Part shown: positions 1 through 64,000 of the stretch, in pieces | Layout of the letters: every line of letters begins with the position of its first letter | Position numbering within the stretch: position 1 is the first letter of the stretch | Position numbers and translations under genes: made by a program | Notes under the pieces: generated by a model | The model's database searches: none | What the model saw: the letters and a program-made list of their open reading frames with translations, nothing else | What the model was told of the DNA's origin: nothing | Origin: an uncultured Bacteroidales bacterium | Lineage (GTDB): Bacteria; Bacteroidota; Bacteroidia; Bacteroidales; P3 | Assembly: GCA_900315935.1 (NCBI GenBank) | Contig: ONBB01000001.1 | Span: 1-64,000, forward strand | Direction: 5' to 3' | DNA: 64,000 nucleotides

Positions 1-301
1 CGACGGGGGCGTGTGTACGGCCGAAGCAGTGCTTGTTCATCTTGACGAAGGCGTTGCCCTCGGTCATCTGGTCGCGGGCGGCGCGCTCGCGCAAGCCCAG
101 CAATAACGCCTGCCGCGCCGTGGCCGCGAAGCGCACCATCGACACAAACCACTCGCGTTCAAGTCGCTGGCTCTCCGTGTTCGGATAGTTTATCTCCTTG
201 CGGTAGGCACGCACCACCTGTCGTCCGCGCCACAGGTAGCCCACCACCGTGCCCACCTTCCCCGAGAAGGCCCCGAGGATGCCTTGATGTAATTTTGCCA
301 T
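1..301 (-). CDS. DUF6266 family protein, C-terminus cut off by the window edge
   Basis: This is the first 100 codons of a minus-strand gene that runs off the left edge. The start is the ATG at 299-301 and the protein begins MAKLHQGILGAFSGKVGTVV. The opening, with its GxFSGKVGTVVG core followed by a WRGRQVVRA stretch, is the conserved N-terminus of DUF6266, a family of about 200 residues known mostly from Bacteroidota and of unknown function. Members are often small and multicopy. No signal peptide or membrane segment is visible in the portion present. The 270 bases upstream are AT-rich and hold no other gene, so it is probably transcribed alone. The family call rests on memory of the N-terminal motif. 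Confidence 0.7.
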   Translation of the reverse strand, partial: MAKLHQGILGAFSGKVGTVVGYLWRGRQVVRAYRKEINYPNTESQRLEREWFVSMVRFAATARQALLLGLRERAARDQMTEGNAFVKMNKHCFGRTHAPV

Positions 302-493
302 ATCTATGTGTTTTAATGTTTTACGACAACCCTGACAACATTTGAAAGCGCAACATGCACCATCCACCCTGCCGGCGAGTGCCAGTAGTCGCTGTTGTCG
401 TCAGAAATAGATTGTCGTCAAAAAAAGTTGCTATATATAATATAACGCAGAAATTATGGCACCTTTGATTTTTAACTAAAATTTAACACTTCG

Positions 494-536
494 ACCACTC
501 CCCTAGCATTGCCGAAGGGAGGAAGAAGAGGGTGCC
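494..536 (-). repeat. Dispersed intergenic repeat, CT-rich module (copy 1)
   Basis: Read on the minus strand this starts CACCCTCTTCTTCCTC, continues CCTTCGG and ends in a CTAGGGGAGTGGT stretch. The same arrangement recurs at 11893, 31862 and 59881. Its inner half (CCCCTAGCATTGCC on the plus strand) also resembles the CCCCTAGAATTGCC of the repeat at 54257, which links the two repeat types. It lies 40 bases past the end of the Na/Pi transporter gene. Confidence 0.6.
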
Positions 537-542
537 AGTGGA

Positions 543-559
543 GCGCTGGTTGTCAGCGC
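543..559 (-). terminator. Weak hairpin past the Na/Pi transporter gene
   Basis: GCGCTG, a five-base loop and CAGCGC form a short stem 16 bases past the stop codon. There is no T-run, so intrinsic termination here is doubtful. Confidence 0.25.
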
Positions 560-575
560 GTTGTGTAGGTGTGGA

Positions 576-2315
576 TTACTCGTCGACGTGCTTGCGCGAG
601 CCGTCGATGGCCTCGGTTACGTTGATGGCGTAGTCGCCCAGTTTCTCGTACTGTGCGTAGAGGCTGCTGTAGGCGTTGCCGATGGAGTAGTCGTACACGC
701 CCAGCTTCAGCGCGTCGAGGTGCTGCGAGCGCAGGCGGTCGCGGTAGGCGTTGATCTCGTGCTCGGCGGCGTATGCGGCGTCGAGGTCCACGTGGTCGTA
801 GTCATGCAGGTTGCTGTCCATGATCTGCAGCGCCTTCTCCACCAGCTCGCGCATGTGCTCCAGGTTGGCGTTCTGCCCGGCGTCGAAGTGGACGGCGTCC
901 TCGCGCTTGTTCTTGCGCGTCATGGCGATTTGGTAGATGGTGTCGCCGATGGACTCCAGGTTGTCTATGATGCGCAGCATGGTGCTGATGCGTTCGGAGG
1001 CGTGCTGGCTGACGTCGCCCGAGCCGACACGGGTGAGGAACTTGGCGATTTCGAGCTCCATGCGGTCGGTGATGTCCTCGTACTTGGTGATGCGCTGCAT
1101 GATGCCGTCGAACTCCTCCTCGCTCTCGGCCGTGCGCAGCCCCGGCAGGAAGGTGTACATCCGCAGCACTCGCTTGGAGAACTCCTCGATTTCGCTCTTC
1201 GCGCTCTGCAGGTTCAGCTCGGCTGTCGAGAGCCAGTTGCCCTCGATATAGGTCAGGCGGAAGTCGTCCTCCGTGCGTTCCTCGTCCTTGCTCTTGACCA
1301 TCCAGTCCACGATGCGCAGGATCTGCGGGATGAAGAAGGCAAGGATGACCGTGTTGCCGACGTTGAACACCGTGTGGAACAGCGAGATGGCCATCGGAAC
1401 CGACTCGCGATTGTAGTCAGCGTCGCTCACCGGGGCATAGGGGCTGCAGCCGGTGATGCCCTCGGTCAGCTGCGCGATGAGGCGCATCAGGGGCGAGAAG
1501 ACCGCCAGCGTGATGAGCACACCCACCACGTTGAACACCAGGTGCGCGCGCGCGGCCTTCTTGCCGGCCGTGTTGGCCACCATCGCCGCCAGGTTGGCCG
1601 TGATGGTGGTGCCTATGTTCTGACCCATCACCAGCGCCACCGCCACGTCGAACCCTATCCAGCCGTTGTAGCACATCACCAGCGTGATGGCCATCACCGC
1701 CGCCGACGCCTGCACCAGGCAGGTCAGCAAAGCCCCGATGACGATGAACAGAAGTATCGAGCCGAAGCCGTAGTCGCTCATCGTGGCCAGCGCCTGCAGG
1801 AAGGCAGGGTACTCCTCCAGGTTCGGCATCGCCGCCTGCAGCAGGTCCATGCCGATAAGCAACAGCGCCAGACCTATGACCGACTGGCCGATGGACTTCA
1901 TGCGGTCCTTGTGCGAAAAGATAAAGAAAAGGCTCACCGTGGCCAGCAGCATCGGCAGGCTGAAACCCTCCGCGCTGCCGCCCAGGCCGAAAAGGGTGAT
2001 AATCCACGCCGTAACCGTGGTGCCGATATTGGCGCCCATGATGACCGCCACCGCACCCGCCAGCGAGAGCAGGCCGGCGTTGACGAAGCTCACCACCATC
2101 ACCGTCGTGGCCGACGAGCTCTGGATGGCCGCCGTAACCACCGTGCCGGTCAGGATGCCGCTCACAGGTTTCCCCGTGAAACGGCTCAGCACCGCCCTCA
2201 TCCTCGAGCCCGCTATCTTCTGAAGGCCCTCGCTCATCAGTTTCATAGCAAAGAGAAACACGGCCAGCGCACCGGCTAAATTCAAGACAATGAATATGAT
2301 ATCTGTTGCAGACAT
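576..2315 (-). CDS. Na/Pi cotransporter family protein with PhoU-like tail
   Basis: This 579-residue inner-membrane protein belongs to the NptA/YjbB type of sodium-phosphate symporters or phosphate exporters. Two related membrane repeats are visible. The first has QSSSATT near residue 65 and GANIGTT at 94-100. The second has QASAAVM near 200 and GQNIGTT near 235. Such paired QSS and G-N-IGTT signatures are typical of the Na_Pi_cotrans family (PF02690). From about residue 345 the protein is hydrophilic and helical, with repeated heptad-like stretches, as expected for the PhoU-like cytosolic domain often fused to these transporters. The length fits the fused family. It stands alone, with a possible promoter just upstream. 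Transport direction cannot be read from sequence. Confidence 0.9.
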   Translation of the reverse strand: MSATDIIFIVLNLAGALAVFLFAMKLMSEGLQKIAGSRMRAVLSRFTGKPVSGILTGTVVTAAIQSSSATTVMVVSFVNAGLLSLAGAVAVIMGANIGTTVTAWIITLFGLGGSAEGFSLPMLLATVSLFFIFSHKDRMKSIGQSVIGLALLLIGMDLLQAAMPNLEEYPAFLQALATMSDYGFGSILLFIVIGALLTCLVQASAAVMAITLVMCYNGWIGFDVAVALVMGQNIGTTITANLAAMVANTAGKKAARAHLVFNVVGVLITLAVFSPLMRLIAQLTEGITGCSPYAPVSDADYNRESVPMAISLFHTVFNVGNTVILAFFIPQILRIVDWMVKSKDEERTEDDFRLTYIEGNWLSTAELNLQSAKSEIEEFSKRVLRMYTFLPGLRTAESEEEFDGIMQRITKYEDITDRMELEIAKFLTRVGSGDVSQHASERISTMLRIIDNLESIGDTIYQIAMTRKNKREDAVHFDAGQNANLEHMRELVEKALQIMDSNLHDYDHVDLDAAYAAEHEINAYRDRLRSQHLDALKLGVYDYSIGNAYSSLYAQYEKLGDYAINVTEAIDGSRKHVDE

Positions 2316-2341
2316 AACTCTTTTATATTAATTTCCGACTG

Positions 2342-2349
2342 CAAAAGTA
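2342..2349 (-). promoter_or_regulatory. Possible -7 element for the Na/Pi transporter gene
   Basis: Read on the minus strand this is TACTTTTG, matching the Bacteroidota -7 box TAnnTTTG, 27 bases before the ATG. No clear TTTG partner lies about 20 bases further upstream. Confidence 0.4.
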
Positions 2350-2397
2350 CATATAATATGCTTACCTCCCTGTTACGTTTTTGTTAAGTTTTGGCAC

Positions 2398-2426
2398 AAA
2401 AAAAGGAGCCTGCCGAAGCAGGCTCC
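2398..2426 (-). terminator. Rho-independent terminator of the HU gene
   Basis: On the minus strand GGAGCCTGC, a TTCG tetraloop and GCAGGCTCC form a perfect 9-bp stem followed by seven T residues. It starts 27 bases past the HU stop codon. This is one of the clearest terminators in the window. Confidence 0.9.
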
Positions 2427-2453
2427 AGTTCTAAAGACTGTCAAACAGTAAGC

Positions 2454-2714
2454 TTAGATGAGCTTGCTGCCGGCTTTGAACTTGGCGACCTTCTTGGCGG
2501 CCACTTTGACGGGCTTGCCAGTGCGGGGGTTCTTGGCGGTGCGGGCTTTGCGCTTCACAACGCTGAAGGTGCCGAAGCCAATGAGGGTAACTTTCTCACC
2601 CTTCTTCAGCTGCTCCTGGATGGTCTCGAAGCAAGCGGTCATAGCCTGTTTGGCGGCAACTTTGGTCATGCCGGTTTTGTCGGCCATTGCATTAACAAGT
2701 TCGGTTTTGTTCAT
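2454..2714 (-). CDS. HU family DNA-binding protein
   Basis: This 86-residue histone-like protein starts MNKTELVNAMADKTGMTKVA and contains the family signature around GFGTFSVVKRKARTAKNPRTG at roughly residues 47-67, the beta-arm that inserts into the DNA minor groove. The length and Lys/Arg/Ala-rich composition are typical of HU-beta homodimers, which bend and compact DNA. The gene has its own promoter at 2774-2806 and a strong terminator at 2398-2426, so it is a monocistronic unit. The plus-strand frame opposite it is open but has no protein-like features. Confidence 0.95.
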   Translation of the reverse strand: MNKTELVNAMADKTGMTKVAAKQAMTACFETIQEQLKKGEKVTLIGFGTFSVVKRKARTAKNPRTGKPVKVAAKKVAKFKAGSKLI

Positions 2715-2773
2715 GTTGATTGGGGTTTTAATGGGTTATTAAATGTTTGGTTTCTTGTCGATTAATCACGCTG

Positions 2774-2806
2774 CAAATGTAAGAACTTTTTTTTGTTTGC
2801 ACCAAA
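2774..2806 (-). promoter_or_regulatory. Promoter of the HU gene
   Basis: On the minus strand TTTG (2803-2806) is followed after 21 bases by TACATTTG (2774-2781), a full match to the Bacteroidota sigma-ABfr promoter. The implied start site gives a leader of roughly 55 bases. Confidence 0.75.
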
Positions 2807-2847
2807 TTTTTTTTCAAATTTTTTTAGTAAAACTTAAGGCGCTTTCG

Positions 2848-3783
2848 CTAATCGACTAATACCCAATTACTTATATTTTTTCCGCAAAGGAATTCTTCGA
2901 CGTTATTTTTCCGTTTTCCGCTCATTTGCAGGCTCAAAATGTTGACAAAACCATCGTTTGTGCTGATTTTTAGAGTCTTTTTTCCATCGCATGCGAGGGC
3001 TTTTGCAGTGCCTGTCGGGGCGGGCGTGAATGTAGCTTTGTAGATTTTGAACGGCACCTCTTCGCCCTCGGGCGAGCGGAGGGTCAGCGTGGCAGCGGGG
3101 TAGGGGGCGAGGCCGCGGATGAAGTCGACCACGCGCTGGCCGGGTTGGCCGAAGTCGATGCGGGTGTCCTCCTTGAAGATCTTGGGTGCCGTGGTGGGTG
3201 TGCCCTGCTGGGGGGTGGGGGTGAGGGTGCCGGCGGCCAGGCCGTCGAGGGTGCGCACCACGAGGTCGCGACCCATCTCGGCCAGCCGGTCGTGCAGGGT
3301 GCCGGCGTTGTCGTCGGGGGTGATGGGGGTCTCGGCGCGCAGCAGGATGTGCCCCTCGTCAATCTGGTGGTTGAGCAGGAAGGTGGTTACGCCGGTGCGC
3401 TCTTCACCGCGGATGATGGCCCAGTTGATGGGTGCCGCGCCGCGGTAGGCCGGCAGGAGCGAGGCGTGGAGGTTGAAGGTGCCGTGGGGCGGCATGTTCC
3501 ACACCGCCTCGGGCAGCATGCGGAAGGCCACGACGACGAAGATGTCTGCCTGGTAGCTCCGCAGGGTCTCGAGGAATTCGGGGTCGCGCAGGCGTTCGGG
3601 CTGCAGCAGGGGCAGCTGGTGGTCGAGGGCATACTGCTTGACGGGGCTGAAGATGACCTTCTGTCCGCGCCCTGCCTGTCGGTCGGGCACGGTTACCACG
3701 GCCACCACCTCGTGGCTGGAGCAGTGGATGGCGTCGAGGCTCTCGACGGCGAAGTCGGGGGTGCCAAAATAGACTATCTTCAC
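2848..3783 (-). CDS. fmt: Methionyl-tRNA formyltransferase
   Basis: This 311-residue cytosolic enzyme transfers a formyl group from 10-formyl-THF to initiator Met-tRNA. The N-terminus KIVYFGTPDFAVESLDAI is the family start. The catalytic triad is visible as Asn104 and His106 in FNLHASLLPAYRG and Asp142 in NHQIDEGHIL, and the folate-binding SLLPxYRG loop covers residues 108-115. The C-terminal tRNA-binding domain begins near residue 205, and the total length is normal. It is the last gene of the S46-rpoN/M23-ribH-fmt run and overlaps ribH by 4 bases (ATGA), which suggests coupled translation. Confidence 0.96.
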   Translation of the reverse strand: MKIVYFGTPDFAVESLDAIHCSSHEVVAVVTVPDRQAGRGQKVIFSPVKQYALDHQLPLLQPERLRDPEFLETLRSYQADIFVVVAFRMLPEAVWNMPPHGTFNLHASLLPAYRGAAPINWAIIRGEERTGVTTFLLNHQIDEGHILLRAETPITPDDNAGTLHDRLAEMGRDLVVRTLDGLAAGTLTPTPQQGTPTTAPKIFKEDTRIDFGQPGQRVVDFIRGLAPYPAATLTLRSPEGEEVPFKIYKATFTPAPTGTAKALACDGKKTLKISTNDGFVNILSLQMSGKRKNNVEEFLCGKNISNWVLVD

Positions 3784-4274
3784 GGCAGAGAAACGGCGAT
3801 GTCGGTGAAACGGAGCATCTTCAGTGCGGCGATGGCGCCTTCAACGCCCTTGTTGCCGTGGCGGCCGCCGGCGCGGTCGAGAGCCTGTTCCATGGTGTCG
3901 CAGGTGAGGACACTGAAGATGACGGGTTTGTGATTCGCTAGCGAAACATTGCTGAGTCCCTGCGAGACAGCCTGGCAGATGAACTCGAAATGGCGTGTCT
4001 CACCCTGGATGACACAGCCGATGCAGATGACGGCATCGATAGAGTCGAGTTCGGCGAGGGTGTCGGCGGCATAGGTAAGTTCATAGGTGCCGGGGACACG
4101 GTAGATGCGTATGTTCTCAGGCTTGACGCCGTTTTGACGCAGGGTACTTACGGCACCCTCGAGCATGGCGTCTGTAACCTCGGGGTTCCATTCGGCGGCG
4201 ACGACGGCAACGGTGTAGGGTTGTCCGGAGGGGACTGCGGTGGGGTCGTAGTCGGAGAGGTTGGTCTTTTTCAT
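3780..4274 (-). CDS. ribH: 6,7-dimethyl-8-ribityllumazine synthase
   Basis: This 164-residue enzyme of riboflavin synthesis condenses 5-amino-6-ribitylamino-uracil with 3,4-dihydroxy-2-butanone 4-phosphate. The catalytic histidine is His95 in IQGETRHFEF. The phosphate-binding GRHGNKG segment near residues 137-143 and the RVPGTYEL motif near 59-66 are present. The length matches the family (150-165), and the protein should form pentamers or 60-mers. It lies 11 bases after the RpoN-M23 gene and overlaps fmt by 4 bases. No FMN riboswitch is visible upstream, as expected inside an operon. Confidence 0.95.
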   Translation of the reverse strand: MKKTNLSDYDPTAVPSGQPYTVAVVAAEWNPEVTDAMLEGAVSTLRQNGVKPENIRIYRVPGTYELTYAADTLAELDSIDAVICIGCVIQGETRHFEFICQAVSQGLSNVSLANHKPVIFSVLTCDTMEQALDRAGGRHGNKGVEGAIAALKMLRFTDIAVSLP

Positions 4275-4285
4275 GGGGATGGAGT

Positions 4286-6577
4286 TTAGAAGTCTTTTAT
4301 ATTATATGTATTGGTTGTTGTAGCGGGGCGGCGTTTGCCTTTGGGCATTTCTTTTATTTGGCTGGCATCGGGCTTGTGGTGCGACTCTTGTCCTGCACCG
4401 GGTTTGCGGATGCCGAAATAGCTCTTGTTGAGGTGCAGCCGGCGGGTGCGGAGGGTGTAGTTGTCGAAGTCGAGTATCCACTCGGGGTCGAAGGTCTGGT
4501 AGAGGAAGCGGCATTCGAAGTGCAGGTGCGGGCCGGTGCTGTTGCCGGTGTTGCCGCCGAGGCCCAGCACCTCGCCGGCTTCCACCTGCTGGTGGGGCTG
4601 CACGTTGATTTTGGAGAGGTGCCCGTAAAGGGTCTCCAGGCCGTTGGGGTGGCGCACGACGACACAGTTGCCGTAGCCGCCCATGCGTGCCGCCACGCGC
4701 ACGATGCCGCCGAAAGCGGCATGGACGGGGTCGCCGGTGTTGAGGGCTATGTCTACGCCGTGGTGCCCGCGCTGCCAGCGCCAGCCGTAGTTGGAGGACT
4801 TCGTCTTTTTCACCGGGAAGCAGAAGTCGGCCGTGTCGGTGGCCAGTCGGAGGATAATCTCGTCGGGCAGCATGTCGAGTTGTGTGCGCCCATGGGGATT
4901 GACGCGGTGTTGGGGAAAGGCGTCGTACCAAAGAGGCACCATGGCACGGTCGAGGGTAGGCTTGGCCGCAGCGGTGTCTTTGGCGGCAGGGGTGGGTTGG
5001 ACGGGCTTGCGCTCGGGTGCAGCTGTGGGTTTGGGCTTGTTGGGATCCACCTTCTTGACCACCTTGGGCGGATTCTTGGCGCGTTCCATGCGCACGGCGA
5101 TGAGTGAGTCGAAATAGGACTGCTGAGCTTCGACGGAGCCCAGGCCGCCGAGGAGGATGAGCAGCAGGATGAGGGCCCGCCGCAGGCGGGCCACGGGGAT
5201 GCCCAGCTGTTCGCGGTACTTGGCCACGGTGCGCCGTGCCAGCGGGTAGCCTTGGGATTTAAGCAGGCTGGCCAGGGCATCGTCCGAGAGCGGCGCCTGC
5301 TTGTTTTCGGCGGCGATGGCGTCGGAGAGGTGCTGCTTGATGGCTTCGACCGACACCTCCTCGCCATCCTCGCCCATCATGCCCTTGGAGAAGCAGTCCT
5401 TGAGTGGTATGGTGCCGAAGTCGGTCTGAAGGTATTTGCTGTTGGCCATGCGGCTCACGGTGCTGATGTCCAAGCCCGTGGCCTCGGCCACTTCGCGCTG
5501 GCGCAGGGGCTGCATCTGGTCGGGGTCGCCGGTGAGCAGGAATCGGCGCTGGTGGCGGATGAGGTAGCGCATGATGCGCACGATGGTGTCGTGGCGCTGT
5601 TGCAGCAGGTCGATAAATCCCTGCGCGTCGGCCTGCTTCGAGCGCAGGAACTGGATGGTCTCGCGGTCGCCTTTGCTCTTCTCCATCTCGGCCAGGAGGT
5701 CGGTGTAGTAGGTGTTGAGCGATAGGCGTGGCAAGTTGCCGTCGTTGAGGTAGAACGAGAGTTGTCCTTCGTGCTGTTGCAGGATGATGTCGGGGGTGAA
5801 TATCTGGGCAGTGAGGTCGCTTTCGGCCTCCGAACTGCCGGGCTTGGGGTTCAGGCGGCGGATGAAGGCGGCAGCCTCCTCCAGCTCTTCCTGGCTGATG
5901 CCCAGGGTGGAGCAGATGCGCTCGTAGCGGTGGTTGGCCAGGTCGTCGAAGTGCTTCTCCACCACCTTCAAGGCGTTGCCGACCACCGCCGAGTGCTCCA
6001 TGCGGTGCAATTGCAGCAGGAGGCACTCCTGCAGGTTGCGGGCACCGATGCCGGGCGGGTCGAGGCTTTGGACAATGCGGAGCACGTCAAGCACTTCCCC
6101 GCGCGAGGCGTCGATGCCTTGGCGGAAGGCCAGGTCGTTGGTCAGCAGGTCGATGTCGCGAGCCAGGTAGCCGGCATCGTCGAGCGACCCGATAAGCTCG
6201 GTGGCGATGCGCTGCTGGCGGTCGCTGAGGTCGCGGCTGACAAGCTGCGAGGTGAGCCGGTCGGCGAAGGAACTGCTGTCGGCCACGATGAACTCGTGCT
6301 GCCGGATGTTGGGGTCTCTCTCGATGTACTCGCGGTAGTCGTATCCGAAGTCATCCTCGTCGCTGTCCCAGTCGGAGCGGTCGTTGTCCGAGGCCGAGAC
6401 GATGTCGTCCAGGTTGTCGGTATTGGCGGGTGCCTCGGCATCGAGGAGGGGGTTCTTCTCGATCTCCTCCTTGATGGCTTGTTCCAAGTCAGTAACAGGC
6501 AACTGCAGCAGACGCATCAGTTGTATCTGTTGCGGTGAAAACTTCTGCTGCAGTTGCTGTCGCTGGACTTGTTTCAT
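4286..6577 (-). CDS. rpoN: RNA polymerase sigma-54 factor fused in frame to a signal-anchored M23 endopeptidase
   Basis: This is a single uninterrupted frame of 763 codons. Residues 1-461 are a complete sigma-54 factor. They comprise the Gln/Leu-rich activator region (LSPQQIQLM-like, 14-25), an acidic linker, the core-binding domain, a helix-turn-helix (REVAEATGLDISTVSRMANS) and the RpoN box ARRTVAKYRE at 447-456. The frame then continues without a stop through ARLRR, a hydrophobic stretch (about 468-484, ending SVEA) and a Pro/Lys linker. It ends in an M23 metallopeptidase domain with zinc ligands His605, Asp609 and His686, plus His653 and His684. Separate rpoN genes normally end just after the RpoN box. 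An in-frame GTG (codon 462, 5192-5194) would give a 302-residue M23 protein with an ordinary signal peptide. Either the product is a membrane-tethered sigma factor, or M23 is translated from the internal GTG. It follows the S46 peptidase gene by 3 bases. Confidence 0.9.
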   Translation of the reverse strand: MKQVQRQQLQQKFSPQQIQLMRLLQLPVTDLEQAIKEEIEKNPLLDAEAPANTDNLDDIVSASDNDRSDWDSDEDDFGYDYREYIERDPNIRQHEFIVADSSSFADRLTSQLVSRDLSDRQQRIATELIGSLDDAGYLARDIDLLTNDLAFRQGIDASRGEVLDVLRIVQSLDPPGIGARNLQECLLLQLHRMEHSAVVGNALKVVEKHFDDLANHRYERICSTLGISQEELEEAAAFIRRLNPKPGSSEAESDLTAQIFTPDIILQQHEGQLSFYLNDGNLPRLSLNTYYTDLLAEMEKSKGDRETIQFLRSKQADAQGFIDLLQQRHDTIVRIMRYLIRHQRRFLLTGDPDQMQPLRQREVAEATGLDISTVSRMANSKYLQTDFGTIPLKDCFSKGMMGEDGEEVSVEAIKQHLSDAIAAENKQAPLSDDALASLLKSQGYPLARRTVAKYREQLGIPVARLRRALILLLILLGGLGSVEAQQSYFDSLIAVRMERAKNPPKVVKKVDPNKPKPTAAPERKPVQPTPAAKDTAAAKPTLDRAMVPLWYDAFPQHRVNPHGRTQLDMLPDEIILRLATDTADFCFPVKKTKSSNYGWRWQRGHHGVDIALNTGDPVHAAFGGIVRVAARMGGYGNCVVVRHPNGLETLYGHLSKINVQPHQQVEAGEVLGLGGNTGNSTGPHLHFECRFLYQTFDPEWILDFDNYTLRTRRLHLNKSYFGIRKPGAGQESHHKPDASQIKEMPKGKRRPATTTNTYNIKDF

Positions 6578-6580
6578 TGT

Positions 6581-8758
6581 TTAGCGGACGATGTCCATTT
6601 CTTCAATCAGGTTCTTGGCACCGGCGTAGACGTCGATGACCCAGAGCATGTAGCGGCTGTCGAGGCAGATGCAGCGCTGCAGGTTCTCCTCGAAGTCGAT
6701 GTCGCCGCTCATGGCCTCGCTGTTGCCGTCGAAGGCCAGGCCGATAAGGCGGCCGCGGGCGTCGATGACGGGCGAGCCGGAGTTGCCGCCGGTGATGTCG
6801 TTGTTGGTGATGAAGCAGGTGGGCAGCTCGCCGCGGCGGTTGGTGTAGCGGCCGAACTCCTTCTTGGCGTAGAGCTCCTTGAGGCGGGTGGGCACCTCAA
6901 ACTCGTCGCCCACAGGACCTTCCTTCTCGATGATGCCCTTCATGGTGGTGTAGTAGTGGTAGGAGACGCCGTCCTTGGGGTCGTAGCTCATCACGTTGCC
7001 GTAGGTGAGGCGGATGGTGCTGTTGGCATCGGGCGACATGAGTTTGCCGTTCTTATCGTTGATTTGGAGGATGCCGTCGGTGAAGTCGCGGATGCCGCGC
7101 TCGAGGCCGTCCTTGGTCTCCTTGCTGCCGAGTTCATTGACTGCGCGGTAGCTCTCGTAGGTTTCCTTGCCGGCGATGAAAGCGGGGTCTTTCTGCAGTT
7201 TCTTGAGGTCGGGCTTCTCCATGAACTTGGCGAAGCTCTCTTCGGTGGCGAATACCGACTTCTTGAACATGTCGTCGACGTATTTGGTGAAGTCGCCTTT
7301 GCCTTTCTTGCCGGCGTTGAGGAGGAACTGGGGCATGTAGTCCTCGCCCATGTGGGCGTAGACGTAGTTGAGCAGGCCGGTCATGACGCGCTTCTCGGTC
7401 TGGGGGTTGTAGTCCTTGTAGAAGTCGGCGGCCGAGGTGCGGATGCCTTCGATGATTTGGTCGCGCATCTGGTCGTAGCGGGGATCCTGGATGGCTTCGA
7501 AGGTGTTGCCGATGCGGAAGGCGCGCAGCAGCAGTTCGGGGCCGCTCAGCAGACCTTCGCGCAGGTAGAGGCTGGCCTCTTCGGCGGTGCGGCGCTCGGC
7601 GTAGCCGTTGGCGATGAGGTCGAGGGCGCGGCTGTATTTGGGATTACGCTGTTTGCGGGCCCAGTCCATGTATTCGCGTTCGACATCCTTCTTGATGCCC
7701 ATGGTGTTCAGGTTGGCGAGGGCTTTGTTCTGCTCGTTGCTGTATTTCCAGTAGTTGGAGCAGGAGGCGTACTTGGAGGCGTACTTGATGCGGGTGGCCT
7801 GGTCGGCGGCCATCTCTTCGCGGAGGATGTTGATTTTGACGGTGCGGATTTCGTAGACGAGCTTGTTGGTAATCTCCATCGTCTCCTCGAGGCCGTAGGA
7901 GGTGAGGAAGTGGTCGGTGGTGCCGGGGAAGCCCATCACCATGGCGAAGTCGCCGTCGTTGATTTCACCGGCGCTGACGGGCAGGGAGTGCTTGGGCTGC
8001 AGGGGCACGTTGTCGGTCGAGTAGTCGGCCGGGGTGCCGTCGGGGGCGGTGTAGATGCGGAAGAGGGAGAAGTCGCAAGTGTGGCGGGGCCAGGACCAGT
8101 TGTCGGTGTCGCCACCGAACTTGCCCATCGACGAGGGAGGGGCACCGACGAGGCGCACGTCGCGGTAGATGATGTGGACGAAGAGGAAGAACTGGTTGCC
8201 GTTGAACATGGGCTTCACCGTGGCGTTGTAGAGGGTGCCTTCGGTGGCCTTGGCGGACAGCTGCTCGGAGATTTTCTCGATGGCGGCCTCGCGGTCTTCC
8301 TCGCTCATGTCGTCGGTGATGACTTCCTTCACCTTGTCGGTAACGTCCTCCATGCGGACGAGGATGGAAGCGGTGAGACCCGGGTTGGGCAGCTCCTGGT
8401 CCTTGGTATAGGCCCAGAAGCCGTCGCGCAGATAGTCGTGCTCGACGGTGGAGTGTTCCTGAATCTTGCCGTAGCCGCAGTGGTGGTTGGTGCTCATCAG
8501 GCCCTGCTTGGAGATAATCTCGCCGGTGCAGAAGTGCCAGAAGGGCTGACCGGCGTTGCCGAGACCCACGATGGCGTCCTTGAGGCAGGAGCGGTTGATG
8601 CTGTAGATGTCTTCGGGGGTCAGCTTGAAACCGGCACGCTGCATGTCGGTGTAATTCTTGCCGATGAGAGACAGGAGCCACATGCCTTCGTCGGCACGGG
8701 CGGCGTTGGGCAGCACCAGGCTGAAGGCCAACGCGAGTACTAAAGTGCGAATTTTCAT
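6581..8758 (-). CDS. S46 family dipeptidyl peptidase (DPP7/DPP11 type)
   Basis: This 725-residue exported serine peptidase removes dipeptides from peptide N-termini in the periplasm, feeding amino-acid-fermenting Bacteroidota. The signal peptide is residues 1-22 (ending ARA). The chymotrypsin-like fold shows the His motif STNHHCGY (His pair 92-93), a candidate Asp in the DTDNWSWPRH stretch, and the nucleophile Ser660 in GGNSGSP. Eighteen residues after that Ser, position 678 is Gly (AFDGN). In the family this site is Gly in DPP7 (hydrophobic preference) and Arg in DPP11 (acidic preference), so DPP7-like specificity is expected. The length is normal. It heads the operon with rpoN/M23, ribH and fmt, and has a promoter upstream. 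Confidence 0.93.
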   Translation of the reverse strand: MKIRTLVLALAFSLVLPNAARADEGMWLLSLIGKNYTDMQRAGFKLTPEDIYSINRSCLKDAIVGLGNAGQPFWHFCTGEIISKQGLMSTNHHCGYGKIQEHSTVEHDYLRDGFWAYTKDQELPNPGLTASILVRMEDVTDKVKEVITDDMSEEDREAAIEKISEQLSAKATEGTLYNATVKPMFNGNQFFLFVHIIYRDVRLVGAPPSSMGKFGGDTDNWSWPRHTCDFSLFRIYTAPDGTPADYSTDNVPLQPKHSLPVSAGEINDGDFAMVMGFPGTTDHFLTSYGLEETMEITNKLVYEIRTVKINILREEMAADQATRIKYASKYASCSNYWKYSNEQNKALANLNTMGIKKDVEREYMDWARKQRNPKYSRALDLIANGYAERRTAEEASLYLREGLLSGPELLLRAFRIGNTFEAIQDPRYDQMRDQIIEGIRTSAADFYKDYNPQTEKRVMTGLLNYVYAHMGEDYMPQFLLNAGKKGKGDFTKYVDDMFKKSVFATEESFAKFMEKPDLKKLQKDPAFIAGKETYESYRAVNELGSKETKDGLERGIRDFTDGILQINDKNGKLMSPDANSTIRLTYGNVMSYDPKDGVSYHYYTTMKGIIEKEGPVGDEFEVPTRLKELYAKKEFGRYTNRRGELPTCFITNNDITGGNSGSPVIDARGRLIGLAFDGNSEAMSGDIDFEENLQRCICLDSRYMLWVIDVYAGAKNLIEEMDIVR

Positions 8759-8805
8759 TGTTTTAAATTGTTTTTATTGTTCGTTTATATATATTTTCGA
8801 AAGTG

Positions 8806-8839
8806 CAAAGATACAACTTTTTTTTCAAAACAGGGGTTG
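8806..8839 (-). promoter_or_regulatory. Promoter of the S46 peptidase operon
   Basis: On the minus strand TTTG (8836-8839) precedes TATCTTTG (8806-8813) by 22 bases. The -7 box matches perfectly and lies about 48 bases before the start codon. Confidence 0.65.
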
Positions 8840-8942
8840 CTTATGCAAAAGTAACCCTATTTTCCCATCGATGGAAAATAATGGGAAAGGGCCTATGTTG
8901 TGGCCTCGCGCATCCTCTGCCCGCCATGCCACTGGCATGGCT

Positions 8943-8975
8943 CATCCTAGGGAACCCCTACAGTCCTCCTACCGT
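8943..8975 (+). repeat. Degenerate copy of the CCCCTAG dispersed repeat
   Basis: The sequence CCTAGGGAACCCCTAC followed by TCCTCCTACCGT resembles the inner part of the repeats at 20851 and 28327. It lies just past the 3' end of the T9SS protein gene. Confidence 0.4.
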
Positions 8976-8980
8976 CTTGT

Positions 8981-11731
8981 TCACCGCAGGAGTGTTACCG
9001 TACCGACGCCGTGCAGGAAGCGGTTCTCGGCGTCGCGCAGGCTCCACTGGTAGATGTATGCCTCCTGTTTCACAGGTGTCCCGTCGTGCGTTCCGTCCCA
9101 TGGCTGGGTGATGTCCTGCGTGCTCCAGACGTGCAGTCCCCAGCGGTTGAAGATGCGCAGGTCCCACTCCACCACCTCGTAGGTGGTTACGCAGCCAAAG
9201 CGGTTGTTGGTCGCCTCGTCCGGGGTGAATATGTTGGGGAACCACACCGAGAGGGTGCATGTGGGCATCACCACTGTCGTGTCGGCGCAGCAGCCCCATC
9301 GGTTGCACGAGGTCATGGTTACTGCGATGCTGTCGGGCAGCGGGTAGGGGACGATGCGGCGCATGCGCTCGCCGGTGAAGTGGGCCCCGTCGTCGAAGTC
9401 CCATGTTGTCCTGTGGCGCCCCTCCGAGCAGTCGCGCATTGTTACTACTGGATGGTCGAAGTCGATGCATTTTCGGCTGTTTTCGATGCAGATCGCCGGC
9501 GCCGGCGCCACATTCACGGTATGGCTCGCGATGGTGTTGCCAGTGGCATCGGCGAGGATGTAGGTGGTGGTCGTCGTGGGGTGCACCACGATGGGGTTGC
9601 GCCCCTGCTGCGTGGCCAGCGTTGGATCGGGCGGCGTGGCACTCCAGTGGAAAACGAGTGTCCCCTGCGCGGTCAGCTCCACGCTGTCGCCAGGGCAGAT
9701 GTCGTCGGCGCTGGCGGTGATGCTGGTCGACTCGTAGGTAAGGCGCAGCACTACCACAGAATCGCAACCATTGGCAGCGGTGTAGGTAAAACGGTATTCG
9801 CCCATTTGTGTCAGCAGGGTGTCGGCGAAGGCAAGGGTGTCGCCCGCCGTGAGCGAGACCTCCACGATGGTCTCCACGGTGGGCAGCACTTCAAGATGCA
9901 ATACCATGGAGCGCAGGGTGTCGCCCACGACCGCCGAGTCCCACAGGTGGAACGTGCCAGGGCTGCATTGCGAGGCGTCGAAGGTGAATCCATAGCCCGA
10001 ATACAGCGTGCCGAGGCAGGTGGTGTCGCGGTATTCCACGGTGTCGCGGATCAACCTGTAGGTAAGGCGCAGCACTACCACAGAATCGCAACCATTGGCA
10101 GCGGTGTATGTAAAGCGGTATTCGCCCATTTGTGTCAGCAGGGTGTCGGCGAAGGCAAGGGTGTCGCCCGCCGTGAGCGAGACCTCCACGAGGGTCTCCA
10201 CGGTGGGCAGCACCTCCAGATGCAGCACCGTCCAGCGCAGCGTGTCGCCCAAGTCCACGGAGTCCCAAAGGTGGAACGTTCCCGGGCTGCATCGCGAGGC
10301 GTCGAAGGTGAATCCATAGCCCGAATACAGCGTGCCGAGGCAGGTGGTGTCGCGGTACTCCACGGTGTCGCGGATGGGCTCTATAGGTTCTTCCTCGGCA
10401 ATGTTCAGTCCGATATTGTATCCAAATCCCACCCACGACCCCAGGCCATAGGCGCGGGCAGAGAAGGTGCCTTCCGGGCTGTCGATGACATGGGCGCCAA
10501 AGGCGAGGTTCAGGCGCGCATGGCTGTATGCGGTGCCAGGGACGGCAGCGAAGGAGGAGGCGGGAACCACTTGCCCGTCAAGGGTCAATGTACCCACTGC
10601 CGAGTTCTGCGCCACGATGTTGAGGTAGGTCTCGGTGATGTAGAATGAGTTCCAAGGGTCGTTGTTGCATTGGTGAATGATGAAGTCGCTATGCTGAATC
10701 CAACGGTTTACAGGCGGCAAAGTGGCCGCTCCCGGGTCGCCGAGACTTCCCCCGTTGGCGTAGCTGACCATGTAGAGGCAGGCATAGGCGGGCTGGGTGG
10801 TGGTGATATAGGCGGTGCTGTTGGACGATAGCTGCACCTCGTAGCTTTGGCCGGAATTGAGGGTAGTGGCGAGGGTCCCGTTGACCGACACAGCACAGTT
10901 GTCGTGCCCGGCAGTTACGAGGATGCGATCCCCTTCATACCTGTTCAGGGTGGAGTTAGCCACAAACTTGGTTCCCCACATCGTTACGGGCATGGCCTGC
11001 TCAAAGAAATGGTCGCGGCCAGTGTTGGTGGCGTTTGATCCTACACGTCCGGAGCCGCAGCCTTGAAAACATGCGAAGGGCTTGTTGTTGGAGGAGACCT
11101 GCATCCCGGAGAAGTTGCCGTTCTGGTTGGCCCTTAACATCACCGATTGGCCTGCGGCAAGCGTAACGGTGAAGAGGCTGCCTACCGGCTGGCTGAGTTG
11201 AGTGACGGTGCAGGGCAGCGTCATGGTGAGTATGGTGTTATCCTCGGTGGCCACAAAACCCACGTTGTCGGGGTGGTCGCTGTTGTTGGGGTAGCTCTGT
11301 ATGAGGTAGGTGTCGGAAAGAACACTGGCGGGCAACACGTTGCAGAAATCCCAGGAGCCTTCTTTGTAGTTGCAGGCGAAAAGGGTAACGGGCTGGTCGG
11401 AGGTGATGTGGTAGCCCAGGGCATAGGGTTGGCCAGAAGGGAGAGTGGAATTGGTCGGGAATGTGATTTGCACCTTGTCGCCGGCAGTCAAGTTGGAGGT
11501 AGTTGTCCATCCGCTCTGTGGGTTGGTGGCGGTAAGGGTTGCATTATGCGGAGCAGTGGCAATGACCGAAAGGACGGCTTGGGAAGGGGTGTCGTCATTG
11601 TTGAGAAAGGTTACCCAGAAATCGGTGCCGGAAGTGGATTGGATTGCACCTTGTGAGGTTTGGCCATGGGCGGAGAGTTCGGAGAAGAGGGTAAGGAATA
11701 CCAGTGCGATTGCTAGTGTTTTGATTTTCAT
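8981..11731 (-). CDS. Large T9SS-exported protein: IgGFc-binding-like domain, duplicated module, gliding-type C-terminal sorting domain
   Basis: This 916-residue secreted or surface protein has a signal peptide at about 1-23 (ending SAHG). Residues 25-440 resemble the IgGFc_binding domain, with a GTDFWVTFLNND start and a repeated 'use of text/relations' pattern common in Bacteroidota surface proteins. Two nearly identical 108-residue modules follow, each running from RDTVEYRDTTC through NGCDSVVVLRLTY. Next come PKD-like segments, then a C-terminal domain with WFPNIFTPDEATNN and IFNRWG, the gliding motility-associated (CHU_C) type B sorting signal recognised by T9SS. It is monocistronic, with a promoter just upstream. 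The specific ligand is unknown. The C-terminal architecture resembles that of the 984-residue protein at 42720. Confidence 0.85.
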   Translation of the reverse strand: MKIKTLAIALVFLTLFSELSAHGQTSQGAIQSTSGTDFWVTFLNNDDTPSQAVLSVIATAPHNATLTATNPQSGWTTTSNLTAGDKVQITFPTNSTLPSGQPYALGYHITSDQPVTLFACNYKEGSWDFCNVLPASVLSDTYLIQSYPNNSDHPDNVGFVATEDNTILTMTLPCTVTQLSQPVGSLFTVTLAAGQSVMLRANQNGNFSGMQVSSNNKPFACFQGCGSGRVGSNATNTGRDHFFEQAMPVTMWGTKFVANSTLNRYEGDRILVTAGHDNCAVSVNGTLATTLNSGQSYEVQLSSNSTAYITTTQPAYACLYMVSYANGGSLGDPGAATLPPVNRWIQHSDFIIHQCNNDPWNSFYITETYLNIVAQNSAVGTLTLDGQVVPASSFAAVPGTAYSHARLNLAFGAHVIDSPEGTFSARAYGLGSWVGFGYNIGLNIAEEEPIEPIRDTVEYRDTTCLGTLYSGYGFTFDASRCSPGTFHLWDSVDLGDTLRWTVLHLEVLPTVETLVEVSLTAGDTLAFADTLLTQMGEYRFTYTAANGCDSVVVLRLTYRLIRDTVEYRDTTCLGTLYSGYGFTFDASQCSPGTFHLWDSAVVGDTLRSMVLHLEVLPTVETIVEVSLTAGDTLAFADTLLTQMGEYRFTYTAANGCDSVVVLRLTYESTSITASADDICPGDSVELTAQGTLVFHWSATPPDPTLATQQGRNPIVVHPTTTTTYILADATGNTIASHTVNVAPAPAICIENSRKCIDFDHPVVTMRDCSEGRHRTTWDFDDGAHFTGERMRRIVPYPLPDSIAVTMTSCNRWGCCADTTVVMPTCTLSVWFPNIFTPDEATNNRFGCVTTYEVVEWDLRIFNRWGLHVWSTQDITQPWDGTHDGTPVKQEAYIYQWSLRDAENRFLHGVGTVTLLR
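9734..10375 (-). repeat. Tandem 324-bp intragenic duplication
   Basis: Copies at 9734-10051 and 10058-10375 (318 bases each, period 324) are almost identical, differing at scattered positions such as the stretch near 9888-9950. They encode the two 108-residue modules of the T9SS protein. The near-identity suggests a recent duplication or ongoing recombination. Confidence 0.85.
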
Positions 11732-11767
11732 TTCCTTTGGCTTTCTTTTTTACTGATTGAGCAATTG

Positions 11768-11798
11768 CAAATATACAAAGTTTGGAGCATGTGGCAAA
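11768..11798 (-). promoter_or_regulatory. Promoter of the large T9SS protein gene
   Basis: On the minus strand TTTG (11795-11798), then 19 bases, then TATATTTG (11768-11775). The -7 box lies 36 bases before the ATG. Confidence 0.7.
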
Positions 11799-11892
11799 AT
11801 TTATTTTAATACCACGGTACGGGAGGGTGAAAAAGTGGAAAAACGGCTCGAAATTGTATGTTCGCAATCGGGTGGTTTTCAGTGATGTAGAT

Positions 11893-11930
11893 GGACCCTC
11901 TTCTTCCTCTCTTCTTCCTCTCTTCGGGGG
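11893..11930 (+). repeat. Dispersed intergenic repeat, CT-rich module (copy 2)
   Basis: GGACCCTCTTCTTCCTCT followed by a second CTTCTTCCTCTCTTCGG. Compared with the other copies, one CTTCTTCCTCT unit (11 bases) is duplicated. The GGGGTGGGAGGGG that follows is a diverged form of the usual 3' half. Confidence 0.6.
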
Positions 11931-12171
11931 TGGGAGGGGAGGCCGCCCGGAGGGGGTGGGGAGAGGTTGGCGGCTGACGGCGGAGGGCGAAAAGTTATCA
12001 ACAGGCACGCCCGTGTGTATAATACGGGTATGGAATGCCTTTTGTGGCATGCAAGAGGTTGTATGTCAGTGTTCTGGGAAATAATTTTCAGGATATGAAA
12101 CTTTTTCTGTGGAAATTCGTTTATGGTTATGAACAACAAAAATTGGTTAAAAAAAACAAAAAAAGGAACTT

Positions 12172-12205
12172 TTTGGCAGAAATTGGAATATTCTTCGTAA
12201 TTTTA
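12172..12205 (+). promoter_or_regulatory. Possible promoter of the dcw cluster
   Basis: TTTG (12172-12175), 22 bases, then TAATTTTA (12198-12205), one mismatch to the consensus, about 25 bases before mraZ. Confidence 0.4.
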
Positions 12206-12229
12206 CAACCTGAAAAATTATAGGCAAAA

Positions 12230-12694
12230 ATGGCGTTAATCCTTGGTAAAGAGTACTGTAGAATCGATTCTAACGGTCGTTTCAAGTTCCCAATTGCGTT
12301 GAAGAGGCAGTTGGAGGACGAGGATGGTCGTTTTGTGATTCGGCAGAGCGTCTATGCCGAGTGCCTAGAGCTGTGGACCTATGCCAGTTTCAGGGAGGAA
12401 GTGGAGAAGCTCCAAGGGATGCTCAACCCCTACCGCCGCGAAGACCGCGAACTGCTGCGCAAGCTGACCGAAGGCAATATCATCGAGCTGGACTCGAACG
12501 ACCGCCTTCTGGTACCTGCCGAGCAGAAGCACGTGATAGCGACGGCCAAGGAGGTTGTCCTGCAATCGACCGGCAAGTTCATCGAGCTCTGGGACCGCGC
12601 AGCCTACGACCGTATGAACACCGCCGGCGGTGACTTTGCCCAACGTGCAGAGGCGTTGCTCGGCCTAAGCCAGAGCGATGCCGATGGAGAATAG
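12230..12694 (+). CDS. mraZ: Division/cell wall cluster regulator MraZ
   Basis: This 154-residue protein contains two SpoVT/AbrB-like swapped-hairpin repeats. The first covers residues 5-50 (KEYCRIDSNGRFKFPIALKR) and the second about 80-125 (NIIELDSNDRLLVPAEQK). MraZ forms ring-shaped oligomers that bind repeats upstream of its own gene and regulate the dcw operon. It is the canonical first gene of the cluster and its last 17 bases overlap rsmH. No obvious triple TGGGN-type operator was recognised upstream, which is not unexpected outside the groups where it was defined. Confidence 0.95.
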   Translation: MALILGKEYCRIDSNGRFKFPIALKRQLEDEDGRFVIRQSVYAECLELWTYASFREEVEKLQGMLNPYRREDRELLRKLTEGNIIELDSNDRLLVPAEQKHVIATAKEVVLQSTGKFIELWDRAAYDRMNTAGGDFAQRAEALLGLSQSDADGE

Positions 12695-13619
12695 GACGTA
12701 TGATTACCATGTGCCGGTGATGCTGGCCGAGAGCCTGGAGGCGCTGAATATCAAGCCCGATGGGACTTATGTCGATGTTACATTCGGCGGCGGTGGCCAT
12801 TCGCGCGCCATCTTGGGGCGCCTCGGCCCCGAGGGGCGGCTCTTCGCCTTCGACCAGGACGAGGATGCGCTGCGCAACAGTATTGACGACCAGCGGTTTA
12901 CGCTCATCAGCGAGAACTTCCGCCACCTGCGCAACTTCCTGCGACTTTACGGTGTGCGGCAGGTCGACGGTGTGCTGGCCGACCTGGGGGTGAGCAGCCA
13001 TCAGTTCGACGAGGGCGAGCGCGGTTTTTCCACGCGGTTCGACGGGCCGCTGGACCTGCGTATGGACCGCCGCGGCGAGACGACGGCATCCGACCTGGTG
13101 AACAGCCTCGACGAGGAGGCGCTGGCGCGCCTGCTGAGGCTCTATGGCGAGCTGCCCAACGCGCGGCAGATGGCCAGGGCCATCGTGGAGTTCAGGAGCC
13201 GGAGGCCGGAGGCCGGGGGCATCCGGACCACCGGCGAGCTGAAGGAGGCCGTCTCGCGGCACCTGCCGCGCGGCATGGAGAACAAGTACCTGGCCATGCT
13301 CTTCCAGGCGCTGCGCATCGAGGTGAACGGCGAGCTGGAGGCCCTGAAGGAGATGCTGCAGCAAGCGCAGCAGTTGCTTTCGGTGGAGGGGCGGCTGGTG
13401 GTCATCAGCTACCACTCGCTCGAGGACCGGCTGGTGAAGAATTTCCTGCGCTGCGGCAACTTCGAGGGCGAGGAGGAGAAGGACTTCTACGGCAACCTGC
13501 TGTCGCCGATGGAGCCGGTGGTGCGCAAGGCGCTGCAGGCCAGCGACGAGGAGGTGATGCAGAACAGCCGCGCCCGCAGCGCACGGCTCCGGGTGGGACG
13601 GTTGAGAAACAAGAGCTAA
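12678..13619 (+). CDS. rsmH: 16S rRNA (cytosine-1402-N4)-methyltransferase
   Basis: This 313-residue SAM-dependent enzyme (MraW) methylates C1402 in the ribosomal P site. The start YHVPVMLAESLEAL and the SAM-binding VDVTFGGGGHSRAIL (residues about 32-46) are diagnostic, as are DLGVSSHQFD (about 97-106) and a C-terminal VISYHSLEDRLVKNF motif. The ATG at 12678 is used because it gives the longer conserved N-terminus; the ATG at 12684 is an equally plausible start. Its translation is probably coupled to mraZ by overlap. Confidence 0.96.
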   Translation: MPMENRTYDYHVPVMLAESLEALNIKPDGTYVDVTFGGGGHSRAILGRLGPEGRLFAFDQDEDALRNSIDDQRFTLISENFRHLRNFLRLYGVRQVDGVLADLGVSSHQFDEGERGFSTRFDGPLDLRMDRRGETTASDLVNSLDEEALARLLRLYGELPNARQMARAIVEFRSRRPEAGGIRTTGELKEAVSRHLPRGMENKYLAMLFQALRIEVNGELEALKEMLQQAQQLLSVEGRLVVISYHSLEDRLVKNFLRCGNFEGEEEKDFYGNLLSPMEPVVRKALQASDEEVMQNSRARSARLRVGRLRNKS

Positions 13620-13662
13620 TAATATAAAGGTATAATATAGAATATGGAGATAAAAGACTAGT

Positions 13663-14103
13663 ATGGGAAACAGGTTCAGAGAAAAGGTGGTCGAAGAGGG
13701 CCTCGAGGCCGAGGTGCAGTCGCCGGTGGTGGACGATACCGCGACGGGCGAGGCTGAACCCGAGGCATCGCAGGAGGAATCCAAACCCACCAAAGGCAGC
13801 AAGGCGATGCGCGGTGTGGGCAAGGTGCTGGGCGGCGACCTGTTGGCCGACAACCTGGTGCTGAAGCAGATACCGCTGCTGATGTTATGTCTGTTGTTCC
13901 TGCTGCTCATCGTGGCCAACCGCTACCGTGTGGAAAGCCTCAGCCGCGAGAAGATGGCTGTCATGGAGCGCATCAACGACCTGCGCGAGCACCGCATACA
14001 GATGCAGCAGCAGTACCAGAAGAGTGTCAAGATATCGCAGATAGTCGAGGATCTCAGTCAGACCGGCGTGGGCATCACCTCGGGCCCGCCCTACGAAATA
14101 TAG
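13663..14103 (+). CDS. ftsL: FtsL-like septum protein
   Basis: This 146-residue bitopic membrane protein has a long acidic cytosolic N-terminus (1-60), one membrane segment (about 69-86, IPLLMLCLLFLLLIVAN) and a periplasmic coiled coil (about 90-125). This topology and its place between rsmH and ftsI match FtsL, which bridges FtsQ/DivIB-type proteins to FtsI/FtsW. Sequence conservation in FtsL is very low, so the call depends on position and topology. Confidence 0.85.
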   Translation: MGNRFREKVVEEGLEAEVQSPVVDDTATGEAEPEASQEESKPTKGSKAMRGVGKVLGGDLLADNLVLKQIPLLMLCLLFLLLIVANRYRVESLSREKMAVMERINDLREHRIQMQQQYQKSVKISQIVEDLSQTGVGITSGPPYEI

Positions 14104-14112
14104 AAAAGCGAA

Positions 14113-16377
14113 ATGAGCAACGACGAACATAAGAAAGACAAACGGATGACCCGCGGTGTGGTGGTGCTCTACCTGGTGCTCACCTTGGGCCTGGGCACAG
14201 CCATCGTGGCGAACACCGTCAAGATACAGTTTGTGCAGGGCGACATGTGGCGCGAGCTGGGCAACAAGCGCGAGTCCATCCTGCAGACCAATTCCGCGCG
14301 CCGAGGCAACATCTACTCGAGCGACGGCAAGATACTGGCCACCACGGTTACGGAGTGCTACCTCTACCTGGACTTGCTCGACACCATAGTGCTCGACAAC
14401 AAGGGCAAGCCCCGCCTCAACAAGAAGGGCGAGCCCTTGGAGAGCGGCATCCCCGACTCGAGTTTCCACCGCTACCTGGACACCGTCAGCCTCCTGCTGC
14501 ACGAGGCCGTGCCGATGTACCCTGCCGACCACTACCGCAACCGCATCGCCCTCGAGCGCGCCAAGGAAAATCCCAGCCGCTGCTTCGCAGTGCTGCGCTC
14601 GCCCAAGGGTTATCCCCTGTCCATCCCTTACTCCACATGGCTCACCATCAAGCGCCTGCCCGGCTGGGGGCGGGGTGTAGTGGCCAAGGTTGACGGGCAA
14701 AGCGTGCAGCGCCAGGTGCGAGCCCATATTTATGGCAACCTGGCCGGCAACACCATCGGGTTCGAGAACAACAAGCATAACTTCACGGGTCTCGAAGGAT
14801 ACTACGACAGCATCCTCCGCGGCCAGGACGGCATCGCCCTCTGCCGTCGCCTCACCAAAGGTATCTGGCTGCCCGACGAGCCGCGCGAGCGCAAGGAAAT
14901 TCCCCAGCGCACCGATGGCGACAAGGTGGATACCATCGTGGTGCAGAACAAGGTGGACGGCCGCGACATCGTCTCCACCATCGACACCCGCTACCAGGAC
15001 ATCGCCGAGAGCTCGCTCCGCAAGGCCCTGCGCCGGTACGGCGGCACGGCCGGCTGTGCCATACTGATGGAGATGGAGACCGGCTATGTGCTGGCCTGTG
15101 CCAACCTGGCTGTCGACACCCTGCGGCACGACTACCGCGAGGTGCGCGACCGCAATGTGGCCGTCAGCGACGTATATGAACCCGGCTCCACATTCAAGAC
15201 TGTCATCCTCACCGCCATGCTCGAAGACTCGCAGGTGAAGATTGACACCTCCCTGCGGCTGCCGGCACGCTACAAGAACTTCGGCGGCGTGAACGGCGAA
15301 ATCAAGGATGACCATGGCGACTGGGACTCGCTGAGCCTGAAGCGCGTCATCGAGCAGTCGTCCAATGTGGGTATGTGCGACCTCGGGTGGCAGCTCTATT
15401 CCACCCGGCGCGACACACTGCGCCACCTGGTGGAGGGCATGTTCCCCTACGCCAACATCAACCCCGACGTCAAGGCCAGAGAATACCGGTCGTACATCAA
15501 CGACCTGCATCAGTCAAAGCGCGACTTCCTCAACTTCTGCTACGGCTATTCAACCCGCGTGTCGCCCCTGCAGCTTATCACCTTCTACAACGCCCTTGGG
15601 GCCGGTGGCCGCATGGTGAAGCCCCTCTTCTGCCGCGCAGTGGTCGACGAGAATGGCCGCCAGCGCGAGGTGAAGCCGGTGGTGCTCAACCCCAGCATCT
15701 GCAGTCGCAGCACCGCCAGGCTGATGAGCGAGTTGCTGGAAAATGTGGTCGAGAACGGCACCGGCAACAATATCAAGAACAACACCTACGGCATTGCCGG
15801 CAAGACCGGCACGTCGGTGTTCAGCTATTCCAACCGCAAGCGCTACAATGCTTCGTTCGCAGGCTTCTTCCCTTCGGAGAATCCGCGCTACACCTGCCTG
15901 GTGGTGGTGGAGGACATCCCCTACTTTGGCCGTCAGGCTGCCGAAGTGTTCAAGTCCATCGCCGACTGTGTGGTGGCCATCGACAAGCGGTTGAGCGACG
16001 GCGGCGTGAAGTCGGTGTGGCCCACTCTCGAAGAGGATAGCGCCAAAGCCCTGCAGCGTCCCACCGTGGCTAAGGGCGACCAGACCTACCTGGCCGATAT
16101 CTACAAACTGCTCCGCGTTCCCTACCGCACGGCCGACCCCGACAGCCGCTGGGTCTCCTACCAGCCCGCCACCGACAGCACCCAGGCCACCTATATCCCC
16201 TACGCCCCTGTCGAGGGCAAGGTGCCCAACTGCTACGGCATGACCGCCAAGGATGCCGTCGAGCTGCTGCAGTCGATGGGCTACCGCGCCCGGGTACGTG
16301 GCTACGGCCGTGTGTTCAACCAATCGGTCAAAGGACAGGCCGCCCAGGGGACCACCGTCGTGCTCACCATGAAATAA
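14113..16377 (+). CDS. ftsI: Division-specific penicillin-binding protein with PASTA domain
   Basis: This 754-residue class B PBP is the septal peptidoglycan transpeptidase. A single N-terminal membrane segment (about 15-35) leads to the dimerisation domain. The transpeptidase motifs are SxxK (Ser359-Thr-Phe-Lys362), SxN (Ser416-Ser417-Asn418, the Asn closing the motif) and KTG (Lys564). Residues from about 695 to the end (KVPNCYGMTAKDAVELLQ) form one PASTA domain, usual in Bacteroidota FtsI. It works with FtsW, encoded downstream. It is 9 bases from ftsL and 11 from murE. Confidence 0.96.
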   Translation: MSNDEHKKDKRMTRGVVVLYLVLTLGLGTAIVANTVKIQFVQGDMWRELGNKRESILQTNSARRGNIYSSDGKILATTVTECYLYLDLLDTIVLDNKGKPRLNKKGEPLESGIPDSSFHRYLDTVSLLLHEAVPMYPADHYRNRIALERAKENPSRCFAVLRSPKGYPLSIPYSTWLTIKRLPGWGRGVVAKVDGQSVQRQVRAHIYGNLAGNTIGFENNKHNFTGLEGYYDSILRGQDGIALCRRLTKGIWLPDEPRERKEIPQRTDGDKVDTIVVQNKVDGRDIVSTIDTRYQDIAESSLRKALRRYGGTAGCAILMEMETGYVLACANLAVDTLRHDYREVRDRNVAVSDVYEPGSTFKTVILTAMLEDSQVKIDTSLRLPARYKNFGGVNGEIKDDHGDWDSLSLKRVIEQSSNVGMCDLGWQLYSTRRDTLRHLVEGMFPYANINPDVKAREYRSYINDLHQSKRDFLNFCYGYSTRVSPLQLITFYNALGAGGRMVKPLFCRAVVDENGRQREVKPVVLNPSICSRSTARLMSELLENVVENGTGNNIKNNTYGIAGKTGTSVFSYSNRKRYNASFAGFFPSENPRYTCLVVVEDIPYFGRQAAEVFKSIADCVVAIDKRLSDGGVKSVWPTLEEDSAKALQRPTVAKGDQTYLADIYKLLRVPYRTADPDSRWVSYQPATDSTQATYIPYAPVEGKVPNCYGMTAKDAVELLQSMGYRARVRGYGRVFNQSVKGQAAQGTTVVLTMK

Positions 16378-16388
16378 GAAAGAACCGC

Positions 16389-17837
16389 ATGAAACTGAAA
16401 GATATAATAAAAGGCATAGATGCCCAGGTGCAAGGCAGCGCCGAGGTGGAGGTGAAGGACCTCCAGTTCGACTCGCGCCGCGTGTCGCAGGGGACCCTCT
16501 TTGTGGCCCAGCCAGGCACCCAGGTGGACGGGCACGACTACATCGCCAAGGCCGTCGAGGCCGGTGCCGTGGCCGTCATTTGCCAGCACCTGCCCAAGGA
16601 TGCGCCCGAAGCCACCTATGTGGTGGTGCCTGACAGCAGCGAGGCCCTCGGCTTGGCTGCCGCCAACTTCTATGGCCACCCTTCGCGCAGGCTGAAACTG
16701 GTCGGCATCACCGGCACCAACGGCAAGACCACCACCGTTACCCTCCTGCACCGCCTCTTCCGCCATCTGGGTCGCCATGCCGGCCTCATCTCCACCATCG
16801 TGAACAAGATTGACGAGGAGGAGCTGCCCGCCGGCCACACCACGCCCGATGCGCTGGAACTCAACCAGCTGCTCTGCCGCATGGTGGAGGCTGGATGCGA
16901 ATACTGTTTCATGGAGGTGAGCAGCCACGCCGTGGTGCAGCGCCGCATTGCGGGCCTTGAGTTCGCCGGCGCCCTCTTCAGCAACATCACCCACGACCAC
17001 CTCGATTTCCACAAGACCATGCAGGCATACATCGCCGCCAAGAAGGGTTTCTTCGATACCCTTCCCGCCTCGGCGTGGGCGCTGGTCAATGTGGACGACA
17101 AGAACGGCCGCGTCATGGTGCAGAACACGCGGGCCGCGGTGAAGACCTACGCCCTGCGCCAGGCTGCCGACTTCCATGGGAAGATAATAGAGGAAGGTTT
17201 CGACGGCATGCTGCTCGGCATCGGCAACGATGAGGTGTGGTGCCGCCTGGTGGGCCGCTTCAATGCCTACAACCTGCTGGCTATCTATGGCGCCGCCGTG
17301 CTGAGCGGAGTGCCCCAGGCCGAGGCGTTGCGTCAGCTGTCGCTCCTGGAGCCTGCCCCTGGGCGCTTCCAGTACGTCAGCGGCCGCGGCATCACCGCCA
17401 TTGTGGACTACGCCCACACGCCCGACGCCCTTCAGAATGTGCTCGACACCATACGCGACCTGCGCCGCCCCACGCAGCAGATTATCACCGTGGTGGGCTG
17501 CGGTGGCGACCGCGACAAGACCAAGCGTCCCGAGATGGCACGGATTGCCAAGCGGTTGAGCGACAAGCTGGTGCTTACCAGCGACAACCCCCGCACCGAG
17601 CAGCCCGACGCCATCCTGGACGACATGGAGGCGGGCCTCGATGCCGAGCAGCTCAGCCATACCGTCCGCATCACCGACCGCCGCCAGGCCATCCGCACCG
17701 CCTGCCTCATGGCGCGCGAGGGCGACATCATCCTCGTGGCCGGCAAGGGGCACGAGAAGTACCAGGAGGTGAACGGCGTGCGCTCGCATTTCGATGATGT
17801 GGAGGAGCTGGAAAAGGAGTTGGGAGTTAATAGTTAA
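16389..17837 (+). CDS. murE: UDP-MurNAc-tripeptide synthetase (meso-DAP adding)
   Basis: This 482-residue ATP-dependent cytosolic ligase adds the third stem-peptide residue. The Mur ligase P-loop GITGTNGKTTT lies at about 108-118. The specificity motif DNPR is at 399-402 (SDNPRTEQP), which in characterised MurE enzymes selects meso-diaminopimelate over lysine. The length is normal. The last codons overlap the start of a short tandem repeat (17825-17866), so the extreme C-terminus (GVNS) may be repeat-derived. Confidence 0.96.
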   Translation: MKLKDIIKGIDAQVQGSAEVEVKDLQFDSRRVSQGTLFVAQPGTQVDGHDYIAKAVEAGAVAVICQHLPKDAPEATYVVVPDSSEALGLAAANFYGHPSRRLKLVGITGTNGKTTTVTLLHRLFRHLGRHAGLISTIVNKIDEEELPAGHTTPDALELNQLLCRMVEAGCEYCFMEVSSHAVVQRRIAGLEFAGALFSNITHDHLDFHKTMQAYIAAKKGFFDTLPASAWALVNVDDKNGRVMVQNTRAAVKTYALRQAADFHGKIIEEGFDGMLLGIGNDEVWCRLVGRFNAYNLLAIYGAAVLSGVPQAEALRQLSLLEPAPGRFQYVSGRGITAIVDYAHTPDALQNVLDTIRDLRRPTQQIITVVGCGGDRDKTKRPEMARIAKRLSDKLVLTSDNPRTEQPDAILDDMEAGLDAEQLSHTVRITDRRQAIRTACLMAREGDIILVAGKGHEKYQEVNGVRSHFDDVEELEKELGVNS

Positions 17838-17866
17838 GAATTAAGAGTTAAGAATTAAGAGTTAAG
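17825..17866 (+). repeat. 14-bp tandem repeat between murE and mraY
   Basis: The unit GTTAAGAATTAAGA occurs twice and begins a third time, flanked by related AGTTAATAGTTAAG. It covers the murE stop codon and nearly all the 33-base spacer. It looks like a simple slippage-prone spacer, not a protein-binding array. Confidence 0.7.
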
Positions 17867-17870
17867 TATT

Positions 17871-19049
17871 ATGCTATATTATCTGTTTGATTGGCTCGAC
17901 AAAGCATTCGACTTCCCCGGCGCGGGTGTGTTCCAGTACATCTCGTTCCGTGCGGCTGCCAGCATGGTTACATCGCTGCTGGTCATGCTGCTGTTGGGCA
18001 AGCCCTTCATCCGTTTCATGAAGAACCGGCTGGGCATGACCGACGACGTGCGCACCGAGCTGGGCCTCGAAGGCGCCGCCCTCAAGTCGCAGACCCCCAC
18101 CATGGGCGGCCTGCTCATCCTCTTCGCCATCATTGTCCCCACGCTCCTCTTCGCCAAGCTGGACAACATCTATGTGCAGGTGATGCTCGGCACCACGGTG
18201 TGGATGGGGTTGGTGGGATTCCTCGACGACTACCTGAAGAAGACCCGCGGCAAGGCCGGCCTGCCGGGCAAGTACAAGGTGCTGGCGCAGGTGCTGTTGG
18301 GCCTTGTGGTGGGCTTGCTCATCATCCACCACCCCGGCATCAGCGGCTCCACCACCACCACCATTCCCTTTGTGAAGAACAACGAGTTCGACTACGCCTG
18401 GCTTGTAACCTGGATGGGTCCCTGGGCGCAGGATCTGGTGTGGGTGGTCTACGTGCTGGTCATCGTCCTTATCGTTACCGCTGTGAGCAACGCCTCGAAC
18501 CTCACCGACGGCATCGACGGCATCGCCACCGGCGTGGCGGCTGTCAACGGCGGCGCCTTGGCGCTGCTGGCGTGGGTGTCGGGCAACGTGGTGATGGCTT
18601 CCTACCTCAACACCATGTACCTGCCCAACATCGGCGAGCTGGCCGTGTTCAGCACCACCTTTGTGGGTGCCACGCTGGGCTTCCTGTGGTACAACTCGCA
18701 TCCGGCCGAGATATTCATGGGCGACACCGGCTCGCTGGCCATCGGCAGCATCATCGCCGTCTTCGCCGTGCTTATCAAGAAGGAGCTGCTGCTGCCTGTG
18801 CTGTGCGGCATCTATGTGGTGGAGAACCTCTCGGTCATCATCCAGACCTCGTTCTGCAAGTCGTACCGCCGCCGCAACAACCTGCCGCCCGACCAAGTGG
18901 TGCCGGTGGAGAAGCGCCCCTTCCGCATGACGCCCCTCCACCACCACTACCAGAAGAAGGGCATGGCCGAGGAGAAGGTGGTGATGCGTTTCATCATCAT
19001 CGCCATCCTGTTGGCCATCTTCACGCTGTCGACCCTCAAACTGCGTTAG
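17871..19049 (+). CDS. mraY: Phospho-MurNAc-pentapeptide transferase
   Basis: This 392-residue polytopic membrane enzyme makes lipid I from UDP-MurNAc-pentapeptide and undecaprenyl phosphate. Key sequences are GFLDDYLKKTRGKAGLPGKYK (Asp-Asp pair near 116-117), NLTDGIDGIATG (near 210) and IFMGDTGSLAIG (near 283). The histidine-rich MTPLHHHYQKKG loop near 350 is the MraY tunicamycin/UDP-site signature. It is slightly shorter than many Bacteroidota orthologues but keeps all catalytic motifs. Confidence 0.97.
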   Translation: MLYYLFDWLDKAFDFPGAGVFQYISFRAAASMVTSLLVMLLLGKPFIRFMKNRLGMTDDVRTELGLEGAALKSQTPTMGGLLILFAIIVPTLLFAKLDNIYVQVMLGTTVWMGLVGFLDDYLKKTRGKAGLPGKYKVLAQVLLGLVVGLLIIHHPGISGSTTTTIPFVKNNEFDYAWLVTWMGPWAQDLVWVVYVLVIVLIVTAVSNASNLTDGIDGIATGVAAVNGGALALLAWVSGNVVMASYLNTMYLPNIGELAVFSTTFVGATLGFLWYNSHPAEIFMGDTGSLAIGSIIAVFAVLIKKELLLPVLCGIYVVENLSVIIQTSFCKSYRRRNNLPPDQVVPVEKRPFRMTPLHHHYQKKGMAEEKVVMRFIIIAILLAIFTLSTLKLR

Positions 19050-19080
19050 AAATATCATATCAACCTATCAACAGATTATC

Positions 19081-19620
19081 ATGACAATAGACACCCTGGC
19101 CACCCAAGGCCGCGACAAAATACACACTGGCCTTTCCGGCATCGACGCCCACCGTCTGAAGGTGATTCGCAATGCCTCCCTGCGGGCCTGCTTCAACCGT
19201 CTGGAGGACACGCGCCACCGCCTCGAGTTTGTGGCCCGCATCCGTGGGCGCGAGTATGTGTGCGATGCCGCCTCGCGTTCGGTCAATGCCACGTGGTATG
19301 CCCTCGAAAGCACGCAGGGCGGCATCGTGTGGATTGCCGACGCGCCGCAGGAGGAGATGGACTACAGCCGCCTGGTGCCGCCGGCCCTGCGCAAGGTGCG
19401 CATGCTGCTCATCGTCGGCGGCGACAGCGAGGCCATGCACAGCGCCTTCGACGGCGTGGTGCCTTCGATAGTGCCGTGCGACACGATGGCCGAGGCCCTC
19501 CACCATGCTTACAACTATGAGGCCGACGATGTCAAGGTGCTCTACTCGCCCGCCTGCCCCTCCGAGCAGTCGGCCGACGAGCGCGCCGCCAGCTTCTGCC
19601 GCGAAGTCAATGATTTATAA
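19081..19620 (+). CDS. MurD-derived protein: C-terminal domain only, diverged
   Basis: This 179-residue protein occupies the slot normally held by murD (about 445 residues). Residues 40 to the end align by eye with MurD domain 3. TRHRLEFVA corresponds to VEHRLE, SVNATWYALEST to NVNSTWYALES, and LYSPACPS to the LLSPACAS motif. The N-terminal UDP-binding domain and the central ATPase domain with its P-loop are absent, and only 31 bases separate it from mraY, so they were deleted and not frameshifted. The DSKATN substrate loop reads DAASRS here, and the FKNFEQRG region after SPAC is shortened and changed. D-glutamate ligase activity is therefore not expected. It is an intact frame in an intact operon, so it may be retained for another role or be a decaying remnant. 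Confidence 0.8.
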   Translation: MTIDTLATQGRDKIHTGLSGIDAHRLKVIRNASLRACFNRLEDTRHRLEFVARIRGREYVCDAASRSVNATWYALESTQGGIVWIADAPQEEMDYSRLVPPALRKVRMLLIVGGDSEAMHSAFDGVVPSIVPCDTMAEALHHAYNYEADDVKVLYSPACPSEQSADERAASFCREVNDL

Positions 19621-19623
19621 CCT

Positions 19624-20856
19624 ATGAAACTGACCAACATATTCCGTGGCGACAAGACCCTCTGGGTGCTTTTCCTCCTCCTCGGCATCGTCTCGCTGGT
19701 GGAGGTCTACAGCGCCATCGGTCTGGAAGCCTCCAAGTTCGCCTCCCGAACGCCCACCGAGTTCTTCTTCCGTCATCTGCTGATTGTGGCGGGTACGTGG
19801 GGAGTGGTCCTCTTCCTGTCGCGCGTCAACTACCGCTACTTCTCGCGCTTTGCCGTGCTGGCGCTGTGGGTGTCGGTGGTGCTGCTGGTAGTGCTGCTGG
19901 CACTCAAGCTGAGCCATAGCGATATAGTTGCAAAATCGGGCGGCCGCTGGCTGCCGGTGCCCGTCATAGGCCAGTTCCAGCCCTCCGAGGTGGCCAAGGT
20001 GGCGCTCATCCTCTTCATGGCCCGCCTCATGGCCATCAGGAAGGAGGGCTTGGACGAGGTGGGAACCTTCATCCAGATGCTCCTGCCGATTGTGCTGGTG
20101 GTGGTGTTTGTGCTGCCGACCAACTTCTCCACCGCGGCACTTATCGCCATCTCCTGCTACCTGATGCTTTACTTCGGCGGCGTCAACCGCACCTGGTGGT
20201 GGCGCCTCCTGCTGATAGGTCTGGTGGCCGTCGTGGCATTCCTGGCCATCAGCTACTACCGCTACGAGCATTCGCTCCTGGCCGACAGCACCCCCAAGAC
20301 CGAACAGCAGCTGCTCGAGCGTTCCGAGACCTGGGGCCACCGTGTCCACTCGTGGCTCAATCCCGACCCCGAGGCGCTCACGCAGGAGAACATGGCCCGC
20401 ATGGCCATCGCCCGTGGCGGCGTAATCGGCGTGGGACCGGGCAACACCATCCATGCCCGCCTGATGACCCAGGCGCACAGCGACTTCATCTACGCCATCA
20501 TCCTCGAGGAGCTGGGCCTGGTGGGCGGTATCAGCGTATTCCTGCTCTACAGCTTCTTCTTCTTCCGCTGCATACGCATCGCCTGGCGCTGCCGGGGACG
20601 CTTCGGCGCGCTCACGGTCATCGGCCTCGGCTCCATGATATACATCCAGGCCCTGGCCAACATGGCGGTCGCCGTCGGCGTGCTGCCCGTTACCGGCCAG
20701 ACGCTGCCCTTCATCTCCTACGGCGGCACGGCCTACCTCTTCCTCGGCTGCGGCCTGGGCATCATCCAGTCCATCGCCGCCGATACCGATTCCGAAAAGG
20801 AACCCCTCCCCGAACCCTCGCCCGAACCCCAAGTCGACCCCCCTATCATTCCATAA
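19624..20856 (+). CDS. ftsW: Septal peptidoglycan glycosyltransferase FtsW
   Basis: This 410-residue SEDS-family membrane protein has about ten transmembrane helices and polymerises lipid II together with FtsI. Family sequences are GGRWLPVPVIGQFQPSEVAK (about 107-127), the long extracellular loop with HRVHSWLNPDPEALT, and QAHSDFIYAIILEELGLVGG (about 281-300), and ISYGGTAYLFLG near the end. The start is 3 bases after the MurD remnant. The stop codon lies inside a dispersed repeat (20851-20920), so the Pro-rich tail may be partly repeat-shaped. Confidence 0.96.
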   Translation: MKLTNIFRGDKTLWVLFLLLGIVSLVEVYSAIGLEASKFASRTPTEFFFRHLLIVAGTWGVVLFLSRVNYRYFSRFAVLALWVSVVLLVVLLALKLSHSDIVAKSGGRWLPVPVIGQFQPSEVAKVALILFMARLMAIRKEGLDEVGTFIQMLLPIVLVVVFVLPTNFSTAALIAISCYLMLYFGGVNRTWWWRLLLIGLVAVVAFLAISYYRYEHSLLADSTPKTEQQLLERSETWGHRVHSWLNPDPEALTQENMARMAIARGGVIGVGPGNTIHARLMTQAHSDFIYAIILEELGLVGGISVFLLYSFFFFRCIRIAWRCRGRFGALTVIGLGSMIYIQALANMAVAVGVLPVTGQTLPFISYGGTAYLFLGCGLGIIQSIAADTDSEKEPLPEPSPEPQVDPPIIP

Positions 20857-20920
20857 GCTTCCATATCCTTCCAGTGCCTTTGTATTCCCCTAGAGATCCC
20901 CTACCATTCCCCTAGAGAAT
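20851..20920 (+). repeat. Dispersed 11-bp-period repeat (copy A)
   Basis: CCATAAGCTT CCATATCCTT CCAGTGCCTTTGTATT is followed by CCCCTAGAGATCCCCTACCA and TTCCCCTAGAG. The units repeat about every 10-12 bases. Closely similar arrays occur at 28327-28408 and 40418-40508. It overlaps the ftsW stop codon and lies before murG. Confidence 0.8.
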
Positions 20921-20977
20921 ACGGACAGAAAACCTAAAAAATAGTTAAAAATTAGTATAAATTAACATAACATCATC

Positions 20978-22084
20978 ATGAAAGTCATCATCAGCGGAGG
21001 AGGCAGCGGCGGACACATCTTTCCCGCCATCGCCATCGCCAACGCCCTCAAGGCACGCCACCCCGAGGCGGACATCCTCTTCGTCGGTGCCGAAGGCAAG
21101 ATGGAGATGGAGAAGGTGCCCGCGGCGGGCTACCGGATTGTGGGCCTGCCCATCGCCGGCCTGCAGCGCAAGCTCACCCCCTCCAACATCGTCCGCAACC
21201 TGCAGCTGCCTTTCAAGATGATGAAAAGCCGCCGCATGGTGAAGCGAACCCTGGCCGACTTCCATCCCGACGTGGTGGTCGGTGTGGGTGGTTTCGCCAG
21301 TCAGCCCACCCTCAATGCCGCCGCCTCGCTCGGCATACCCACCCTCATCCAGGAGCAGAACTCCTACGCCGGCCTCACCAACAAGACCCTCGCCCGCAGA
21401 GCCCGCACCATCTGCGTGGCCTATGAGGGCATGGAACGCTTCTTCCCCAAGGACAAAATCGTCTTCACCGGCAACCCCGTCCGCGACATGATAGAGAACA
21501 ACTGCGCCACCGCTGCCGAGGGTCGCGCCCACTTCGGCCTCGAGCCCGAGGGACGCGTGCTGCTCTCCGTCGGCGGAAGCCTCGGCGCCCGCTCCATCAA
21601 CCAGATGCTGCTCGGACACCTGCACTTCTTCCGCGAGAACAATATTCAGGTCCTGTGGCAGACCGGCCGCTGGATGTACGACGAGGCCGTCGCCGCGGTG
21701 GACAAGGCCGGTGTGGGCCAGTGGGTCAAGGTGTACCAGTTCATCTCCCGCATGGACCTCGCCTATGCCGCCGCCGACATCATCGTGTCGCGTGCCGGCG
21801 CCATCGCCATCTCGGAGCTCTGCCTTGTCGGCAAGCCCGTGGTGCTCATCCCCTCGCCCAACGTGGCCGAGGACCACCAGACCAAGAACGCCCTCGCCCT
21901 CGTCGACCGCGGCGCCGCTGTCATGGTGCGCGACGCCGACTGCCACACCCAGGGCCTGCGTACCGTCAAGGAACTCTTCGACTCGCCGCTGCAGACCCGC
22001 GAGATGTGCGCCGCTATTGCACGTATGGCCGTCCGCGGATCGGCCGACAAAATTGTTGACCAAATAGACAAACTGCTGCCATGA
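20978..22084 (+). CDS. murG: UDP-GlcNAc:lipid I N-acetylglucosaminyltransferase
   Basis: This 368-residue GT28 enzyme converts lipid I to lipid II on the cytosolic face of the membrane. The N-terminal GGGSGGHIFPAIAIANAL (about 5-22), GVGGFASQPTLNAA (about 101) and the C-terminal donor-binding region with VSRAGAIAISELCLVGKPVVLIPSPNVAEDHQ (in segments) are diagnostic. The length is normal. It overlaps murC by 4 bases. Confidence 0.97.
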   Translation: MKVIISGGGSGGHIFPAIAIANALKARHPEADILFVGAEGKMEMEKVPAAGYRIVGLPIAGLQRKLTPSNIVRNLQLPFKMMKSRRMVKRTLADFHPDVVVGVGGFASQPTLNAAASLGIPTLIQEQNSYAGLTNKTLARRARTICVAYEGMERFFPKDKIVFTGNPVRDMIENNCATAAEGRAHFGLEPEGRVLLSVGGSLGARSINQMLLGHLHFFRENNIQVLWQTGRWMYDEAVAAVDKAGVGQWVKVYQFISRMDLAYAAADIIVSRAGAIAISELCLVGKPVVLIPSPNVAEDHQTKNALALVDRGAAVMVRDADCHTQGLRTVKELFDSPLQTREMCAAIARMAVRGSADKIVDQIDKLLP

Positions 22085-23445
22085 ACTACTACTTTCTCGG
22101 CATAGGAGGCATCGGCATGAGCGCCCTCGCGCGCTTCTTCCACCGCAGGGGCGACCGCGTGTGTGGCTACGACCGCACGCCCTCGCCGCTCACCGACCAG
22201 CTGCAGGCCGAAGGAATCGCCGTCCACTTCGACGACAACCCCGACCTGCAACCCTCCGATATCGATTTGGTTGTCTACACCCCCGCCGTCCCCACCGACA
22301 CGCTCGAGTTCCAGGCCCTCGTGCAGCGCGGCGTGCCTATGCAGAAGCGCTCCCAGGTGCTGGGCGAGCTCACCCGTGGCAAACGTTGCATTGCCGTGGC
22401 CGGCTCACACGGCAAGACCTCCACCTCGGCCATGATTGCCCACCTGCTCGCCAAAGCCCCCTGCGGATGCAGCGCCTTCCTCGGCGGCATAAGCAAGAAC
22501 TTCGGCTCCAACCTCCACGTCGACCCGCAGAGCGACCTCGTTGTGGTCGAGGCCGATGAGTACGACCGTTCCTTCCTCCAGCTCCACCCCCACATGGCCG
22601 TCATCACCGCCACCGACCCCGACCACCTCGACATCTACGGCGACCACCGCCACATGCTCGAGGCATACCTCCAGTTCGCCAGGCAGGTAGACCTCGAGGG
22701 CCGCCTCCTCATCAAGGACGGCTCCTTCCTCACTGCCGATGGCGAATGCCTCCTCGACCAGGCCCTCGCGCACCTCACCTATACCGCACGCGGCGTCGAG
22801 GCCGACTACTACGCCATCAATGTCCGCACCTATGGCGGCAACCTCTTCTTCGACCTCCGCACCCCCGACGGCGTGCTCTACGACCTCGAGTTGCAGGGTA
22901 CCGCCCTCTTCAATGTCGAAAACGCCGTCGCCGCCTCGGCCATCGCCCTCGCCTGCGGCCTCGACCAGTACCAGCTGCGCCACGGCCTCAAGACCTTCCA
23001 GGGGGTGCAGCGCCGCTTCGACTACCGCATCCGCGAGAAGAACCTCGTCTATATCGACGACTATGCCCACCACCCGCAGGAGATACAGTCCACCATCGAG
23101 TCGGTCCGCTACCTCTACCCGGGCAAGCGTGTGGTCGGCATCTTCCAGCCTCACCTCTACAGCCGCACGCGCGACCTGGCCGATGGCTTCGCCCTGGTGC
23201 TGCAGACCCTCGACGAGGTCATCATGCTCCCTATCTACCCCGCCCGCGAAAAGCCTATCCTCGGCGTTACCTCTTCGATGGTGCTCCGCAAGATGGACTC
23301 CATGTCCAAATACCTCTGCACTCCCGATCAGGCACTCGAACTCGTCCCAGCCCTCTGCCCCGATGTGGTGCTCACCCTCGGTGCCGGCGACATTGACCGC
23401 CTGGTGCCCCGTCTGGAAGCCGTTTTAAAAGAGACTATGCTATGA
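22081..23445 (+). CDS. murC: UDP-N-acetylmuramate-L-alanine ligase
   Basis: This 454-residue cytosolic Mur ligase adds L-Ala to UDP-MurNAc. The N-terminal GIGGIGMSALARFF binds the UDP part. The P-loop AGSHGKTSTSAMIAH lies at about 117-131, and DEYDRSF, DYAHHPQEI and FQPHLYSRT are the ligase motifs expected for MurC. MurC is present and complete, in contrast with the MurD position upstream. Confidence 0.97.
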   Translation: MNYYFLGIGGIGMSALARFFHRRGDRVCGYDRTPSPLTDQLQAEGIAVHFDDNPDLQPSDIDLVVYTPAVPTDTLEFQALVQRGVPMQKRSQVLGELTRGKRCIAVAGSHGKTSTSAMIAHLLAKAPCGCSAFLGGISKNFGSNLHVDPQSDLVVVEADEYDRSFLQLHPHMAVITATDPDHLDIYGDHRHMLEAYLQFARQVDLEGRLLIKDGSFLTADGECLLDQALAHLTYTARGVEADYYAINVRTYGGNLFFDLRTPDGVLYDLELQGTALFNVENAVAASAIALACGLDQYQLRHGLKTFQGVQRRFDYRIREKNLVYIDDYAHHPQEIQSTIESVRYLYPGKRVVGIFQPHLYSRTRDLADGFALVLQTLDEVIMLPIYPAREKPILGVTSSMVLRKMDSMSKYLCTPDQALELVPALCPDVVLTLGAGDIDRLVPRLEAVLKETML

Positions 23446-24197
23446 AAATGAAACGCTCTGTCAAAATATCGCTCATTGTATTGGGTGCCGCGCTGCTGGC
23501 CGTGCTGGTAGTGGTGCTCAATGTGTCGCGTTCCAACTCGCAGGTGCGTGGCCTCGAAGCCGACATCCGCTACGGCTCCACCCCCATGCTGGTCTCCGGG
23601 CAGACGGTGGTCGACAGTGTGGTTGCCGCACTCCCCACCCTGATGCAGCAGCAGGTGAAGGCTGTCGATTGCGAAGCCGTGGCCGAGGCGGCGCGCCGCG
23701 TGCCGTTCCTCACCAATGTCAGCGCCTCGGTCAGCGTCAGCGGCCGTGTGGTGGTGCGCGCCGACCAGCGCCGACCCATCGCTCGCCTTTTCCATGGCGA
23801 CCGCGAGCGCTACCTCGACCGCGAGGGAGCCGTCTTCCCCGTCTCACGCGTGGGTAACTGCAACGTGCTGGTGGCCGGTGGCGACTTCTCCGCACCCCTG
23901 CGCCCCGACAGCCTCGACGCGCAGCTCACCGCCCTCTGGCAGGTGGCCTCCTACCTCGACTCTGAAAGCCGCTACTCCAAACTCATCGACCAGATATTCG
24001 TCGAGCGCGACGGCGACATTATGATGGTGCCCAAGGTGGGCGACCACGTGGTGGAACTGGGCGATGCCAACGACCTCGACGGCAAGTTCGCCAACCTTGT
24101 GGCTTTCTACCGCAAGGGCATGCCCCGCGCCGGCTGGGACACCTACTCCAAAATCAGCCTCAAATTCAAAGGACAAGTAGTTTGCACAAAGAAATAA
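23442..24197 (+). CDS. ftsQ: Cell division protein FtsQ
   Basis: This 251-residue bitopic protein has a short basic N-terminus, one membrane helix (about 8-27) and a periplasmic POTRA-like domain (VSASVSVSGRVVVRADQRRP region) followed by a beta domain (EGAVFPVS, VAGGDF). This is the Bacteroidota FtsQ/DivIB layout. It overlaps murC by 4 bases and precedes ftsA, its standard place. Confidence 0.9.
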   Translation: MKMKRSVKISLIVLGAALLAVLVVVLNVSRSNSQVRGLEADIRYGSTPMLVSGQTVVDSVVAALPTLMQQQVKAVDCEAVAEAARRVPFLTNVSASVSVSGRVVVRADQRRPIARLFHGDRERYLDREGAVFPVSRVGNCNVLVAGGDFSAPLRPDSLDAQLTALWQVASYLDSESRYSKLIDQIFVERDGDIMMVPKVGDHVVELGDANDLDGKFANLVAFYRKGMPRAGWDTYSKISLKFKGQVVCTKK

Positions 24198-24217
24198 ATC
24201 AAAAATACAGACACATT

Positions 24218-25585
24218 ATGGAACATGAACTTATTGTAGGCCTCGACATCGGAACCACCAAGATTGCCTGCTTTGTGGGTATGCGGGGCGAAACGGGCAA
24301 GGTGAAAATCCTTGGTTTTGGCAAGACCGACTCGAAGGGTGTTGAGCACGGTGTGGTGAAAAATGTGGCCGAAACGGCCGAGTCCATCAAGCGTGCCGTC
24401 AACGATGCCGCCGACCAGGCCAATGTAGACATCGACGAGGTGTGGGTAGGTATCGCCGGTCAGCACATCAAGTCGCGCCCCTCGCAGGGCAGCGTGATGA
24501 TCCCTGCCGAACATCGTCTTATCACACAGGAGGATGTGGACCGTCTCATTTCGGAACAATACAATACCTTGCTCGAACCCGGCGAGGAGATTATCCACGT
24601 GTTTCCGCAACAGTTCATCGTCGACCGCGAGGAACTCAGCCGCGAGGTATCGCCCGTCGGCGTGGCCGGCAAGGTGCTGCAGGCCAACTTCCACATGGTT
24701 ACAGCCAACAAGCAGCATCTCGAGTTCATCAAGTATGCCGTCCAGGATGCCGGCCTCACTATCAAGGGTGTCGTGCTCGAACCCGTGGCTTCGGCCAAGG
24801 CGGTGCTCGACGAGGGCGACCGCGATGCAGGCGTGGCCATGGTCGATATCGGCGGTGGCACTACGGATATTGCCATCTTCCACGACGACATCATACGCCA
24901 CACTGCAGTCCTGCCCCTGGCTGGCAATGCCATCACCAACGACATTCGCGAGGGTTGCAACATCATGAAGCGCCAGGCCGAGAGCCTAAAGGTGAAGTTC
25001 GGCTCCTGTCTTGTGCAGGCTGTATCGGAAAATGACATCATCTCCATCCCTGGCATCCGCAGTCAGAATGCGCGTGAGATATATATGAAGACCCTTGCCA
25101 GCATCATCAATGCCCGCACAAAGATGATTATGGAGCAGATAGACTATGAAATCAAGCTCTCGGGTTGCCACAAGAAGCTCATCGCCGGCATCACCCTTAC
25201 CGGCGGCGGTGCCCAGCTGAAGAATATCAAGGAGCTCTGCGAGCTCATCACCGCGACTGATACCCGTATAGGTATCCCCACCGAACACCTTGACAAGGAC
25301 AGTGTCTCGTATACAGAGCTTGCCCACCCGATGTATGCCACCGGCATCGGCCTCGTCATCTGCGGCCTCGAGAAGACGGAGCAGGAGGGGGCCAGGGAGT
25401 CCAAGACCGCCAAGGGAAAGACCGACCTCTTCAAGGATATGGAGGAGACGCCCGCCCTGGAGCCTGCCCCTGAACCCAAGCCAAAACAGCCAGAAAAGAA
25501 GGCTAAACCAGGCAAGGGACCCAAGGATTTCTGGGGGGCTATCGAGAAGAAACTGGGTGAAATCTTCGACGAAAATATAGAGTAG
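24218..25585 (+). CDS. ftsA: Cell division actin-like ATPase FtsA
   Basis: This 455-residue protein tethers FtsZ filaments to the membrane. The start is placed at ATG 24218 (MEHELIVGLDIGTTK), because upstream in-frame codons are not conserved-looking and would overlap ftsQ's spacer. The phosphate loops are LDIGTTKIACFVG (about 7-19) and MVDIGGGTTDIAIF (near 208). The C-terminus has a Pro/Lys linker and the amphipathic membrane-targeting helix FWGAIEKKLGEIF. Confidence 0.95.
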   Translation: MEHELIVGLDIGTTKIACFVGMRGETGKVKILGFGKTDSKGVEHGVVKNVAETAESIKRAVNDAADQANVDIDEVWVGIAGQHIKSRPSQGSVMIPAEHRLITQEDVDRLISEQYNTLLEPGEEIIHVFPQQFIVDREELSREVSPVGVAGKVLQANFHMVTANKQHLEFIKYAVQDAGLTIKGVVLEPVASAKAVLDEGDRDAGVAMVDIGGGTTDIAIFHDDIIRHTAVLPLAGNAITNDIREGCNIMKRQAESLKVKFGSCLVQAVSENDIISIPGIRSQNAREIYMKTLASIINARTKMIMEQIDYEIKLSGCHKKLIAGITLTGGGAQLKNIKELCELITATDTRIGIPTEHLDKDSVSYTELAHPMYATGIGLVICGLEKTEQEGARESKTAKGKTDLFKDMEETPALEPAPEPKPKQPEKKAKPGKGPKDFWGAIEKKLGEIFDENIE

Positions 25586-25624
25586 TTAATTAAGTTGTTG
25601 AAAACTAATTGGTAATATGACTCG

Positions 25625-25651
25625 TTGAGCAGGAATAAGTTCGTATCTTTA
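25625..25651 (+). promoter_or_regulatory. Possible internal promoter before ftsZ
   Basis: TATCTTTA (25644-25651) resembles the -7 box, with TTG at 25625-25627, a spacing shorter than usual. The 135-base ftsA-ftsZ gap, by far the longest between ftsW and the end of the cluster apart from the repeat before murG, makes a separate ftsZ promoter plausible. Confidence 0.4.
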
Positions 25652-25720
25652 CAATGTCTTTTTGAGTGGTAATATTCGAATAACCAATTAGTATTCAATC
25701 AGATAGAAATACACAAGCAC

Positions 25721-27409
25721 ATGGAAAACAACATAAATCCGGCCAATCAACCCACGCAGCAGGCCACATTCTTTGCATTTGACTCGCCCAAGGGGCAGTC
25801 GTCCTACATCAAAGTCATCGGTGTAGGCGGTGGCGGCGGCAATGCCGTCAACCACATGTACAAGCAGGGTATCGAGGGTGTCGACTTCATTGTCTGCAAC
25901 ACCGATATGAAAGCCCTCAACGCCAGTCCCGTGCCCAATAAGATACCGCTGGGCGACCTCGGCCTGGGTGCCGGCAACAAGCCCGAGCGCGCCAGACTGG
26001 CCGCCGAGGCCAAGCGCGATGATATCCGCGAGGCTATCAGCCACAATACCCAGATGCTCTTTATCACCGCCGGTATGGGCGGTGGCACCGGCACCGGTGC
26101 AGCACCGGTTATTGCCGAAATCGCCAAGAGCATAGAGCTCGACAACGATGAGAACAAGCGTATACTTGTGGTGGCCATTGTTACCCGTCCTTTCGGTTTC
26201 GAGGGACGCCGTCGCCGCGAGCAGGCCGAAGAGGGTATCGAAGAGCTGCGCAAGCATGTGGACTCCATTATCGTTATCAATAATGACAAGCTGCTGACCG
26301 AAAAGAATATGCGCATCAGCGAGTCGTTCGGCAAAGCCGACGATGTGCTGCTCACCGCTGCCAAAGGCATCGCCGAAATCATCACCGAAAACGCCTATGT
26401 CAACCGCGACTTCCAAGACGTCAATACCGTCATGGAACATTCCGGCACGGCACTCATGGGCACCGGCAGCGGCGCAGGCGAGAACCGCGCCCAGGAGGCT
26501 ATCGAGGCCGCCACGACATCGGTCCTGCTGGACGACAGCGACATCCGCGGAGCCAAGAATGTGCTTCTCTACTTCACCTATTCCTCGCAGCGCGAGATGA
26601 CCATGGAGGAGATGGAGGTGATTACGGACTATGTGCTCGACAAGACCGACGGCACGGCCGACATCATTTGGGGCGCCGGTCCCGACGAGAGTCTCGGAGA
26701 CGAACTCAAGGTTATCCTCATCGCCACGGGTTTCGAAAAGTCGAATCTGGTGTCCGAGGAGCCGAAGCGTTATGAGCTGCCCAAGGACGAGCCCAAGGAC
26801 GAAGTCAAGCCCCAGCCGGCTCCTATGGTCGAGGATCCCTTTGCCATCGAGCTCATCCACCGCGCCCAGGAGGCCGTGAAGGCCGAAGCCCCTGCCCAGC
26901 CTGTCAATGAGGCCGAGGCCGACGTGGCCGCGCATGTTAGCCGCGTGTTTGTGCTCGACGATGACCTCATCGAGTTTGAGCAGCCCGTCCAGCCTGTGAA
27001 CCTCAAGCCCGAGGTGAAGGTGGACTCCATGGTGGACGACATCCACATTGTGGCCGCTCCCGAGGCCGAAGCCATGGTAGCCGAGGCTCCTGCCCCGCGT
27101 CCTGCTGTGGCCGAGACGCCCCGTCCGGCTCCCACGCCCATCAGCGAGACACCGGCCCGCAGCGCATTCGAGAGCATGAACGATGTGAAGCTTGCCAACG
27201 ACCGTGCCAAGCGCATCGCCTATATCAACAGCCTCCTCCACGGCAATCCCAGCGGTGTCGATGCGGTGCACGCCATGTCCACTCAGGAGATTACCGGCGC
27301 GGAGCTCTACGAGGGCAACGCCTCGGGTGTGCGCGAAGCTGCCTCCGTCGTCATCCGCAAGGACGGCACGATGGGTCGCAACGGATGGCTCGACAACCAA
27401 CCCGATTGA
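25721..27409 (+). CDS. ftsZ: Cell division GTPase FtsZ with long C-terminal linker
   Basis: This 562-residue tubulin-like GTPase forms the Z ring. GVGGGGGNAVNHMY (about 38-51) and the tubulin signature GGGTGTGAAPVIAEIAK (about 120-136) bind GTP. The GTPase core ends near residue 345 (VILIATGFEKSNLV). About 200 residues of Pro/Ala/Glu/Val-rich linker follow, then a short terminal peptide GWLDNQPD, which sits where the conserved FtsA-binding peptide is found in other Bacteroidota. The linker is noticeably long for the group. Confidence 0.97.
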   Translation: MENNINPANQPTQQATFFAFDSPKGQSSYIKVIGVGGGGGNAVNHMYKQGIEGVDFIVCNTDMKALNASPVPNKIPLGDLGLGAGNKPERARLAAEAKRDDIREAISHNTQMLFITAGMGGGTGTGAAPVIAEIAKSIELDNDENKRILVVAIVTRPFGFEGRRRREQAEEGIEELRKHVDSIIVINNDKLLTEKNMRISESFGKADDVLLTAAKGIAEIITENAYVNRDFQDVNTVMEHSGTALMGTGSGAGENRAQEAIEAATTSVLLDDSDIRGAKNVLLYFTYSSQREMTMEEMEVITDYVLDKTDGTADIIWGAGPDESLGDELKVILIATGFEKSNLVSEEPKRYELPKDEPKDEVKPQPAPMVEDPFAIELIHRAQEAVKAEAPAQPVNEAEADVAAHVSRVFVLDDDLIEFEQPVQPVNLKPEVKVDSMVDDIHIVAAPEAEAMVAEAPAPRPAVAETPRPAPTPISETPARSAFESMNDVKLANDRAKRIAYINSLLHGNPSGVDAVHAMSTQEITGAELYEGNASGVREAASVVIRKDGTMGRNGWLDNQPD

Positions 27410-27413
27410 TGCC

Positions 27414-28319
27414 TTGAACCGCAAACTGATAGGTATACTCTGCGCCGTCGGGGCGGCCGTGTGCTACGGCACCAACCCCCTGGGAGCGCTCAATCTCTAC
27501 GCCGAGGGCATGAATACGCCCTCGGTTCTCTTCTACCGTTTCGGCCTAGCGTGGGTGATTATCGCCGTGGTGATGTTCTGCCGCAAGGAGAGCCTGCGGG
27601 TAACGCAGCGCGAGTTTCTCACCCTCAGCGCCCTCGGGCTGCTCTTCATCGCCTCGTCGCTCACGCTCTACCTTTCGTTCCGCCTGATGCCAGCCGGCGT
27701 GGCGTCCACTATCCTTTTCACCTACCCCGTGATGACGGCCGCCATCATGACCCTCGTCTTCCGCGAGCGTATCACCCTGCCCACCGTGGCGGCCATCGTG
27801 CTGTCGCTGGCTGGGGTGCTGCTGCTCTACTGGGGCGACAGCGACGGCGCCTTGAGCCTAGTGGGCGTGGTGCTGGTACTGGTGTCGGCGTTGACCTATG
27901 CGCTTTACATCATTGTGGTGGACAAGAGTCCGCTGCCCATGTCGGGCTTCAAGGTCAACTTCTACGTCTTGGCATGGTGCGCCCTCGGCATGGTGTGCTA
28001 CGGCCTGATGAGCGGTCAGCCGCTGATGCTGCCGCCGTCGCCCAGGGCGTGGCTGTGGGTGTCGTGGCTGGCTGTAGTGCCGGCCATCATGGCACTGGTG
28101 ATGATGGTGTACGCTGCCAAGTACCTGGGCTCCACCCCGACGGCCATCCTTGGGGCGCTGGAGCCGTTGACGGCCGTCCTTATCGGCATCCTGGTGTTTG
28201 CCGAGCCCTTTTCGCTGCGGTTGGCCGCGGGCATTGTACTCATCCTGGCGGCGGTGGCGCTGGTGGTGCTGACCAAGGCGCGCCGCACTGGCGACAAAAA
28301 AGGGCAGCCATCGTCATGA
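27414..28319 (+). CDS. EamA/DMT superfamily transporter
   Basis: This is a membrane protein with ten predicted helices in two EamA repeats (about 1-135 and 145-290), including ILGALEPLTAVLIGILVF in the second repeat. Substrates of this family are diverse metabolites and cannot be predicted. The start is assigned to TTG at 27414 (301 residues, MNRKLIGILCAVGAAVCYG), because ATG codons further upstream lie inside ftsZ in another frame and add a low-complexity N-terminus. It begins 4 bases after the ftsZ stop, so it is probably the last gene of the dcw transcript. Confidence 0.85.
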   Translation: MNRKLIGILCAVGAAVCYGTNPLGALNLYAEGMNTPSVLFYRFGLAWVIIAVVMFCRKESLRVTQREFLTLSALGLLFIASSLTLYLSFRLMPAGVASTILFTYPVMTAAIMTLVFRERITLPTVAAIVLSLAGVLLLYWGDSDGALSLVGVVLVLVSALTYALYIIVVDKSPLPMSGFKVNFYVLAWCALGMVCYGLMSGQPLMLPPSPRAWLWVSWLAVVPAIMALVMMVYAAKYLGSTPTAILGALEPLTAVLIGILVFAEPFSLRLAAGIVLILAAVALVVLTKARRTGDKKGQPSS

Positions 28320-28326
28320 CCGCCCT

Positions 28327-28408
28327 GGGGTTCTCTAGGGGAACGGTAGGGGTTCTCTAGGGGAATACAAAGGCAATGGAAGCTTATGGAAGCTTATGGT
28401 AGGGTGCC
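28327..28408 (-). repeat. Dispersed 11-bp-period repeat (copy B)
   Basis: On the minus strand CCATAAGCTT occurs twice (period 11), then CCATTGCCTTTGTATTCCCC, TAGAGAACCCCTACCG and TTCCCCTAGAGAACC. It matches copy A through most of its length. It fills the gap between the convergent transporter and GIN-domain genes. Confidence 0.8.
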
Positions 28409-28416
28409 CTTTTTTT

Positions 28417-29199
28417 TTACTTTTTTATCACCCGCGAGAGGGCGTCAGTTGGGCAGTTCACCTCCCGTGGGATGCCTATGTAGGTCAGCGAGCTGACACC
28501 CGTGAGGTTCACCTTCAGGCTCTCGGTGCACTGCACCACGACGTTGCTCGCCCCGCTCATCTCGCCGCGCACTTTCTTGGCGGTGAAGTTCTTGGCATCC
28601 AGGCCGCTGGCACCGCTCATGTCGAGGTCGAGGGTCATGAATACGCTGCCGGTCATCAGTGCCGACGAGGCGCCTTTCGAGTCGTACTCGACCATTCCGG
28701 CCTCCACGTGTCCGTGGAACCACGAGGCACCGCTCAGTTCGATGTCCACCTTCTTGCCCGTCAGGTTGCCCTCGAAGCGCGAGGCGCCGCCGATGTCGAG
28801 TTTTAGGGCGTCGCCGCTCAGCCCCAGCGGGGTGGTGAACGTCGAGGCGGCCGAAAGTTCCACCTTGGTCAGCCGCGGGTTGTGCGGCAGGATGACCCGG
28901 GGGCGCTCCTTGAGGCGGTGCTGCCCTTTGAGGCGGATGGTCAGTTCGTCGTGCTCCACTTCGACCACCACCTTGTCGTGCAGGTGGGCGGGCAGGGTTA
29001 CGAAGGCGGCCTTGACGGTGTCGCTCACCACCACGTCGAAGGCCGACTTGACGTCGAGCCGCGTGTAGGTGCCGCTGATGGCGTAGGCGCGGCTCTCGGG
29101 ACCCGTGCCGGGGGATTTTTTCTTGCGCTGTGCGTTGGCGTCCACGCTGCCGACGGTCATCAGCAGGCAGGCTGCCACAAAGGTAACTAGTGTTCTCAT
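28417..29199 (-). CDS. GIN-domain (DUF2807) putative adhesin-like protein
   Basis: This 260-residue exported protein has a signal peptide ending around residue 23 (DANAQ) and one GIN/DUF2807 domain. The domain consists of repeated beta strands with the recurrent sequences LDVKSAFDVVVSD, KVELSAASTFT, LDIGGASRFEG, IELSGASWFHG and LDMSGASGLDA. The regular SGAS repeats suggest a right-handed beta helix. The family is common in Bacteroidota; the function is unknown. It lies 48 bases after the DUF4159 gene and is probably co-transcribed with it. Confidence 0.85.
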   Translation of the reverse strand: MRTLVTFVAACLLMTVGSVDANAQRKKKSPGTGPESRAYAISGTYTRLDVKSAFDVVVSDTVKAAFVTLPAHLHDKVVVEVEHDELTIRLKGQHRLKERPRVILPHNPRLTKVELSAASTFTTPLGLSGDALKLDIGGASRFEGNLTGKKVDIELSGASWFHGHVEAGMVEYDSKGASSALMTGSVFMTLDLDMSGASGLDAKNFTAKKVRGEMSGASNVVVQCTESLKVNLTGVSSLTYIGIPREVNCPTDALSRVIKK

Positions 29200-29247
29200 A
29201 GGTGTATCTTTATTTTATTCTTAAATTCTTGGTTCTTACTTCTCACT

Positions 29248-29895
29248 TCACTGCGTAAACGCGTATCTCACTATGTTGGAGCCCATGCGGAGGGCTTTCT
29301 GTCGTGTGGCCTGGCTGTCGCCGTGCACGTCGGGGTCTTCCCAGCCGTCGCCCAGGTCGCACTCCCAGGTGAAGAAGCACACCAGCCGCCCCTCCCACAC
29401 CAGGCCGTAGCCCTTGGGCGGCAGGTTGTCGTGCTCGTGTATCTTGGGCAGTCCGTTGGGGAAGTCGTACTTCTGGTGGTAGATGGGGTGCGAGAAGGGC
29501 AGCTCCACGAAGTCCAGCTCGGGGAATACGCGCTTCATCTGCGGCACCACGTACTCGCGCATGCCGTAGTTGTCGTCGATGTGCAGGAAACCGCCGCCGA
29601 TGAGGTAGGTGCGCAGGTTCTGCGCTTCGCGGTCGGAGAAGACCACGTTGCCGTGGCCCGTCATGTGGAGGAAGGGATAGTTGAATATTTCGGCGCTGCC
29701 CACGTCCACCGTGGCCGCCTGCGGCTGCAGGCCCATCTGCTGGTCTTGGTTGCAGAAGGCGATGAGGTTCTTCAGCGAGGTGGGGTTGGCGTACCAGTCG
29801 CCGCCGCCACCGTACTTGAGCAGGGCCAGCTGCGGTTGGGCGGGCAGCACCAGCCACATGGAGAGGAATGTCAATATGAGCAACGGGCGTTTCAT
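29248..29895 (-). CDS. DUF4159 family exported protein
   Basis: This 215-residue protein has an N-terminal signal peptide (MKRPLLILTFLSMWLVLPAQ). The DUF4159 pattern is visible as LLKYGGGGDWY, a central YPFLHMTGHG and GGGFLHIDDNYGMR (about 107-120), and HPIYH. The domain resembles a glutamine-amidotransferase-like fold, but no catalytic role is established. It overlaps rsmE by 4 bases, so it is translated within the mnmA-rsmE operon. Confidence 0.85.
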   Translation of the reverse strand: MKRPLLILTFLSMWLVLPAQPQLALLKYGGGGDWYANPTSLKNLIAFCNQDQQMGLQPQAATVDVGSAEIFNYPFLHMTGHGNVVFSDREAQNLRTYLIGGGFLHIDDNYGMREYVVPQMKRVFPELDFVELPFSHPIYHQKYDFPNGLPKIHEHDNLPPKGYGLVWEGRLVCFFTWECDLGDGWEDPDVHGDSQATRQKALRMGSNIVRYAFTQ

Positions 29896-30617
29896 GATTT
29901 GTCGTTAATGAAATTGAATGCTGCCACGGCATAGAGCGCCGCCGTCTCGGTGCGTAACCGGCTGGGGCCGAGGCTGACGGGCTGGAATCCGCATTGCAAT
30001 GCCAGGGCGATTTCCTCTGGGGAGAAGTCGCCCTCGGGGCCTATCAGCATTGTGGCCGCCTGGCCGGGCTTCAGCGCTTCGCCCAGAGGTGTGCGCGGCT
30101 GGTCGGCCTCGCAGTGGGCGATGAGTTTTATCGAAGGGTGAGGAGTGGGGCATGAGGAGTTTAGCCACTCTTTCAGCTCCACGGCGGGGTTGATGCGGGG
30201 GAGGGTGAGGTGCAGGCTCTGCTTCATGGCGCTGAGGGCTATCTTGTGCAGCCGCTCGGTCTTGAGGAAGGTGCGCTCGCTGTGGTCGCACTGCAGCAGG
30301 GTGATTTCCCCCACGCCCATCTCGACCGCCTTTTCCACCAGCCACTCCATGCGCGACGGGTTCTTGGTGGGCGCCACGGCCAGGTGAATCGAAGCCGGAC
30401 AACCGGGCGTTGTAGATTCTTGGCGGAGGCTTTCCACCACGCAGGCTTTGTCGCTGGCCTCCAGGATGGTGCAGTGGTAGAGTGTGCCGCGGCCGTCGGT
30501 AACCGCTATGGGGTCGCCCTGGCGCAGGCGCAGCACACGCACGGCGTGGCGGCTCTCCTCGGGGTCGAGGGTGCATAGGTTTCCTGGGGTTATATCGGGG
30601 CTGTAGAAAAGTTGCAT
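29892..30617 (-). CDS. rsmE: 16S rRNA (uracil-1498-N3)-methyltransferase
   Basis: This 241-residue SPOUT-class enzyme methylates U1498 near the decoding site. The N-terminal PUA-like part (HAVRVLRLRQGD) is followed by the SAM-binding knot with MLIGPEGDFSPEEI (about 191-204) and SLGPSRLRTETAA (about 214-226), both diagnostic. The length is normal. It lies 6 bases after mnmA. Confidence 0.95.
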   Translation of the reverse strand: MQLFYSPDITPGNLCTLDPEESRHAVRVLRLRQGDPIAVTDGRGTLYHCTILEASDKACVVESLRQESTTPGCPASIHLAVAPTKNPSRMEWLVEKAVEMGVGEITLLQCDHSERTFLKTERLHKIALSAMKQSLHLTLPRINPAVELKEWLNSSCPTPHPSIKLIAHCEADQPRTPLGEALKPGQAATMLIGPEGDFSPEEIALALQCGFQPVSLGPSRLRTETAALYAVAAFNFINDKS

Positions 30618-30623
30618 GGCGTG

Positions 30624-31679
30624 TCAGGTTATCATTCCGGAGGCAATCACGAGGTGCGCCGCCGCGTCGTAGACGGTGGCATACTGGCCGGCGGCGATGC
30701 CCTGTATGCGGTCCGCGCTCTCGATGAGGGCGCTGCCGTCGGCATTCACCGTGAGGCGGCCGGGGTGGAACTCGGGCGTGTGGCGTATCTTGAACATAAT
30801 GTCCTCGCCGCCGGGGTTCACACCGCTCAGCCAGCGGAAGCCGGCCAAGGGGATCCTGCGGCCGTACTGCGCCTCGGGGTCGTAGCCCTGCGAGACGTAC
30901 AACACATTGTCCTCTATGTCTTTGCGCACCACGAACCAAGGTCCGCCGCCGAGGTAGAGCCCCTTGCGCTGGCCGATGGTGTGGAACCAGTAGCCGCGGT
31001 GCTTGCCCAGCACACGGCCCGTCTCCAGCCCCACGATGTCGCCCTCGCGCTCGCCGAGGTACCTCTTTATGAAGTCGTTGTAGTTGATCTTGCCCAAGAA
31101 GCAGATGCCCTGCGAGTCCTTGCGGGTGGCCGAGGGCAGGGCGGCCTGGGCGGCGATGGCGCGCACGTCGGACTTCATCAGGTGGCCGATGGGGAACATC
31201 AGGCGCTCTATTTGCCTGTATTCCAGCTGCGAGAGGAAGTCGGTCTGGTCCTTCACCGGGTCTTTGGCCGTGGCCAGGAAAGTGGTGCCGCCGAGGATGT
31301 CGGTGGTGGCGTAGTGCCCCGTGGCGATGCAGTCGTAGCCGTGGCCGCGCACCTCGTCGAAGGCGCCGAACTTGATTAGCCGGTTGCACATCACGTCGGG
31401 GTTGGGCGTAAGCCCACGGCGCACGGAATCAATCGTATAACTCACCACACGGTCCCAGTACTCGCGGTGGAGGTCCACCTCCTCGAAGCGGCAGCCGTAC
31501 TTCTTCGCTATCCACTGCGTGAGCTCGATGTCCTCCTCGGCGGGGCAGCTGATGTAGCCCTCCTCGTCCTCCATCCCGATGCGGATATAGAAGATGTCGG
31601 GCGTGATGCCCTGCTCCTTCAGCAGGTGCACCACCACCGAGCTGTCTACGCCTCCCGATACCAATGCGGCTACGTTCAT
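30624..31679 (-). CDS. mnmA: tRNA-specific 2-thiouridylase MnmA
   Basis: This 351-residue enzyme makes the 2-thiouridine at tRNA wobble position 34. The ATP PP-loop [13 protein letters not shown] lies at 8-20. The catalytic cysteines are Cys98 ([12 protein letters not shown]) and Cys193 ([11 protein letters not shown]). The C-terminal beta barrel (about 265-351) is present. It is the first gene of the mnmA-rsmE-DUF4159 run. A purine-rich AAAAAGGAG abuts the ATG with no spacing, so it should not work as a standard ribosome-binding site. Confidence 0.95.
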
Positions 31680-31861
31680 CTCCTTTTTACAATTTACAAC
31701 CCTCTATAACGCCGTTCCGTCCCGTATATTGCCCGTATGTTCCAAAAACGATGCAAATATGTGGGATACAGCGAGTTGTACTTTTGGGCAATTTTTCGTC
31801 AAAAAATCGGAAAATGTCCGAAAAAGGTAGGTTTGCAACTGGTTGGAAAACAGTGTGTAAG

Positions 31862-31904
31862 AGGCACCCTCTTCTTCCTCTCTTCGGCCTTGGCAGGGGG
31901 ATGG
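31862..31904 (+). repeat. Dispersed intergenic repeat, CT-rich module (copy 3)
   Basis: GGCACCCTCTTCTTCCTC, then TCTTCGGCCTTGGCAGGGGG and ATGG. It is nearly identical in its first 25 bases to the copy at 59881, and its GGGGGATGG end is shared with that copy. Confidence 0.7.
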
Positions 31905-31932
31905 TTAGTGGCCGCATCCGACCACTAACCAT
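31901..31932 (-). terminator. Perfect 11-bp hairpin past the T9SS type A protein gene
   Basis: ATGGTTAGTGG and CCACTAACCAT are perfect complements around a 10-base loop, 15 bases past the stop codon at 31947. There is no T-run, so it may be a transcript 3'-end stabiliser instead of an intrinsic terminator. Confidence 0.5.
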
Positions 31933-31946
31933 TGGGAGGGTGTTGG

Positions 31947-33281
31947 CTACTTTTTGACGAGCTTGAGGAGGGTGGCCTCTGCGGCGTTGTCGTGTCGGGT
32001 CCTGATGCGGACGACGTAGGTGCCGGAGGGTAGGGTGGAGACGTTGAAGGCGGAGGTGCCGTTGAAGGTCTGCAGCACACGGCCTTTCGTGTCCAGAACC
32101 TCGATGGTGGCCACCTCGGCCTGTAACCCAAGGATTTGTACCGAGCCGTCGGTGGGGTTGGGGGAGAGCGTGAGGCCGTCGGCCTCGATGGAGTTGATGC
32201 CCGAGGTGGGTATCGAATCGATGGCGCAGGGCGTGCTCCAGTCGCTCCAGCCTTCCCAGTCGCCCGCAGTGCAGAACCCGCGGACGTAGACGCTGTAGGT
32301 GAGGCGGTCGTCAATGTCGGTGTATTCGATGTAAGGGGTGGTGGTCGGGGTAATCAGTCCCGCCTCGGGGTCGCCGTCTGGCTCGGTGCGCGAGACTTCC
32401 CATCTGACGTTGGCGGTGTCGGTCCATTCCACGCGCACTTTGATGCTGTCCCTGGAGGCCACATGCGGCTCTCCGGGGGCGGTGCAAACGGTGTCCAGCT
32501 CGCCGACGGTGTCCACCTCAATGATGGGGAAAACCAGCTGGAACCGCTTGTGTGTGAAGTAGTGCCATGTGTTATCGAGCCTTGAGGAGTCGTAATATGT
32601 GAACTCGGGCATGACCGTTGCGCAATCCTTATATGTTCCGTTGACATCCATGGAGGTGTAGGTGCAGTAGTCCCACATGTGCGATGTAATATATGAAAGG
32701 ATGGCGAGGCCATTGGGGCCGCTGATATCGATGTCCGGAACGGCGCACCCCAGGTAGAATGAGTCGGTAACGGTGATGGCGCTGTCGAAATAGTATTCGC
32801 GCAGCGAGACGATGGCCGTGCCGTCTTGCATCTCGTCGCAAGAAGCCGCACCACCCCTTCTGGGCAGCTCCATGTAGCGTTTGGGATGGGTCAGATAGTC
32901 GTCCGTCCAGCATACGCGCGCTTTCTCCACCAGACCGCCGGCAGTGGCGTCGAACAGCACATAGTACAGCGTGCCGTCGATGGAGGTGTCCAAGTCCTCT
33001 TGCATAATGCTCCTGTCGAGTCGGGCCCAAGTCGATGCAACGCCAATCACCTTCAGCGGAGTGTCGGTGGTGTGTTTCATGTAGCCGAAGGTGCTGAACG
33101 CGGTGCCGATTACGCTGTCGGTATGGCCTGTTGCGTTGAGGGTTGGCCACCAGCCTTTTTCGTAGTGGTAGATGGGGCAGCGGCCGCGCACCGTGTCGCC
33201 GACCCGATGGTAATAGTCGCTCTGGGCGGCAACGCTGCCTGCGAGAGCCACAAACGATAACAGAAATAGAATCCTTTTCAT
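31947..33281 (-). CDS. T9SS type A cargo protein with a fibronectin-like domain
   Basis: This 444-residue exported protein has a signal peptide at 1-19 (ending SVAAQ). The N-terminal 250 residues match no family I recognise. A fibronectin type III-like domain spans about 265-355 (EPHVASRDSIKVRVEW to YVRGFC). The last 75 residues form a Por secretion tail: LSPNPTDGSVQI, IEVLDTKGRVLQTF, LPSGTYVVRI and a terminal KLVKK. The tail directs outer-membrane translocation and anchoring by T9SS. The gene lacks a recognisable promoter of its own in the 67 bases upstream. Transcription may depend on the promoter at 33683 reading through the structured element before it. Confidence 0.85.
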   Translation of the reverse strand: MKRILFLLSFVALAGSVAAQSDYYHRVGDTVRGRCPIYHYEKGWWPTLNATGHTDSVIGTAFSTFGYMKHTTDTPLKVIGVASTWARLDRSIMQEDLDTSIDGTLYYVLFDATAGGLVEKARVCWTDDYLTHPKRYMELPRRGGAASCDEMQDGTAIVSLREYYFDSAITVTDSFYLGCAVPDIDISGPNGLAILSYITSHMWDYCTYTSMDVNGTYKDCATVMPEFTYYDSSRLDNTWHYFTHKRFQLVFPIIEVDTVGELDTVCTAPGEPHVASRDSIKVRVEWTDTANVRWEVSRTEPDGDPEAGLITPTTTPYIEYTDIDDRLTYSVYVRGFCTAGDWEGWSDWSTPCAIDSIPTSGINSIEADGLTLSPNPTDGSVQILGLQAEVATIEVLDTKGRVLQTFNGTSAFNVSTLPSGTYVVRIRTRHDNAAEATLLKLVKK

Positions 33282-33348
33282 GTTTTTTTTGTTTTTGTGG
33301 CAGATACCTATGCCGGTTCATTTTGTGTTGTGGTCGAGGAGTTGCCTG

Positions 33349-33390
33349 AAAAAAGAAGCGCGGGTATCGCAGTTCATCGCTCATCCCGCG
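33349..33390 (-). terminator. Terminator-like hairpin ending the structured element
   Basis: On the minus strand CGCGGG, a 20-base loop and CCCGCG are followed by CTTCTTTTTT. It is 68 bases before the T9SS type A gene, so it could end a small RNA or act as an attenuator for that gene. Confidence 0.6.
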
Positions 33391-33676
33391 TACAAGGCCT
33401 TCGCATTGCCCACCGTCTGGAGACAAGCAATGCCGAAGCCCACGCTGTAGGCGCAACATAATACTATGGTACGCCATACCATGAACGATGGCAATTGCTT
33501 TATCTTGCAGACGGGTATGAGGTTGCGAAGTTCTGTACGCCGCAGATAAAACGTTTCGCTCAACGATTCTTTGTTCAATATCCTATCGCCCACCCTCTAC
33601 GTATATAGGATTGTGCAACGCATTGGAAGTCAGCGCTAACTGCCGCGTTGCAACCCGCCGACGCTTCGGGAGTACG
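33381..33676 (-). ncRNA. Candidate small RNA, structured leader or small-protein gene
   Basis: About 300 bases lie between a perfect promoter and a terminator-like hairpin. Inverted repeats include TGCAACGC/GCGTTGCA (33614-33621 with 33645-33652) enclosing a near-palindrome, and a 13-bp imperfect stem built on GCATTGC/GCAATGC around 33400-33445. A reading frame of 70 codons (33593 down to 33381, GTG start, stop inside the terminator stem) would encode a protein with ETFYLRRTELRNLIPVCKIK and one hydrophobic segment (TIVLCCAYSVGFGIACL). It does not match tmRNA, RNase P RNA, SRP RNA or any riboswitch that I can recognise. Coding and non-coding readings are both open. Confidence 0.4.
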
Positions 33677-33682
33677 ACGATG

Positions 33683-33714
33683 CAAAGATACAAATTTTTT
33701 CTTACCCCACCAAA
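33683..33714 (-). promoter_or_regulatory. Strong promoter of the structured element
   Basis: On the minus strand TTTG (33711-33714), 20 bases, TATCTTTG (33683-33690): an exact consensus match in both box and spacing. It lies about 400 bases before the nearest annotated start on this strand. Confidence 0.75.
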
Positions 33715-33797
33715 AATATTTTGCAACCTGCAGTTGTGCCCAGGCATATCCACATTTCGCCGCATGCCAGATTCTCTTTCGTTCTCGCGCGGCCTGA

Positions 33798-33914
33798 TTA
33801 GAAGAAGAAATATCTCAGCACAAAGAGTATCGCCAGCACCCACATGGTGGGGGTGATGTTCTTGAATTTGGCACAGCAGGCGTTGAGGAGTACAAAGCTT
33901 ATTTTGGGGACGGT
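33798..33914 (-). pseudogene. Short hydrophobic frame, possibly a gene remnant
   Basis: The frame reads VPKISFVLLNACCAKFKNIT and then PTMWVLAILFVLRYFFF before a stop at 33798. It looks like the C-terminal membrane helix of a larger protein. It has no good start and runs back into the Crp gene in another frame. It may be a fragment of a lost gene or chance. Confidence 0.25.
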
Positions 33915-33915
33915 C

Positions 33916-34533
33916 TTATTTGCGGACGAAGCCTTTTTTGGTGCGCACTATGTGGCCGTCGGACTGCATCTTGGACAGGATGCGCGAGAGTGAGGGGCGG
34001 GCCACGCCGAGTATCTCGGCGACGAGGGCGATGTTGGTGATGGTGCCGTGGTTGTCCAGGTGTTCGAGGACGCGTCCCTGCAGCCCCATGGTGGAGAAGG
34101 AGCGCACCTTGCCGGCCAGGAAGCGCGCCTGGCCGGAGATGGCCAGCAGGAAGGCCGACATGATGTGCGGATACTGCCGCATGAAGTTGTGGAATGCATC
34201 ACGGTTGATGTACCAGATAACGGCGTCCGTGATGGTTGTGATTTCAACTAGCATGGAGTTGTCTTCGGCGTAGAGGAATATTGGCGCCAGCAGCTGCGGA
34301 CCGCTGACGTGTTCAACCACAATCTCGCGGCCCTCGTCGCTGCCCATGCGCACCTCGACGGTTCCTTCGGTGATGGCCATCAGCGAGAGGTACGGGTCGC
34401 CGTGCCGCAGCACCGAGCTTTTGGCCTCGAAGGACTGGCGCTTGTGGGGCTTGCTGAGCAGCTGCTCCAGCTCGGAGTGGTTACATTGCTCAAACAGAGG
34501 CAGTTTCTTCAGTTCGGTGGTCTTTGAAATCAT
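33916..34533 (-). CDS. Crp/Fnr family transcriptional regulator
   Basis: This 205-residue cytosolic regulator has an N-terminal cyclic-nucleotide-binding-like beta barrel (about 12-120, with GDPYLSLMAITEGTVEVRMG) and a C-terminal winged helix. The recognition region is ITNIALVAEILGVARPSLSRILSKM (in segments, about 163-187). No N-terminal cysteine cluster is present, so oxygen sensing by an Fnr-type [4Fe-4S] cluster is unlikely. The start is placed at ATG 34533. A much longer upstream extension of the same frame is read opposite the MFS gene and is not protein-like. Targets are unknown; the neighbouring transporter-protease genes are candidates. Confidence 0.88.
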   Translation of the reverse strand: MISKTTELKKLPLFEQCNHSELEQLLSKPHKRQSFEAKSSVLRHGDPYLSLMAITEGTVEVRMGSDEGREIVVEHVSGPQLLAPIFLYAEDNSMLVEITTITDAVIWYINRDAFHNFMRQYPHIMSAFLLAISGQARFLAGKVRSFSTMGLQGRVLEHLDNHGTITNIALVAEILGVARPSLSRILSKMQSDGHIVRTKKGFVRK

Positions 34534-34537
34534 ACGG

Positions 34538-34545
34538 CAAAAGTA
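34538..34545 (-). promoter_or_regulatory. Possible -7 element of the crp-like gene
   Basis: On the minus strand TACTTTTG ends 5 bases before the ATG, which would place transcription start at or next to the start codon (leaderless mRNA). The nearest TTTG upstream is 26 bases away, longer than usual. Confidence 0.35.
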
Positions 34546-34696
34546 TGAAGTAAAAACCGCCTTGTCGGTATCAAATGTTACATATAGTGTTAATTTTGGC
34601 ACCGAAGATATCTTTTCTGGCAGGATCACCTTGACCACGCCCGCAGTCCGCGTGGTGTGGTCCTCCAGGTGCCATATCATAGATATAATAAACAAT

Positions 34697-34730
34697 CGAC
34701 GGAGGGACGCTGTGGTGCATCCCTCCGTCG
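34697..34730 (-). terminator. Terminator past the MFS transporter gene
   Basis: On the minus strand CGACGGAGGGA, a 12-base loop and TCCCTCCGTCG form a perfect 11-bp stem followed by ATTGTTTATTATA, 22 bases past the stop codon. Confidence 0.75.
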
Positions 34731-34751
34731 GAGGTTGGGTGTTGCTGCCGC

Positions 34752-36032
34752 CTAGGCGTTGTGTTTGGGCTTCGAGCCCGCCAGGGCGTAGAACAGTATG
34801 TATGCGAAGCCGGCCACCACCACCCAGTAGGAGGGCTGGTATCCGCTGACGCCGAATATGTCGACCACGCCGTTCATCAGCAGGGGAAGTATGCCGCCGC
34901 CGCACACCAGCGCCATGAACAGGCCCGAGGCGCGCTCGGTGTACTTGCCCAGCCCCTCGACGGCCAGGTTGAAGATGCCGCCCCACATCACCGAGGTGCA
35001 CAATCCCACGCATACCAGCAGCGCCGCGCTCAGCGGCACGGGGTTGAGGCCGAATCCGTGGGCTCCGTTGAATCCCGGGAAGGAGACCATGATGGAGGTG
35101 GGTACAAAGATGGCGGCGGCCACCAGCGCCACGGCCACACCCGCCGCCACGGCCAGCATCTTGCGCGCCGACACGCGGCTGCCAATCAGGCCGCCCACCA
35201 GACGACCCACCAGCATCAGCAGCCAGTAGAAAGCGGTAACCGAACCGGCCACGGCCTCGGCGCTGATACCTTCGGCAAAGAAGTGCACATCGGGGTTCTG
35301 CAGCCACTTGTTGAGCACGTTGGGGGTGCCTACCTCGACGCCCACGTAGATGAAGATAGCGATGGCGCCCAAGACGAAATGGCGGTACGAGAGCAGGCCC
35401 TTGAGCGGCAGGGCCTCGCTGCGGTCGCCGCCGGCTTCGGGCTCGGGTATGCGGGTGAGCAGGATGACCACGAAGGCCAGTGCGAAGATGGCCAGGGCGG
35501 TGTACATCAGGGGGAAGGTGTCGCTGATTTTGGCATCGACGATGCTCGGGATGAGCAGGCCGGTGAGCACGATGACGGCGGTGCCGCAGAGCGAGTTGAA
35601 GGTGCCGCCGAACTGGATGAGCTGGTTGCCGCGGTTGCCTCCGCCACCGAGGCGGTTGAGCATGGGGTTGACCACCGTGTTGAGCAGGCACATCGAGAAG
35701 CCGGCAATCAGTGCGCCGACCAGGTAGACGCCGAAGCTGCCCACCAAGCCCGACACCAGCTGCACGCCCACGCCCACGAAGCCGACGGTAACGGCGATGA
35801 GCGATGTGGTCTTGTAGCCGCGCCGCTGCAGCAGGTTGCCCGCAGGGATGCCCATCAGCGCGTAGGCGATGAAGTTGGCGAACACGCCCAGTGTGCCCTG
35901 CCAGTTGGGGATGGTGAACTGGTTCTTCAGGATGTCGCCCATGGGCGAAGCCAGATTGGTTACAAACGAAATCATGCCGAAGAGCAGTATCATCACAATG
36001 ATCGGCACGGTGTAGTTCTGTTTCTTTTCCAT
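34752..36032 (-). CDS. MFS transporter, FucP-like sugar permease
   Basis: This 426-residue inner-membrane protein has about 12 helices. LLQRRGYKTTSLIAVTVG (about 68-85) is the family's loop 2-3 motif. NTVVNPMLNRLGGGGNRGNQ with QFGGTFNSLCGT (about 118-150) resembles the fucose/glucose proton symporter subgroup. The substrate is not predictable beyond sugars. It lies 23 bases after the first C10 protease gene on the same strand, so the proteases and this transporter are probably co-transcribed, an odd pairing for a sugar permease. Confidence 0.85.
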   Translation of the reverse strand: MEKKQNYTVPIIVMILLFGMISFVTNLASPMGDILKNQFTIPNWQGTLGVFANFIAYALMGIPAGNLLQRRGYKTTSLIAVTVGFVGVGVQLVSGLVGSFGVYLVGALIAGFSMCLLNTVVNPMLNRLGGGGNRGNQLIQFGGTFNSLCGTAVIVLTGLLIPSIVDAKISDTFPLMYTALAIFALAFVVILLTRIPEPEAGGDRSEALPLKGLLSYRHFVLGAIAIFIYVGVEVGTPNVLNKWLQNPDVHFFAEGISAEAVAGSVTAFYWLLMLVGRLVGGLIGSRVSARKMLAVAAGVAVALVAAAIFVPTSIMVSFPGFNGAHGFGLNPVPLSAALLVCVGLCTSVMWGGIFNLAVEGLGKYTERASGLFMALVCGGGILPLLMNGVVDIFGVSGYQPSYWVVVAGFAYILFYALAGSKPKHNA

Positions 36033-36055
36033 AATATTAATGTTTTAAGATTTAC

Positions 36056-38089
36056 TTAACGGGTGGCCACGACACGGTGTGCCGGCAGGCCGTCGGGTTT
36101 GACAAGGTAGATGCCCGCGGCCGGCAGGCGCAGGGTCTGTTCGCGGAGGGCGCAGGGGGCGCTCAGGCGGCGACCCACCTTGTCGTACAGGACGAGGCTG
36201 TGCCCCTGCGGGTTCTGCACATGGATGGTGAGGCCCGTGGTGGTACACACCAGGCCGTCGTCAGCAACGGGCGTGATGCCGACGGCGTCGGCCAGTATGC
36301 CCTGGATGGACCAGGTGTAGTAGCCGATGGTCATCGTGTCCACCAGCTCCCAGGTGTCGCCGTTCTTCACCCACGAGCCGTCGTCGCAGCCGGTATAGGG
36401 GGTGATGCCTTGCGAGTACTTGACGCTGTCGGTGGCGAAGGTAATCCATACGGGCTGCGAGGGGTCGAGGTCAACGGGGCGGCTGAGGTCGATGGTGCGC
36501 CATCCGTGAGACTCGAGCGGACAGACATCCTCGTACAGCGGCACCTCGGGGCGCTCGCCTTGGTAGATGCGCAGCACATAGTCGCCGGAGGTGTAGATGA
36601 AGTTGCGCACCTGCACCAGCTGTTTGTCGGCATCGAAACGGCCGGCGGGGATGCGGATGCCCCACTCGCTGTGGGCCAGTGTGAAGACGGTGTCGAAGTT
36701 TGGGGTGAAATGTTGGCCGTAGGTGAGGGTGTCGCGGCTGAGGGGTACGAAATAGGCCGTGTCGCAATAGTCGATGGTGGGGTAGTAGAAGATGGGGTTG
36801 GCGGTGTTGCCGCTGGCCCAGTGGGAGAAGCGGTATCCCTCGGCCGGGTGGGCGCGGAGGAAGATGCGGTCGCTCTCTACGGCATAGGTGCCGCTGCCGC
36901 TGACGGTGCCTCGCGAGGGGTCGGCGCTGACAAGGGTAACGGTGGAGGTGCTCTCGTTGGGCGTGATGGGATACATGTGTACAAGGGCCTCGTTCATCTC
37001 GTTGTAGGCGTGGTAGCCCTGTTGACCAGCCTGGCCCATGGTGAGGTTGCTCAGGGTGTAGTATCCGTTATAGGTGCCACCCCAGCCCCAGTTGACATGG
37101 TAGAGCCCCTCCTCGTTGTAGCCGTCCAAAACGAAGGCGTGCCCGCCGGTGCTGCTGCTGCCGGTGTAGATGAGTGGGCGTCCGGCGTTGAGCTCTTCGC
37201 TGATGATGTCGTCCCACTCCTCGTCGCTGAATGCCTGCTTGAAGGCGGTGTACATGCCGGGATTGTAGGAGAAATACTTTTCGAGGCCCAGTTCGGCCGA
37301 CTCGCGTTGCAGCATGCCGCCCGAGTGGGCGTAGGCGCCGCTGGCTCGGATGCCGTAGCTCATGTCCATGGACACGCCCACGTCGAAGCACAGCTTGGCT
37401 ACGGCGTCGATTTGGGTCTGGGTGCTGTTGGCCATGAGGCGGTCGGGCATGTGTGCCCAGTCGTAATGGGTGGTGTCGTAGTTGGCCTCTATCAGGCCGA
37501 AGGTCGGCGAGGTGTAGCTGTGGCTGCCGCGGCCTTTGGCGGGGTGTCCCCAGTAGCGCATCACCTGGGCGGTGGCGGTGGCGGTGCAGCCGGTAACGGA
37601 GAGGGTGCCGTTGGCCGAGGCGGGGCACATGCTGTTGTAGAGGGGCGACTGGTTCCAGCGCGAGGTGAGCAGTGGTGCCACCGGGGTGTCGTGGCGACGC
37701 TTGGGGGTGCCGGCCAGCAGGCGTTGCCACGCATCGGCGACTTCGGCCGAGGCTTCTATGCCGATGGCTACGGCCGAGGCTATGTCGCGGTCGTAGGATT
37801 CAATCCAATGGGCCACATGTGCGGGCATGTCGGCCGTGGGGAATGCCTCGGTGCGGGAGTAGGCCAGCAGGGGGAAGGCGCAGTTGTCGGCGGCCAGGAG
37901 CACGAATCCGTGTCCGTCGGAACCCGTGAAGAGGCGGCAGTGGGTGAGTGTCTTCGGGGTGGCGTCGACCAGGTCGATGCGTTGCAGTACCTGGCTGGCG
38001 GCCAGGCGCAGGGTGGCGTGGTCGACAGGTTTGGCGTAGGCGGCCACAGCCAGGGTGGCCAGCAGGGCCAGGGTATAGGTCTTTTTCAT
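36056..38089 (-). CDS. C10 family cysteine protease (streptopain-like), T9SS cargo, copy 1
   Basis: This 677-residue secreted protease has a signal peptide at 1-19 (MKKTYTLALLATLAVAAYAK). An inhibitory propeptide spans about 20-135. In the catalytic C10 domain the nucleophile is Cys168 (SVTGCTATATAQVMRYW) and the base is His317 (STGGHAFVLDGY); HVNWGWGGTYNGYY follows, as in SpeB and interpain. A middle beta-rich region precedes a T9SS type A tail (SLVLYDKVGRRLSAP, LPAAGIYLVKPDG, RVVATR). It lies 12 bases after the second copy and is clearly its paralogue. Confidence 0.92.
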   Translation of the reverse strand: MKKTYTLALLATLAVAAYAKPVDHATLRLAASQVLQRIDLVDATPKTLTHCRLFTGSDGHGFVLLAADNCAFPLLAYSRTEAFPTADMPAHVAHWIESYDRDIASAVAIGIEASAEVADAWQRLLAGTPKRRHDTPVAPLLTSRWNQSPLYNSMCPASANGTLSVTGCTATATAQVMRYWGHPAKGRGSHSYTSPTFGLIEANYDTTHYDWAHMPDRLMANSTQTQIDAVAKLCFDVGVSMDMSYGIRASGAYAHSGGMLQRESAELGLEKYFSYNPGMYTAFKQAFSDEEWDDIISEELNAGRPLIYTGSSSTGGHAFVLDGYNEEGLYHVNWGWGGTYNGYYTLSNLTMGQAGQQGYHAYNEMNEALVHMYPITPNESTSTVTLVSADPSRGTVSGSGTYAVESDRIFLRAHPAEGYRFSHWASGNTANPIFYYPTIDYCDTAYFVPLSRDTLTYGQHFTPNFDTVFTLAHSEWGIRIPAGRFDADKQLVQVRNFIYTSGDYVLRIYQGERPEVPLYEDVCPLESHGWRTIDLSRPVDLDPSQPVWITFATDSVKYSQGITPYTGCDDGSWVKNGDTWELVDTMTIGYYTWSIQGILADAVGITPVADDGLVCTTTGLTIHVQNPQGHSLVLYDKVGRRLSAPCALREQTLRLPAAGIYLVKPDGLPAHRVVATR

Positions 38090-38101
38090 CAGTATGGGGT
38101 G

Positions 38102-40327
38102 TTATTGTTTGACGGCGACAATGCGGCGTGCCGACATGCCGTCGGCTCGCAGGATGTATATTCCCGGGGAGGGGAGGTCGAAGGCCAGGCTGGCGGCATC
38201 GGAGGGTGCCGTCAGTTGCCGGCCGGCGATGTCGTAGAGGACAAGCAGGCGGCGGTGAGGGTTGTCGACGGCGAGGCTCAGTCCGTGGAGTGCCAGGGCG
38301 AGGCCGTCGCCGGCCAGGTCGTCGATGCCGGCGTTTTCGGAGAAGTAGGCGGTGAGGCTCATGTCGGCCTCGATGACAAACGAGTAGGGGTTGTCGGTGC
38401 AGCCGTCGCTCCAGCTGTCGAAGTCGTACCGGGGGTGGGTCTTGACGGCGGTGGCGGTAACGGTGTCGCCCGGGTAGTACATTCCCGACCCTTCGGTGAT
38501 GCCCCAGGAGTCGTAGTTGCTGCGCAGGGAGAGGCGCACCTTGTCCGACTCGGCCATGATGGCGCGGATCATCCAGGTGCCGTAGGTGCCGTCGACCTCG
38601 TGGGAGGGTCGCCAGATGTCGCCGTCGAGGAGCCAGGCGCCGTCGGGGTTGCCGGTGTAGAGCGAGCGTTGGGTGGCGCACTGCATGCCGGTGGCCGAGA
38701 GGGTGATCCAGAGCGGCGCGGTGTCGTAGACGGGCAGCGGGGCCTCGATGGTAACGGTCTGCCATCCGGCGGTGGTGAACTCGTAGTCTTCGGCGACGAG
38801 CACCATGGAGGGCTGCTGTCCGGTATAGACGCGGAGGTGGTAGGTGCCGGGGTCGACGGTAACGAACTGCACCTGATGCAGCTTGCGGTGGCGGGGGATG
38901 AGGCTGCCCGGGAGGCGGATGCCCCAGGTGAGGCTGCCGGAGGAGGGGGTGCCGTACCAGTCGTAGCCGAAGTCGCGGCAGTAGGCCACCGTGTCGCCGC
39001 CGAGGGGGCGGAAGTGGGCCGTGTCGCTAAGGTCGGCGGTGGGGGAGTAGAGGCGAGGGTTGTTGATGGCGCCGCTGCTCCAGCGGTCCAGCACGTAGCC
39101 CTCTGCGGCTGTGGCCAGCAGGGTGGCCCGCAGGCTGTCGGAAGGCAGGGTGGCGGTGCCGCTGACGGTGCCCGCAGCAGGGTCGGCACTGGCGCCCTGG
39201 AGGGTGTATGTGGCGGCCGAGGGGTGGACGGGGTGGATGCCCACTATCATCTCGTTGGCTAGGTGATAGGTGGCGGAGGCGCCGCTGGGTGCCTGGATGA
39301 GGAGCGAGTCGATGTTGTAGTATCCGTTGTAGGTGCCGTCCCAGCCCCAGTTGACATGGAAGAGCTGGTACTCGTCGCAGCCGTCGACCACAAAGGCGTG
39401 TCCGCCGCCGGCACTGTTGTGGCCGGAGTAGATGATGGGTCGGCGGGCCGCCAGCTCGGCGGTCGCCAGGGCGCGCCACGAGGCGTTGCTGTGGTTGTCC
39501 TTGAAGGCGCAGTAGAGCGAGGGGCTGAAGTTGAAGTGCTCGCGCAGCACGCTCTCGGCCGAGGCGGAGTCGAGCGAGGCGAAGGAGGAGATGTAGGCGA
39601 TGCTGCTGCCGCTGCGGTATTGCATGTTGAGTGCGATGCCGAGGTCGGCGATGAGGCGCGCCACTGCCGCCACCTGTTCGGTGCTGCTGGCGGCGTTGAG
39701 GGCGTCGGGCATGAGGCTCCATTGGTAGTTGGCCTGCGAGAAGTCGGCCCGCAGGGTGTCGTGTGCGGCATAGGAGTAGTAGGCGTGGCTGCCGCGCCCC
39801 TGGACGGGGTGCTGCCAGTATCGCATCAGCTGGGCCAGCGCCACGGCGACGCATCCGGCCGAGGTGCCGGCGGGGCAGAGCGCGTTGTAGTAGGCCCCTT
39901 GCCCCCACGTGGTGGTGAGGAGGGGTTCGACAGCTTCGCCGCTCTTGGGTGCCGTGCCGAGCAGGAGGGCCTGCCATGCGGCCGAGGCGTCCTGCTGCTG
40001 TTCGCGTGCCAGGGCCAGCTGGCTGCGGTAGCCGTCGAGCCAGGCGGCCACGTGGGGCGGCATGCTTGCGGGGTCGGCGGGGAACGAGCCGTCGGGCGAG
40101 TAGGCCAGGAGGGGGACGGTGCAGTCGTCGGCGCTGAGGAGCACGAAGCCGCTGCCGTCGGCGCCATGGTAGAGGCGGTAGTCGGCGACGCCCTGCGGCG
40201 TAACTTCTACGGCGGCTTTGCCGAGCACCCGCCCGGCGACACGCAGGGCCACGGCGGGGTCGACGGGTTTGGCCATGGCTCCGAGCGTCAGGAGCAGCAG
40301 TGCGGCGAGGGTGGCTATCTGTTTCAT
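38102..40327 (-). CDS. C10 family cysteine protease (streptopain-like), T9SS cargo, copy 2
   Basis: This is a 741-residue paralogue of the protease at 36056. The start is placed at ATG 40327 because MKQIATLAALLLLTLGAMAK is a good signal peptide; the upstream in-frame ATG at 40372 would add 15 residues before it. The nucleophile is Cys159 (TSAGCVAVALAQLMRYW) and the base His310 (AGGGHAFVVDG), with HVNWGWDGTYNGYY after it. The type A tail reads LLVLYDIAGRQLTAP, LPSPGIYILRADG. Compared with copy 1 it carries about 60 extra residues in the region between protease and tail. It is the first gene of the C10-C10-MFS run. Confidence 0.92.
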   Translation of the reverse strand: MKQIATLAALLLLTLGAMAKPVDPAVALRVAGRVLGKAAVEVTPQGVADYRLYHGADGSGFVLLSADDCTVPLLAYSPDGSFPADPASMPPHVAAWLDGYRSQLALAREQQQDASAAWQALLLGTAPKSGEAVEPLLTTTWGQGAYYNALCPAGTSAGCVAVALAQLMRYWQHPVQGRGSHAYYSYAAHDTLRADFSQANYQWSLMPDALNAASSTEQVAAVARLIADLGIALNMQYRSGSSIAYISSFASLDSASAESVLREHFNFSPSLYCAFKDNHSNASWRALATAELAARRPIIYSGHNSAGGGHAFVVDGCDEYQLFHVNWGWDGTYNGYYNIDSLLIQAPSGASATYHLANEMIVGIHPVHPSAATYTLQGASADPAAGTVSGTATLPSDSLRATLLATAAEGYVLDRWSSGAINNPRLYSPTADLSDTAHFRPLGGDTVAYCRDFGYDWYGTPSSGSLTWGIRLPGSLIPRHRKLHQVQFVTVDPGTYHLRVYTGQQPSMVLVAEDYEFTTAGWQTVTIEAPLPVYDTAPLWITLSATGMQCATQRSLYTGNPDGAWLLDGDIWRPSHEVDGTYGTWMIRAIMAESDKVRLSLRSNYDSWGITEGSGMYYPGDTVTATAVKTHPRYDFDSWSDGCTDNPYSFVIEADMSLTAYFSENAGIDDLAGDGLALALHGLSLAVDNPHRRLLVLYDIAGRQLTAPSDAASLAFDLPSPGIYILRADGMSARRIVAVKQ

Positions 40328-40369
40328 TTGCTGTGGTTTGCTATATATTGTATTGTATATGTCAAGGTG

Positions 40370-40377
40370 CAAAGATA
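40370..40377 (-). promoter_or_regulatory. -7 element of the C10 protease operon
   Basis: On the minus strand TATCTTTG, a perfect -7 box, 43 bases before the chosen start. A matching TTTG is not seen at the usual distance. It lies within the extra N-terminal codons of the longer frame, which supports the shorter start. Confidence 0.5.
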
Positions 40378-40417
40378 CGAAATAAATTGGAAATCGGGAA
40401 TTGAAAGTTGAAAAATC

Positions 40418-40508
40418 CTCTCCGAAAGGGCAGGGGGCGGTAGGGGAATGGTAGGGGAACGGTAGGGGAATACAAAGGCACTGGAAGGATATGGAAGGAT
40501 ATGGAACC
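40418..40508 (-). repeat. Dispersed 11-bp-period repeat (copy C)
   Basis: On the minus strand GTTCCATATCCTTCCATATC (period 11) is followed by CTTCCAGTGCCTTTGTATT, then three CCCCTACC units and CCCCCTGCCCTTTCGGAGAG. The last part resembles the CT-rich module. Seventeen bases (CCAGTGCCTTTGTATTC) are identical to copy A. Confidence 0.8.
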
Positions 40509-40536
40509 TTTGAATGGGAAAGGTGTGAAAATAAAT

Positions 40537-40567
40537 TTTGTCAGACTGGAAAAAAGTCGTATCTTTG
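40537..40567 (+). promoter_or_regulatory. Promoter of rpsA
   Basis: TTTG (40537-40540), 19 bases, TATCTTTG (40560-40567): exact consensus. It gives a leader of about 125 bases. The leader holds GTGCC/GGCAC (40641-40659) and GCGGAG/CTCCGC (40670-40687) hairpins, the latter ending 11 bases before the ATG. Confidence 0.8.
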
Positions 40568-40698
40568 CATTTGCTTTTGACTGGCGCATAGTCTGCCAAT
40601 GGTCTGATGGTCAGAAGTCTAGGATAAAAAATGTTGAACCGTGCCGGGGCAGAGGGCACACAAGAAAGCGCGGAGCTTACTCTCCGCAGACAAAAAGA

Positions 40699-42477
40699 AT
40701 GGATTACAAGAATGTAAAACCGCTGGAAGATTTCGACTGGAATGCTTTTGACGAGAAAGCCGGCAAGATCAGCGAGCAGACCGCCAACGAAAAGAATGCC
40801 GCCTACGACCAGTCGTTCAACTCCTTCACCGAGCAGGACGTCATCGAGGGCACCATCGTGGCCATCACCGACCGCGAAGTGGTGGTGAACGTCGGCGCCA
40901 AGAGCGACGGTGTCATCCCCGTCAGCGAGGTGCGCTACAACCCCGACCTGAAGGCCGGCGACAAGATCGAGGTCTACGTCGACAGCCAGGAGGACGCCAA
41001 CGGCCAGCTGCAGCTCAGCCACCGCAAGGCCCGCATCCTCAAGAGCTGGGAGCGCGTCAACCAGGCTTACGAGAGCCAGGAAATCATCACCGGTTACGTC
41101 AAGAGCCGCACCAAGGGCGGTCTCATCGTTACCGTGTTCGAGAACATCGAGGCTTTCCTCCCCGGCAGCCAGATCGATGTCAAGCCCATCCGCGACTACG
41201 ACGTGTACGTCGACAAGCAGATGGAGTTCAAGGTGGTCAAAATCAACCACGAATACAAGAACGTCGTTGTCAGCCACAAGGCGCTTATCGAGGACGAGAT
41301 CGAGGCCCAGAAGGCCGAGATTATCAGCCACCTCGAGAAGGGTCAGGTGCTGGAAGGCATCGTGAAGAACATCACCTCCTACGGTGTCTTCGTCGACCTC
41401 GGCGGCGTGGATGGCCTCATCCACATCACCGACCTCAGCTGGGGCCGCATCAGCCACCCCGAAGAGATTGTCCAGCTGGACCAGAAAATCAACGTCGTCA
41501 TCCTCGACTTCGACGAGGCCAAGCGCCGCATCGCCCTCGGTCTCAAGCAGCTCACCCCCCACCCCTGGGATGCCCTGGATGCCAACCTCAAGGAAGGCGA
41601 CCACATCAAGGGTAAGGTGGTTGTCCTGGCCGACTACGGTGCCTTCGTCGAGGTCATGCCCGGCGTCGAGGGCCTGATCCACGTCAGCGAGATGAGCTGG
41701 AGCCAGCACCTGCGCTCCGCCCAGGACTTCCTGAAGGTGGGCGACGAGGTGGAGGCCGTCATCCTCAACCTCGACCGCGAGAACCGCAAGATGAGCCTCG
41801 GCATCCGCCAGCTCATGCCCGACCCCTGGCTCAGCATCGCCGAGAAGTACCCCGTCGGCAGCAAGCACAACGCCACCGTGCGCAACTTCACCAACTTCGG
41901 CATCTTCGTCGAGCTTGAGGAAGGCGTCGACGGCCTGATCCACATCAGCGACCTCAGCTGGAGCAAGAAAATCAAGCACCCCGCCGAGTTCACCAAGATC
42001 GGTGAGAAGATCGACGTCATCGTCCTCGAGGTCGATGCCGAGAACCGCCGCCTGAGCCTCGGCCACAAGCAGCTCGAGGAGAACCCCTGGGATGTGTACG
42101 AAAGCCTCTTCACCGTCGGCAGCGTCCACCAGGGCAAGATTGTCAACATGAACGACAAGGGCGCCACCGTCATGCTGCCCTACGACGTCGAAGCCTTCGC
42201 CCCCATGCGCCACCTCGACAAGGAGGACAAGAGCAAGGCCCGCCAGGGCGAGACCCTCGACTTCAAGGTCATCGAGTTCGGCAAGGACAGCAAGCGTATC
42301 GTTGTCTCCCACACCCGCACCTTCCAGGAGGGCACCGACAGTGTCCGCGAAGGCGACGAGAAGAAGGGCGGCCGCACTGCCACCGCCAAGTCGGTCAAGC
42401 AGATCAACGAGAGCCTCGAGAAGACCACCCTCGGCGACCTCGACATCCTTCAGAAGCTCAAAGAGGAGAACAGCTAA
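40699..42477 (+). CDS. rpsA: 30S ribosomal protein S1
   Basis: This 592-residue protein has six S1 (OB-fold) RNA-binding repeats, each recognisable by a GVDGLIHISDLSW-type core: about 220-235 (GGVDGLIHITDLSW), 305-325 (GVEGLIHVSEMSW) and 395-410 (GVDGLIHISDLSW) are clearest. The first two, ribosome-binding, repeats are more diverged. The start is ATG 40699 (MDYKNVKPLEDFDWNAF). Upstream in-frame codons belong to the leader. S1 recruits mRNA, important in this phylum where Shine-Dalgarno sites are rare. It is monocistronic between its own promoter and terminator. Confidence 0.97.
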   Translation: MDYKNVKPLEDFDWNAFDEKAGKISEQTANEKNAAYDQSFNSFTEQDVIEGTIVAITDREVVVNVGAKSDGVIPVSEVRYNPDLKAGDKIEVYVDSQEDANGQLQLSHRKARILKSWERVNQAYESQEIITGYVKSRTKGGLIVTVFENIEAFLPGSQIDVKPIRDYDVYVDKQMEFKVVKINHEYKNVVVSHKALIEDEIEAQKAEIISHLEKGQVLEGIVKNITSYGVFVDLGGVDGLIHITDLSWGRISHPEEIVQLDQKINVVILDFDEAKRRIALGLKQLTPHPWDALDANLKEGDHIKGKVVVLADYGAFVEVMPGVEGLIHVSEMSWSQHLRSAQDFLKVGDEVEAVILNLDRENRKMSLGIRQLMPDPWLSIAEKYPVGSKHNATVRNFTNFGIFVELEEGVDGLIHISDLSWSKKIKHPAEFTKIGEKIDVIVLEVDAENRRLSLGHKQLEENPWDVYESLFTVGSVHQGKIVNMNDKGATVMLPYDVEAFAPMRHLDKEDKSKARQGETLDFKVIEFGKDSKRIVVSHTRTFQEGTDSVREGDEKKGGRTATAKSVKQINESLEKTTLGDLDILQKLKEENS

Positions 42478-42510
42478 TTTGTAGTTGTCCCGCCTCACAG
42501 GCTATATCCC

Positions 42511-42557
42511 GGACAGGCGCGCCGCTCGCGGCGCGCCTGTCCTTGTATTTTACTTTT
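42511..42557 (+). terminator. Rho-independent terminator of rpsA
   Basis: GGACAGGCGCGCC (42511-42523) and GGCGCGCCTGTCC (42530-42542) form a perfect 13-bp GC-rich stem with a 6-base loop, followed by TTGTATTTTAC and a T-run. Confidence 0.92.
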
Positions 42558-42625
42558 TTTTCACCTCATTGACAACAAAATGCCCTTTCTGTTGTCTATA
42601 CAATTGGACGCAGACAAAAAAATAC

Positions 42626-42656
42626 TTGCGTAAATTAATAAAAAACACTATCTTTG
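42626..42656 (+). promoter_or_regulatory. Promoter of the T9SS type B protein-recQ pair
   Basis: TTG (42626-42628), 20 bases, TATCTTTG (42649-42656). It lies about 64 bases before the start codon. Confidence 0.7.
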
Positions 42657-42719
42657 TATTTGCGAAGCAGTGTGCGTGGAAAGTGTAAAGTATTGTAAAA
42701 TAGAAATATAAGATATATT

Positions 42720-45674
42720 ATGGATATGCAGAAACGTGTAGCAATCGTGGTAATGGCCCTGCTGGGTCTTTTGGTGGAGATGCCGCAGGCTGCGGCGCAG
42801 ACCGAGTGGAACCAGGCCACCGCTTGTCCGGGGTGGAACAATCCGACCAACTTCTCTTCGGGTGGCAACCGATACAGGGGCGGTGTGGGCACCAAGACCC
42901 AGCAGCAGTGCCCCGATGTGATGACCGGCGTTACAGGTGTAACCACCCTGCCTGGTGTAACCACCCAGACGGGTGTCAAGACGGCCGCGCAGATCGATGC
43001 CGGCGCTGCGCCGATAGTGGGTGCCAGCTGCTCCAATTCTGCAGGCATTCCCAATCAGAATGCCCAGTTGGCCATTATGACTAACACCACGGGTACCGAC
43101 CCCAACACGGGTGGCAACCTGAAATATGTCCCCACGCAGTTCAATACCAACGACCCCAACGCCACCGCGGACAACCCCAACACCAACCTCACCAAGAGTA
43201 TCCGCGTGGGCGACGGCTGCGCCAACAGCGGTGCCAGTGCGGCCGGTCTCTACTACAGGTTCCGCGTAACAGCCCAGAATGCCATGCTCTACCTCTACTA
43301 CGCCATTGTGGTCGAAGCTCCTGGCCATGGTATGCGGGGCAATCCAGCCTTCATTGCGCGCGTCATGACGAAAAACGCCTCCGGCAACTGGCACCAGCCG
43401 AACGACACGCTGGCCTACTACATCACCTCCACGCCTACGACCGACAATTCCAACACTTGCCCCAACCTGACGCGGGTTCAGGCCGGTGTGGGCGGTTGGG
43501 GCAGCACGGGTAGCGGTTATAGCACCGTCTACTATAAACAATGGGAGAAGGTGGCCATCAACTTGACCGATTATATATATGACACGGTGGAGATACAGGT
43601 CATCATGTATGACTGTGAGTATGAAGTTCACTATGGCTATGCATACGTCGCCGGCGAGTGCCGCAAGATGACCATCGAGAGTTCGGGATGCCCGGGCGGT
43701 ATGTCGACCGATGTGGCCACCCTCTCGGCTCCGCGCGGCTTGCAGAACTATGTGTGGTACGCCTCGGACTTTGGCGGCACCATCACGCCCAATCCCACCA
43801 GCAGCATGTTCGCCCCGGGCGGCAGCCACAACTATGTTACCTTCCGCCGCCTCACCGACACCATCGGTCGCCCGCAGGACGGCGCCTACGACTACCATGC
43901 CCAGGCGTCTGACTTCACTGTTACGCGCCGCCGCAACAGCAACGGCCAAATAGTAAACATCGACTCGGTCGACCGCCTGCAGATTTTCATGTGCGAGATG
44001 ACCTCCGCCCTCGACCCCAACAAACCCTTCAAGACCCGCCTCTATGTTCCTCTGCGCAACGACAAGCCCAGCATGATAGTGGATACCCTCTACAACTGCG
44101 ACGGCGACGTCAAGGTGTGGAACTTCAGCGAGGTGCCGGGTTCCGCCGGCAGCGTCATCACTGCCAACACGCAGTGGGAACTCTACGGCACGCCCGACTG
44201 TATCGGCACACCTTTGGCGCAGTATGTGGGCGACAGCGTGGAGCTCAATTTCACCGACTCCGACCCCAAGGGGTTGCTGGTGCGCACCGTAACGGCTGAT
44301 GTGTCGTGCTACTCCGAAGCCACCTATCCCATCCTGCCGCGCATCAATCCCAAGGCCGGTATGACTATCTCCAACAAGGTGCTCTGCGACGACGGCGAGA
44401 CCACCATCACCGACACCACCTCGGGCGACAACACACGCGTGTGGTCCTTCCTGCCGGCCAATGCCGAAGAGGGCGACACCAATCTGGTGCCGTGGAACAG
44501 CACCAGCTCCACCGTGGTGCGCTCGTTCACACATGCTGTCGAACCTATCAAGCTGCAGGTTTACAACGGCCTCTACACCATCTATCGCGGCGACACCTCG
44601 TGGTGCAACGCCGTGGTGCGCGACACGGTGGCCGTCTTCCTCCATCCCGATTTGGAGGTTACGGGCGACACCATCGTCTGCGAAGGCAGCCGTACCAACG
44701 CCACGGTCCGTGCCGTGGGTGTCGAGGGCTGTACCTACGAGTGGTCGCTCACCTTGGGCCAGGTTACAGGCAACCTGCCCGCCGGACCTACGCTGGCGGT
44801 GGTGCCGTATGCCGACAAGGCCACCTATTTTGTCAAGGTAACCAGTCCGCAGGGATGCGTGGCCTGGGACAGCATCCATGCCTATATGGTGCGTCCCAAG
44901 CTGGCTATGGCTCCCGAGGATGGCCGCATCTGCCCCGAAGGGACGGCTACCCTTATCGGCTCCGATGCCGACCACTACAGCTGGACTGCCTCGCCCGACG
45001 ACCCGTCGCTGGTTGGACAGGAGAATCTGTCGCAAATCACCGTCTCGCCCAGCGTTACCACCACCTACACCATGATAGGCCACGGCACCAACGACTGCGA
45101 TGCCACTCCGCTCAAGAAGACCGTTACCATCGTGCCCCTGCCGGTGCCCGAGGTGCGGGTAACACCGGCCTATATCGACTCTGACGACCCGAAGGTGGTG
45201 CTGCGTGATGTTTCGCGCTACAGCGTCCTCTCCGAGTGGCAGTTTGAGGATGGCGGCACGGCTACGGGTCGCGAGGTGAAACACACCTTCGACGGTGTCA
45301 TTGGCCGTGATTCGATGGGTGTTACGCTCACGGCCTACAATGAGTTGGGTTGCCCCATAGTCTACCCCTTCGCCATACCGGTCAACCTCTTCACCGGCTG
45401 GTTCCCCAACGCCTTCACCCCCGGTTCGCAGGATGCCAACGCCCACTTCTCCTTCTTCACCATCAACGACTACGAATACTTCCACATCTATATATATAAC
45501 CGCCGAGGCGAGCTGGTGTACGAGTCGGACGATGTGCGATTCAAGTGGGACGGCACCCGCATGAACGATGGGGAACCCCTCCCGCAAGGTACCTATGTCT
45601 ACACCTGCCGTTACCGCAAGCCAGGCAGCACGGTGCTCAGCAGCAAGTATGGCAGCGTCACCCTTGTGCGTTGA
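42720..45674 (+). CDS. Large T9SS type B (gliding-type) surface protein
   Basis: This 984-residue exported protein has a signal peptide ending near residue 26 (PQAAAQ). The N-terminal 330 residues are rich in Thr, Asn and Gly and match no family I recognise. The middle consists of beta-sandwich, PKD/Ig-like segments with recurring ICPEGTATLIG and VSPSVTTTYTMIG phrases. The C-terminal domain carries GWFPNAFTPGSQDANAHF and YIYNRRGELVYESDD, the CHU_C gliding-type T9SS sorting signal. The layout of the last 300 residues parallels the protein at 8981. Its stop overlaps the recQ start (ATGA). Confidence 0.85.
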   Translation: MDMQKRVAIVVMALLGLLVEMPQAAAQTEWNQATACPGWNNPTNFSSGGNRYRGGVGTKTQQQCPDVMTGVTGVTTLPGVTTQTGVKTAAQIDAGAAPIVGASCSNSAGIPNQNAQLAIMTNTTGTDPNTGGNLKYVPTQFNTNDPNATADNPNTNLTKSIRVGDGCANSGASAAGLYYRFRVTAQNAMLYLYYAIVVEAPGHGMRGNPAFIARVMTKNASGNWHQPNDTLAYYITSTPTTDNSNTCPNLTRVQAGVGGWGSTGSGYSTVYYKQWEKVAINLTDYIYDTVEIQVIMYDCEYEVHYGYAYVAGECRKMTIESSGCPGGMSTDVATLSAPRGLQNYVWYASDFGGTITPNPTSSMFAPGGSHNYVTFRRLTDTIGRPQDGAYDYHAQASDFTVTRRRNSNGQIVNIDSVDRLQIFMCEMTSALDPNKPFKTRLYVPLRNDKPSMIVDTLYNCDGDVKVWNFSEVPGSAGSVITANTQWELYGTPDCIGTPLAQYVGDSVELNFTDSDPKGLLVRTVTADVSCYSEATYPILPRINPKAGMTISNKVLCDDGETTITDTTSGDNTRVWSFLPANAEEGDTNLVPWNSTSSTVVRSFTHAVEPIKLQVYNGLYTIYRGDTSWCNAVVRDTVAVFLHPDLEVTGDTIVCEGSRTNATVRAVGVEGCTYEWSLTLGQVTGNLPAGPTLAVVPYADKATYFVKVTSPQGCVAWDSIHAYMVRPKLAMAPEDGRICPEGTATLIGSDADHYSWTASPDDPSLVGQENLSQITVSPSVTTTYTMIGHGTNDCDATPLKKTVTIVPLPVPEVRVTPAYIDSDDPKVVLRDVSRYSVLSEWQFEDGGTATGREVKHTFDGVIGRDSMGVTLTAYNELGCPIVYPFAIPVNLFTGWFPNAFTPGSQDANAHFSFFTINDYEYFHIYIYNRRGELVYESDDVRFKWDGTRMNDGEPLPQGTYVYTCRYRKPGSTVLSSKYGSVTLVR

Positions 45675-47560
45675 TGACTGACAAACTGAAACTCCTCCGC
45701 CGTCATTGGGGCTACGATAGTTTCCGCCCCATGCAGGAGGAAATCATAGACTCTGTGATGCAGGGCCGCGACACGCTGGCCCTGCTTCCTACTGGTGGGG
45801 GCAAGTCGCTTTGCTATCAGCTGCCCGCCTTGATGCTCGACGGCCTCTGTCTCGTGGTCTCGCCCCTTATTGCGCTGATGAAGGACCAGGTGCAGCAACT
45901 CAATGCCCGTCGCATCAAGGCCGCCTGCATCGTTTCCGGCATGAGAAGCGAGGAGGTTACCGGGGTGTTGGCCAATGCCGTCAGTGGCGAGCTCAAACTC
46001 CTGTTCGTCAGCCCTGAACGCTTGAAACAGCGTCTTTTTATAGAACATTTCCGCCGTATGCGGATGAGTCTGATAGCTGTCGACGAAGCCCATTGTGTTT
46101 CGCAATGGGGCCACGACTTCCGTCCACCCTATCTGGAGATTGCCTCCATCAGAGTCTACCATCCCACGGTGCCGGTCATGGCCCTTACGGCCACAGCCAC
46201 CCCTGCTGTGGCGGACGACATCTGCACGTTGCTGCAGATGCGCCAGTGTCGTCGTTTCTGTGCCAGTTTTGTGCGCCCCAATTTGGTCTACCGTGTGTGC
46301 CATGACGACGACAAGACGCACCGCTTATTACATCTGATACGGAGCATCGGCGGCTCGGGAATAGTCTACACGCGTAGCCGGCGTGGCACCCAGTCGACAG
46401 CCCAGACGCTGCAGGGCCACGGCATCGCGGCCACCTTCTACCATGCGGGACTCACCGCCCGTGAGCGAGACAGCCGCCAGAGCATGTGGATGCAGGGTGG
46501 GTGCAGCGTCATGGTGGCTACCAACGCCTTCGGTATGGGCATCGACAAGCCCGATGTACGCTTTGTCATCCACTTGGACCTGCCCGAGTCGCTCGAATCC
46601 TACTTCCAGGAGGCGGGGCGTGCCGGCCGTGACGGGCAGCCGGCCTATGCCATCATGCTATGCAATGAGGCGGACATCCTTCGCCGCCGCCGAGACCTCG
46701 ATGCCGATTTCCCCCCACTGAAATATATACGCAATGTTTACCGCGCCCTGTGCAACGTCTACCGCATCCCCATGGGCAGCGGTGCCGATACGCGCTTCGA
46801 TTTCGACTTGGAGCAGATTTGTAAAACCTATAACTTCCAATTGCGTGAGTTCTATGCTGCCTGTCGCTTTCTGGAGCGTGAGGGGCTGATTTCCATTCCT
46901 GACCGCGAGAATATTGCCTCGACGCTTTATGTGCCCATTGCTCGCGATGAGCTCTATCGCTTTCAGGTGAACCACCAGCGCCTCGGCGAGTTGCTGCAGT
47001 TGCTGATGCGCATGTATCCGGGCCTGCTGACCGAGGCGGTGTTCATCGACGAGCGCAAGGTGGCGCAGCGCTGTTTTTCCGAGACATCCGATGTGGTGGC
47101 CATGCTTATGCGGCTGAAGGAGATGAAGATTGCCGATTACCGACCCCACACCGACAAGCCGCAGATTTTCTTCCTCGCACCCCGCATCGACGAGAATTCC
47201 ATCTGTGCCATGCAGCACAACTACGACCAGCTCCATCAGGCCGCCGAGCGCCGTCTCGATGCCGTTTGCACCTATGCCATGCAGGACACGATCTGTCGCA
47301 GCCGCTTCCTTGTGAACTACTTTGGCGAGCAGGGCGTTGCCGACTGCGGACGCTGCGACGTCTGTCGGAAGGAGAATCTCTCTCCGCCGCAAGTGGAGCA
47401 GTTGATTCTCGCCCATTTGCAGCGAGGGCCGCTACCCTTGCATAGCCTCGGGCCCCTGATGGCCGCCGATGGATGTAACGATTTCACCCGGGTCCTTCGC
47501 CAGATGGTCGACCGTGGCGAGGTGCTGTTCGATGCCAATATGATACTCCATTTGCCCTAG
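45674..47560 (+). CDS. recQ: ATP-dependent DNA helicase RecQ
   Basis: This 628-residue 3'-5' helicase of recombination repair has Walker A LLPTGGGKSLC (37-47) and a DEAH box in IAVDEAHCVSQWGHDFRP. Motif VI is QEAGRAGRDGQPA. The RQC zinc-binding cysteines lie in a CTYAMQDTICRS to CGRCDVC segment (about 535-575), followed by a winged-helix-like end. No HRDC domain is evident. The start is ATG 45674 (MTDKLKLLRRHWGYDSFRPM), overlapping the previous stop by one base. An upstream extension of the same frame lies inside the previous gene and is not conserved-looking. Confidence 0.95.
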   Translation: MTDKLKLLRRHWGYDSFRPMQEEIIDSVMQGRDTLALLPTGGGKSLCYQLPALMLDGLCLVVSPLIALMKDQVQQLNARRIKAACIVSGMRSEEVTGVLANAVSGELKLLFVSPERLKQRLFIEHFRRMRMSLIAVDEAHCVSQWGHDFRPPYLEIASIRVYHPTVPVMALTATATPAVADDICTLLQMRQCRRFCASFVRPNLVYRVCHDDDKTHRLLHLIRSIGGSGIVYTRSRRGTQSTAQTLQGHGIAATFYHAGLTARERDSRQSMWMQGGCSVMVATNAFGMGIDKPDVRFVIHLDLPESLESYFQEAGRAGRDGQPAYAIMLCNEADILRRRRDLDADFPPLKYIRNVYRALCNVYRIPMGSGADTRFDFDLEQICKTYNFQLREFYAACRFLEREGLISIPDRENIASTLYVPIARDELYRFQVNHQRLGELLQLLMRMYPGLLTEAVFIDERKVAQRCFSETSDVVAMLMRLKEMKIADYRPHTDKPQIFFLAPRIDENSICAMQHNYDQLHQAAERRLDAVCTYAMQDTICRSRFLVNYFGEQGVADCGRCDVCRKENLSPPQVEQLILAHLQRGPLPLHSLGPLMAADGCNDFTRVLRQMVDRGEVLFDANMILHLP

Positions 47561-47679
47561 GCGATAGCCCTGCCCGATGGCTACGCTTCCATTCCGCTAC
47601 CAAGGAAGAAGAGGGGAAGAACAGGGTCTCTGGAAGTATTGGTTTCCAGAGCAATGCAAATGGGCGTTTGGGGAGGTGA

Positions 47680-48249
47680 TTAGGTTTTTGAAAGCTTTTT
47701 TAGCTCGCTGTAAAGGCGTGCTACAGGCAGTCCTACTACATTGTAGTAGCACCCTTCGATGGCGCGGATTCCCACCATCCCTATCCATTCCTGGATGCCA
47801 TAGGCACCGGCCTTGTCGAAAGGACGGTATGTGTCCACATAGTAGGCCAGCTCCTCCTCGCACAATGGTGCGAAGTGGACGTGGGTGCATTCTATAAATG
47901 ATGTTTCGCGTGCGCGCGTGCGTAGGCAGACGCCGGTGTAGACCTCGTGGCTGTTGCCGGCCAGGGTGCGCAGCATTTGCAGTGCTTCCTCCCGACTGTG
48001 GGGTTTGCCCAGCACATGGCCTTGGTGAACCACCACTGTGTCGGCCGTTACCAGCACCTGGTCCTCGGCCAACTGTTCGGCCGGGTAGGCCGATGCCTTG
48101 AGGCGTGAGAGATAGCCGGCCACCTCGCTGGCGGCCATGCCGGCGGGAGTGGTCTCCTCCACGTCGAGCGAAATGTATTCTATAGGGTAGCCCAACTCGG
48201 CCAGCAACTGCCGGCGGCGGGGCGATTGGGATGCCAGCAGGAGTCTCAT
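47680..48249 (-). CDS. maf: Maf family nucleotide pyrophosphatase
   Basis: This 189-residue cytosolic enzyme belongs to the Maf/HAM1-like house-cleaning family that hydrolyses dTTP/UTP or modified nucleotides. The start MRLLLASQSPRRRQLLAELG with the SxSPRR motif (residues 7-12) fixes the ATG at 48249. ADTVVVHQGHVLGKP (about 69-83) and DKAGAYGIQEW (near 144) are family signatures. It overlaps the MORN-like gene by 4 bases and ends the operon. Confidence 0.93.
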   Translation of the reverse strand: MRLLLASQSPRRRQLLAELGYPIEYISLDVEETTPAGMAASEVAGYLSRLKASAYPAEQLAEDQVLVTADTVVVHQGHVLGKPHSREEALQMLRTLAGNSHEVYTGVCLRTRARETSFIECTHVHFAPLCEEELAYYVDTYRPFDKAGAYGIQEWIGMVGIRAIEGCYYNVVGLPVARLYSELKKLSKT

Positions 48250-49388
48250 TTTACCTCTTGGCCACGGCTGAACGTGGCTTTGTATACCTCGCGTCCACCG
48301 TCGTACCAGCTCCATTTCCCCTCTTTTTCTCCGTCCACAAACTGGCCTTTCTCCACTGGGGCACCAGCTTCGTTGTAGCGCTCGTACTTGCCGTTGAGCA
48401 CTCCGTTCTTGAAGTTCTGGCGAATCTCGACCTTGCCGTTGGGATAGTAGCGAACCTCTTCGCCGTGCTTCTCGTCGTCGAGGTAGTGGATGATGTAGCG
48501 TGTGGTGCCGTCGTCATAGAGGCCGCGCCACTCGCCGTCTTTGGCTCCGGCACGGAAAGTTCCGTAATAGTCCACCTTGCCGTCCTCATACCAGGCGGTC
48601 CATTTCCCCTCTTCCCATCCGTTTTCATAGCGGCCTTCGTGCAGTTTGCGGCCACTCTCGTAATAGGTGGTCCACATGCCTTCGCGCTTGCCGTCTTGGT
48701 AGTTGCCTTCGCGCCAGCGCTCGCCGGTCTCATAGTAGTAGGTCCATCGGCCGGACTCTTTCCCTTTGCTGTATGTGCCGGTGATGCCCACTTTGCCGGT
48801 GTTGTGCCAGTAGTAGGTCCAATTGCCATCCTGTTCGCCATCCACCAGGTTGCCCTTCATGTCGGGTTTACCATTGGTGAGGTACCAGGTGGCCTCGCCT
48901 TGCAGCTCGCCGTTGCGGTATTGGCCGCTGAAGCGCATGACACCGTTGCGGTGCCACTGGGTGGTCTTGCCTTCGCGGCTGCCGTTGGCATAGGTGAATT
49001 CCTCTTCCTTCTGCCCGTTGTCATGCCACGAGCGGTAGAGGCCGTTGCGTTTTCCATTCTCCACGCTCACCTCGCTCTTGAGGTCGCCGTTGCGGTGCCA
49101 CGAGCGGGAGGTGCCAGTACCATAGCACTCCTCGGACATGCGGCTGCCATCCTTGTAGTAGGTGGTCCAGATGCCGCTGCGTTCACCGTCTTGGTAGGTG
49201 CCCTGTTGCGACACTTTCCCGTTGGGGTACCACCAGGTCCACGCACCGGTACGTTGGCCGTTGGCATCGAGGGTACCTTCGACCGACACTTGGTCCGAGT
49301 TGTCGTATTTCTTTTGGTAGCGGCTTTGAGCCAGCACGAGGGCCGGCATCAGCAGTGCCGCGAGGGCTATGCAGGCTTGCTTCTTCAT
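48246..49388 (-). CDS. Exported MORN-like (YwqK-type) repeat protein
   Basis: This 380-residue protein has a signal peptide (residues 1-20, ending VLAQ) and about fourteen tandem repeats of 23-24 residues. The consensus is a G-x-W-x-x-Y-Y-x-x-G-K sequence followed by xxGxYxxGKRxG, for example GKRNGLYRSWHDNGQ and GKREGMWTTYYESGR. These are MORN_2 repeats, expected to form an elongated beta structure. Some databases label relatives as YwqK antitoxin, but nothing here suggests a toxin-antitoxin pair. It lies between DUF4270 and maf with 4-base overlaps on both sides. Confidence 0.88.
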   Translation of the reverse strand: MKKQACIALAALLMPALVLAQSRYQKKYDNSDQVSVEGTLDANGQRTGAWTWWYPNGKVSQQGTYQDGERSGIWTTYYKDGSRMSEECYGTGTSRSWHRNGDLKSEVSVENGKRNGLYRSWHDNGQKEEEFTYANGSREGKTTQWHRNGVMRFSGQYRNGELQGEATWYLTNGKPDMKGNLVDGEQDGNWTYYWHNTGKVGITGTYSKGKESGRWTYYYETGERWREGNYQDGKREGMWTTYYESGRKLHEGRYENGWEEGKWTAWYEDGKVDYYGTFRAGAKDGEWRGLYDDGTTRYIIHYLDDEKHGEEVRYYPNGKVEIRQNFKNGVLNGKYERYNEAGAPVEKGQFVDGEKEGKWSWYDGGREVYKATFSRGQEVK

Positions 49389-50668
49389 AGGTTCGATTCG
49401 GTGTAAACAAATACTATTTTGGGGGATGTGGCCTTGTCGGCTGTGCCGTTCACAATGGCATGGCTGGTAGTGTGTCGGCGTTTGTCGATGAGCATTATCA
49501 TTCCTTTGTCGTTTCCTTGGCGCAGAAGTCCTTGCAGGTGTTGGGTAACGCGCAGGCGGTAGTAGCCCAGGTCGGCGTGGTAGGTGCCGTCGAAGCCGTT
49601 AAGGGTATACATGTCAATCATGTCGTCAATAGGCACAAGGCTGTCCATTCCTGCTTTCTCCATGATTATTAGCTTGTCGGGTACAAGGGAGCTGCTCTCG
49701 GATGCCAGGGGCAGGCGCAGTTCTGCGTGGTGAATCACTGCCAGGGGGTGTTCCTCGTGGAAGGTGCGCAGGTCTCGGTCGAAGTTCAGGTGGATGCAGT
49801 GCCCACCCAGGGGTTCCAGATAGAGGCGGTTGCTACCGTCCACGCTGTCGGCAGCGGCGAGCACGGTGCCCGAGTAGTCGTGTTTGAAGTGGGTGAAGAA
49901 GGCTGTTCCGGCACCCATCAGGAAGTCGTAGGAGCCTGTGCGTACTTCATCCTCAATGGTGTAGTGGTAGTAAATGGTGATGCAGGTGGCAGTGGAGGAG
50001 AAGTCGATGCTCATCATACCGTTGCCCGAATCGTCGGCAATGCGCACACGCAGACCCTTTGCCGTGGCGATAAAGGCGGATGCCGAGTCGGCTTGTGTCA
50101 ACATCTGTTTGGCCACTTCGGTGTCGAGGTGCAGTCGCACGACACTGTCGGTGTATCCTACGGACACTGTGCCGTCGTAGAGTACTTTGTCTTCTTGTAC
50201 AGGCAGTTCGTCGGTGCTATAGTAGCGTCGGTCGCTTTCCACAGCCTCGGCCAGCTGCTTCACCTCGAAGTGCATGCGGTAGGTGGCGGCTGTGTCGGGA
50301 TGCAGTTGGTGCTTGACCAGCGACATCACCACCGAGTCGATCTGCAGGCCGGAGAAGTCGAGCGTAATGACATCCTCGGGCAGGGCCACTTGAGCGAAGA
50401 GTTCCGCGGAGGTGCGTCCAAATATGGGGTCGACCAGATTGCCGACGATGCTGTAGGCGTAGATGGTGCTGGTCAGCAGCGAGTCTTCAATTTGGCTCCA
50501 CGCATGGTCGGGATACAGGGTGTCGTATTTTGGGGCGTAGAGGGTAGCGGGGTCGACCAAGTCGATGCCGAGGGTCGACTCGTCGTCCTCGCACGAGGTG
50601 AAGCTGGCGGCCGCCAACAGCAGTGCTGCGATGGCTGCGAGTCGAGGAAGGAAGGTGTGTCTCTTCAT
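49385..50668 (-). CDS. DUF4270 family lipoprotein
   Basis: This 427-residue protein has a lipoprotein signal peptide (SFTSC lipobox, Cys27) followed by EDDESTLGIDLVDP, typical of DUF4270. The family is found in Bacteroidota, usually beside the short glycogen synthase gene, as here. No catalytic motif is visible, and the predicted fold is mostly beta. The gene is 5 bases after the glycogen synthase gene and overlaps the MORN-like gene by 4 bases. Confidence 0.88.
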   Translation of the reverse strand: MKRHTFLPRLAAIAALLLAAASFTSCEDDESTLGIDLVDPATLYAPKYDTLYPDHAWSQIEDSLLTSTIYAYSIVGNLVDPIFGRTSAELFAQVALPEDVITLDFSGLQIDSVVMSLVKHQLHPDTAATYRMHFEVKQLAEAVESDRRYYSTDELPVQEDKVLYDGTVSVGYTDSVVRLHLDTEVAKQMLTQADSASAFIATAKGLRVRIADDSGNGMMSIDFSSTATCITIYYHYTIEDEVRTGSYDFLMGAGTAFFTHFKHDYSGTVLAAADSVDGSNRLYLEPLGGHCIHLNFDRDLRTFHEEHPLAVIHHAELRLPLASESSSLVPDKLIIMEKAGMDSLVPIDDMIDMYTLNGFDGTYHADLGYYRLRVTQHLQGLLRQGNDKGMIMLIDKRRHTTSHAIVNGTADKATSPKIVFVYTESNL

Positions 50669-50673
50669 AATCT

Positions 50674-51501
50674 TTAGCTTTCAAATTTGCTTATGCCCAC
50701 GATGCTGTCGTAGAACTTGTTGATACGGGCATAGAACTCGTCCCGGTCTTCGATATAGTCCAGCACATTGCGTTTGTTCTCTTTGGCGAAGGCCACCAGT
50801 TCGGGGTGTGCGTTGGGAGAGCCGATGATTACGCCTTGCGAGTAGGTGATGGCTGCTTTCATCAGGCCGAGGTAGTTGGTCTCTCCGTAGAGTCGCAGAT
50901 CCTTGGCGGTGGCGTTGTCGGTCTTCATCTTGCGCTCCAAGTCGCCACCGATGGGTCCGTTGAAACCGTCGTCCACCAGAGTGATGACCATCTTGGTGCC
51001 GCTGAAGAAGGCGTTCTCCTTGTTGATACGGCGCAGGTAGAAGGGTATCATGGCGGTCAGCCATCCGGCGTAGTTGATCAGGTGGGGCTGCCAAGCCAGT
51101 TTGCGCACAGCCTCCAGTGTGCCACGGCCGAAGAAGAGCAGACGCTCGTCGGTGTCGGGCAGCGGCTGTTTTTTACCGTTGAGCAGGCTGTTGCCGTCGA
51201 TGACGTATTCTTCGTTGTCGATGAAGTAGACCTGCATGCGTGCCGACGGGATGGAGCCGACCTTGATAATCAGCTGCCGGTCGCAGTTGTTCACTATCAG
51301 GTTCATACCCGACAGGCGAATCACCTCGTGGAGTTGGTGTTTGCGGTCGTTCACGTCGCAAAATTTGGGCATGAACACCCTGATTTCGCGCCCCATTTCC
51401 TGCACTTTAGCCGGCAAATAGCGTCCCATGACACTCAATTCGTTTTCCGGTGAAAATGGTACAATCTCTTGATTTACAAATAGAATTCTCCCTTTTGCCA
51501 T
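50674..51501 (-). CDS. Short glycogen/starch synthase (GT5 N-terminal type)
   Basis: This 275-residue protein covers only the N-terminal Rossmann-like half of GT5 glycogen synthases (ILFVNQEIVPFSPENELSVM, GREIRVFMPKFCDVNDR, HLINYAGWLTAMIPFYLR). A shortened form of about 270 residues is usual in Bacteroidota and sits beside DUF4270, as here. Without the C-terminal donor-binding half, ADP-glucose transfer is uncertain, and activity of this class has been little studied. It is the first gene of the operon that ends with maf. Confidence 0.85.
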   Translation of the reverse strand: MAKGRILFVNQEIVPFSPENELSVMGRYLPAKVQEMGREIRVFMPKFCDVNDRKHQLHEVIRLSGMNLIVNNCDRQLIIKVGSIPSARMQVYFIDNEEYVIDGNSLLNGKKQPLPDTDERLLFFGRGTLEAVRKLAWQPHLINYAGWLTAMIPFYLRRINKENAFFSGTKMVITLVDDGFNGPIGGDLERKMKTDNATAKDLRLYGETNYLGLMKAAITYSQGVIIGSPNAHPELVAFAKENKRNVLDYIEDRDEFYARINKFYDSIVGISKFES

Positions 51502-51527
51502 ATTATTGTATAATATATACTGAACTG

Positions 51528-51559
51528 CAAAATTACGAAAAAAAAGTCATCTGACCAAA
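51528..51559 (-). promoter_or_regulatory. Promoter of the glycogen synthase-maf operon
   Basis: On the minus strand TTTG (51556-51559), 20 bases, TAATTTTG (51528-51535): a full match in box and spacing. It is divergent from the recX promoter. Confidence 0.75.
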
Positions 51560-51597
51560 TCGTGGCGTTTTTTTTCTCTGATTTCAAAAAAAAGTTG

Positions 51598-51605
51598 TAC
51601 TTTTG
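51598..51605 (+). promoter_or_regulatory. -7 element of recX
   Basis: TACTTTTG, 24 bases before the recX ATG. The upstream partner is weak (TCTG at 51577-51580, spacing 17). Confidence 0.5.
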
Positions 51606-51628
51606 CACTCCGATTTAGCGTATTCCAG

Positions 51629-52105
51629 ATGAATACAAAACCTCATAAGGATAACAGTATCAAAGATTTAATTGATCGAGCCCGGCGCTACTGTGCGCAG
51701 GCTGAACAGTGCGAGGACTCTGTCAGGCAGAAGCTGGTGGTATGGAAAGCGTCGCCCGAGGAGTCCAACGCGGTGGTCTCTGCCCTTGTAGCCGAAGGTT
51801 ATATCGACGACCATCGTTATGCCCGTGCCTATTGCGAGAGCAAAATCCTCAAGCACCAGTGGGGGCGCCAGAAGGTGCTTTACCATTTGCGGCTGAAGCA
51901 CCTCTCGCGCGCGGCTGTTGACAGCGGCATCGCCTCGGTGAGCGATGAGGACTACCTTGAGGCACTTCGCATTGCCGCGCAAAAAAAGCTCGACGAGTTG
52001 CATGCCCCGTCGCCCGAAGACCCGGAAGTGCGTCAGAAACTGACCGCATTCCTCGTGTCGCGAGGCTTTACCCTTTCAGAAATCAATCAGTCTCTAAATC
52101 AATAA
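51629..52105 (+). CDS. recX: Regulatory protein RecX
   Basis: This 158-residue protein is made of three-helix RecX repeats. ALVAEGYIDDHRYARAYCESKI (in segments, about 52-73) followed by WGRQKVLYHLRLKHLS is the diagnostic core. RecX binds inside RecA filaments and limits recombination. recA is not in the window. It lies 10 bases before the DUF3078 gene and is probably co-transcribed with it. Confidence 0.9.
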   Translation: MNTKPHKDNSIKDLIDRARRYCAQAEQCEDSVRQKLVVWKASPEESNAVVSALVAEGYIDDHRYARAYCESKILKHQWGRQKVLYHLRLKHLSRAAVDSGIASVSDEDYLEALRIAAQKKLDELHAPSPEDPEVRQKLTAFLVSRGFTLSEINQSLNQ

Positions 52106-52115
52106 ACAAGCATTC

Positions 52116-53213
52116 ATGAAACGCATTATTATTCTCGGTGCAGCCCTCATGGTTGCCGCCACCCTTCCCGTCAATGCACAGGATGAGTCTGTCCTCACTG
52201 GCGGCAAGTGGTCCACCTCCTCCACGCCCGCTCTCAAGATTGGCGAGTTCCTGTTCAACAACTGGTCCTCGACGGGCAACTCCCAGATTGACGTTACCGC
52301 CACCTTCTTCGGCAACTATAAGTACACCCATCCCAAGTACACCTGGGACAATGTGGCCGACTTGGCTTACGGCTATGCCTGGCAGAACCTCAACCCGAAG
52401 GACTCGGTCTTCTTCGAGACCCGCCGCAAGAGCAATGATAAGATAGACCTCACCAGCGCCCTCACTTGGACGCCTTTCTCCAAGTGGCCTGCCTGGGGTG
52501 CCTCGTTCACGGCCAACCTCAAGACCCAGTTTGGCGAAGGCCGTGAATACGCAGACCTCTCCGACCAGGAAGGCAAGGTGGTTTCCAGATTCTTCGCTCC
52601 GGCCTACCTGACCACCGCCCTCTCTTTCGAATACAAGAAGCCTGACTGGAGCGTCTCCCTCTCGTTCCTCACTGGCAAGACCACTTTCGTGATGGACGAT
52701 TCGCTCATTGCCGCCGGCTACACCTATGGTGTCTATCAGAAAGACCTCCCCAACTACACCCACGTTGACTTCTCGCTCGGTAGCTATGTCAAGGCCCAGT
52801 ATCTGAAGAAGGACATCCTCCCCAGCCTCGACCTCTACGCCCGCCTCGAGCTCTTCTATGCTTACAAGAAACCCTCCAGCATGAATTGGGATGCCATCAA
52901 CAATTTTGACCCCGAGGTGGCCGACAAGCCCGAAGGTACGGAGTACAGCCTCGGTCATGGTATCCTGGATGAGTACAACGAGTCATGGACCGACCTCCAG
53001 GGAAAAGGCTGGCTGGCCCGCCGTGCTTTCGAGACCGACCTTGACTTCGAGGTGAAGCTTGACTACCGTTTCTCCAAGCACATCGCCGCCAACTTCGCCC
53101 TTAACCTCAAGTGGGACACCGACTTTAGCGGCATAGGCTCGATGGGGCACTGGCAGCTTTACCAGATGGCCGGTGTGCAAATCTTTTTCAACTGGAAGAC
53201 TCCTAGCGAGTGA
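52116..53213 (+). CDS. DUF3078 family outer-membrane protein
   Basis: This 365-residue protein has a signal peptide (residues 1-21, ending VNAQ) and a DUF3078 domain (EFLFNNWSSTGNSQIDVTAT, YKYTHPKYTWDNVADLAYGY). Alternating aromatic-rich strands and a C-terminal aromatic residue pattern (GVQIFFNWK) suggest an outer-membrane beta barrel. The function is unknown. Its last 11 bases overlap the convergent SAM hydroxide adenosyltransferase gene. Confidence 0.85.
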   Translation: MKRIIILGAALMVAATLPVNAQDESVLTGGKWSTSSTPALKIGEFLFNNWSSTGNSQIDVTATFFGNYKYTHPKYTWDNVADLAYGYAWQNLNPKDSVFFETRRKSNDKIDLTSALTWTPFSKWPAWGASFTANLKTQFGEGREYADLSDQEGKVVSRFFAPAYLTTALSFEYKKPDWSVSLSFLTGKTTFVMDDSLIAAGYTYGVYQKDLPNYTHVDFSLGSYVKAQYLKKDILPSLDLYARLELFYAYKKPSSMNWDAINNFDPEVADKPEGTEYSLGHGILDEYNESWTDLQGKGWLARRAFETDLDFEVKLDYRFSKHIAANFALNLKWDTDFSGIGSMGHWQLYQMAGVQIFFNWKTPSE

Positions 53214-54018
53214 TAAATTGAAGCAGAACCATTTCGCCCAGTTGCATTCCGATGTACTGGGCGAAATTGCTATTGCTGATAGCAATCTCCAACATGCCCG
53301 TTGCCGACACCGTCAGGCAGAGCTCGATGCCGCCGGCGCGGGCTGCCCTGTGTGTCGGTTGCGTAGGTTTTTGATAGTATGAGCTGCGGATTTCTGTGAT
53401 GCGGTATTCGCGTACCTGCATCATGAACGGGCGCCCTTGGCTGAGGTCCATGAAATCGCGGTAGGACATGCCAAGGTAGGCATTTCCGTAGCTGTCTATA
53501 TATTGTATGGGGATGCGGTACTCGTCGCCTTGCGACACCCAGGAGGGGAGCATGCGCTGGCGCAGTTGCTCCACGCGTGGCCCCAGGTCGGCCATCGGTG
53601 TGCCGCCTGCCAGTTTGGCGGCTGTGGGGGCGAATAGGGAATAGGCTGCGAAATTGTAGATGCGCATCTCCTGCAGCGGAATGCTTACGGCCTCCTCCAC
53701 CTCGTGGCCGAAGGCCATCGTCGGCAACCCGTTGTCGCAGCAGATGAAGTATTGGCCCCGGGCTTTCACCACCACAAAGGCGTTCTCCTGCGTCGGGTCC
53801 GATGCCACGTCCACGATATGGATAGTGCCGGCGGGGAAGGCCAGGCAGGCGTTCCGCACCACAAAGGTGGCTTCGGCCACCTTGAACGGCTCCACGGAGT
53901 GCGCCACATCCACCACCTCCACGTCCTCGATCAGGCTGTACAACCGTCCTTTCACCATGCCGGCGAAGAAGCTTTGGTTGCCCCAATCCGTTGTCAGTGT
54001 GATAATTGGTCTTTTCAT
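53203..54018 (-). CDS. SAM hydroxide adenosyltransferase (DUF62)
   Basis: This 271-residue enzyme belongs to the fluorinase/duf62 family, which hydrolyses S-adenosylmethionine to adenosine and methionine using water. ITLTTDWGNQSFFAGMVKG contains the family's first Asp (TTDWG, near residue 10). HIVDVASDP and FICCDNGLPT (near 86-95) are the next motifs, and a C-terminal beta domain follows (about 165-271). The start is ATG 54018; an ATG 12 bases upstream is also in frame. The biological role is unclear in bacteria. Confidence 0.88.
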   Translation of the reverse strand: MKRPIITLTTDWGNQSFFAGMVKGRLYSLIEDVEVVDVAHSVEPFKVAEATFVVRNACLAFPAGTIHIVDVASDPTQENAFVVVKARGQYFICCDNGLPTMAFGHEVEEAVSIPLQEMRIYNFAAYSLFAPTAAKLAGGTPMADLGPRVEQLRQRMLPSWVSQGDEYRIPIQYIDSYGNAYLGMSYRDFMDLSQGRPFMMQVREYRITEIRSSYYQKPTQPTHRAARAGGIELCLTVSATGMLEIAISNSNFAQYIGMQLGEMVLLQFITR

Positions 54019-54256
54019 TTCGCGCTGCAAAATTACACATTTTTTTTCACACTGCCGAAAATATTATTTTATAGCCTCCGTGATCCGAATTTTTATCGAT
54101 AAAAATCGCCAATCAAATTGTTTTTTATCGACAGCGGAAGAATGCTTGCTGCATCAGCGTTTCAGTTGTTTTTGCAAGTTTTTCGATAATATTTAAACCT
54201 CTATAAGTGTTTGATATTTAATTGTTTAATTTTTAATATATATCGGTAGTCGAACA

Positions 54257-54291
54257 ATTCCCCTACCATCCCCCTAGAATTGCCCTAGAGA
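54257..54291 (+). repeat. Dispersed CCCCTAG repeat (copy D, short)
   Basis: TTCCCCTACCATCCCCCTAG followed by AATTGCCCTAGAGAG. It lacks the CCATATCC half of copies A-C. Its CCCCTAGAATTGCC resembles the CCCCTAGCATTGCC of the copy at 494-536. Confidence 0.6.
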
Positions 54292-54384
54292 GTGCGGTGC
54301 AATATGAAGGGTATATCGATACATTTTCCGCCTGCCCGCCCCTCCCGTATTCCGTCGCTGTTTGGGATTGCAGCGCCCAAAATG

Positions 54385-54416
54385 TTTGCCCATGTCAGAA
54401 AAAAATTGTATCTTTG
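54385..54416 (+). promoter_or_regulatory. Promoter of the sufC operon
   Basis: TTTG (54385-54388), 20 bases, TATCTTTG (54409-54416). An exact match, about 63 bases before the sufC start. Confidence 0.8.
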
Positions 54417-54478
54417 CCCTTTGGCAACAAGCCTTATTGAATAGATACAATAATAATAATCAAACGATTGCAATCAAT

Positions 54479-55234
54479 ATGCCATTACTCTCGATACGCA
54501 ATTTGCATGCCTCGATCGGCGAGCGCGAAATATTGAAGGGTGTGAACCTCGACATCGACCGTGGCGAGGTGCACGCCATCATGGGACCCAACGGTAACGG
54601 CAAGTCGACCCTGGCCGGAGTCATAGCGGGCAACCCGAAGTACACGGTTACCGCCGGCGAGGTGATTTACAAAGGCAAGAACATACTGGACCTGCCGGTC
54701 GATGTGCGCGCCGCCGAGGGCCTTTTTCTGGGATTCCAGTATCCGGTGGAAATCCCGGGCGTGAGCATCGCCAACTTCATGCGCACGGCCGTCAACGAGC
54801 AGCGCAAGTACCGCGGCCTGGACCCCTTGTCGGGTGCCGAGTTCCTGAAGCTGATGGAGGAGAAGAAGAAGGTGGTGGAGATGACGGCCTCGCTGGCCAA
54901 CCGCTCTGTCAACGAAGGCTTTAGCGGCGGCGAGAAGAAGAAGAACGAGATATTCCAGATGGCGATGCTGGACCCCACGCTGAGCATCCTGGACGAGACC
55001 GACTCGGGTCTGGACATCGACGCCCTGCGCATCGTGGCCGGCGGCGTTACGAAGCTGCGCACCAAGGAGAACGCCACCGTGGTGATTACCCACTACCAGC
55101 GCCTGCTGGACTTCATCGTGCCTGACTTCGTGCATGTGCTGTACGAGGGCCGCATCGTCAAGACGGGGCCCAAGGAGCTCGCCCTCGAGTTGGAGGAGAA
55201 GGGCTACGAGTGGATCAAGGAGGAGCAGCAATGA
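54479..55234 (+). CDS. sufC: Fe-S cluster assembly ATPase SufC
   Basis: This 251-residue ABC-type ATPase drives the SufBCD scaffold. Walker A is [16 protein letters not shown] (about 35-50), the signature is [15 protein letters not shown] (about 144-158) and Walker B is [16 protein letters not shown] (about 165-180). The start is ATG 54479 ([17 protein letters not shown]), downstream of the promoter; longer in-frame extensions would cross it. It is first in a four-gene run with ATGA overlaps. sufB, usually just upstream, is absent here. Confidence 0.95.
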
Positions 55235-56157
55235 TACGCAAAGACAAGTTGCCGCGCCCGTGGGGCGACGACTGGCAGCAGCCCGCGGATGTCCGCGGCG
55301 AGCTGATAGAGGTGCCCCGCGGCACCGACCTGCGCATCGTGGCCTGCGACGACCGGTGGGTGCTCGAGCAGATGGGTGCCGGGGTGCAGTGTGCGCCCTC
55401 CAACTCGCTGACAACCATCAGCATCGGAGAGGATGCCCGCGTGGAATACTACCGCCTGCAGGGCATGAACACCCCCGAGCGCTGCCTCACCGACCTGCGC
55501 ATCGACATGGAGCGCGGCTCGCGCCTGCTGCTCTCGACCGTTACGCTTGGCGGCGGCCATGTGCGCAACAACATCGAAGTGCGCATGCACGGCCCGCACT
55601 GCGAGGTGGAGGCCGGCGGCCTGTACCTGGTGGACCGTGAGCAGCGTTGCGACAACTATATCTTTGTCGAGCATGCGTCGCCCGAGTGCCGCAGCCGCGA
55701 GCTGTACAAAGGCATCCTCGACGACGCGGCGCGTGCCCGCTTCAACGGACATGTCCTTGTGCAGGACGGCGCCAGCAAGACCGAGGCATACCAGACCAAC
55801 CGCAACATACTGCTCACCGACAAGGCCCACGTGGAGACCCGTCCGTTCCTGGAGATATACAACGACGACGTCAAATGCTCGCACGGCAGCACCATCGGCC
55901 AGCTCGACGAGCAGGCGCTCTTCTACCTCATGACGCGCGGCATCTCCGAGCGCACGGCCGTTACGATGCTCAGCTACGCCTTCTGCGACGAGGTGATACG
56001 CATGATTGCCCTGCCGGAGCTGCGTGAGCTGGTGGGCGATATGGTCAAGAAACGCCTGCACGGCGAGTTGACCCCCTGTGTGGAGTGCGCCATCCAGTGC
56101 TCCTCGCCCTGCAACGGCCCCGACGCCAACTTCAACATAGACCCAGCCAAACTCTGA
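55231..56157 (+). CDS. sufD: SufD-like Fe-S scaffold protein with C-terminal cysteines
   Basis: This 308-residue protein has the SufB/SufD beta-helix core, seen in [22 protein letters not shown] and [26 protein letters not shown] (segments), followed by [20 protein letters not shown]. It is shorter than the usual 400-450 residues because the N-terminal helical part is reduced. The C-terminus carries four cysteines, [12 protein letters not shown], which may be able to bind metal. The start is ATG 55231, overlapping the sufC stop. No sufB or sufS lies nearby. Confidence 0.88.
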
Positions 56158-57989
56158 TGCTCCGCCGCCTGACACTCCTTGCCCTGATGGTTGTGCCGCT
56201 GATTGTAAGCGGCCAGGAGGGGTGTGGTGTCAAGCTGAAAGGCTCCGATAGGTCGGACATGGAGAAGGCCCTGACGCACTACAACGCCCACCAGTACCGC
56301 GAGGCGTCGCAGTTGTTGCGCAAGGTGGCGCAGAAGAACCCGAAGGCGGCCGAGCCGCAGTTCTGGCTCGGCATGGTGTCGGTCAAGAACGGCTTCAACG
56401 TTACCGGTGTGCGCAAGTATTTCCCCAAGTGCCTGGAGCTCTGCCCGCAGTACCCCAACGCGTTGGCGCACTACTACATGGGCATGATCCATTACACCGA
56501 CGAGCGGTACGACGAGGCCATCGGGTCGCTGGAGCACTACTTCCGCCTGGCCAATGCGAGCGACGACAAGGCGCAGACGGCGGTCTACGACGAGGCGTCG
56601 GCCTACCTCCATTGGTCGCGCTTCCTGTCCGAGGCCAACCTCAACCAGGCCCCGTTCGACCCGCGGCTGGTGGCGGGTGTCAGCTCGAAGCGTAACGAGA
56701 CGCTGCCCTATATCACACACGACGGCCGGCAGTGCTACTACCTGCGCCAGACGGCCGCCAAGCAGGACCGCAATTCGTTTTACGTGAAGACGGGGGAGAA
56801 TCTGCAATGGAAGCTTTTTGTCAGCCAATGGGATGATACCGCCTTCTCGAAGGGCACGGAGCTGCCCGCCCCCTTCAACCAGGGAGTGCCCGAAGGCAGC
56901 GTCAGCCTGACGGCCGACGGGCGCGAACTCTACTACTCCCGCATCACCCACGCGGGCGGCTATGCCAACAGCGACATCTATTTCACCACCCGGGAGGATG
57001 GCCGATGGAGTCCGTTGCAGAACGCCGGCACCAACGTCAACGGCGACCGCACGTGGGAGTCGCAGCCCTCCGTCTCGCCCGACGGCTCGGTGCTCTACTT
57101 TGCCTCGAACCGCAAGGGCGGCTATGGCGGCACCGACATCTGGCGCTGCCGCCGCCTGAAGAACGGCGACTGGAGCCGGCCCGAGAACCTGGGCTCGGCC
57201 ATCAACACCTCGGGCAACGAGAAATTCCCCTTCATCCATGCCGACGGCCACACGCTGTACTTCGTCTCCGACGGGTGGCAGGGCTTTGGCGGCTACGACA
57301 TCTACTTCGCCGACGTGAACGATGCCGGCAGCCGGCAGCCGACCAACCTGGGCCTGCCCATCAATACCGACGGCGACGAGCTCTCCTTTGCCGTTACCAC
57401 CGACGGCACACGGGCCTACTTTCCCGGCCGCCTGCCCTCGTCGACCAGCAGCGAGGTGCTGATGTTCGACCTCTACCCGGCGGCGCGACCGGAGGCGATG
57501 GCCTGCTACAGGCTGGCGGTTACGGATGCGGACGACAACCCCATACAGGCCGAGGTGTCGTTGGAACGCGGCACCACCTACCGCGGAGAGGGCAGCATCG
57601 GCATGCTGCTCTCGATGCAGGAGGACAACATCCTCACCGTCAGTGCCGAAGGCAAGATGCCAGGCGTCGTGAGCATCAGTGCCGCCAGCATGCGTCGCGG
57701 CAAGGCATCGGGCGAGGTAACGCTGCTGCCGGCGATGAAAGGCACCGAGGTGCCGCTGCAGGTGAGTTTCGTGGCGGGCAGCCGCCTGACGGCCGACTCG
57801 GAGCGGGTGCTCAAGGCTTGGGCCGCGTGGCTGATAGAGAACCCGCGGGTGCATGTGGCCATCGAATGCCGCAAGGCCGCCGAAGCCAAGGCGATTTACG
57901 ACTACTTCCTGTCGCAGAAGCTGCGAGCCGAACGCCTCAGCCATCGCGGCGGGACCGATATTAACGCCTGCAGACTGAGAGTGCAATGA
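56157..57989 (+). CDS. PorE-like envelope protein: TPR, PD40 propeller, shortened OmpA-like end
   Basis: This 610-residue exported protein has a signal peptide (about 1-20). TPR repeats cover about 30-140 (ALTHYNAHQYREASQLLRKV, YPNALAHYYMGMIHYTDE). A PD40 beta-propeller spans about 185-440 with ESQPSVSPDGSVLYFASNRKGGYGGTDIW and similar blades. A carboxypeptidase-regulatory-like domain covers about 455-525, and an OmpA-like segment is at the end. This order is that of PorE, a peptidoglycan-bound part of T9SS. Here the OmpA part is shortened and the usual peptidoglycan-binding GHTD-type loop is not recognisable. The start overlaps the sufD stop. Confidence 0.8.
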   Translation: MLRRLTLLALMVVPLIVSGQEGCGVKLKGSDRSDMEKALTHYNAHQYREASQLLRKVAQKNPKAAEPQFWLGMVSVKNGFNVTGVRKYFPKCLELCPQYPNALAHYYMGMIHYTDERYDEAIGSLEHYFRLANASDDKAQTAVYDEASAYLHWSRFLSEANLNQAPFDPRLVAGVSSKRNETLPYITHDGRQCYYLRQTAAKQDRNSFYVKTGENLQWKLFVSQWDDTAFSKGTELPAPFNQGVPEGSVSLTADGRELYYSRITHAGGYANSDIYFTTREDGRWSPLQNAGTNVNGDRTWESQPSVSPDGSVLYFASNRKGGYGGTDIWRCRRLKNGDWSRPENLGSAINTSGNEKFPFIHADGHTLYFVSDGWQGFGGYDIYFADVNDAGSRQPTNLGLPINTDGDELSFAVTTDGTRAYFPGRLPSSTSSEVLMFDLYPAARPEAMACYRLAVTDADDNPIQAEVSLERGTTYRGEGSIGMLLSMQEDNILTVSAEGKMPGVVSISAASMRRGKASGEVTLLPAMKGTEVPLQVSFVAGSRLTADSERVLKAWAAWLIENPRVHVAIECRKAAEAKAIYDYFLSQKLRAERLSHRGGTDINACRLRVQ

Positions 57990-59800
57990 AATCCATGTGG
58001 CGCATAGTCAAGTATTTGAAGCACTTTCCGACGCAGATAGTGTTCAACGTGCTGTTCAACCTGCTGCATATCCTCTTCAGCGTGGGTGCCTATGTGATGA
58101 TAATCCCGTTTGTGGAGCTGATGTTCGGCTTGAACTCGGCGCCGGCGGCCGAACCAGAGCTGGGGCTGAGCCAGCAGCAGGTGGTCGACTGGGCTTTCTG
58201 GCACCTCTACCGCTACAAGGCGCTGAAGGGCACCGCCTGGTGCATGGCGATGGTGGGCGCGGCCTATGTGGGGTGCTCGCTGATGAACAACCTGATGCGT
58301 TTTCTGTCGCAAATCTTTTTGGCCCAGATACGTACCGGCGTCATAGAGCGCCTGCGAAACGACATCTACCACAAGATAACCATCCTCCCCATTTCCTATT
58401 TCAACAGCAAGCGCCGGGGCGACCTGATGAGCCGCATGTCGAACGACCTGGCGGGACTGGAGTACAGCGTGGGCGAGTTGCAAGCTTTTGTGAAGGATCC
58501 TATCAATATATTGGTTTTCAGCGGCATACTGCTGTTTGTCTCGTGGAGGCTGTTTGTGCTGTTCCTCCTGGTGCTGCCGGTGGGGGTATGGCTGATAGTG
58601 CGTATCGGGCAGCGGCTGAAGCGCTCCTCGCAGCGCGGGCAGGCCGAACTCGGTGGCTTGACGGCGATGCTGGAGGAGTCGCTTGGCGGATTGAAGGCCA
58701 TCAAGTCCTTTGTGCGCGAGGAGGAGAGTGAGCGCCGCTTCGACGAGGCCAACCGAGGTTATGCTCGCACGATGATACATGTGGCGCGCAGCCGCGACCT
58801 CTCGGGGCCGGTGAGCGAAATACTGGGCACCTTGGCGCTGGTCATCATCCTTATCATCGGCGGCTGGCAGGTGTTCGACGGGTCGATACAGCCCTCCATC
58901 TTTGTATTCTTTGTGATTATCTTTGCGCGGCTGATACCGCCGATTCATGCCATCGTGCGCGCGTACAATATATTGATGAAGGCCGATGCCTCGGCGCAGC
59001 GCTACCTCGAGGTGCTCGACGCCGACGAGGTGATAATGGAGAAGCCCGGTGCCACGGTGTTGGAAGGCTTTGCCGACAGCATTGTGCTGCGCGACGTGAG
59101 CTTCGCCTACCATGAGGGCAGCGATGTGCTGTCGCATATCGACCTCACGGTGCCGCGTGGCTCGATGGTGGCCGTGGTGGGGCCCTCGGGGGCTGGCAAG
59201 ACCACCCTGGTCGACCTCCTGCCGCGTTTCTACAACTGCTCCGGCGGCGACATCCTAATTGACGGACATCCCATCAGGGAGCTGAATATCAACTCGCTGC
59301 GGTCGCAGTTCGGCCTGGTGTCGCAGAACTGCATACTGTTCAACGACACCGTGGCGGCCAACATCGCCTTCGGTGCCGAGGACTACTCGGACGAGGCCAT
59401 CCGCGAGGCGGCACGCGTGGCCCACGCCGACGAGTTCATCGACCAGTTGCCGCAAGGCTATGACACCGTTATCGGCGACCGCGGCATGACCCTCTCCGGC
59501 GGCCAGCGCCAGCGGCTGAGCATAGCGCGGGCGGTGCTGCGCAACACGCCCATCCTCTTGCTCGACGAGGCCACCTCGGCCCTCGACTCCGAGTCGGAGG
59601 TGGCGGTGCAGCAGGGGCTAGACGCACTGATGCGCGGGCGCACTTCGATTGTCATCGCCCACCGGCTGAGCACCATCCGCCATGCCGACCTCATCGTGGT
59701 GATGGACGGCGGCCGCATCGTCGAGCGCGGCACCCACGACCAACTGCTCCGGCAAGGAGGCTTGTACAAGAAACTTGTTGATATGCAGTCGTTTGCATAA
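57986..59800 (+). CDS. ABC exporter, MsbA-like half-transporter
   Basis: This 604-residue protein has six membrane helices (about 15-330) fused to an ATPase. The ATPase carries Walker A GPSGAGKTTLVDLL (about 396-409), signature LSGGQRQRLSIARA (about 503-516), Walker B ILLLDEATSALD (about 524-535) and an H-loop. Such half-transporters act as dimers. In Bacteroidota this type often serves as the lipid A flippase, though a drug or peptide role cannot be excluded. It overlaps the PorE-like gene by 4 bases. Confidence 0.9.
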   Translation: MKSMWRIVKYLKHFPTQIVFNVLFNLLHILFSVGAYVMIIPFVELMFGLNSAPAAEPELGLSQQQVVDWAFWHLYRYKALKGTAWCMAMVGAAYVGCSLMNNLMRFLSQIFLAQIRTGVIERLRNDIYHKITILPISYFNSKRRGDLMSRMSNDLAGLEYSVGELQAFVKDPINILVFSGILLFVSWRLFVLFLLVLPVGVWLIVRIGQRLKRSSQRGQAELGGLTAMLEESLGGLKAIKSFVREEESERRFDEANRGYARTMIHVARSRDLSGPVSEILGTLALVIILIIGGWQVFDGSIQPSIFVFFVIIFARLIPPIHAIVRAYNILMKADASAQRYLEVLDADEVIMEKPGATVLEGFADSIVLRDVSFAYHEGSDVLSHIDLTVPRGSMVAVVGPSGAGKTTLVDLLPRFYNCSGGDILIDGHPIRELNINSLRSQFGLVSQNCILFNDTVAANIAFGAEDYSDEAIREAARVAHADEFIDQLPQGYDTVIGDRGMTLSGGQRQRLSIARAVLRNTPILLLDEATSALDSESEVAVQQGLDALMRGRTSIVIAHRLSTIRHADLIVVMDGGRIVERGTHDQLLRQGGLYKKLVDMQSFA

Positions 59801-59880
59801 CCTGCGTGATTTTTTGCAAAAAAGAGGGAAACGGGCCTCAAAACGGAGGTTCGTAAGTGGCTGTCTATTAGTAGTTTGAT

Positions 59881-59922
59881 ACCACCCTCTTCTTCCTCTC
59901 TTCGGCCTCTCCAAGGGGATGG
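59881..59922 (+). repeat. Dispersed intergenic repeat, CT-rich module (copy 4)
   Basis: ACCACCCTCTTCTTCCTCTC, then TTCGGCCTCTCCAAGGGGATGG. It lies between the ABC exporter gene and the tRNA promoter, and is almost identical to the copy at 31862 in its first half. Confidence 0.7.
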
Positions 59923-59933
59923 TAAAATTATTT

Positions 59934-59964
59934 TTTGCCAGTTCGGAAAATGTTCGTATCTTTG
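59934..59964 (+). promoter_or_regulatory. Promoter of tRNA-Val
   Basis: TTTG (59934-59937), 19 bases, TATCTTTG (59957-59964), exact consensus, 32 bases before the mature tRNA end. Confidence 0.8.
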
Positions 59965-59996
59965 CAATTCGAAATCGGACGCGTTCCGATGCGTAA

Positions 59997-60071
59997 GGGA
60001 GTATAGCTCAGCTGGTTCAGAGCGCCTGCCTTACAAGCAGGAGGTCACTGGTTCGATTCCTGTTACTCCCA
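59997..60071 (+). tRNA. tRNA-Val (anticodon UAC)
   Basis: A 75-base cloverleaf. The acceptor stem is GGGAGTA/TACTCCC, the D arm GCTC/GAGC, and the anticodon arm CCTGC-CTTACAA-GCAGG with anticodon TAC, reading GUA and probably other Val codons. The T arm is ACTGG-TTCGATT-CCTGT with one T-T mismatch. The discriminator is A and the 3' CCA is not encoded (ACCG follows). Confidence 0.95.
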
Positions 60072-60080
60072 CCGCCAGAT

Positions 60081-60112
60081 GGCCGGCAACCCAGTGAAAG
60101 GGCTGCCGGCTA
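60081..60112 (+). terminator. Likely terminator of tRNA-Val
   Basis: GGCCGGCAACCC and GGGCTGCCGGC form an 11-bp stem with one mismatch, followed by a weak TAATGCTTTATAAC stretch. Confidence 0.5.
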
Positions 60113-60142
60113 ATGCTTTATAACATATTTTAAGAATAAAAA

Positions 60143-60175
60143 TTTGTGCCGTATGGAGAAAAAGTCGTACTTTTG
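60143..60175 (+). promoter_or_regulatory. Promoter of the small lipoprotein gene at 60225
   Basis: TTTG (60143-60146), 21 bases, TACTTTTG (60168-60175), 49 bases before the start codon. Confidence 0.7.
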
Positions 60176-60224
60176 CAAAAATATTTCAAACGAAAGTATT
60201 ATTAACATTTTAAAAACCAACATC

Positions 60225-60653
60225 ATGAAGAAAGTTTTATCCTTCTTTGGCGCTGCCCTGTTCGTGGCCGCCATGACCGTTTCCTGCGGAAACAACAAGC
60301 CCGCCGAGACCGAAGAGGTCATCGATGAGGCCATCGAGAACGTTGCCGACGAGGCTTCCGCCACCGTCAGCGAGGCCACCGTCGACATGAACGCCATGCT
60401 CGACGCCGCCCGCGAGGCCGGCCGCGCCAAGTGCAACTGCTACAAGACCGACGCCGCCAGCGTTGAGGCCTGCATCAAGAGCATCCTCAGCCAGAGCTAC
60501 GCCGCCTACCAGGACAACGCTGAATTCAAGGCCGCCATGGAAGAAGAGTTCAACGCCTGCGTGAAAGAGAAAGCCACCGAGGCCGTCAAGGACGCCGCCA
60601 ACGAGGGTATCAAGAAAGGTGCCGAGGCTCTCTCCAACGCCCTGAAGAAATAA
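60225..60653 (+). CDS. Small helical lipoprotein
   Basis: This 142-residue protein starts at ATG 60225 (MKKVLSFFGAALFVAAMTVSC) and has a lipobox ending at Cys21. The mature part is acidic, Ala/Glu-rich and almost wholly helical (EEVIDEAIENVADEASATVS), with three cysteines in a CNCYKTDAASVEAC segment. I recognise no family. The acidic helical start resembles that of the lipoprotein at 61874. It has its own promoter and a strong terminator at 60671-60707, so it is probably well expressed. Confidence 0.8.
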   Translation: MKKVLSFFGAALFVAAMTVSCGNNKPAETEEVIDEAIENVADEASATVSEATVDMNAMLDAAREAGRAKCNCYKTDAASVEACIKSILSQSYAAYQDNAEFKAAMEEEFNACVKEKATEAVKDAANEGIKKGAEALSNALKK

Positions 60654-60670
60654 GTTGACCGAAAACTTGA

Positions 60671-60707
60671 AAAACAGGTCTGCCCACCACAACAGACCTG
60701 TTTTTTT
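60671..60707 (+). terminator. Rho-independent terminator of the lipoprotein gene
   Basis: AAAACAGGTCTG (60671-60682), a 10-base loop, CAGACCTGTTTT (60693-60704) and further T residues. It is a perfect 12-bp stem with a U-tail. Confidence 0.92.
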
Positions 60708-60723
60708 ATAGGATGGCACGACA

Positions 60724-61116
60724 ATGAAGAGAATATGTCTACTGATGGTTGCAGGGCTGATGCTGGCGGCTTGCCGCCCGGAGCAGCGCCCGGCCGACGT
60801 GCTGGCGCCCGAGGCCATGGCCTCGCTGCTGGCCGACGCCTATATGCTGGAAGGCTTCTATGCCGTGGAGACCGGGTACCGCTACGACACGATGCTGCCC
60901 GAGGTGCTCGCGGCCTATGACGACATCCTGGCCCGCCACCACACCACACGCGAGGCGGTGGAGCACAGCCTTGAGTACTACTCCACCCACCCCGACCAGT
61001 ACAAGCCGGTGCAGGACAGCGTGCTGGCGTTGCTCGACCGCTCGGCGGCACCTGCTGACACCCTCCCCGCCACCGCCCTCTCCGACTTCGACCTCGAGGT
61101 GGTGGAAAAACAATGA
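60724..61116 (+). CDS. DUF4296 family lipoprotein
   Basis: This 130-residue protein has a lipoprotein signal peptide with lipobox LAAC (Cys17). The mature part has the DUF4296 pattern: PEAMASLLADAYMLEGFYAV, then YDDILARHHTTREAVEHSLEYYSTHPDQY. This small helical family is confined to Bacteroidota and has no known function. It lies 17 bases past the terminator of the upstream gene and has no obvious promoter of its own, so it may depend on read-through. Confidence 0.85.
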   Translation: MKRICLLMVAGLMLAACRPEQRPADVLAPEAMASLLADAYMLEGFYAVETGYRYDTMLPEVLAAYDDILARHHTTREAVEHSLEYYSTHPDQYKPVQDSVLALLDRSAAPADTLPATALSDFDLEVVEKQ

Positions 61117-61143
61117 AAAACGCATTGCTTGCACACTTTTTTT

Positions 61144-61173
61144 CTTGTATATCAGAAAAATAGTGTAATTTTG
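61144..61173 (+). promoter_or_regulatory. Promoter pointing into a perfect inverted repeat
   Basis: TTG (61144-61146), 19 bases, TAATTTTG (61166-61173). The predicted start site falls inside the inverted repeat at 61175-61203. No plus-strand gene follows. Confidence 0.45.
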
Positions 61174-61174
61174 T

Positions 61175-61203
61175 GCAAAACTAAAGTTCAACTTTAGTTT
61201 TGC
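61175..61203. promoter_or_regulatory. Perfect 14-bp inverted repeat, operator-like
   Basis: GCAAAACTAAAGTT (61175-61188), one central base, AACTTTAGTTTTGC (61190-61203). The arms are perfect complements. Its place right after a -7 box is that of a repressor operator; it could also be a small hairpin at an RNA 5' end. It lies 42 bases past the 3' end of a convergent lipoprotein gene. Confidence 0.7.
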
Positions 61204-61244
61204 ATGAAATGCCTGAAGGGTTCTTTTTGGCTAGATGCCACATC

Positions 61245-61772
61245 TCATCTGCCAGTAGTATGTGTGGAGCGGTTGAGACTGATGCTGTCGACGGGAATTC
61301 GTTTTAAGTCTTTAATATTTTGGAACTGACGTTGCAGGGCGGCGGGGTCTATTGGTCTGTCTTTTTGGTTGTTCATGTAGGGTAGGGGGGTCAGGCGCAC
61401 ATCGGCGAGCCAGTGCCCATCTTCGTAGCGGAGAAGCAGGCTATCGTTGATGCTTTTGATGGGTGTCTGTTTGTGATAGTGGATGCTTGCCGTTGAGTCG
61501 CTTAATCGCACTATTTTCTTTATGGTGAACACCGACGGGCGGTTGGAATTGATGTATGCGGTGTCGGCTTGCGACATGAGGAAATTGAGTGTTGGAATGG
61601 TATTCTCGCGTGTGTAGCGGGTGCAGTAGGGTTTGGCTTCGTCAATGTGGTAGTCGCCCATCGCCTGTAGGTAGCCTAGTGCATTGGTGCGCATTTCTTT
61701 CTCCTCGTGGCAGGTGCAGGATCCAAGGATTGTGGTTGCCATAAGGGTGTAAAATATGGTCTTGCATTTCAT
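61245..61772 (-). CDS. Lipoprotein of unknown function
   Basis: This 175-residue protein has a lipoprotein signal peptide (TTILGSC, Cys19, followed by TCHEEKE). The mature protein shows an acid-base mix with a NTF2/DUF4878-like feel: a helical start (LGYLQAMGDYHIDEAKPYCT) then strands (SVFTIKKIVRLSDSTASIHY, LLLRYEDGHWLADVRLTP). I do not assign a family. Codon use is less GC-rich than in the dcw region. It is convergent with the palindrome region and has no clear promoter. Confidence 0.75.
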   Translation of the reverse strand: MKCKTIFYTLMATTILGSCTCHEEKEMRTNALGYLQAMGDYHIDEAKPYCTRYTRENTIPTLNFLMSQADTAYINSNRPSVFTIKKIVRLSDSTASIHYHKQTPIKSINDSLLLRYEDGHWLADVRLTPLPYMNNQKDRPIDPAALQRQFQNIKDLKRIPVDSISLNRSTHTTGR

Positions 61773-61801
61773 GACCGGAGAGTTTTTAGAGGAATAGAGA
61801 T

Positions 61802-61841
61802 GGAAAAGCCCCGCATCTCAAAGGCGAGACCGGGGCTTTCC
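61802..61841 (-). terminator. Hairpin past the lipoprotein gene at 61874
   Basis: GGAAAAGCCCCG and CGGGGCTTTCC enclose GAGA/TCTC-type inner pairing. The T-run lies on the plus-strand side (TTTGTTTTTT) and only short T runs follow on the minus strand, so it may work mainly as a boundary element. Confidence 0.55.
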
Positions 61842-61873
61842 GTTTGTTTTTTATTGTCCATTGCGGCTCGCAT

Positions 61874-62221
61874 TTAGCGGGTACGCTTCAACGGAGCGGT
61901 TTGTCTCTGCTGATTATTGTTATTTTTAAGGTCTTCAGCGACGCGCTCTTCTGCAGTCTTGACGGCCTCTTCGGCTTTCTTCTCGACCTTCTGCTCAACT
62001 TTCTTGGCAGTGGCTTTGGCAGCCTTTTTGACCTCTTCCTTGACGGCGGGGACAACGGTGTCGATTACATCGGTGGCAGCGGCTTCCATCTCATCGGCAA
62101 TCTGTTCGATAGCCTCGGTGGCGGTGGTGTCCTCTTCAGCGGGCTGGGGATTGTTGTTGCATGCCACAAGGCCAAAAGCAGCGACAGCGGCAATAGCGGC
62201 CAGTTTGAAAATCTTCTTCAT
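61874..62221 (-). CDS. Small Lys/Glu/Ala-rich lipoprotein
   Basis: This 115-residue protein has a lipobox GLVAC (Cys21). The mature part is a single long charged helix (EEVKKAAKATAKKVEQKVEK), probably a coiled coil, ending NNNNQQRQTAPLKRTR. I recognise no family. The signal peptide MKKIFKLAAIAAVAAFGLVAC closely resembles that of the next gene upstream (MKNIFKLMGIALLSCSLMVAC). It lies 25 bases after that gene and is probably co-transcribed. Confidence 0.75.
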   Translation of the reverse strand: MKKIFKLAAIAAVAAFGLVACNNNPQPAEEDTTATEAIEQIADEMEAAATDVIDTVVPAVKEEVKKAAKATAKKVEQKVEKKAEEAVKTAEERVAEDLKNNNNQQRQTAPLKRTR

Positions 62222-62246
62222 TGTTTTATCTGTTTTGAAAGATTTA

Positions 62247-62963
62247 TTATTTTTTCTTCATGGCAGCCTTCTGAGCGGAGGCGGCGTCGAACTTGTAGTT
62301 CTGGATGGAGACGGTCATGTTCTTCTTCGTGGCATTCTCGAGAGCATTCTCGATATCCTCTTCGGAGGGGGTTCCATCGATTGCCTGGAGTTCAGCGAGA
62401 GCTTCGTCGAAGGAGTACAGGATGACAGCAACATTGCAGGTGAGGGTGAGCTCGGTGGCATCGAACTGGGCGTTGGGGAGCTTGTAGTCGCTGCCTTGGG
62501 CGGGGCCATAGAGCTGCCAGTCGCCCATAATCTTGTTGTAGGCATTTTGGCTCTGGTAGTAAGCCTCGACAATGGCATCGGTGGGGAGAATGCTGTTACC
62601 GCTAACTTCCTGTCCGTTCATGGAGTAACTCCACTGGGCGGCCAATGCGTAGCCGTACTGCGGATCGGTATCGAGGTCAAATCCAACGCGGAACAGGGGG
62701 AACTCGTAGCTCTCATTGTTGAGACCTTTGGCAGCTTCGAGGACGTAGAATGATTGTCCTGCAGCCACTTGGAAAGCATCGGTGAAGCCAATGGTTTGGT
62801 TGGCACCGTCCCAGCTGACGGTAATGCTGCTCTGCTGACCAGGGTTAGGGTTGGGGTTAGGGTTAGGATTGGGTGTGGGCTCCTCGGTGTCGTCATTACC
62901 GCAGGCAACCATCAGGCTGCAGCTCAGAAGGGCGATGCCCATCAGTTTGAAAATGTTCTTCAT
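62247..62963 (-). CDS. Lipoprotein with an Asn-Pro repeat linker
   Basis: This 238-residue protein has a lipobox SLMVAC (Cys21), a TEEPTPNPNPNPNPNPG linker (about 26-42) and a beta-rich domain of about 190 residues (SITVSWDGANQTIGFTDAFQ) that matches no family I recognise. The linker is encoded by GGGTTA-type hexamers (62840-62872 on the plus strand), whose copy number can change without shifting the frame. It is first in a pair with the lipoprotein at 61874. Confidence 0.75.
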   Translation of the reverse strand: MKNIFKLMGIALLSCSLMVACGNDDTEEPTPNPNPNPNPNPGQQSSITVSWDGANQTIGFTDAFQVAAGQSFYVLEAAKGLNNESYEFPLFRVGFDLDTDPQYGYALAAQWSYSMNGQEVSGNSILPTDAIVEAYYQSQNAYNKIMGDWQLYGPAQGSDYKLPNAQFDATELTLTCNVAVILYSFDEALAELQAIDGTPSEEDIENALENATKKNMTVSIQNYKFDAASAQKAAMKKK

Positions 62964-63011
62964 GTTGTTTTTAATGTTTTTGGGTTAATATTTTCGTTCT
63001 AAAATTTGGTG

Positions 63012-63019
63012 CAAAAGTA
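63012..63019 (-). promoter_or_regulatory. Possible -7 element of the lipoprotein pair
   Basis: On the minus strand TACTTTTG, 48 bases before the ATG at 62963. No TTTG partner is seen upstream. Confidence 0.4.
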
Positions 63020-63126
63020 CGTAAATTTCCCCACACGGCAGCCATTTTTTTTCTATTATTTACTATGGTATTGAATTTCAATGTATTGAGCGATGTTAAT
63101 TATTCTTAACATTTCCTGTTTCTTGC

Positions 63127-64000
63127 CTACAGCAAGGGGGTCATGTAGTATGGAAGGTAGCAAATTGGCTCGTCGATGCGCAGGTCGCCGGAATGGATAA
63201 TGTAGGGTGTGGCGAGATAAGGACCGAACTTTTTCATCAGTTTGTTAAGTGACGAGGTGGTGTAGCGAGCACCGCTTTTCACCTCGATGGGGGAGATGTT
63301 GTGCCGGTTGGTGGGGGTGGGTTTTCGGATGAGGAAGTCGATTTCCATGCGGTCGTCGGCCACGGGCGAGGCTTTGGAATAGAAGTAGAGCGTGTGGCCG
63401 GCGGTCTGCAGCATCTGTGCCACGACATTCTCGGCAATCATGCCCTGGTTGATTTCCAGTTTGTCCAAAAGGAGCTTGGCATAGATGTCGTTGTTGAGGA
63501 GGCCGTTTTCATCGAATGCCAGGCTTATGAGCAGGCCGGTGTCGGCCATGTAGCACTTGAGCGTGGTGGTGTCGCGGTTGAGGCGCAGGCCGATATTGGG
63601 GGCTGTGGTGTTGTGGCAGGTGTAGACAATCATGGCCTCGCGGAGCCAGAGGAAGGCGTTCTCGTAGTCGCGGAAGCGTGCGCCGGGTTTCAGCGCCGCC
63701 AGGGAGAATTTCTTCTCATGTTTCTGGAGCTGGGCGGGAATTTCGTCGAAAATGTCAGCCACCTTTGCCTCGTAGCCTTCGGCATATTTGTATATATCGG
63801 TGCGGTAGAGGTCGAGAATGGTACGCTTGACTTTGTCGACCTGCTCGAAGCTGCGTGAGTGGACGTATTCGGCCACGGCCTGTGGCATGCCGCCGACGAT
63901 GAGATACTGCCGGAATAAATCCATGGCTTTTCGGTGCAGCAGTTGCCCCAGTGGTTTACGGAGATGGAAACAATGGGCGATGGTGTCCATCATCTGCTCG
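63127..64000 (-). CDS. ATP-binding protein with DUF4143 domain, N-terminus outside the window
   Basis: This is the C-terminal 291 codons of a minus-strand gene that continues past the right edge (the frame is open to base 64000). FRQYLIVGGMPQAVAEYV marks the end of the AAA ATPase part. The DUF4143 region contains RFRDYENAFLWLREAMIVY, YMADTGLL, and a PD-(D/E)xK nuclease-like core EIDFLIRK with PIEVKSG. These paired ATPase/DUF4143 proteins are common, multicopy and often horizontally mobile; their role is unresolved. GC content is lower than in the rest of the window. Confidence 0.85.
   Translation of the reverse strand, partial: EQMMDTIAHCFHLRKPLGQLLHRKAMDLFRQYLIVGGMPQAVAEYVHSRSFEQVDKVKRTILDLYRTDIYKYAEGYEAKVADIFDEIPAQLQKHEKKFSLAALKPGARFRDYENAFLWLREAMIVYTCHNTTAPNIGLRLNRDTTTLKCYMADTGLLISLAFDENGLLNNDIYAKLLLDKLEINQGMIAENVVAQMLQTAGHTLYFYSKASPVADDRMEIDFLIRKPTPTNRHNISPIEVKSGARYTTSSLNKLMKKFGPYLATPYIIHSGDLRIDEPICYLPYYMTPLL

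Follow-up and report, generated by a model that had tools for sequence, protein, structure and literature searches.

Between mraY and ftsW, in the slot of the dcw cluster that belongs to murD, the genome of an uncultured Bacteroidales bacterium carries an open reading frame of 179 codons that is homologous to the end (the last third) of MurD only. This raises the questions of whether its product, here called MurD-C, can still act as a ligase, how the D-Glu step of wall synthesis is carried out in this lineage, and why the end of a ligase gene is kept on its own. The window analysed here is a stretch of 64,000 nucleotides (contig ONBB01000001.1, assembly GCA_900315935.1), and it was compared with further genomes of the genus and of the order.

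The gene in the murD slot

The dcw genes of the window follow the order mraZ-rsmH-ftsL-ftsI-murE-mraY-[MurD-C]-ftsW-murG-murC-ftsQ-ftsA-ftsZ, with a gap of 31 nt separating mraY from MurD-C (Table 1). Of the ten neighbours tested, seven pass their NCBIfam cut-offs (rsmH, murE, mraY, murG, murC, ftsA and ftsZ) and three match without reaching them (mraZ, ftsI and ftsW). The names ftsL and ftsQ are assigned by position only. Upstream of the cluster, at 9734-10375, the window also contains a 324-base unit that is repeated twice at 93%.

Table 1. Features of the dcw cluster in the window.
Feature	Position	Strand	Remarks
mraZ, rsmH, ftsL (by place), ftsI, murE	12230..17837	+	upstream remainder of the dcw cluster
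mraY	17871..19049	+	upstream neighbour; TIGR00445 over cut-off
A/T-rich spacer (31 nt) and MurD-C start codon (ATG ACA ATA)	19050..19083	+	
MurD-C (179 aa)	19081..19620	+	end of MurD domain 2 and domain 3; catalytic loops lost
ftsW	19624..20856	+	downstream neighbour; TIGR02614 227.8 bits, below cut-off 337.5
murG, murC, ftsQ (by place), ftsA, ftsZ	20978..27409	+	downstream remainder of the dcw cluster

The NCBIfam model for murD (TIGR01087) matches residues 31-161 of MurD-C at model positions 291-421 with 66.2 bits (E 2.9e-18), below its cut-off of 211.95, and the Pfam Mur_ligase_C match is sub-threshold (E 0.0021). A profile of the MurD-C family aligns with residues 267-445 of the solved MurD 3lk7 over the whole fragment length (E 3.2e-32), which establishes homology to the domain 3 end of MurD from one end of the fragment to the other, although some 40-45 residues, starting at the Met, precede domain 3 and derive from the end of domain 2 if the boundary lies where we take it to be. 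As the frame begins within the end of domain 2, it is devoid of the P-loop or central ATPase domain. The motifs HRLE, VNATWYALES and SPAC are present, DSKATN has become DAASRS, and the loop following SPAC is shortened. The first-pass annotation had reported the 179-residue frame, the 31-base spacer, these kept and altered motifs and the loss of the P-loop domain, all of which is borne out; its statement that the match covers domain 3 only has to be widened by the piece of domain 2.

The Glu/ATP residues of domain 3 (K319, T321, K348, S415 and F422 in E. coli) have been lost from the window's copy as well. With neither a P-loop domain nor the residues for Glu and phosphate, the MurD-C of the window cannot, judging from its sequence, be a ligase. 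Across 84 short forms, about half of which come from the window's own family, K319 is kept in 31%, T321 in 35%, K348 in 19%, S415 in 42% and F422 in 39%, and young short forms (for instance those of G333 and G041) still carry these residues. D328, W338, W350, K371, V372 and F441 are kept at 0.95 or more over 21 clades of short forms.

Thirty-six of the 37 genus genomes carry MurD-C, always free of internal stops and 41-88% identical to the copy in the window; the single genome that lacks it (G026) is 81% complete. This recurrence makes chance or an assembly error very unlikely. Its median dN/dS is 0.189, compared with 0.123 for mraY and 0.263 for ftsW (27 moderately divergent pairs of the 398 computed), and the median pN/pS over all 398 pairs is 0.440 for MurD-C, 0.249 for mraY and 0.446 for ftsW. 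MurD-C is under purifying selection, which supports a retained non-catalytic role. The earlier suggestion that the fragment has gained a regulatory or structural role is strengthened to that extent, and the molecular role would be that of a scaffold or a regulator.

A second MurD and the D-Glu step

A search of the whole host genome for a full MurD found one on another contig, C16, with a score of 250.1 bits and thus over the TIGR01087 cut-off. Directly upstream of it lies a MurL homologue (NF041275, 229.9 bits, E 4e-68), which carries the GGGKDS motif and does not reach the cut-off of 700 set for this model, which is named for Xanthomonadales. According to a review of this pathway (PMC8788868), MurD2 of Xanthomonas adds L-Glu, which MurL then inverts, and the L-Glu specificity of MurD2 is reported to be set by Glu and Arg at the places of E. 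coli D182 and K348. The MurD on C16 has the same pair of residues, and the pair recurs in 70 MurD2 loci from 59 genomes, with E at the D182 place in 70/70 and R at the K348 place in 69/70, the remaining one being a gap.

None of the 37 genus genomes gives a MurI match. In the host genome (96.6% complete), the best match to the D-amino-acid transaminase model TIGR01121 (E 1.5e-9) also stays short of the cut-off, so that neither a glutamate racemase nor a D-amino-acid transaminase over cut-off was found there. MurL matches were found in 33 of the 37 genus genomes, the one in G019 being a short piece. The other four (G012, G017, G018 and G035) lack a complete MurD2 as well as MurL, which makes a missing contig the likely reason. 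Because the MurD on C16 has the MurD2 residues, adjoins a MurL homologue and occurs in a genome with no MurI match, the D-Glu step itself probably differs in the host lineage, the activities of MurL and MurD2 being those predicted from their sequences. The first-pass annotation had posed an alternative between a MurD elsewhere that performs D-Glu ligation and a wall synthesis that differs in this lineage. Each half is partly right: a full MurD does exist elsewhere but carries the residues of the L-Glu enzyme rather than those for plain D-Glu ligation, and the difference in wall synthesis would lie in the D-Glu step.

In the order as sampled, MurL matches are present in 124 of 393 genomes (in G088 as a weak piece) and MurI exceeds its cut-off in 241 of 393. 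Some MurI match exists in 27 of the 124 MurL-positive genomes, none better than 6e-22 among the matches listed, so that none of these passes the cut-off. A D-amino-acid transaminase as the source of D-Glu was over cut-off in none of 80 MurL-positive genomes. Weaker matches (E < 1e-15) occur in 21/40 genomes with full-length murD versus 4/40 with the short form, with G277 in addition at 2.1e-15, and these may be other class IV aminotransferases.

At some loci MurL and MurD2 are found in one open frame of about 885-950 codons (L070, L075, L090, L096 and L104, from genomes G020, G034 and G005), and long open frames also occur in G033, G115, G143, G219, G309 and G376 as judged by their length; the one-frame loci are probable fusions. 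Seven-base tandem repeats are present both before mraY in the window (17824-17871) and within murL and murD2 frames (L039 6896-9088), where they add repetitive peptide stretches to cell-wall enzymes.

Where MurL-positive genomes have a full-length murD in the dcw cluster, this gene retains the alignment columns at which MurI-type genes do not vary, with means of 0.968 in domains 1-2 and 0.946 in domain 3. As the catalytic columns are kept, the full-length protein probably remains an enzyme there, and the swap to MurD2 would not be total. The sole column under 0.5 is R301, which is replaced by K; residue 301 is Arg in 37/37 MurI-type genes and Lys in most MurL-positive full-length genes and can serve as a marker.

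Recurrent shortening and the internal methionine

The domain-3 profile was searched in 123 of the 124 MurL-positive genomes, the window's genome being counted as the other. Of these 124 genomes, 47 (that of the window among them) have a short dcw murD and 67 a full-length one; in four (G088, G131, G143 and G416) a contig end interrupts the gene, and six (G056, G113, G165, G196, G217 and G272) give no strong match. In the MurL-negative sample, which consists of G051 and 79 genomes drawn evenly, 75 of 80 are full-length (one of them, in G289, is cut at 391 codons), one is short (G051), three lie at a contig end and one is absent. The difference between 47/67 and 1/75 short to full-length has a Fisher p of 8e-12, a value that ignores kinship. 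The six MurL-positive genomes without a strong match, which include both sampled members of family f78, suggest that MurD-C may be dispensable; for the dcw slot of this family, the regions fetched proved not to be dcw.

G051 has no MurL, MurI or full MurD match. Two adjoining open reading frames in its dcw cluster (L399 14441-17055) both match ftsZ, and murC was not found there. Two further loci, L285 and L286, labelled as Alphaproteobacteria and Bacteroidales, have the same dcw gene sizes and a murG frame of 610 codons, and one is perhaps mislabelled or a contaminant contig.

Both states of murD coexist within five genera (g6, g118, g137, g51 and g36) and between the genera of five further families (f4, f13, f27, f74 and f94). 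By taxonomy it follows that murD was shortened at least ten separate times, provided that loss is one-way. On a FastTree phylogeny of FtsW and MraY from 193 genomes, with five contig-cut short forms left unlabelled, the fewest changes number 18 and the all-short clades 20. The MurI-bearing genomes fall on one side of this tree in 37 of 39 cases, and G051 lies on that side too; the other side makes up 74% of the tree length, partly from dense sampling of the genus. In G042, which bears MurI, an apparently short MurD is explained by a contig end that cuts the gene. Remnants of domains 1-2 were sought upstream of the short forms and none is claimed, as the best tblastn matches map to the first 77 residues of the open frame in G421, whose first 66 codons lie over the end of mraY, read in a different frame.

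The short forms share roughly one cut point. Of 44 that are uncut (one, from G376, belonging to the genus), 25 are exactly 182 residues long from the first ATG and 43 lie within 176-188; the last has 199 residues and a further ATG at 182. In 63 of 81 short rows the alignment reaches profile position 1, and every one of the 63 has an ATG at this position; the remaining 18 align only from further in, and their Met is equivalent by distance from the end only. The start codon of MurD-C in the window corresponds to a Met that is internal in the full-length murD of relatives, where an ATG stands at this place in 65/67 MurL-positive and 39/42 MurL-negative dcw genes as well as in 38/41 genes of a mixed Bacteroidota set. 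As this ATG is the first one of the short open frame, the old murD start has not been kept. A Streptococcus MurD (3lk7) also has a Met here, which means that the residue predates its use as a start. Since most MurI-type MurDs have it as well, its role may be structural, with the start function a matter of convenience.

In the full-length genes of MurL-positive genomes, this internal ATG has the signature of a start site. Around it, from codon -20 to +14, synonymous codon choice in 65 such genes favours low GC and high A, most strongly at codons 0 to +9. Over codons -20 to +9 the shift appears in all 30 MurL-positive families, with means of -0.189 GC and +0.189 A per codon, whereas 330 other ATGs of the same genes are flat (+0.030 GC, -0.014 A) and MurD2 genes show little shift at the aligned place (-0.034). 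The 37 MurI-type genes, from 28 families, have a weaker shift of -0.066 GC and +0.054 A, in the same direction in 20 and 21 families, respectively. The mRNA between -36 and +36 is more open than the synonymous expectation by 3.97 ± 0.39 kcal in MurL-positive genes, compared with +0.69 ± 0.67 in MurI-type genes. GC content does not explain the shift, as GC-matched means keep the difference (-0.196, n=49, versus -0.050, n=25). At codons +1 to +9, the shift at the internal ATG (-0.284) exceeds that at the ftsW starts of the same genomes (-0.183); at ftsW starts of MurI-type genomes there is hardly any (-0.037), so this signature is no universal mark of starts.

The own start of murD behaves in the opposite way. 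Here MurL-positive genes have a smaller codon shift than MurI-type genes do (-0.028 versus -0.202, p 0.002; seven of the 65 MurL-positive genes without a recognised motif left out), while at the internal ATG it is stronger (-0.290 versus -0.119, p 0.002), and the internal shift exceeds that of the own start in 24/29 MurL-positive families versus 9/28 MurI-type families. Non-ATG own starts number 11/58 and 3/37, respectively; mRNA folding around this start shows no difference between the two groups (p 0.34). The N-terminus of the short product (residues 267-280) has an entropy of 0.69 in MurL-positive full-length genes versus 1.28 in MurI-type genes, and the rest of domain 3 is not more conserved (1.13 versus 1.03). 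No excess of the promoter consensus box TAnnTTTG was found within murD, with 1/67 among genes without the MurI-type label and 0/37 among MurI-type genes. The start-site evidence is statistical, and the z and Fisher values given here ignore kinship, which family means mend only partly. Taken together, codon use, mRNA structure, the weakened own start and the conserved N-terminus suggest that MurL-positive full-length murD genes probably make two products. The first-pass annotation was correct in its observation and partly supported in its interpretation; it foresaw neither the recurrence across the order, the shared internal Met and its start-like character, nor the loss of the old murD start.

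Origin and role of MurD-C

The explanation that we favour, and consider fairly probable as a whole, begins with the MurL/MurD2 background. On this background, the dcw murD would have become a two-product gene in which an internal start at the conserved Met, 182 residues from the end, yields the short C-terminal protein. Many lineages, that of the host included, would later have lost the upstream part, so that MurD-C persisted as a gene in its own right on which purifying selection acts; free MurD-C genes are observed, and the events may have followed in this order. MurD-C would then be a non-catalytic adaptor in a Mur/MraY/FtsW assembly, where it would preserve an old protein contact of MurD for which MurD2 provides no substitute. 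This scaffold role is our best guess and the weakest step of the explanation. A broader version, which is tentative and somewhat less likely than not, is that the C-terminal domain of MurD in Bacteroidota has long had a second, structural function, which was uncoupled after the takeover by MurD2-MurL and freed some 18 or more times.

The main rival to the scaffold role places MurD-C as a direct partner of MurD2 or MurL that hands over or regulates UDP-MurNAc-L-Ala-Glu, with no scaffold in the dcw assembly. This is unlikely, even though domain 3 is the Glu-side domain of MurD and the distribution of MurL is closely matched by that of the start signature and of the short form, as MurD2 covers the whole MurD model including domain 3 and many short forms have lost the residues that bind Glu. 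The position of the gene argues against it as well: in the 44 short-form loci inspected, MurD-C adjoins mraY or ftsW and never murL-murD2, and in one further genome, that of Candidatus Colimorpha pelethequi, it lies between ftsL and ftsI (L395 2253-2792), with mraY and ftsW abutting each other across the empty slot. In a second, rather improbable rival, the internal Met would be structural only: the cuts would end there because no later ATG precedes domain 3, and until the deletion the gene would make nothing but the long protein. The ATG of MurL-negative genes and the Met of 3lk7 agree with this; the synonymous and mRNA-structure signature in 30/30 MurL-positive families, with other ATGs and MurD2 flat, and the weakened own-start codons of the same genes do not.

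A purely cis function, in which the protein is passive and the sequence serves translational coupling or an ftsW promoter, has little to commend it. The ftsW gene does begin 3 nt past the MurD-C stop in the window, and the upstream windows are A/T-rich, but selection acts on the amino acids, the promoter box is not in excess, and the survival of MurD-C between ftsL and ftsI in Colimorpha, away from ftsW, speaks for a protein tied to the cluster. That MurD-C is a functionless relic in slow decay is highly doubtful: the lost catalytic residues and the six MurL-positive genomes without it, among them the two of f78, would fit, yet the intact copies and the dN/dS of 0.19 contradict decay for the genus, and fold positions such as D328, W338 and F441 are kept over 21 clades. 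An assembly or binning artefact can practically be dismissed, as the arrangement with flanking mraY and ftsW recurs under selection in dozens of independent assemblies, even though the close named relatives are all MAGs and full-length murD exists at this locus in other genera and families.

Whether Mur enzymes form a scaffolded complex with non-catalytic roles is a long-standing question, and it becomes directly testable if a domain of one Mur ligase has repeatedly been parted from its catalysis in evolution and retained. Should the broader version be true, MurD-C would belong to the Mur/divisome assembly as a specialised non-catalytic component, and the repeated, independent cuts would in effect be nature's own experiment on which portion of a Mur ligase the cell requires beyond catalysis. 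The findings also suggest that a gene annotated as full-length murD may in addition, or mainly, yield a short protein. A search of largely open-access literature met nothing to the point on truncated murD, MurL in Bacteroidales, absence of MurI, internal initiation in MurD or Mur interactions.

Among known systems, the MurD2-MurL pathway of Xanthomonas oryzae (XOO_1320/XOO_1319) resembles the host lineage in having MurL beside a MurD with the E/R pair and no MurI match. Two reviews (PMC8788868, PMC5808125) name Gamma- and Alphaproteobacteria and actinobacteria for the pathway, and PMC5808125 adds a fungus, cyanobacteria and an amoeba as carriers of distant orthologues. The present case differs in that the hosts are Bacteroidales, where the route would extend to about a third of the sampled genomes (124/393), a few of them with a single MurL-MurD2 frame, and in that no genome of the order reaches the cut-off of the Xanthomonadales model.

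With the MurD ligase itself, MurD-C shares homology across the full fragment and the same dcw slot; it differs in having neither domain 1 nor the P-loop domain and, in the window copy, neither phosphate nor Glu residues. MurT, a Mur-ligase-like protein of lipid II amidation, gives a weak profile match in its solved structure (E 0.0026). However, MurT keeps the Mur ligase core and pairs with GatD, whereas MurD-C has no such core. The closest parallel in gene structure may be the nested in-frame genes such as Cas11 inside large Cas genes or the short forms of IF2, in which an internal start in the same frame likewise gives a C-terminal protein. We know of no such gene for a Mur ligase, and MurD-C differs from these examples in that the outer gene, murD, has been lost many times while the inner one has been kept.
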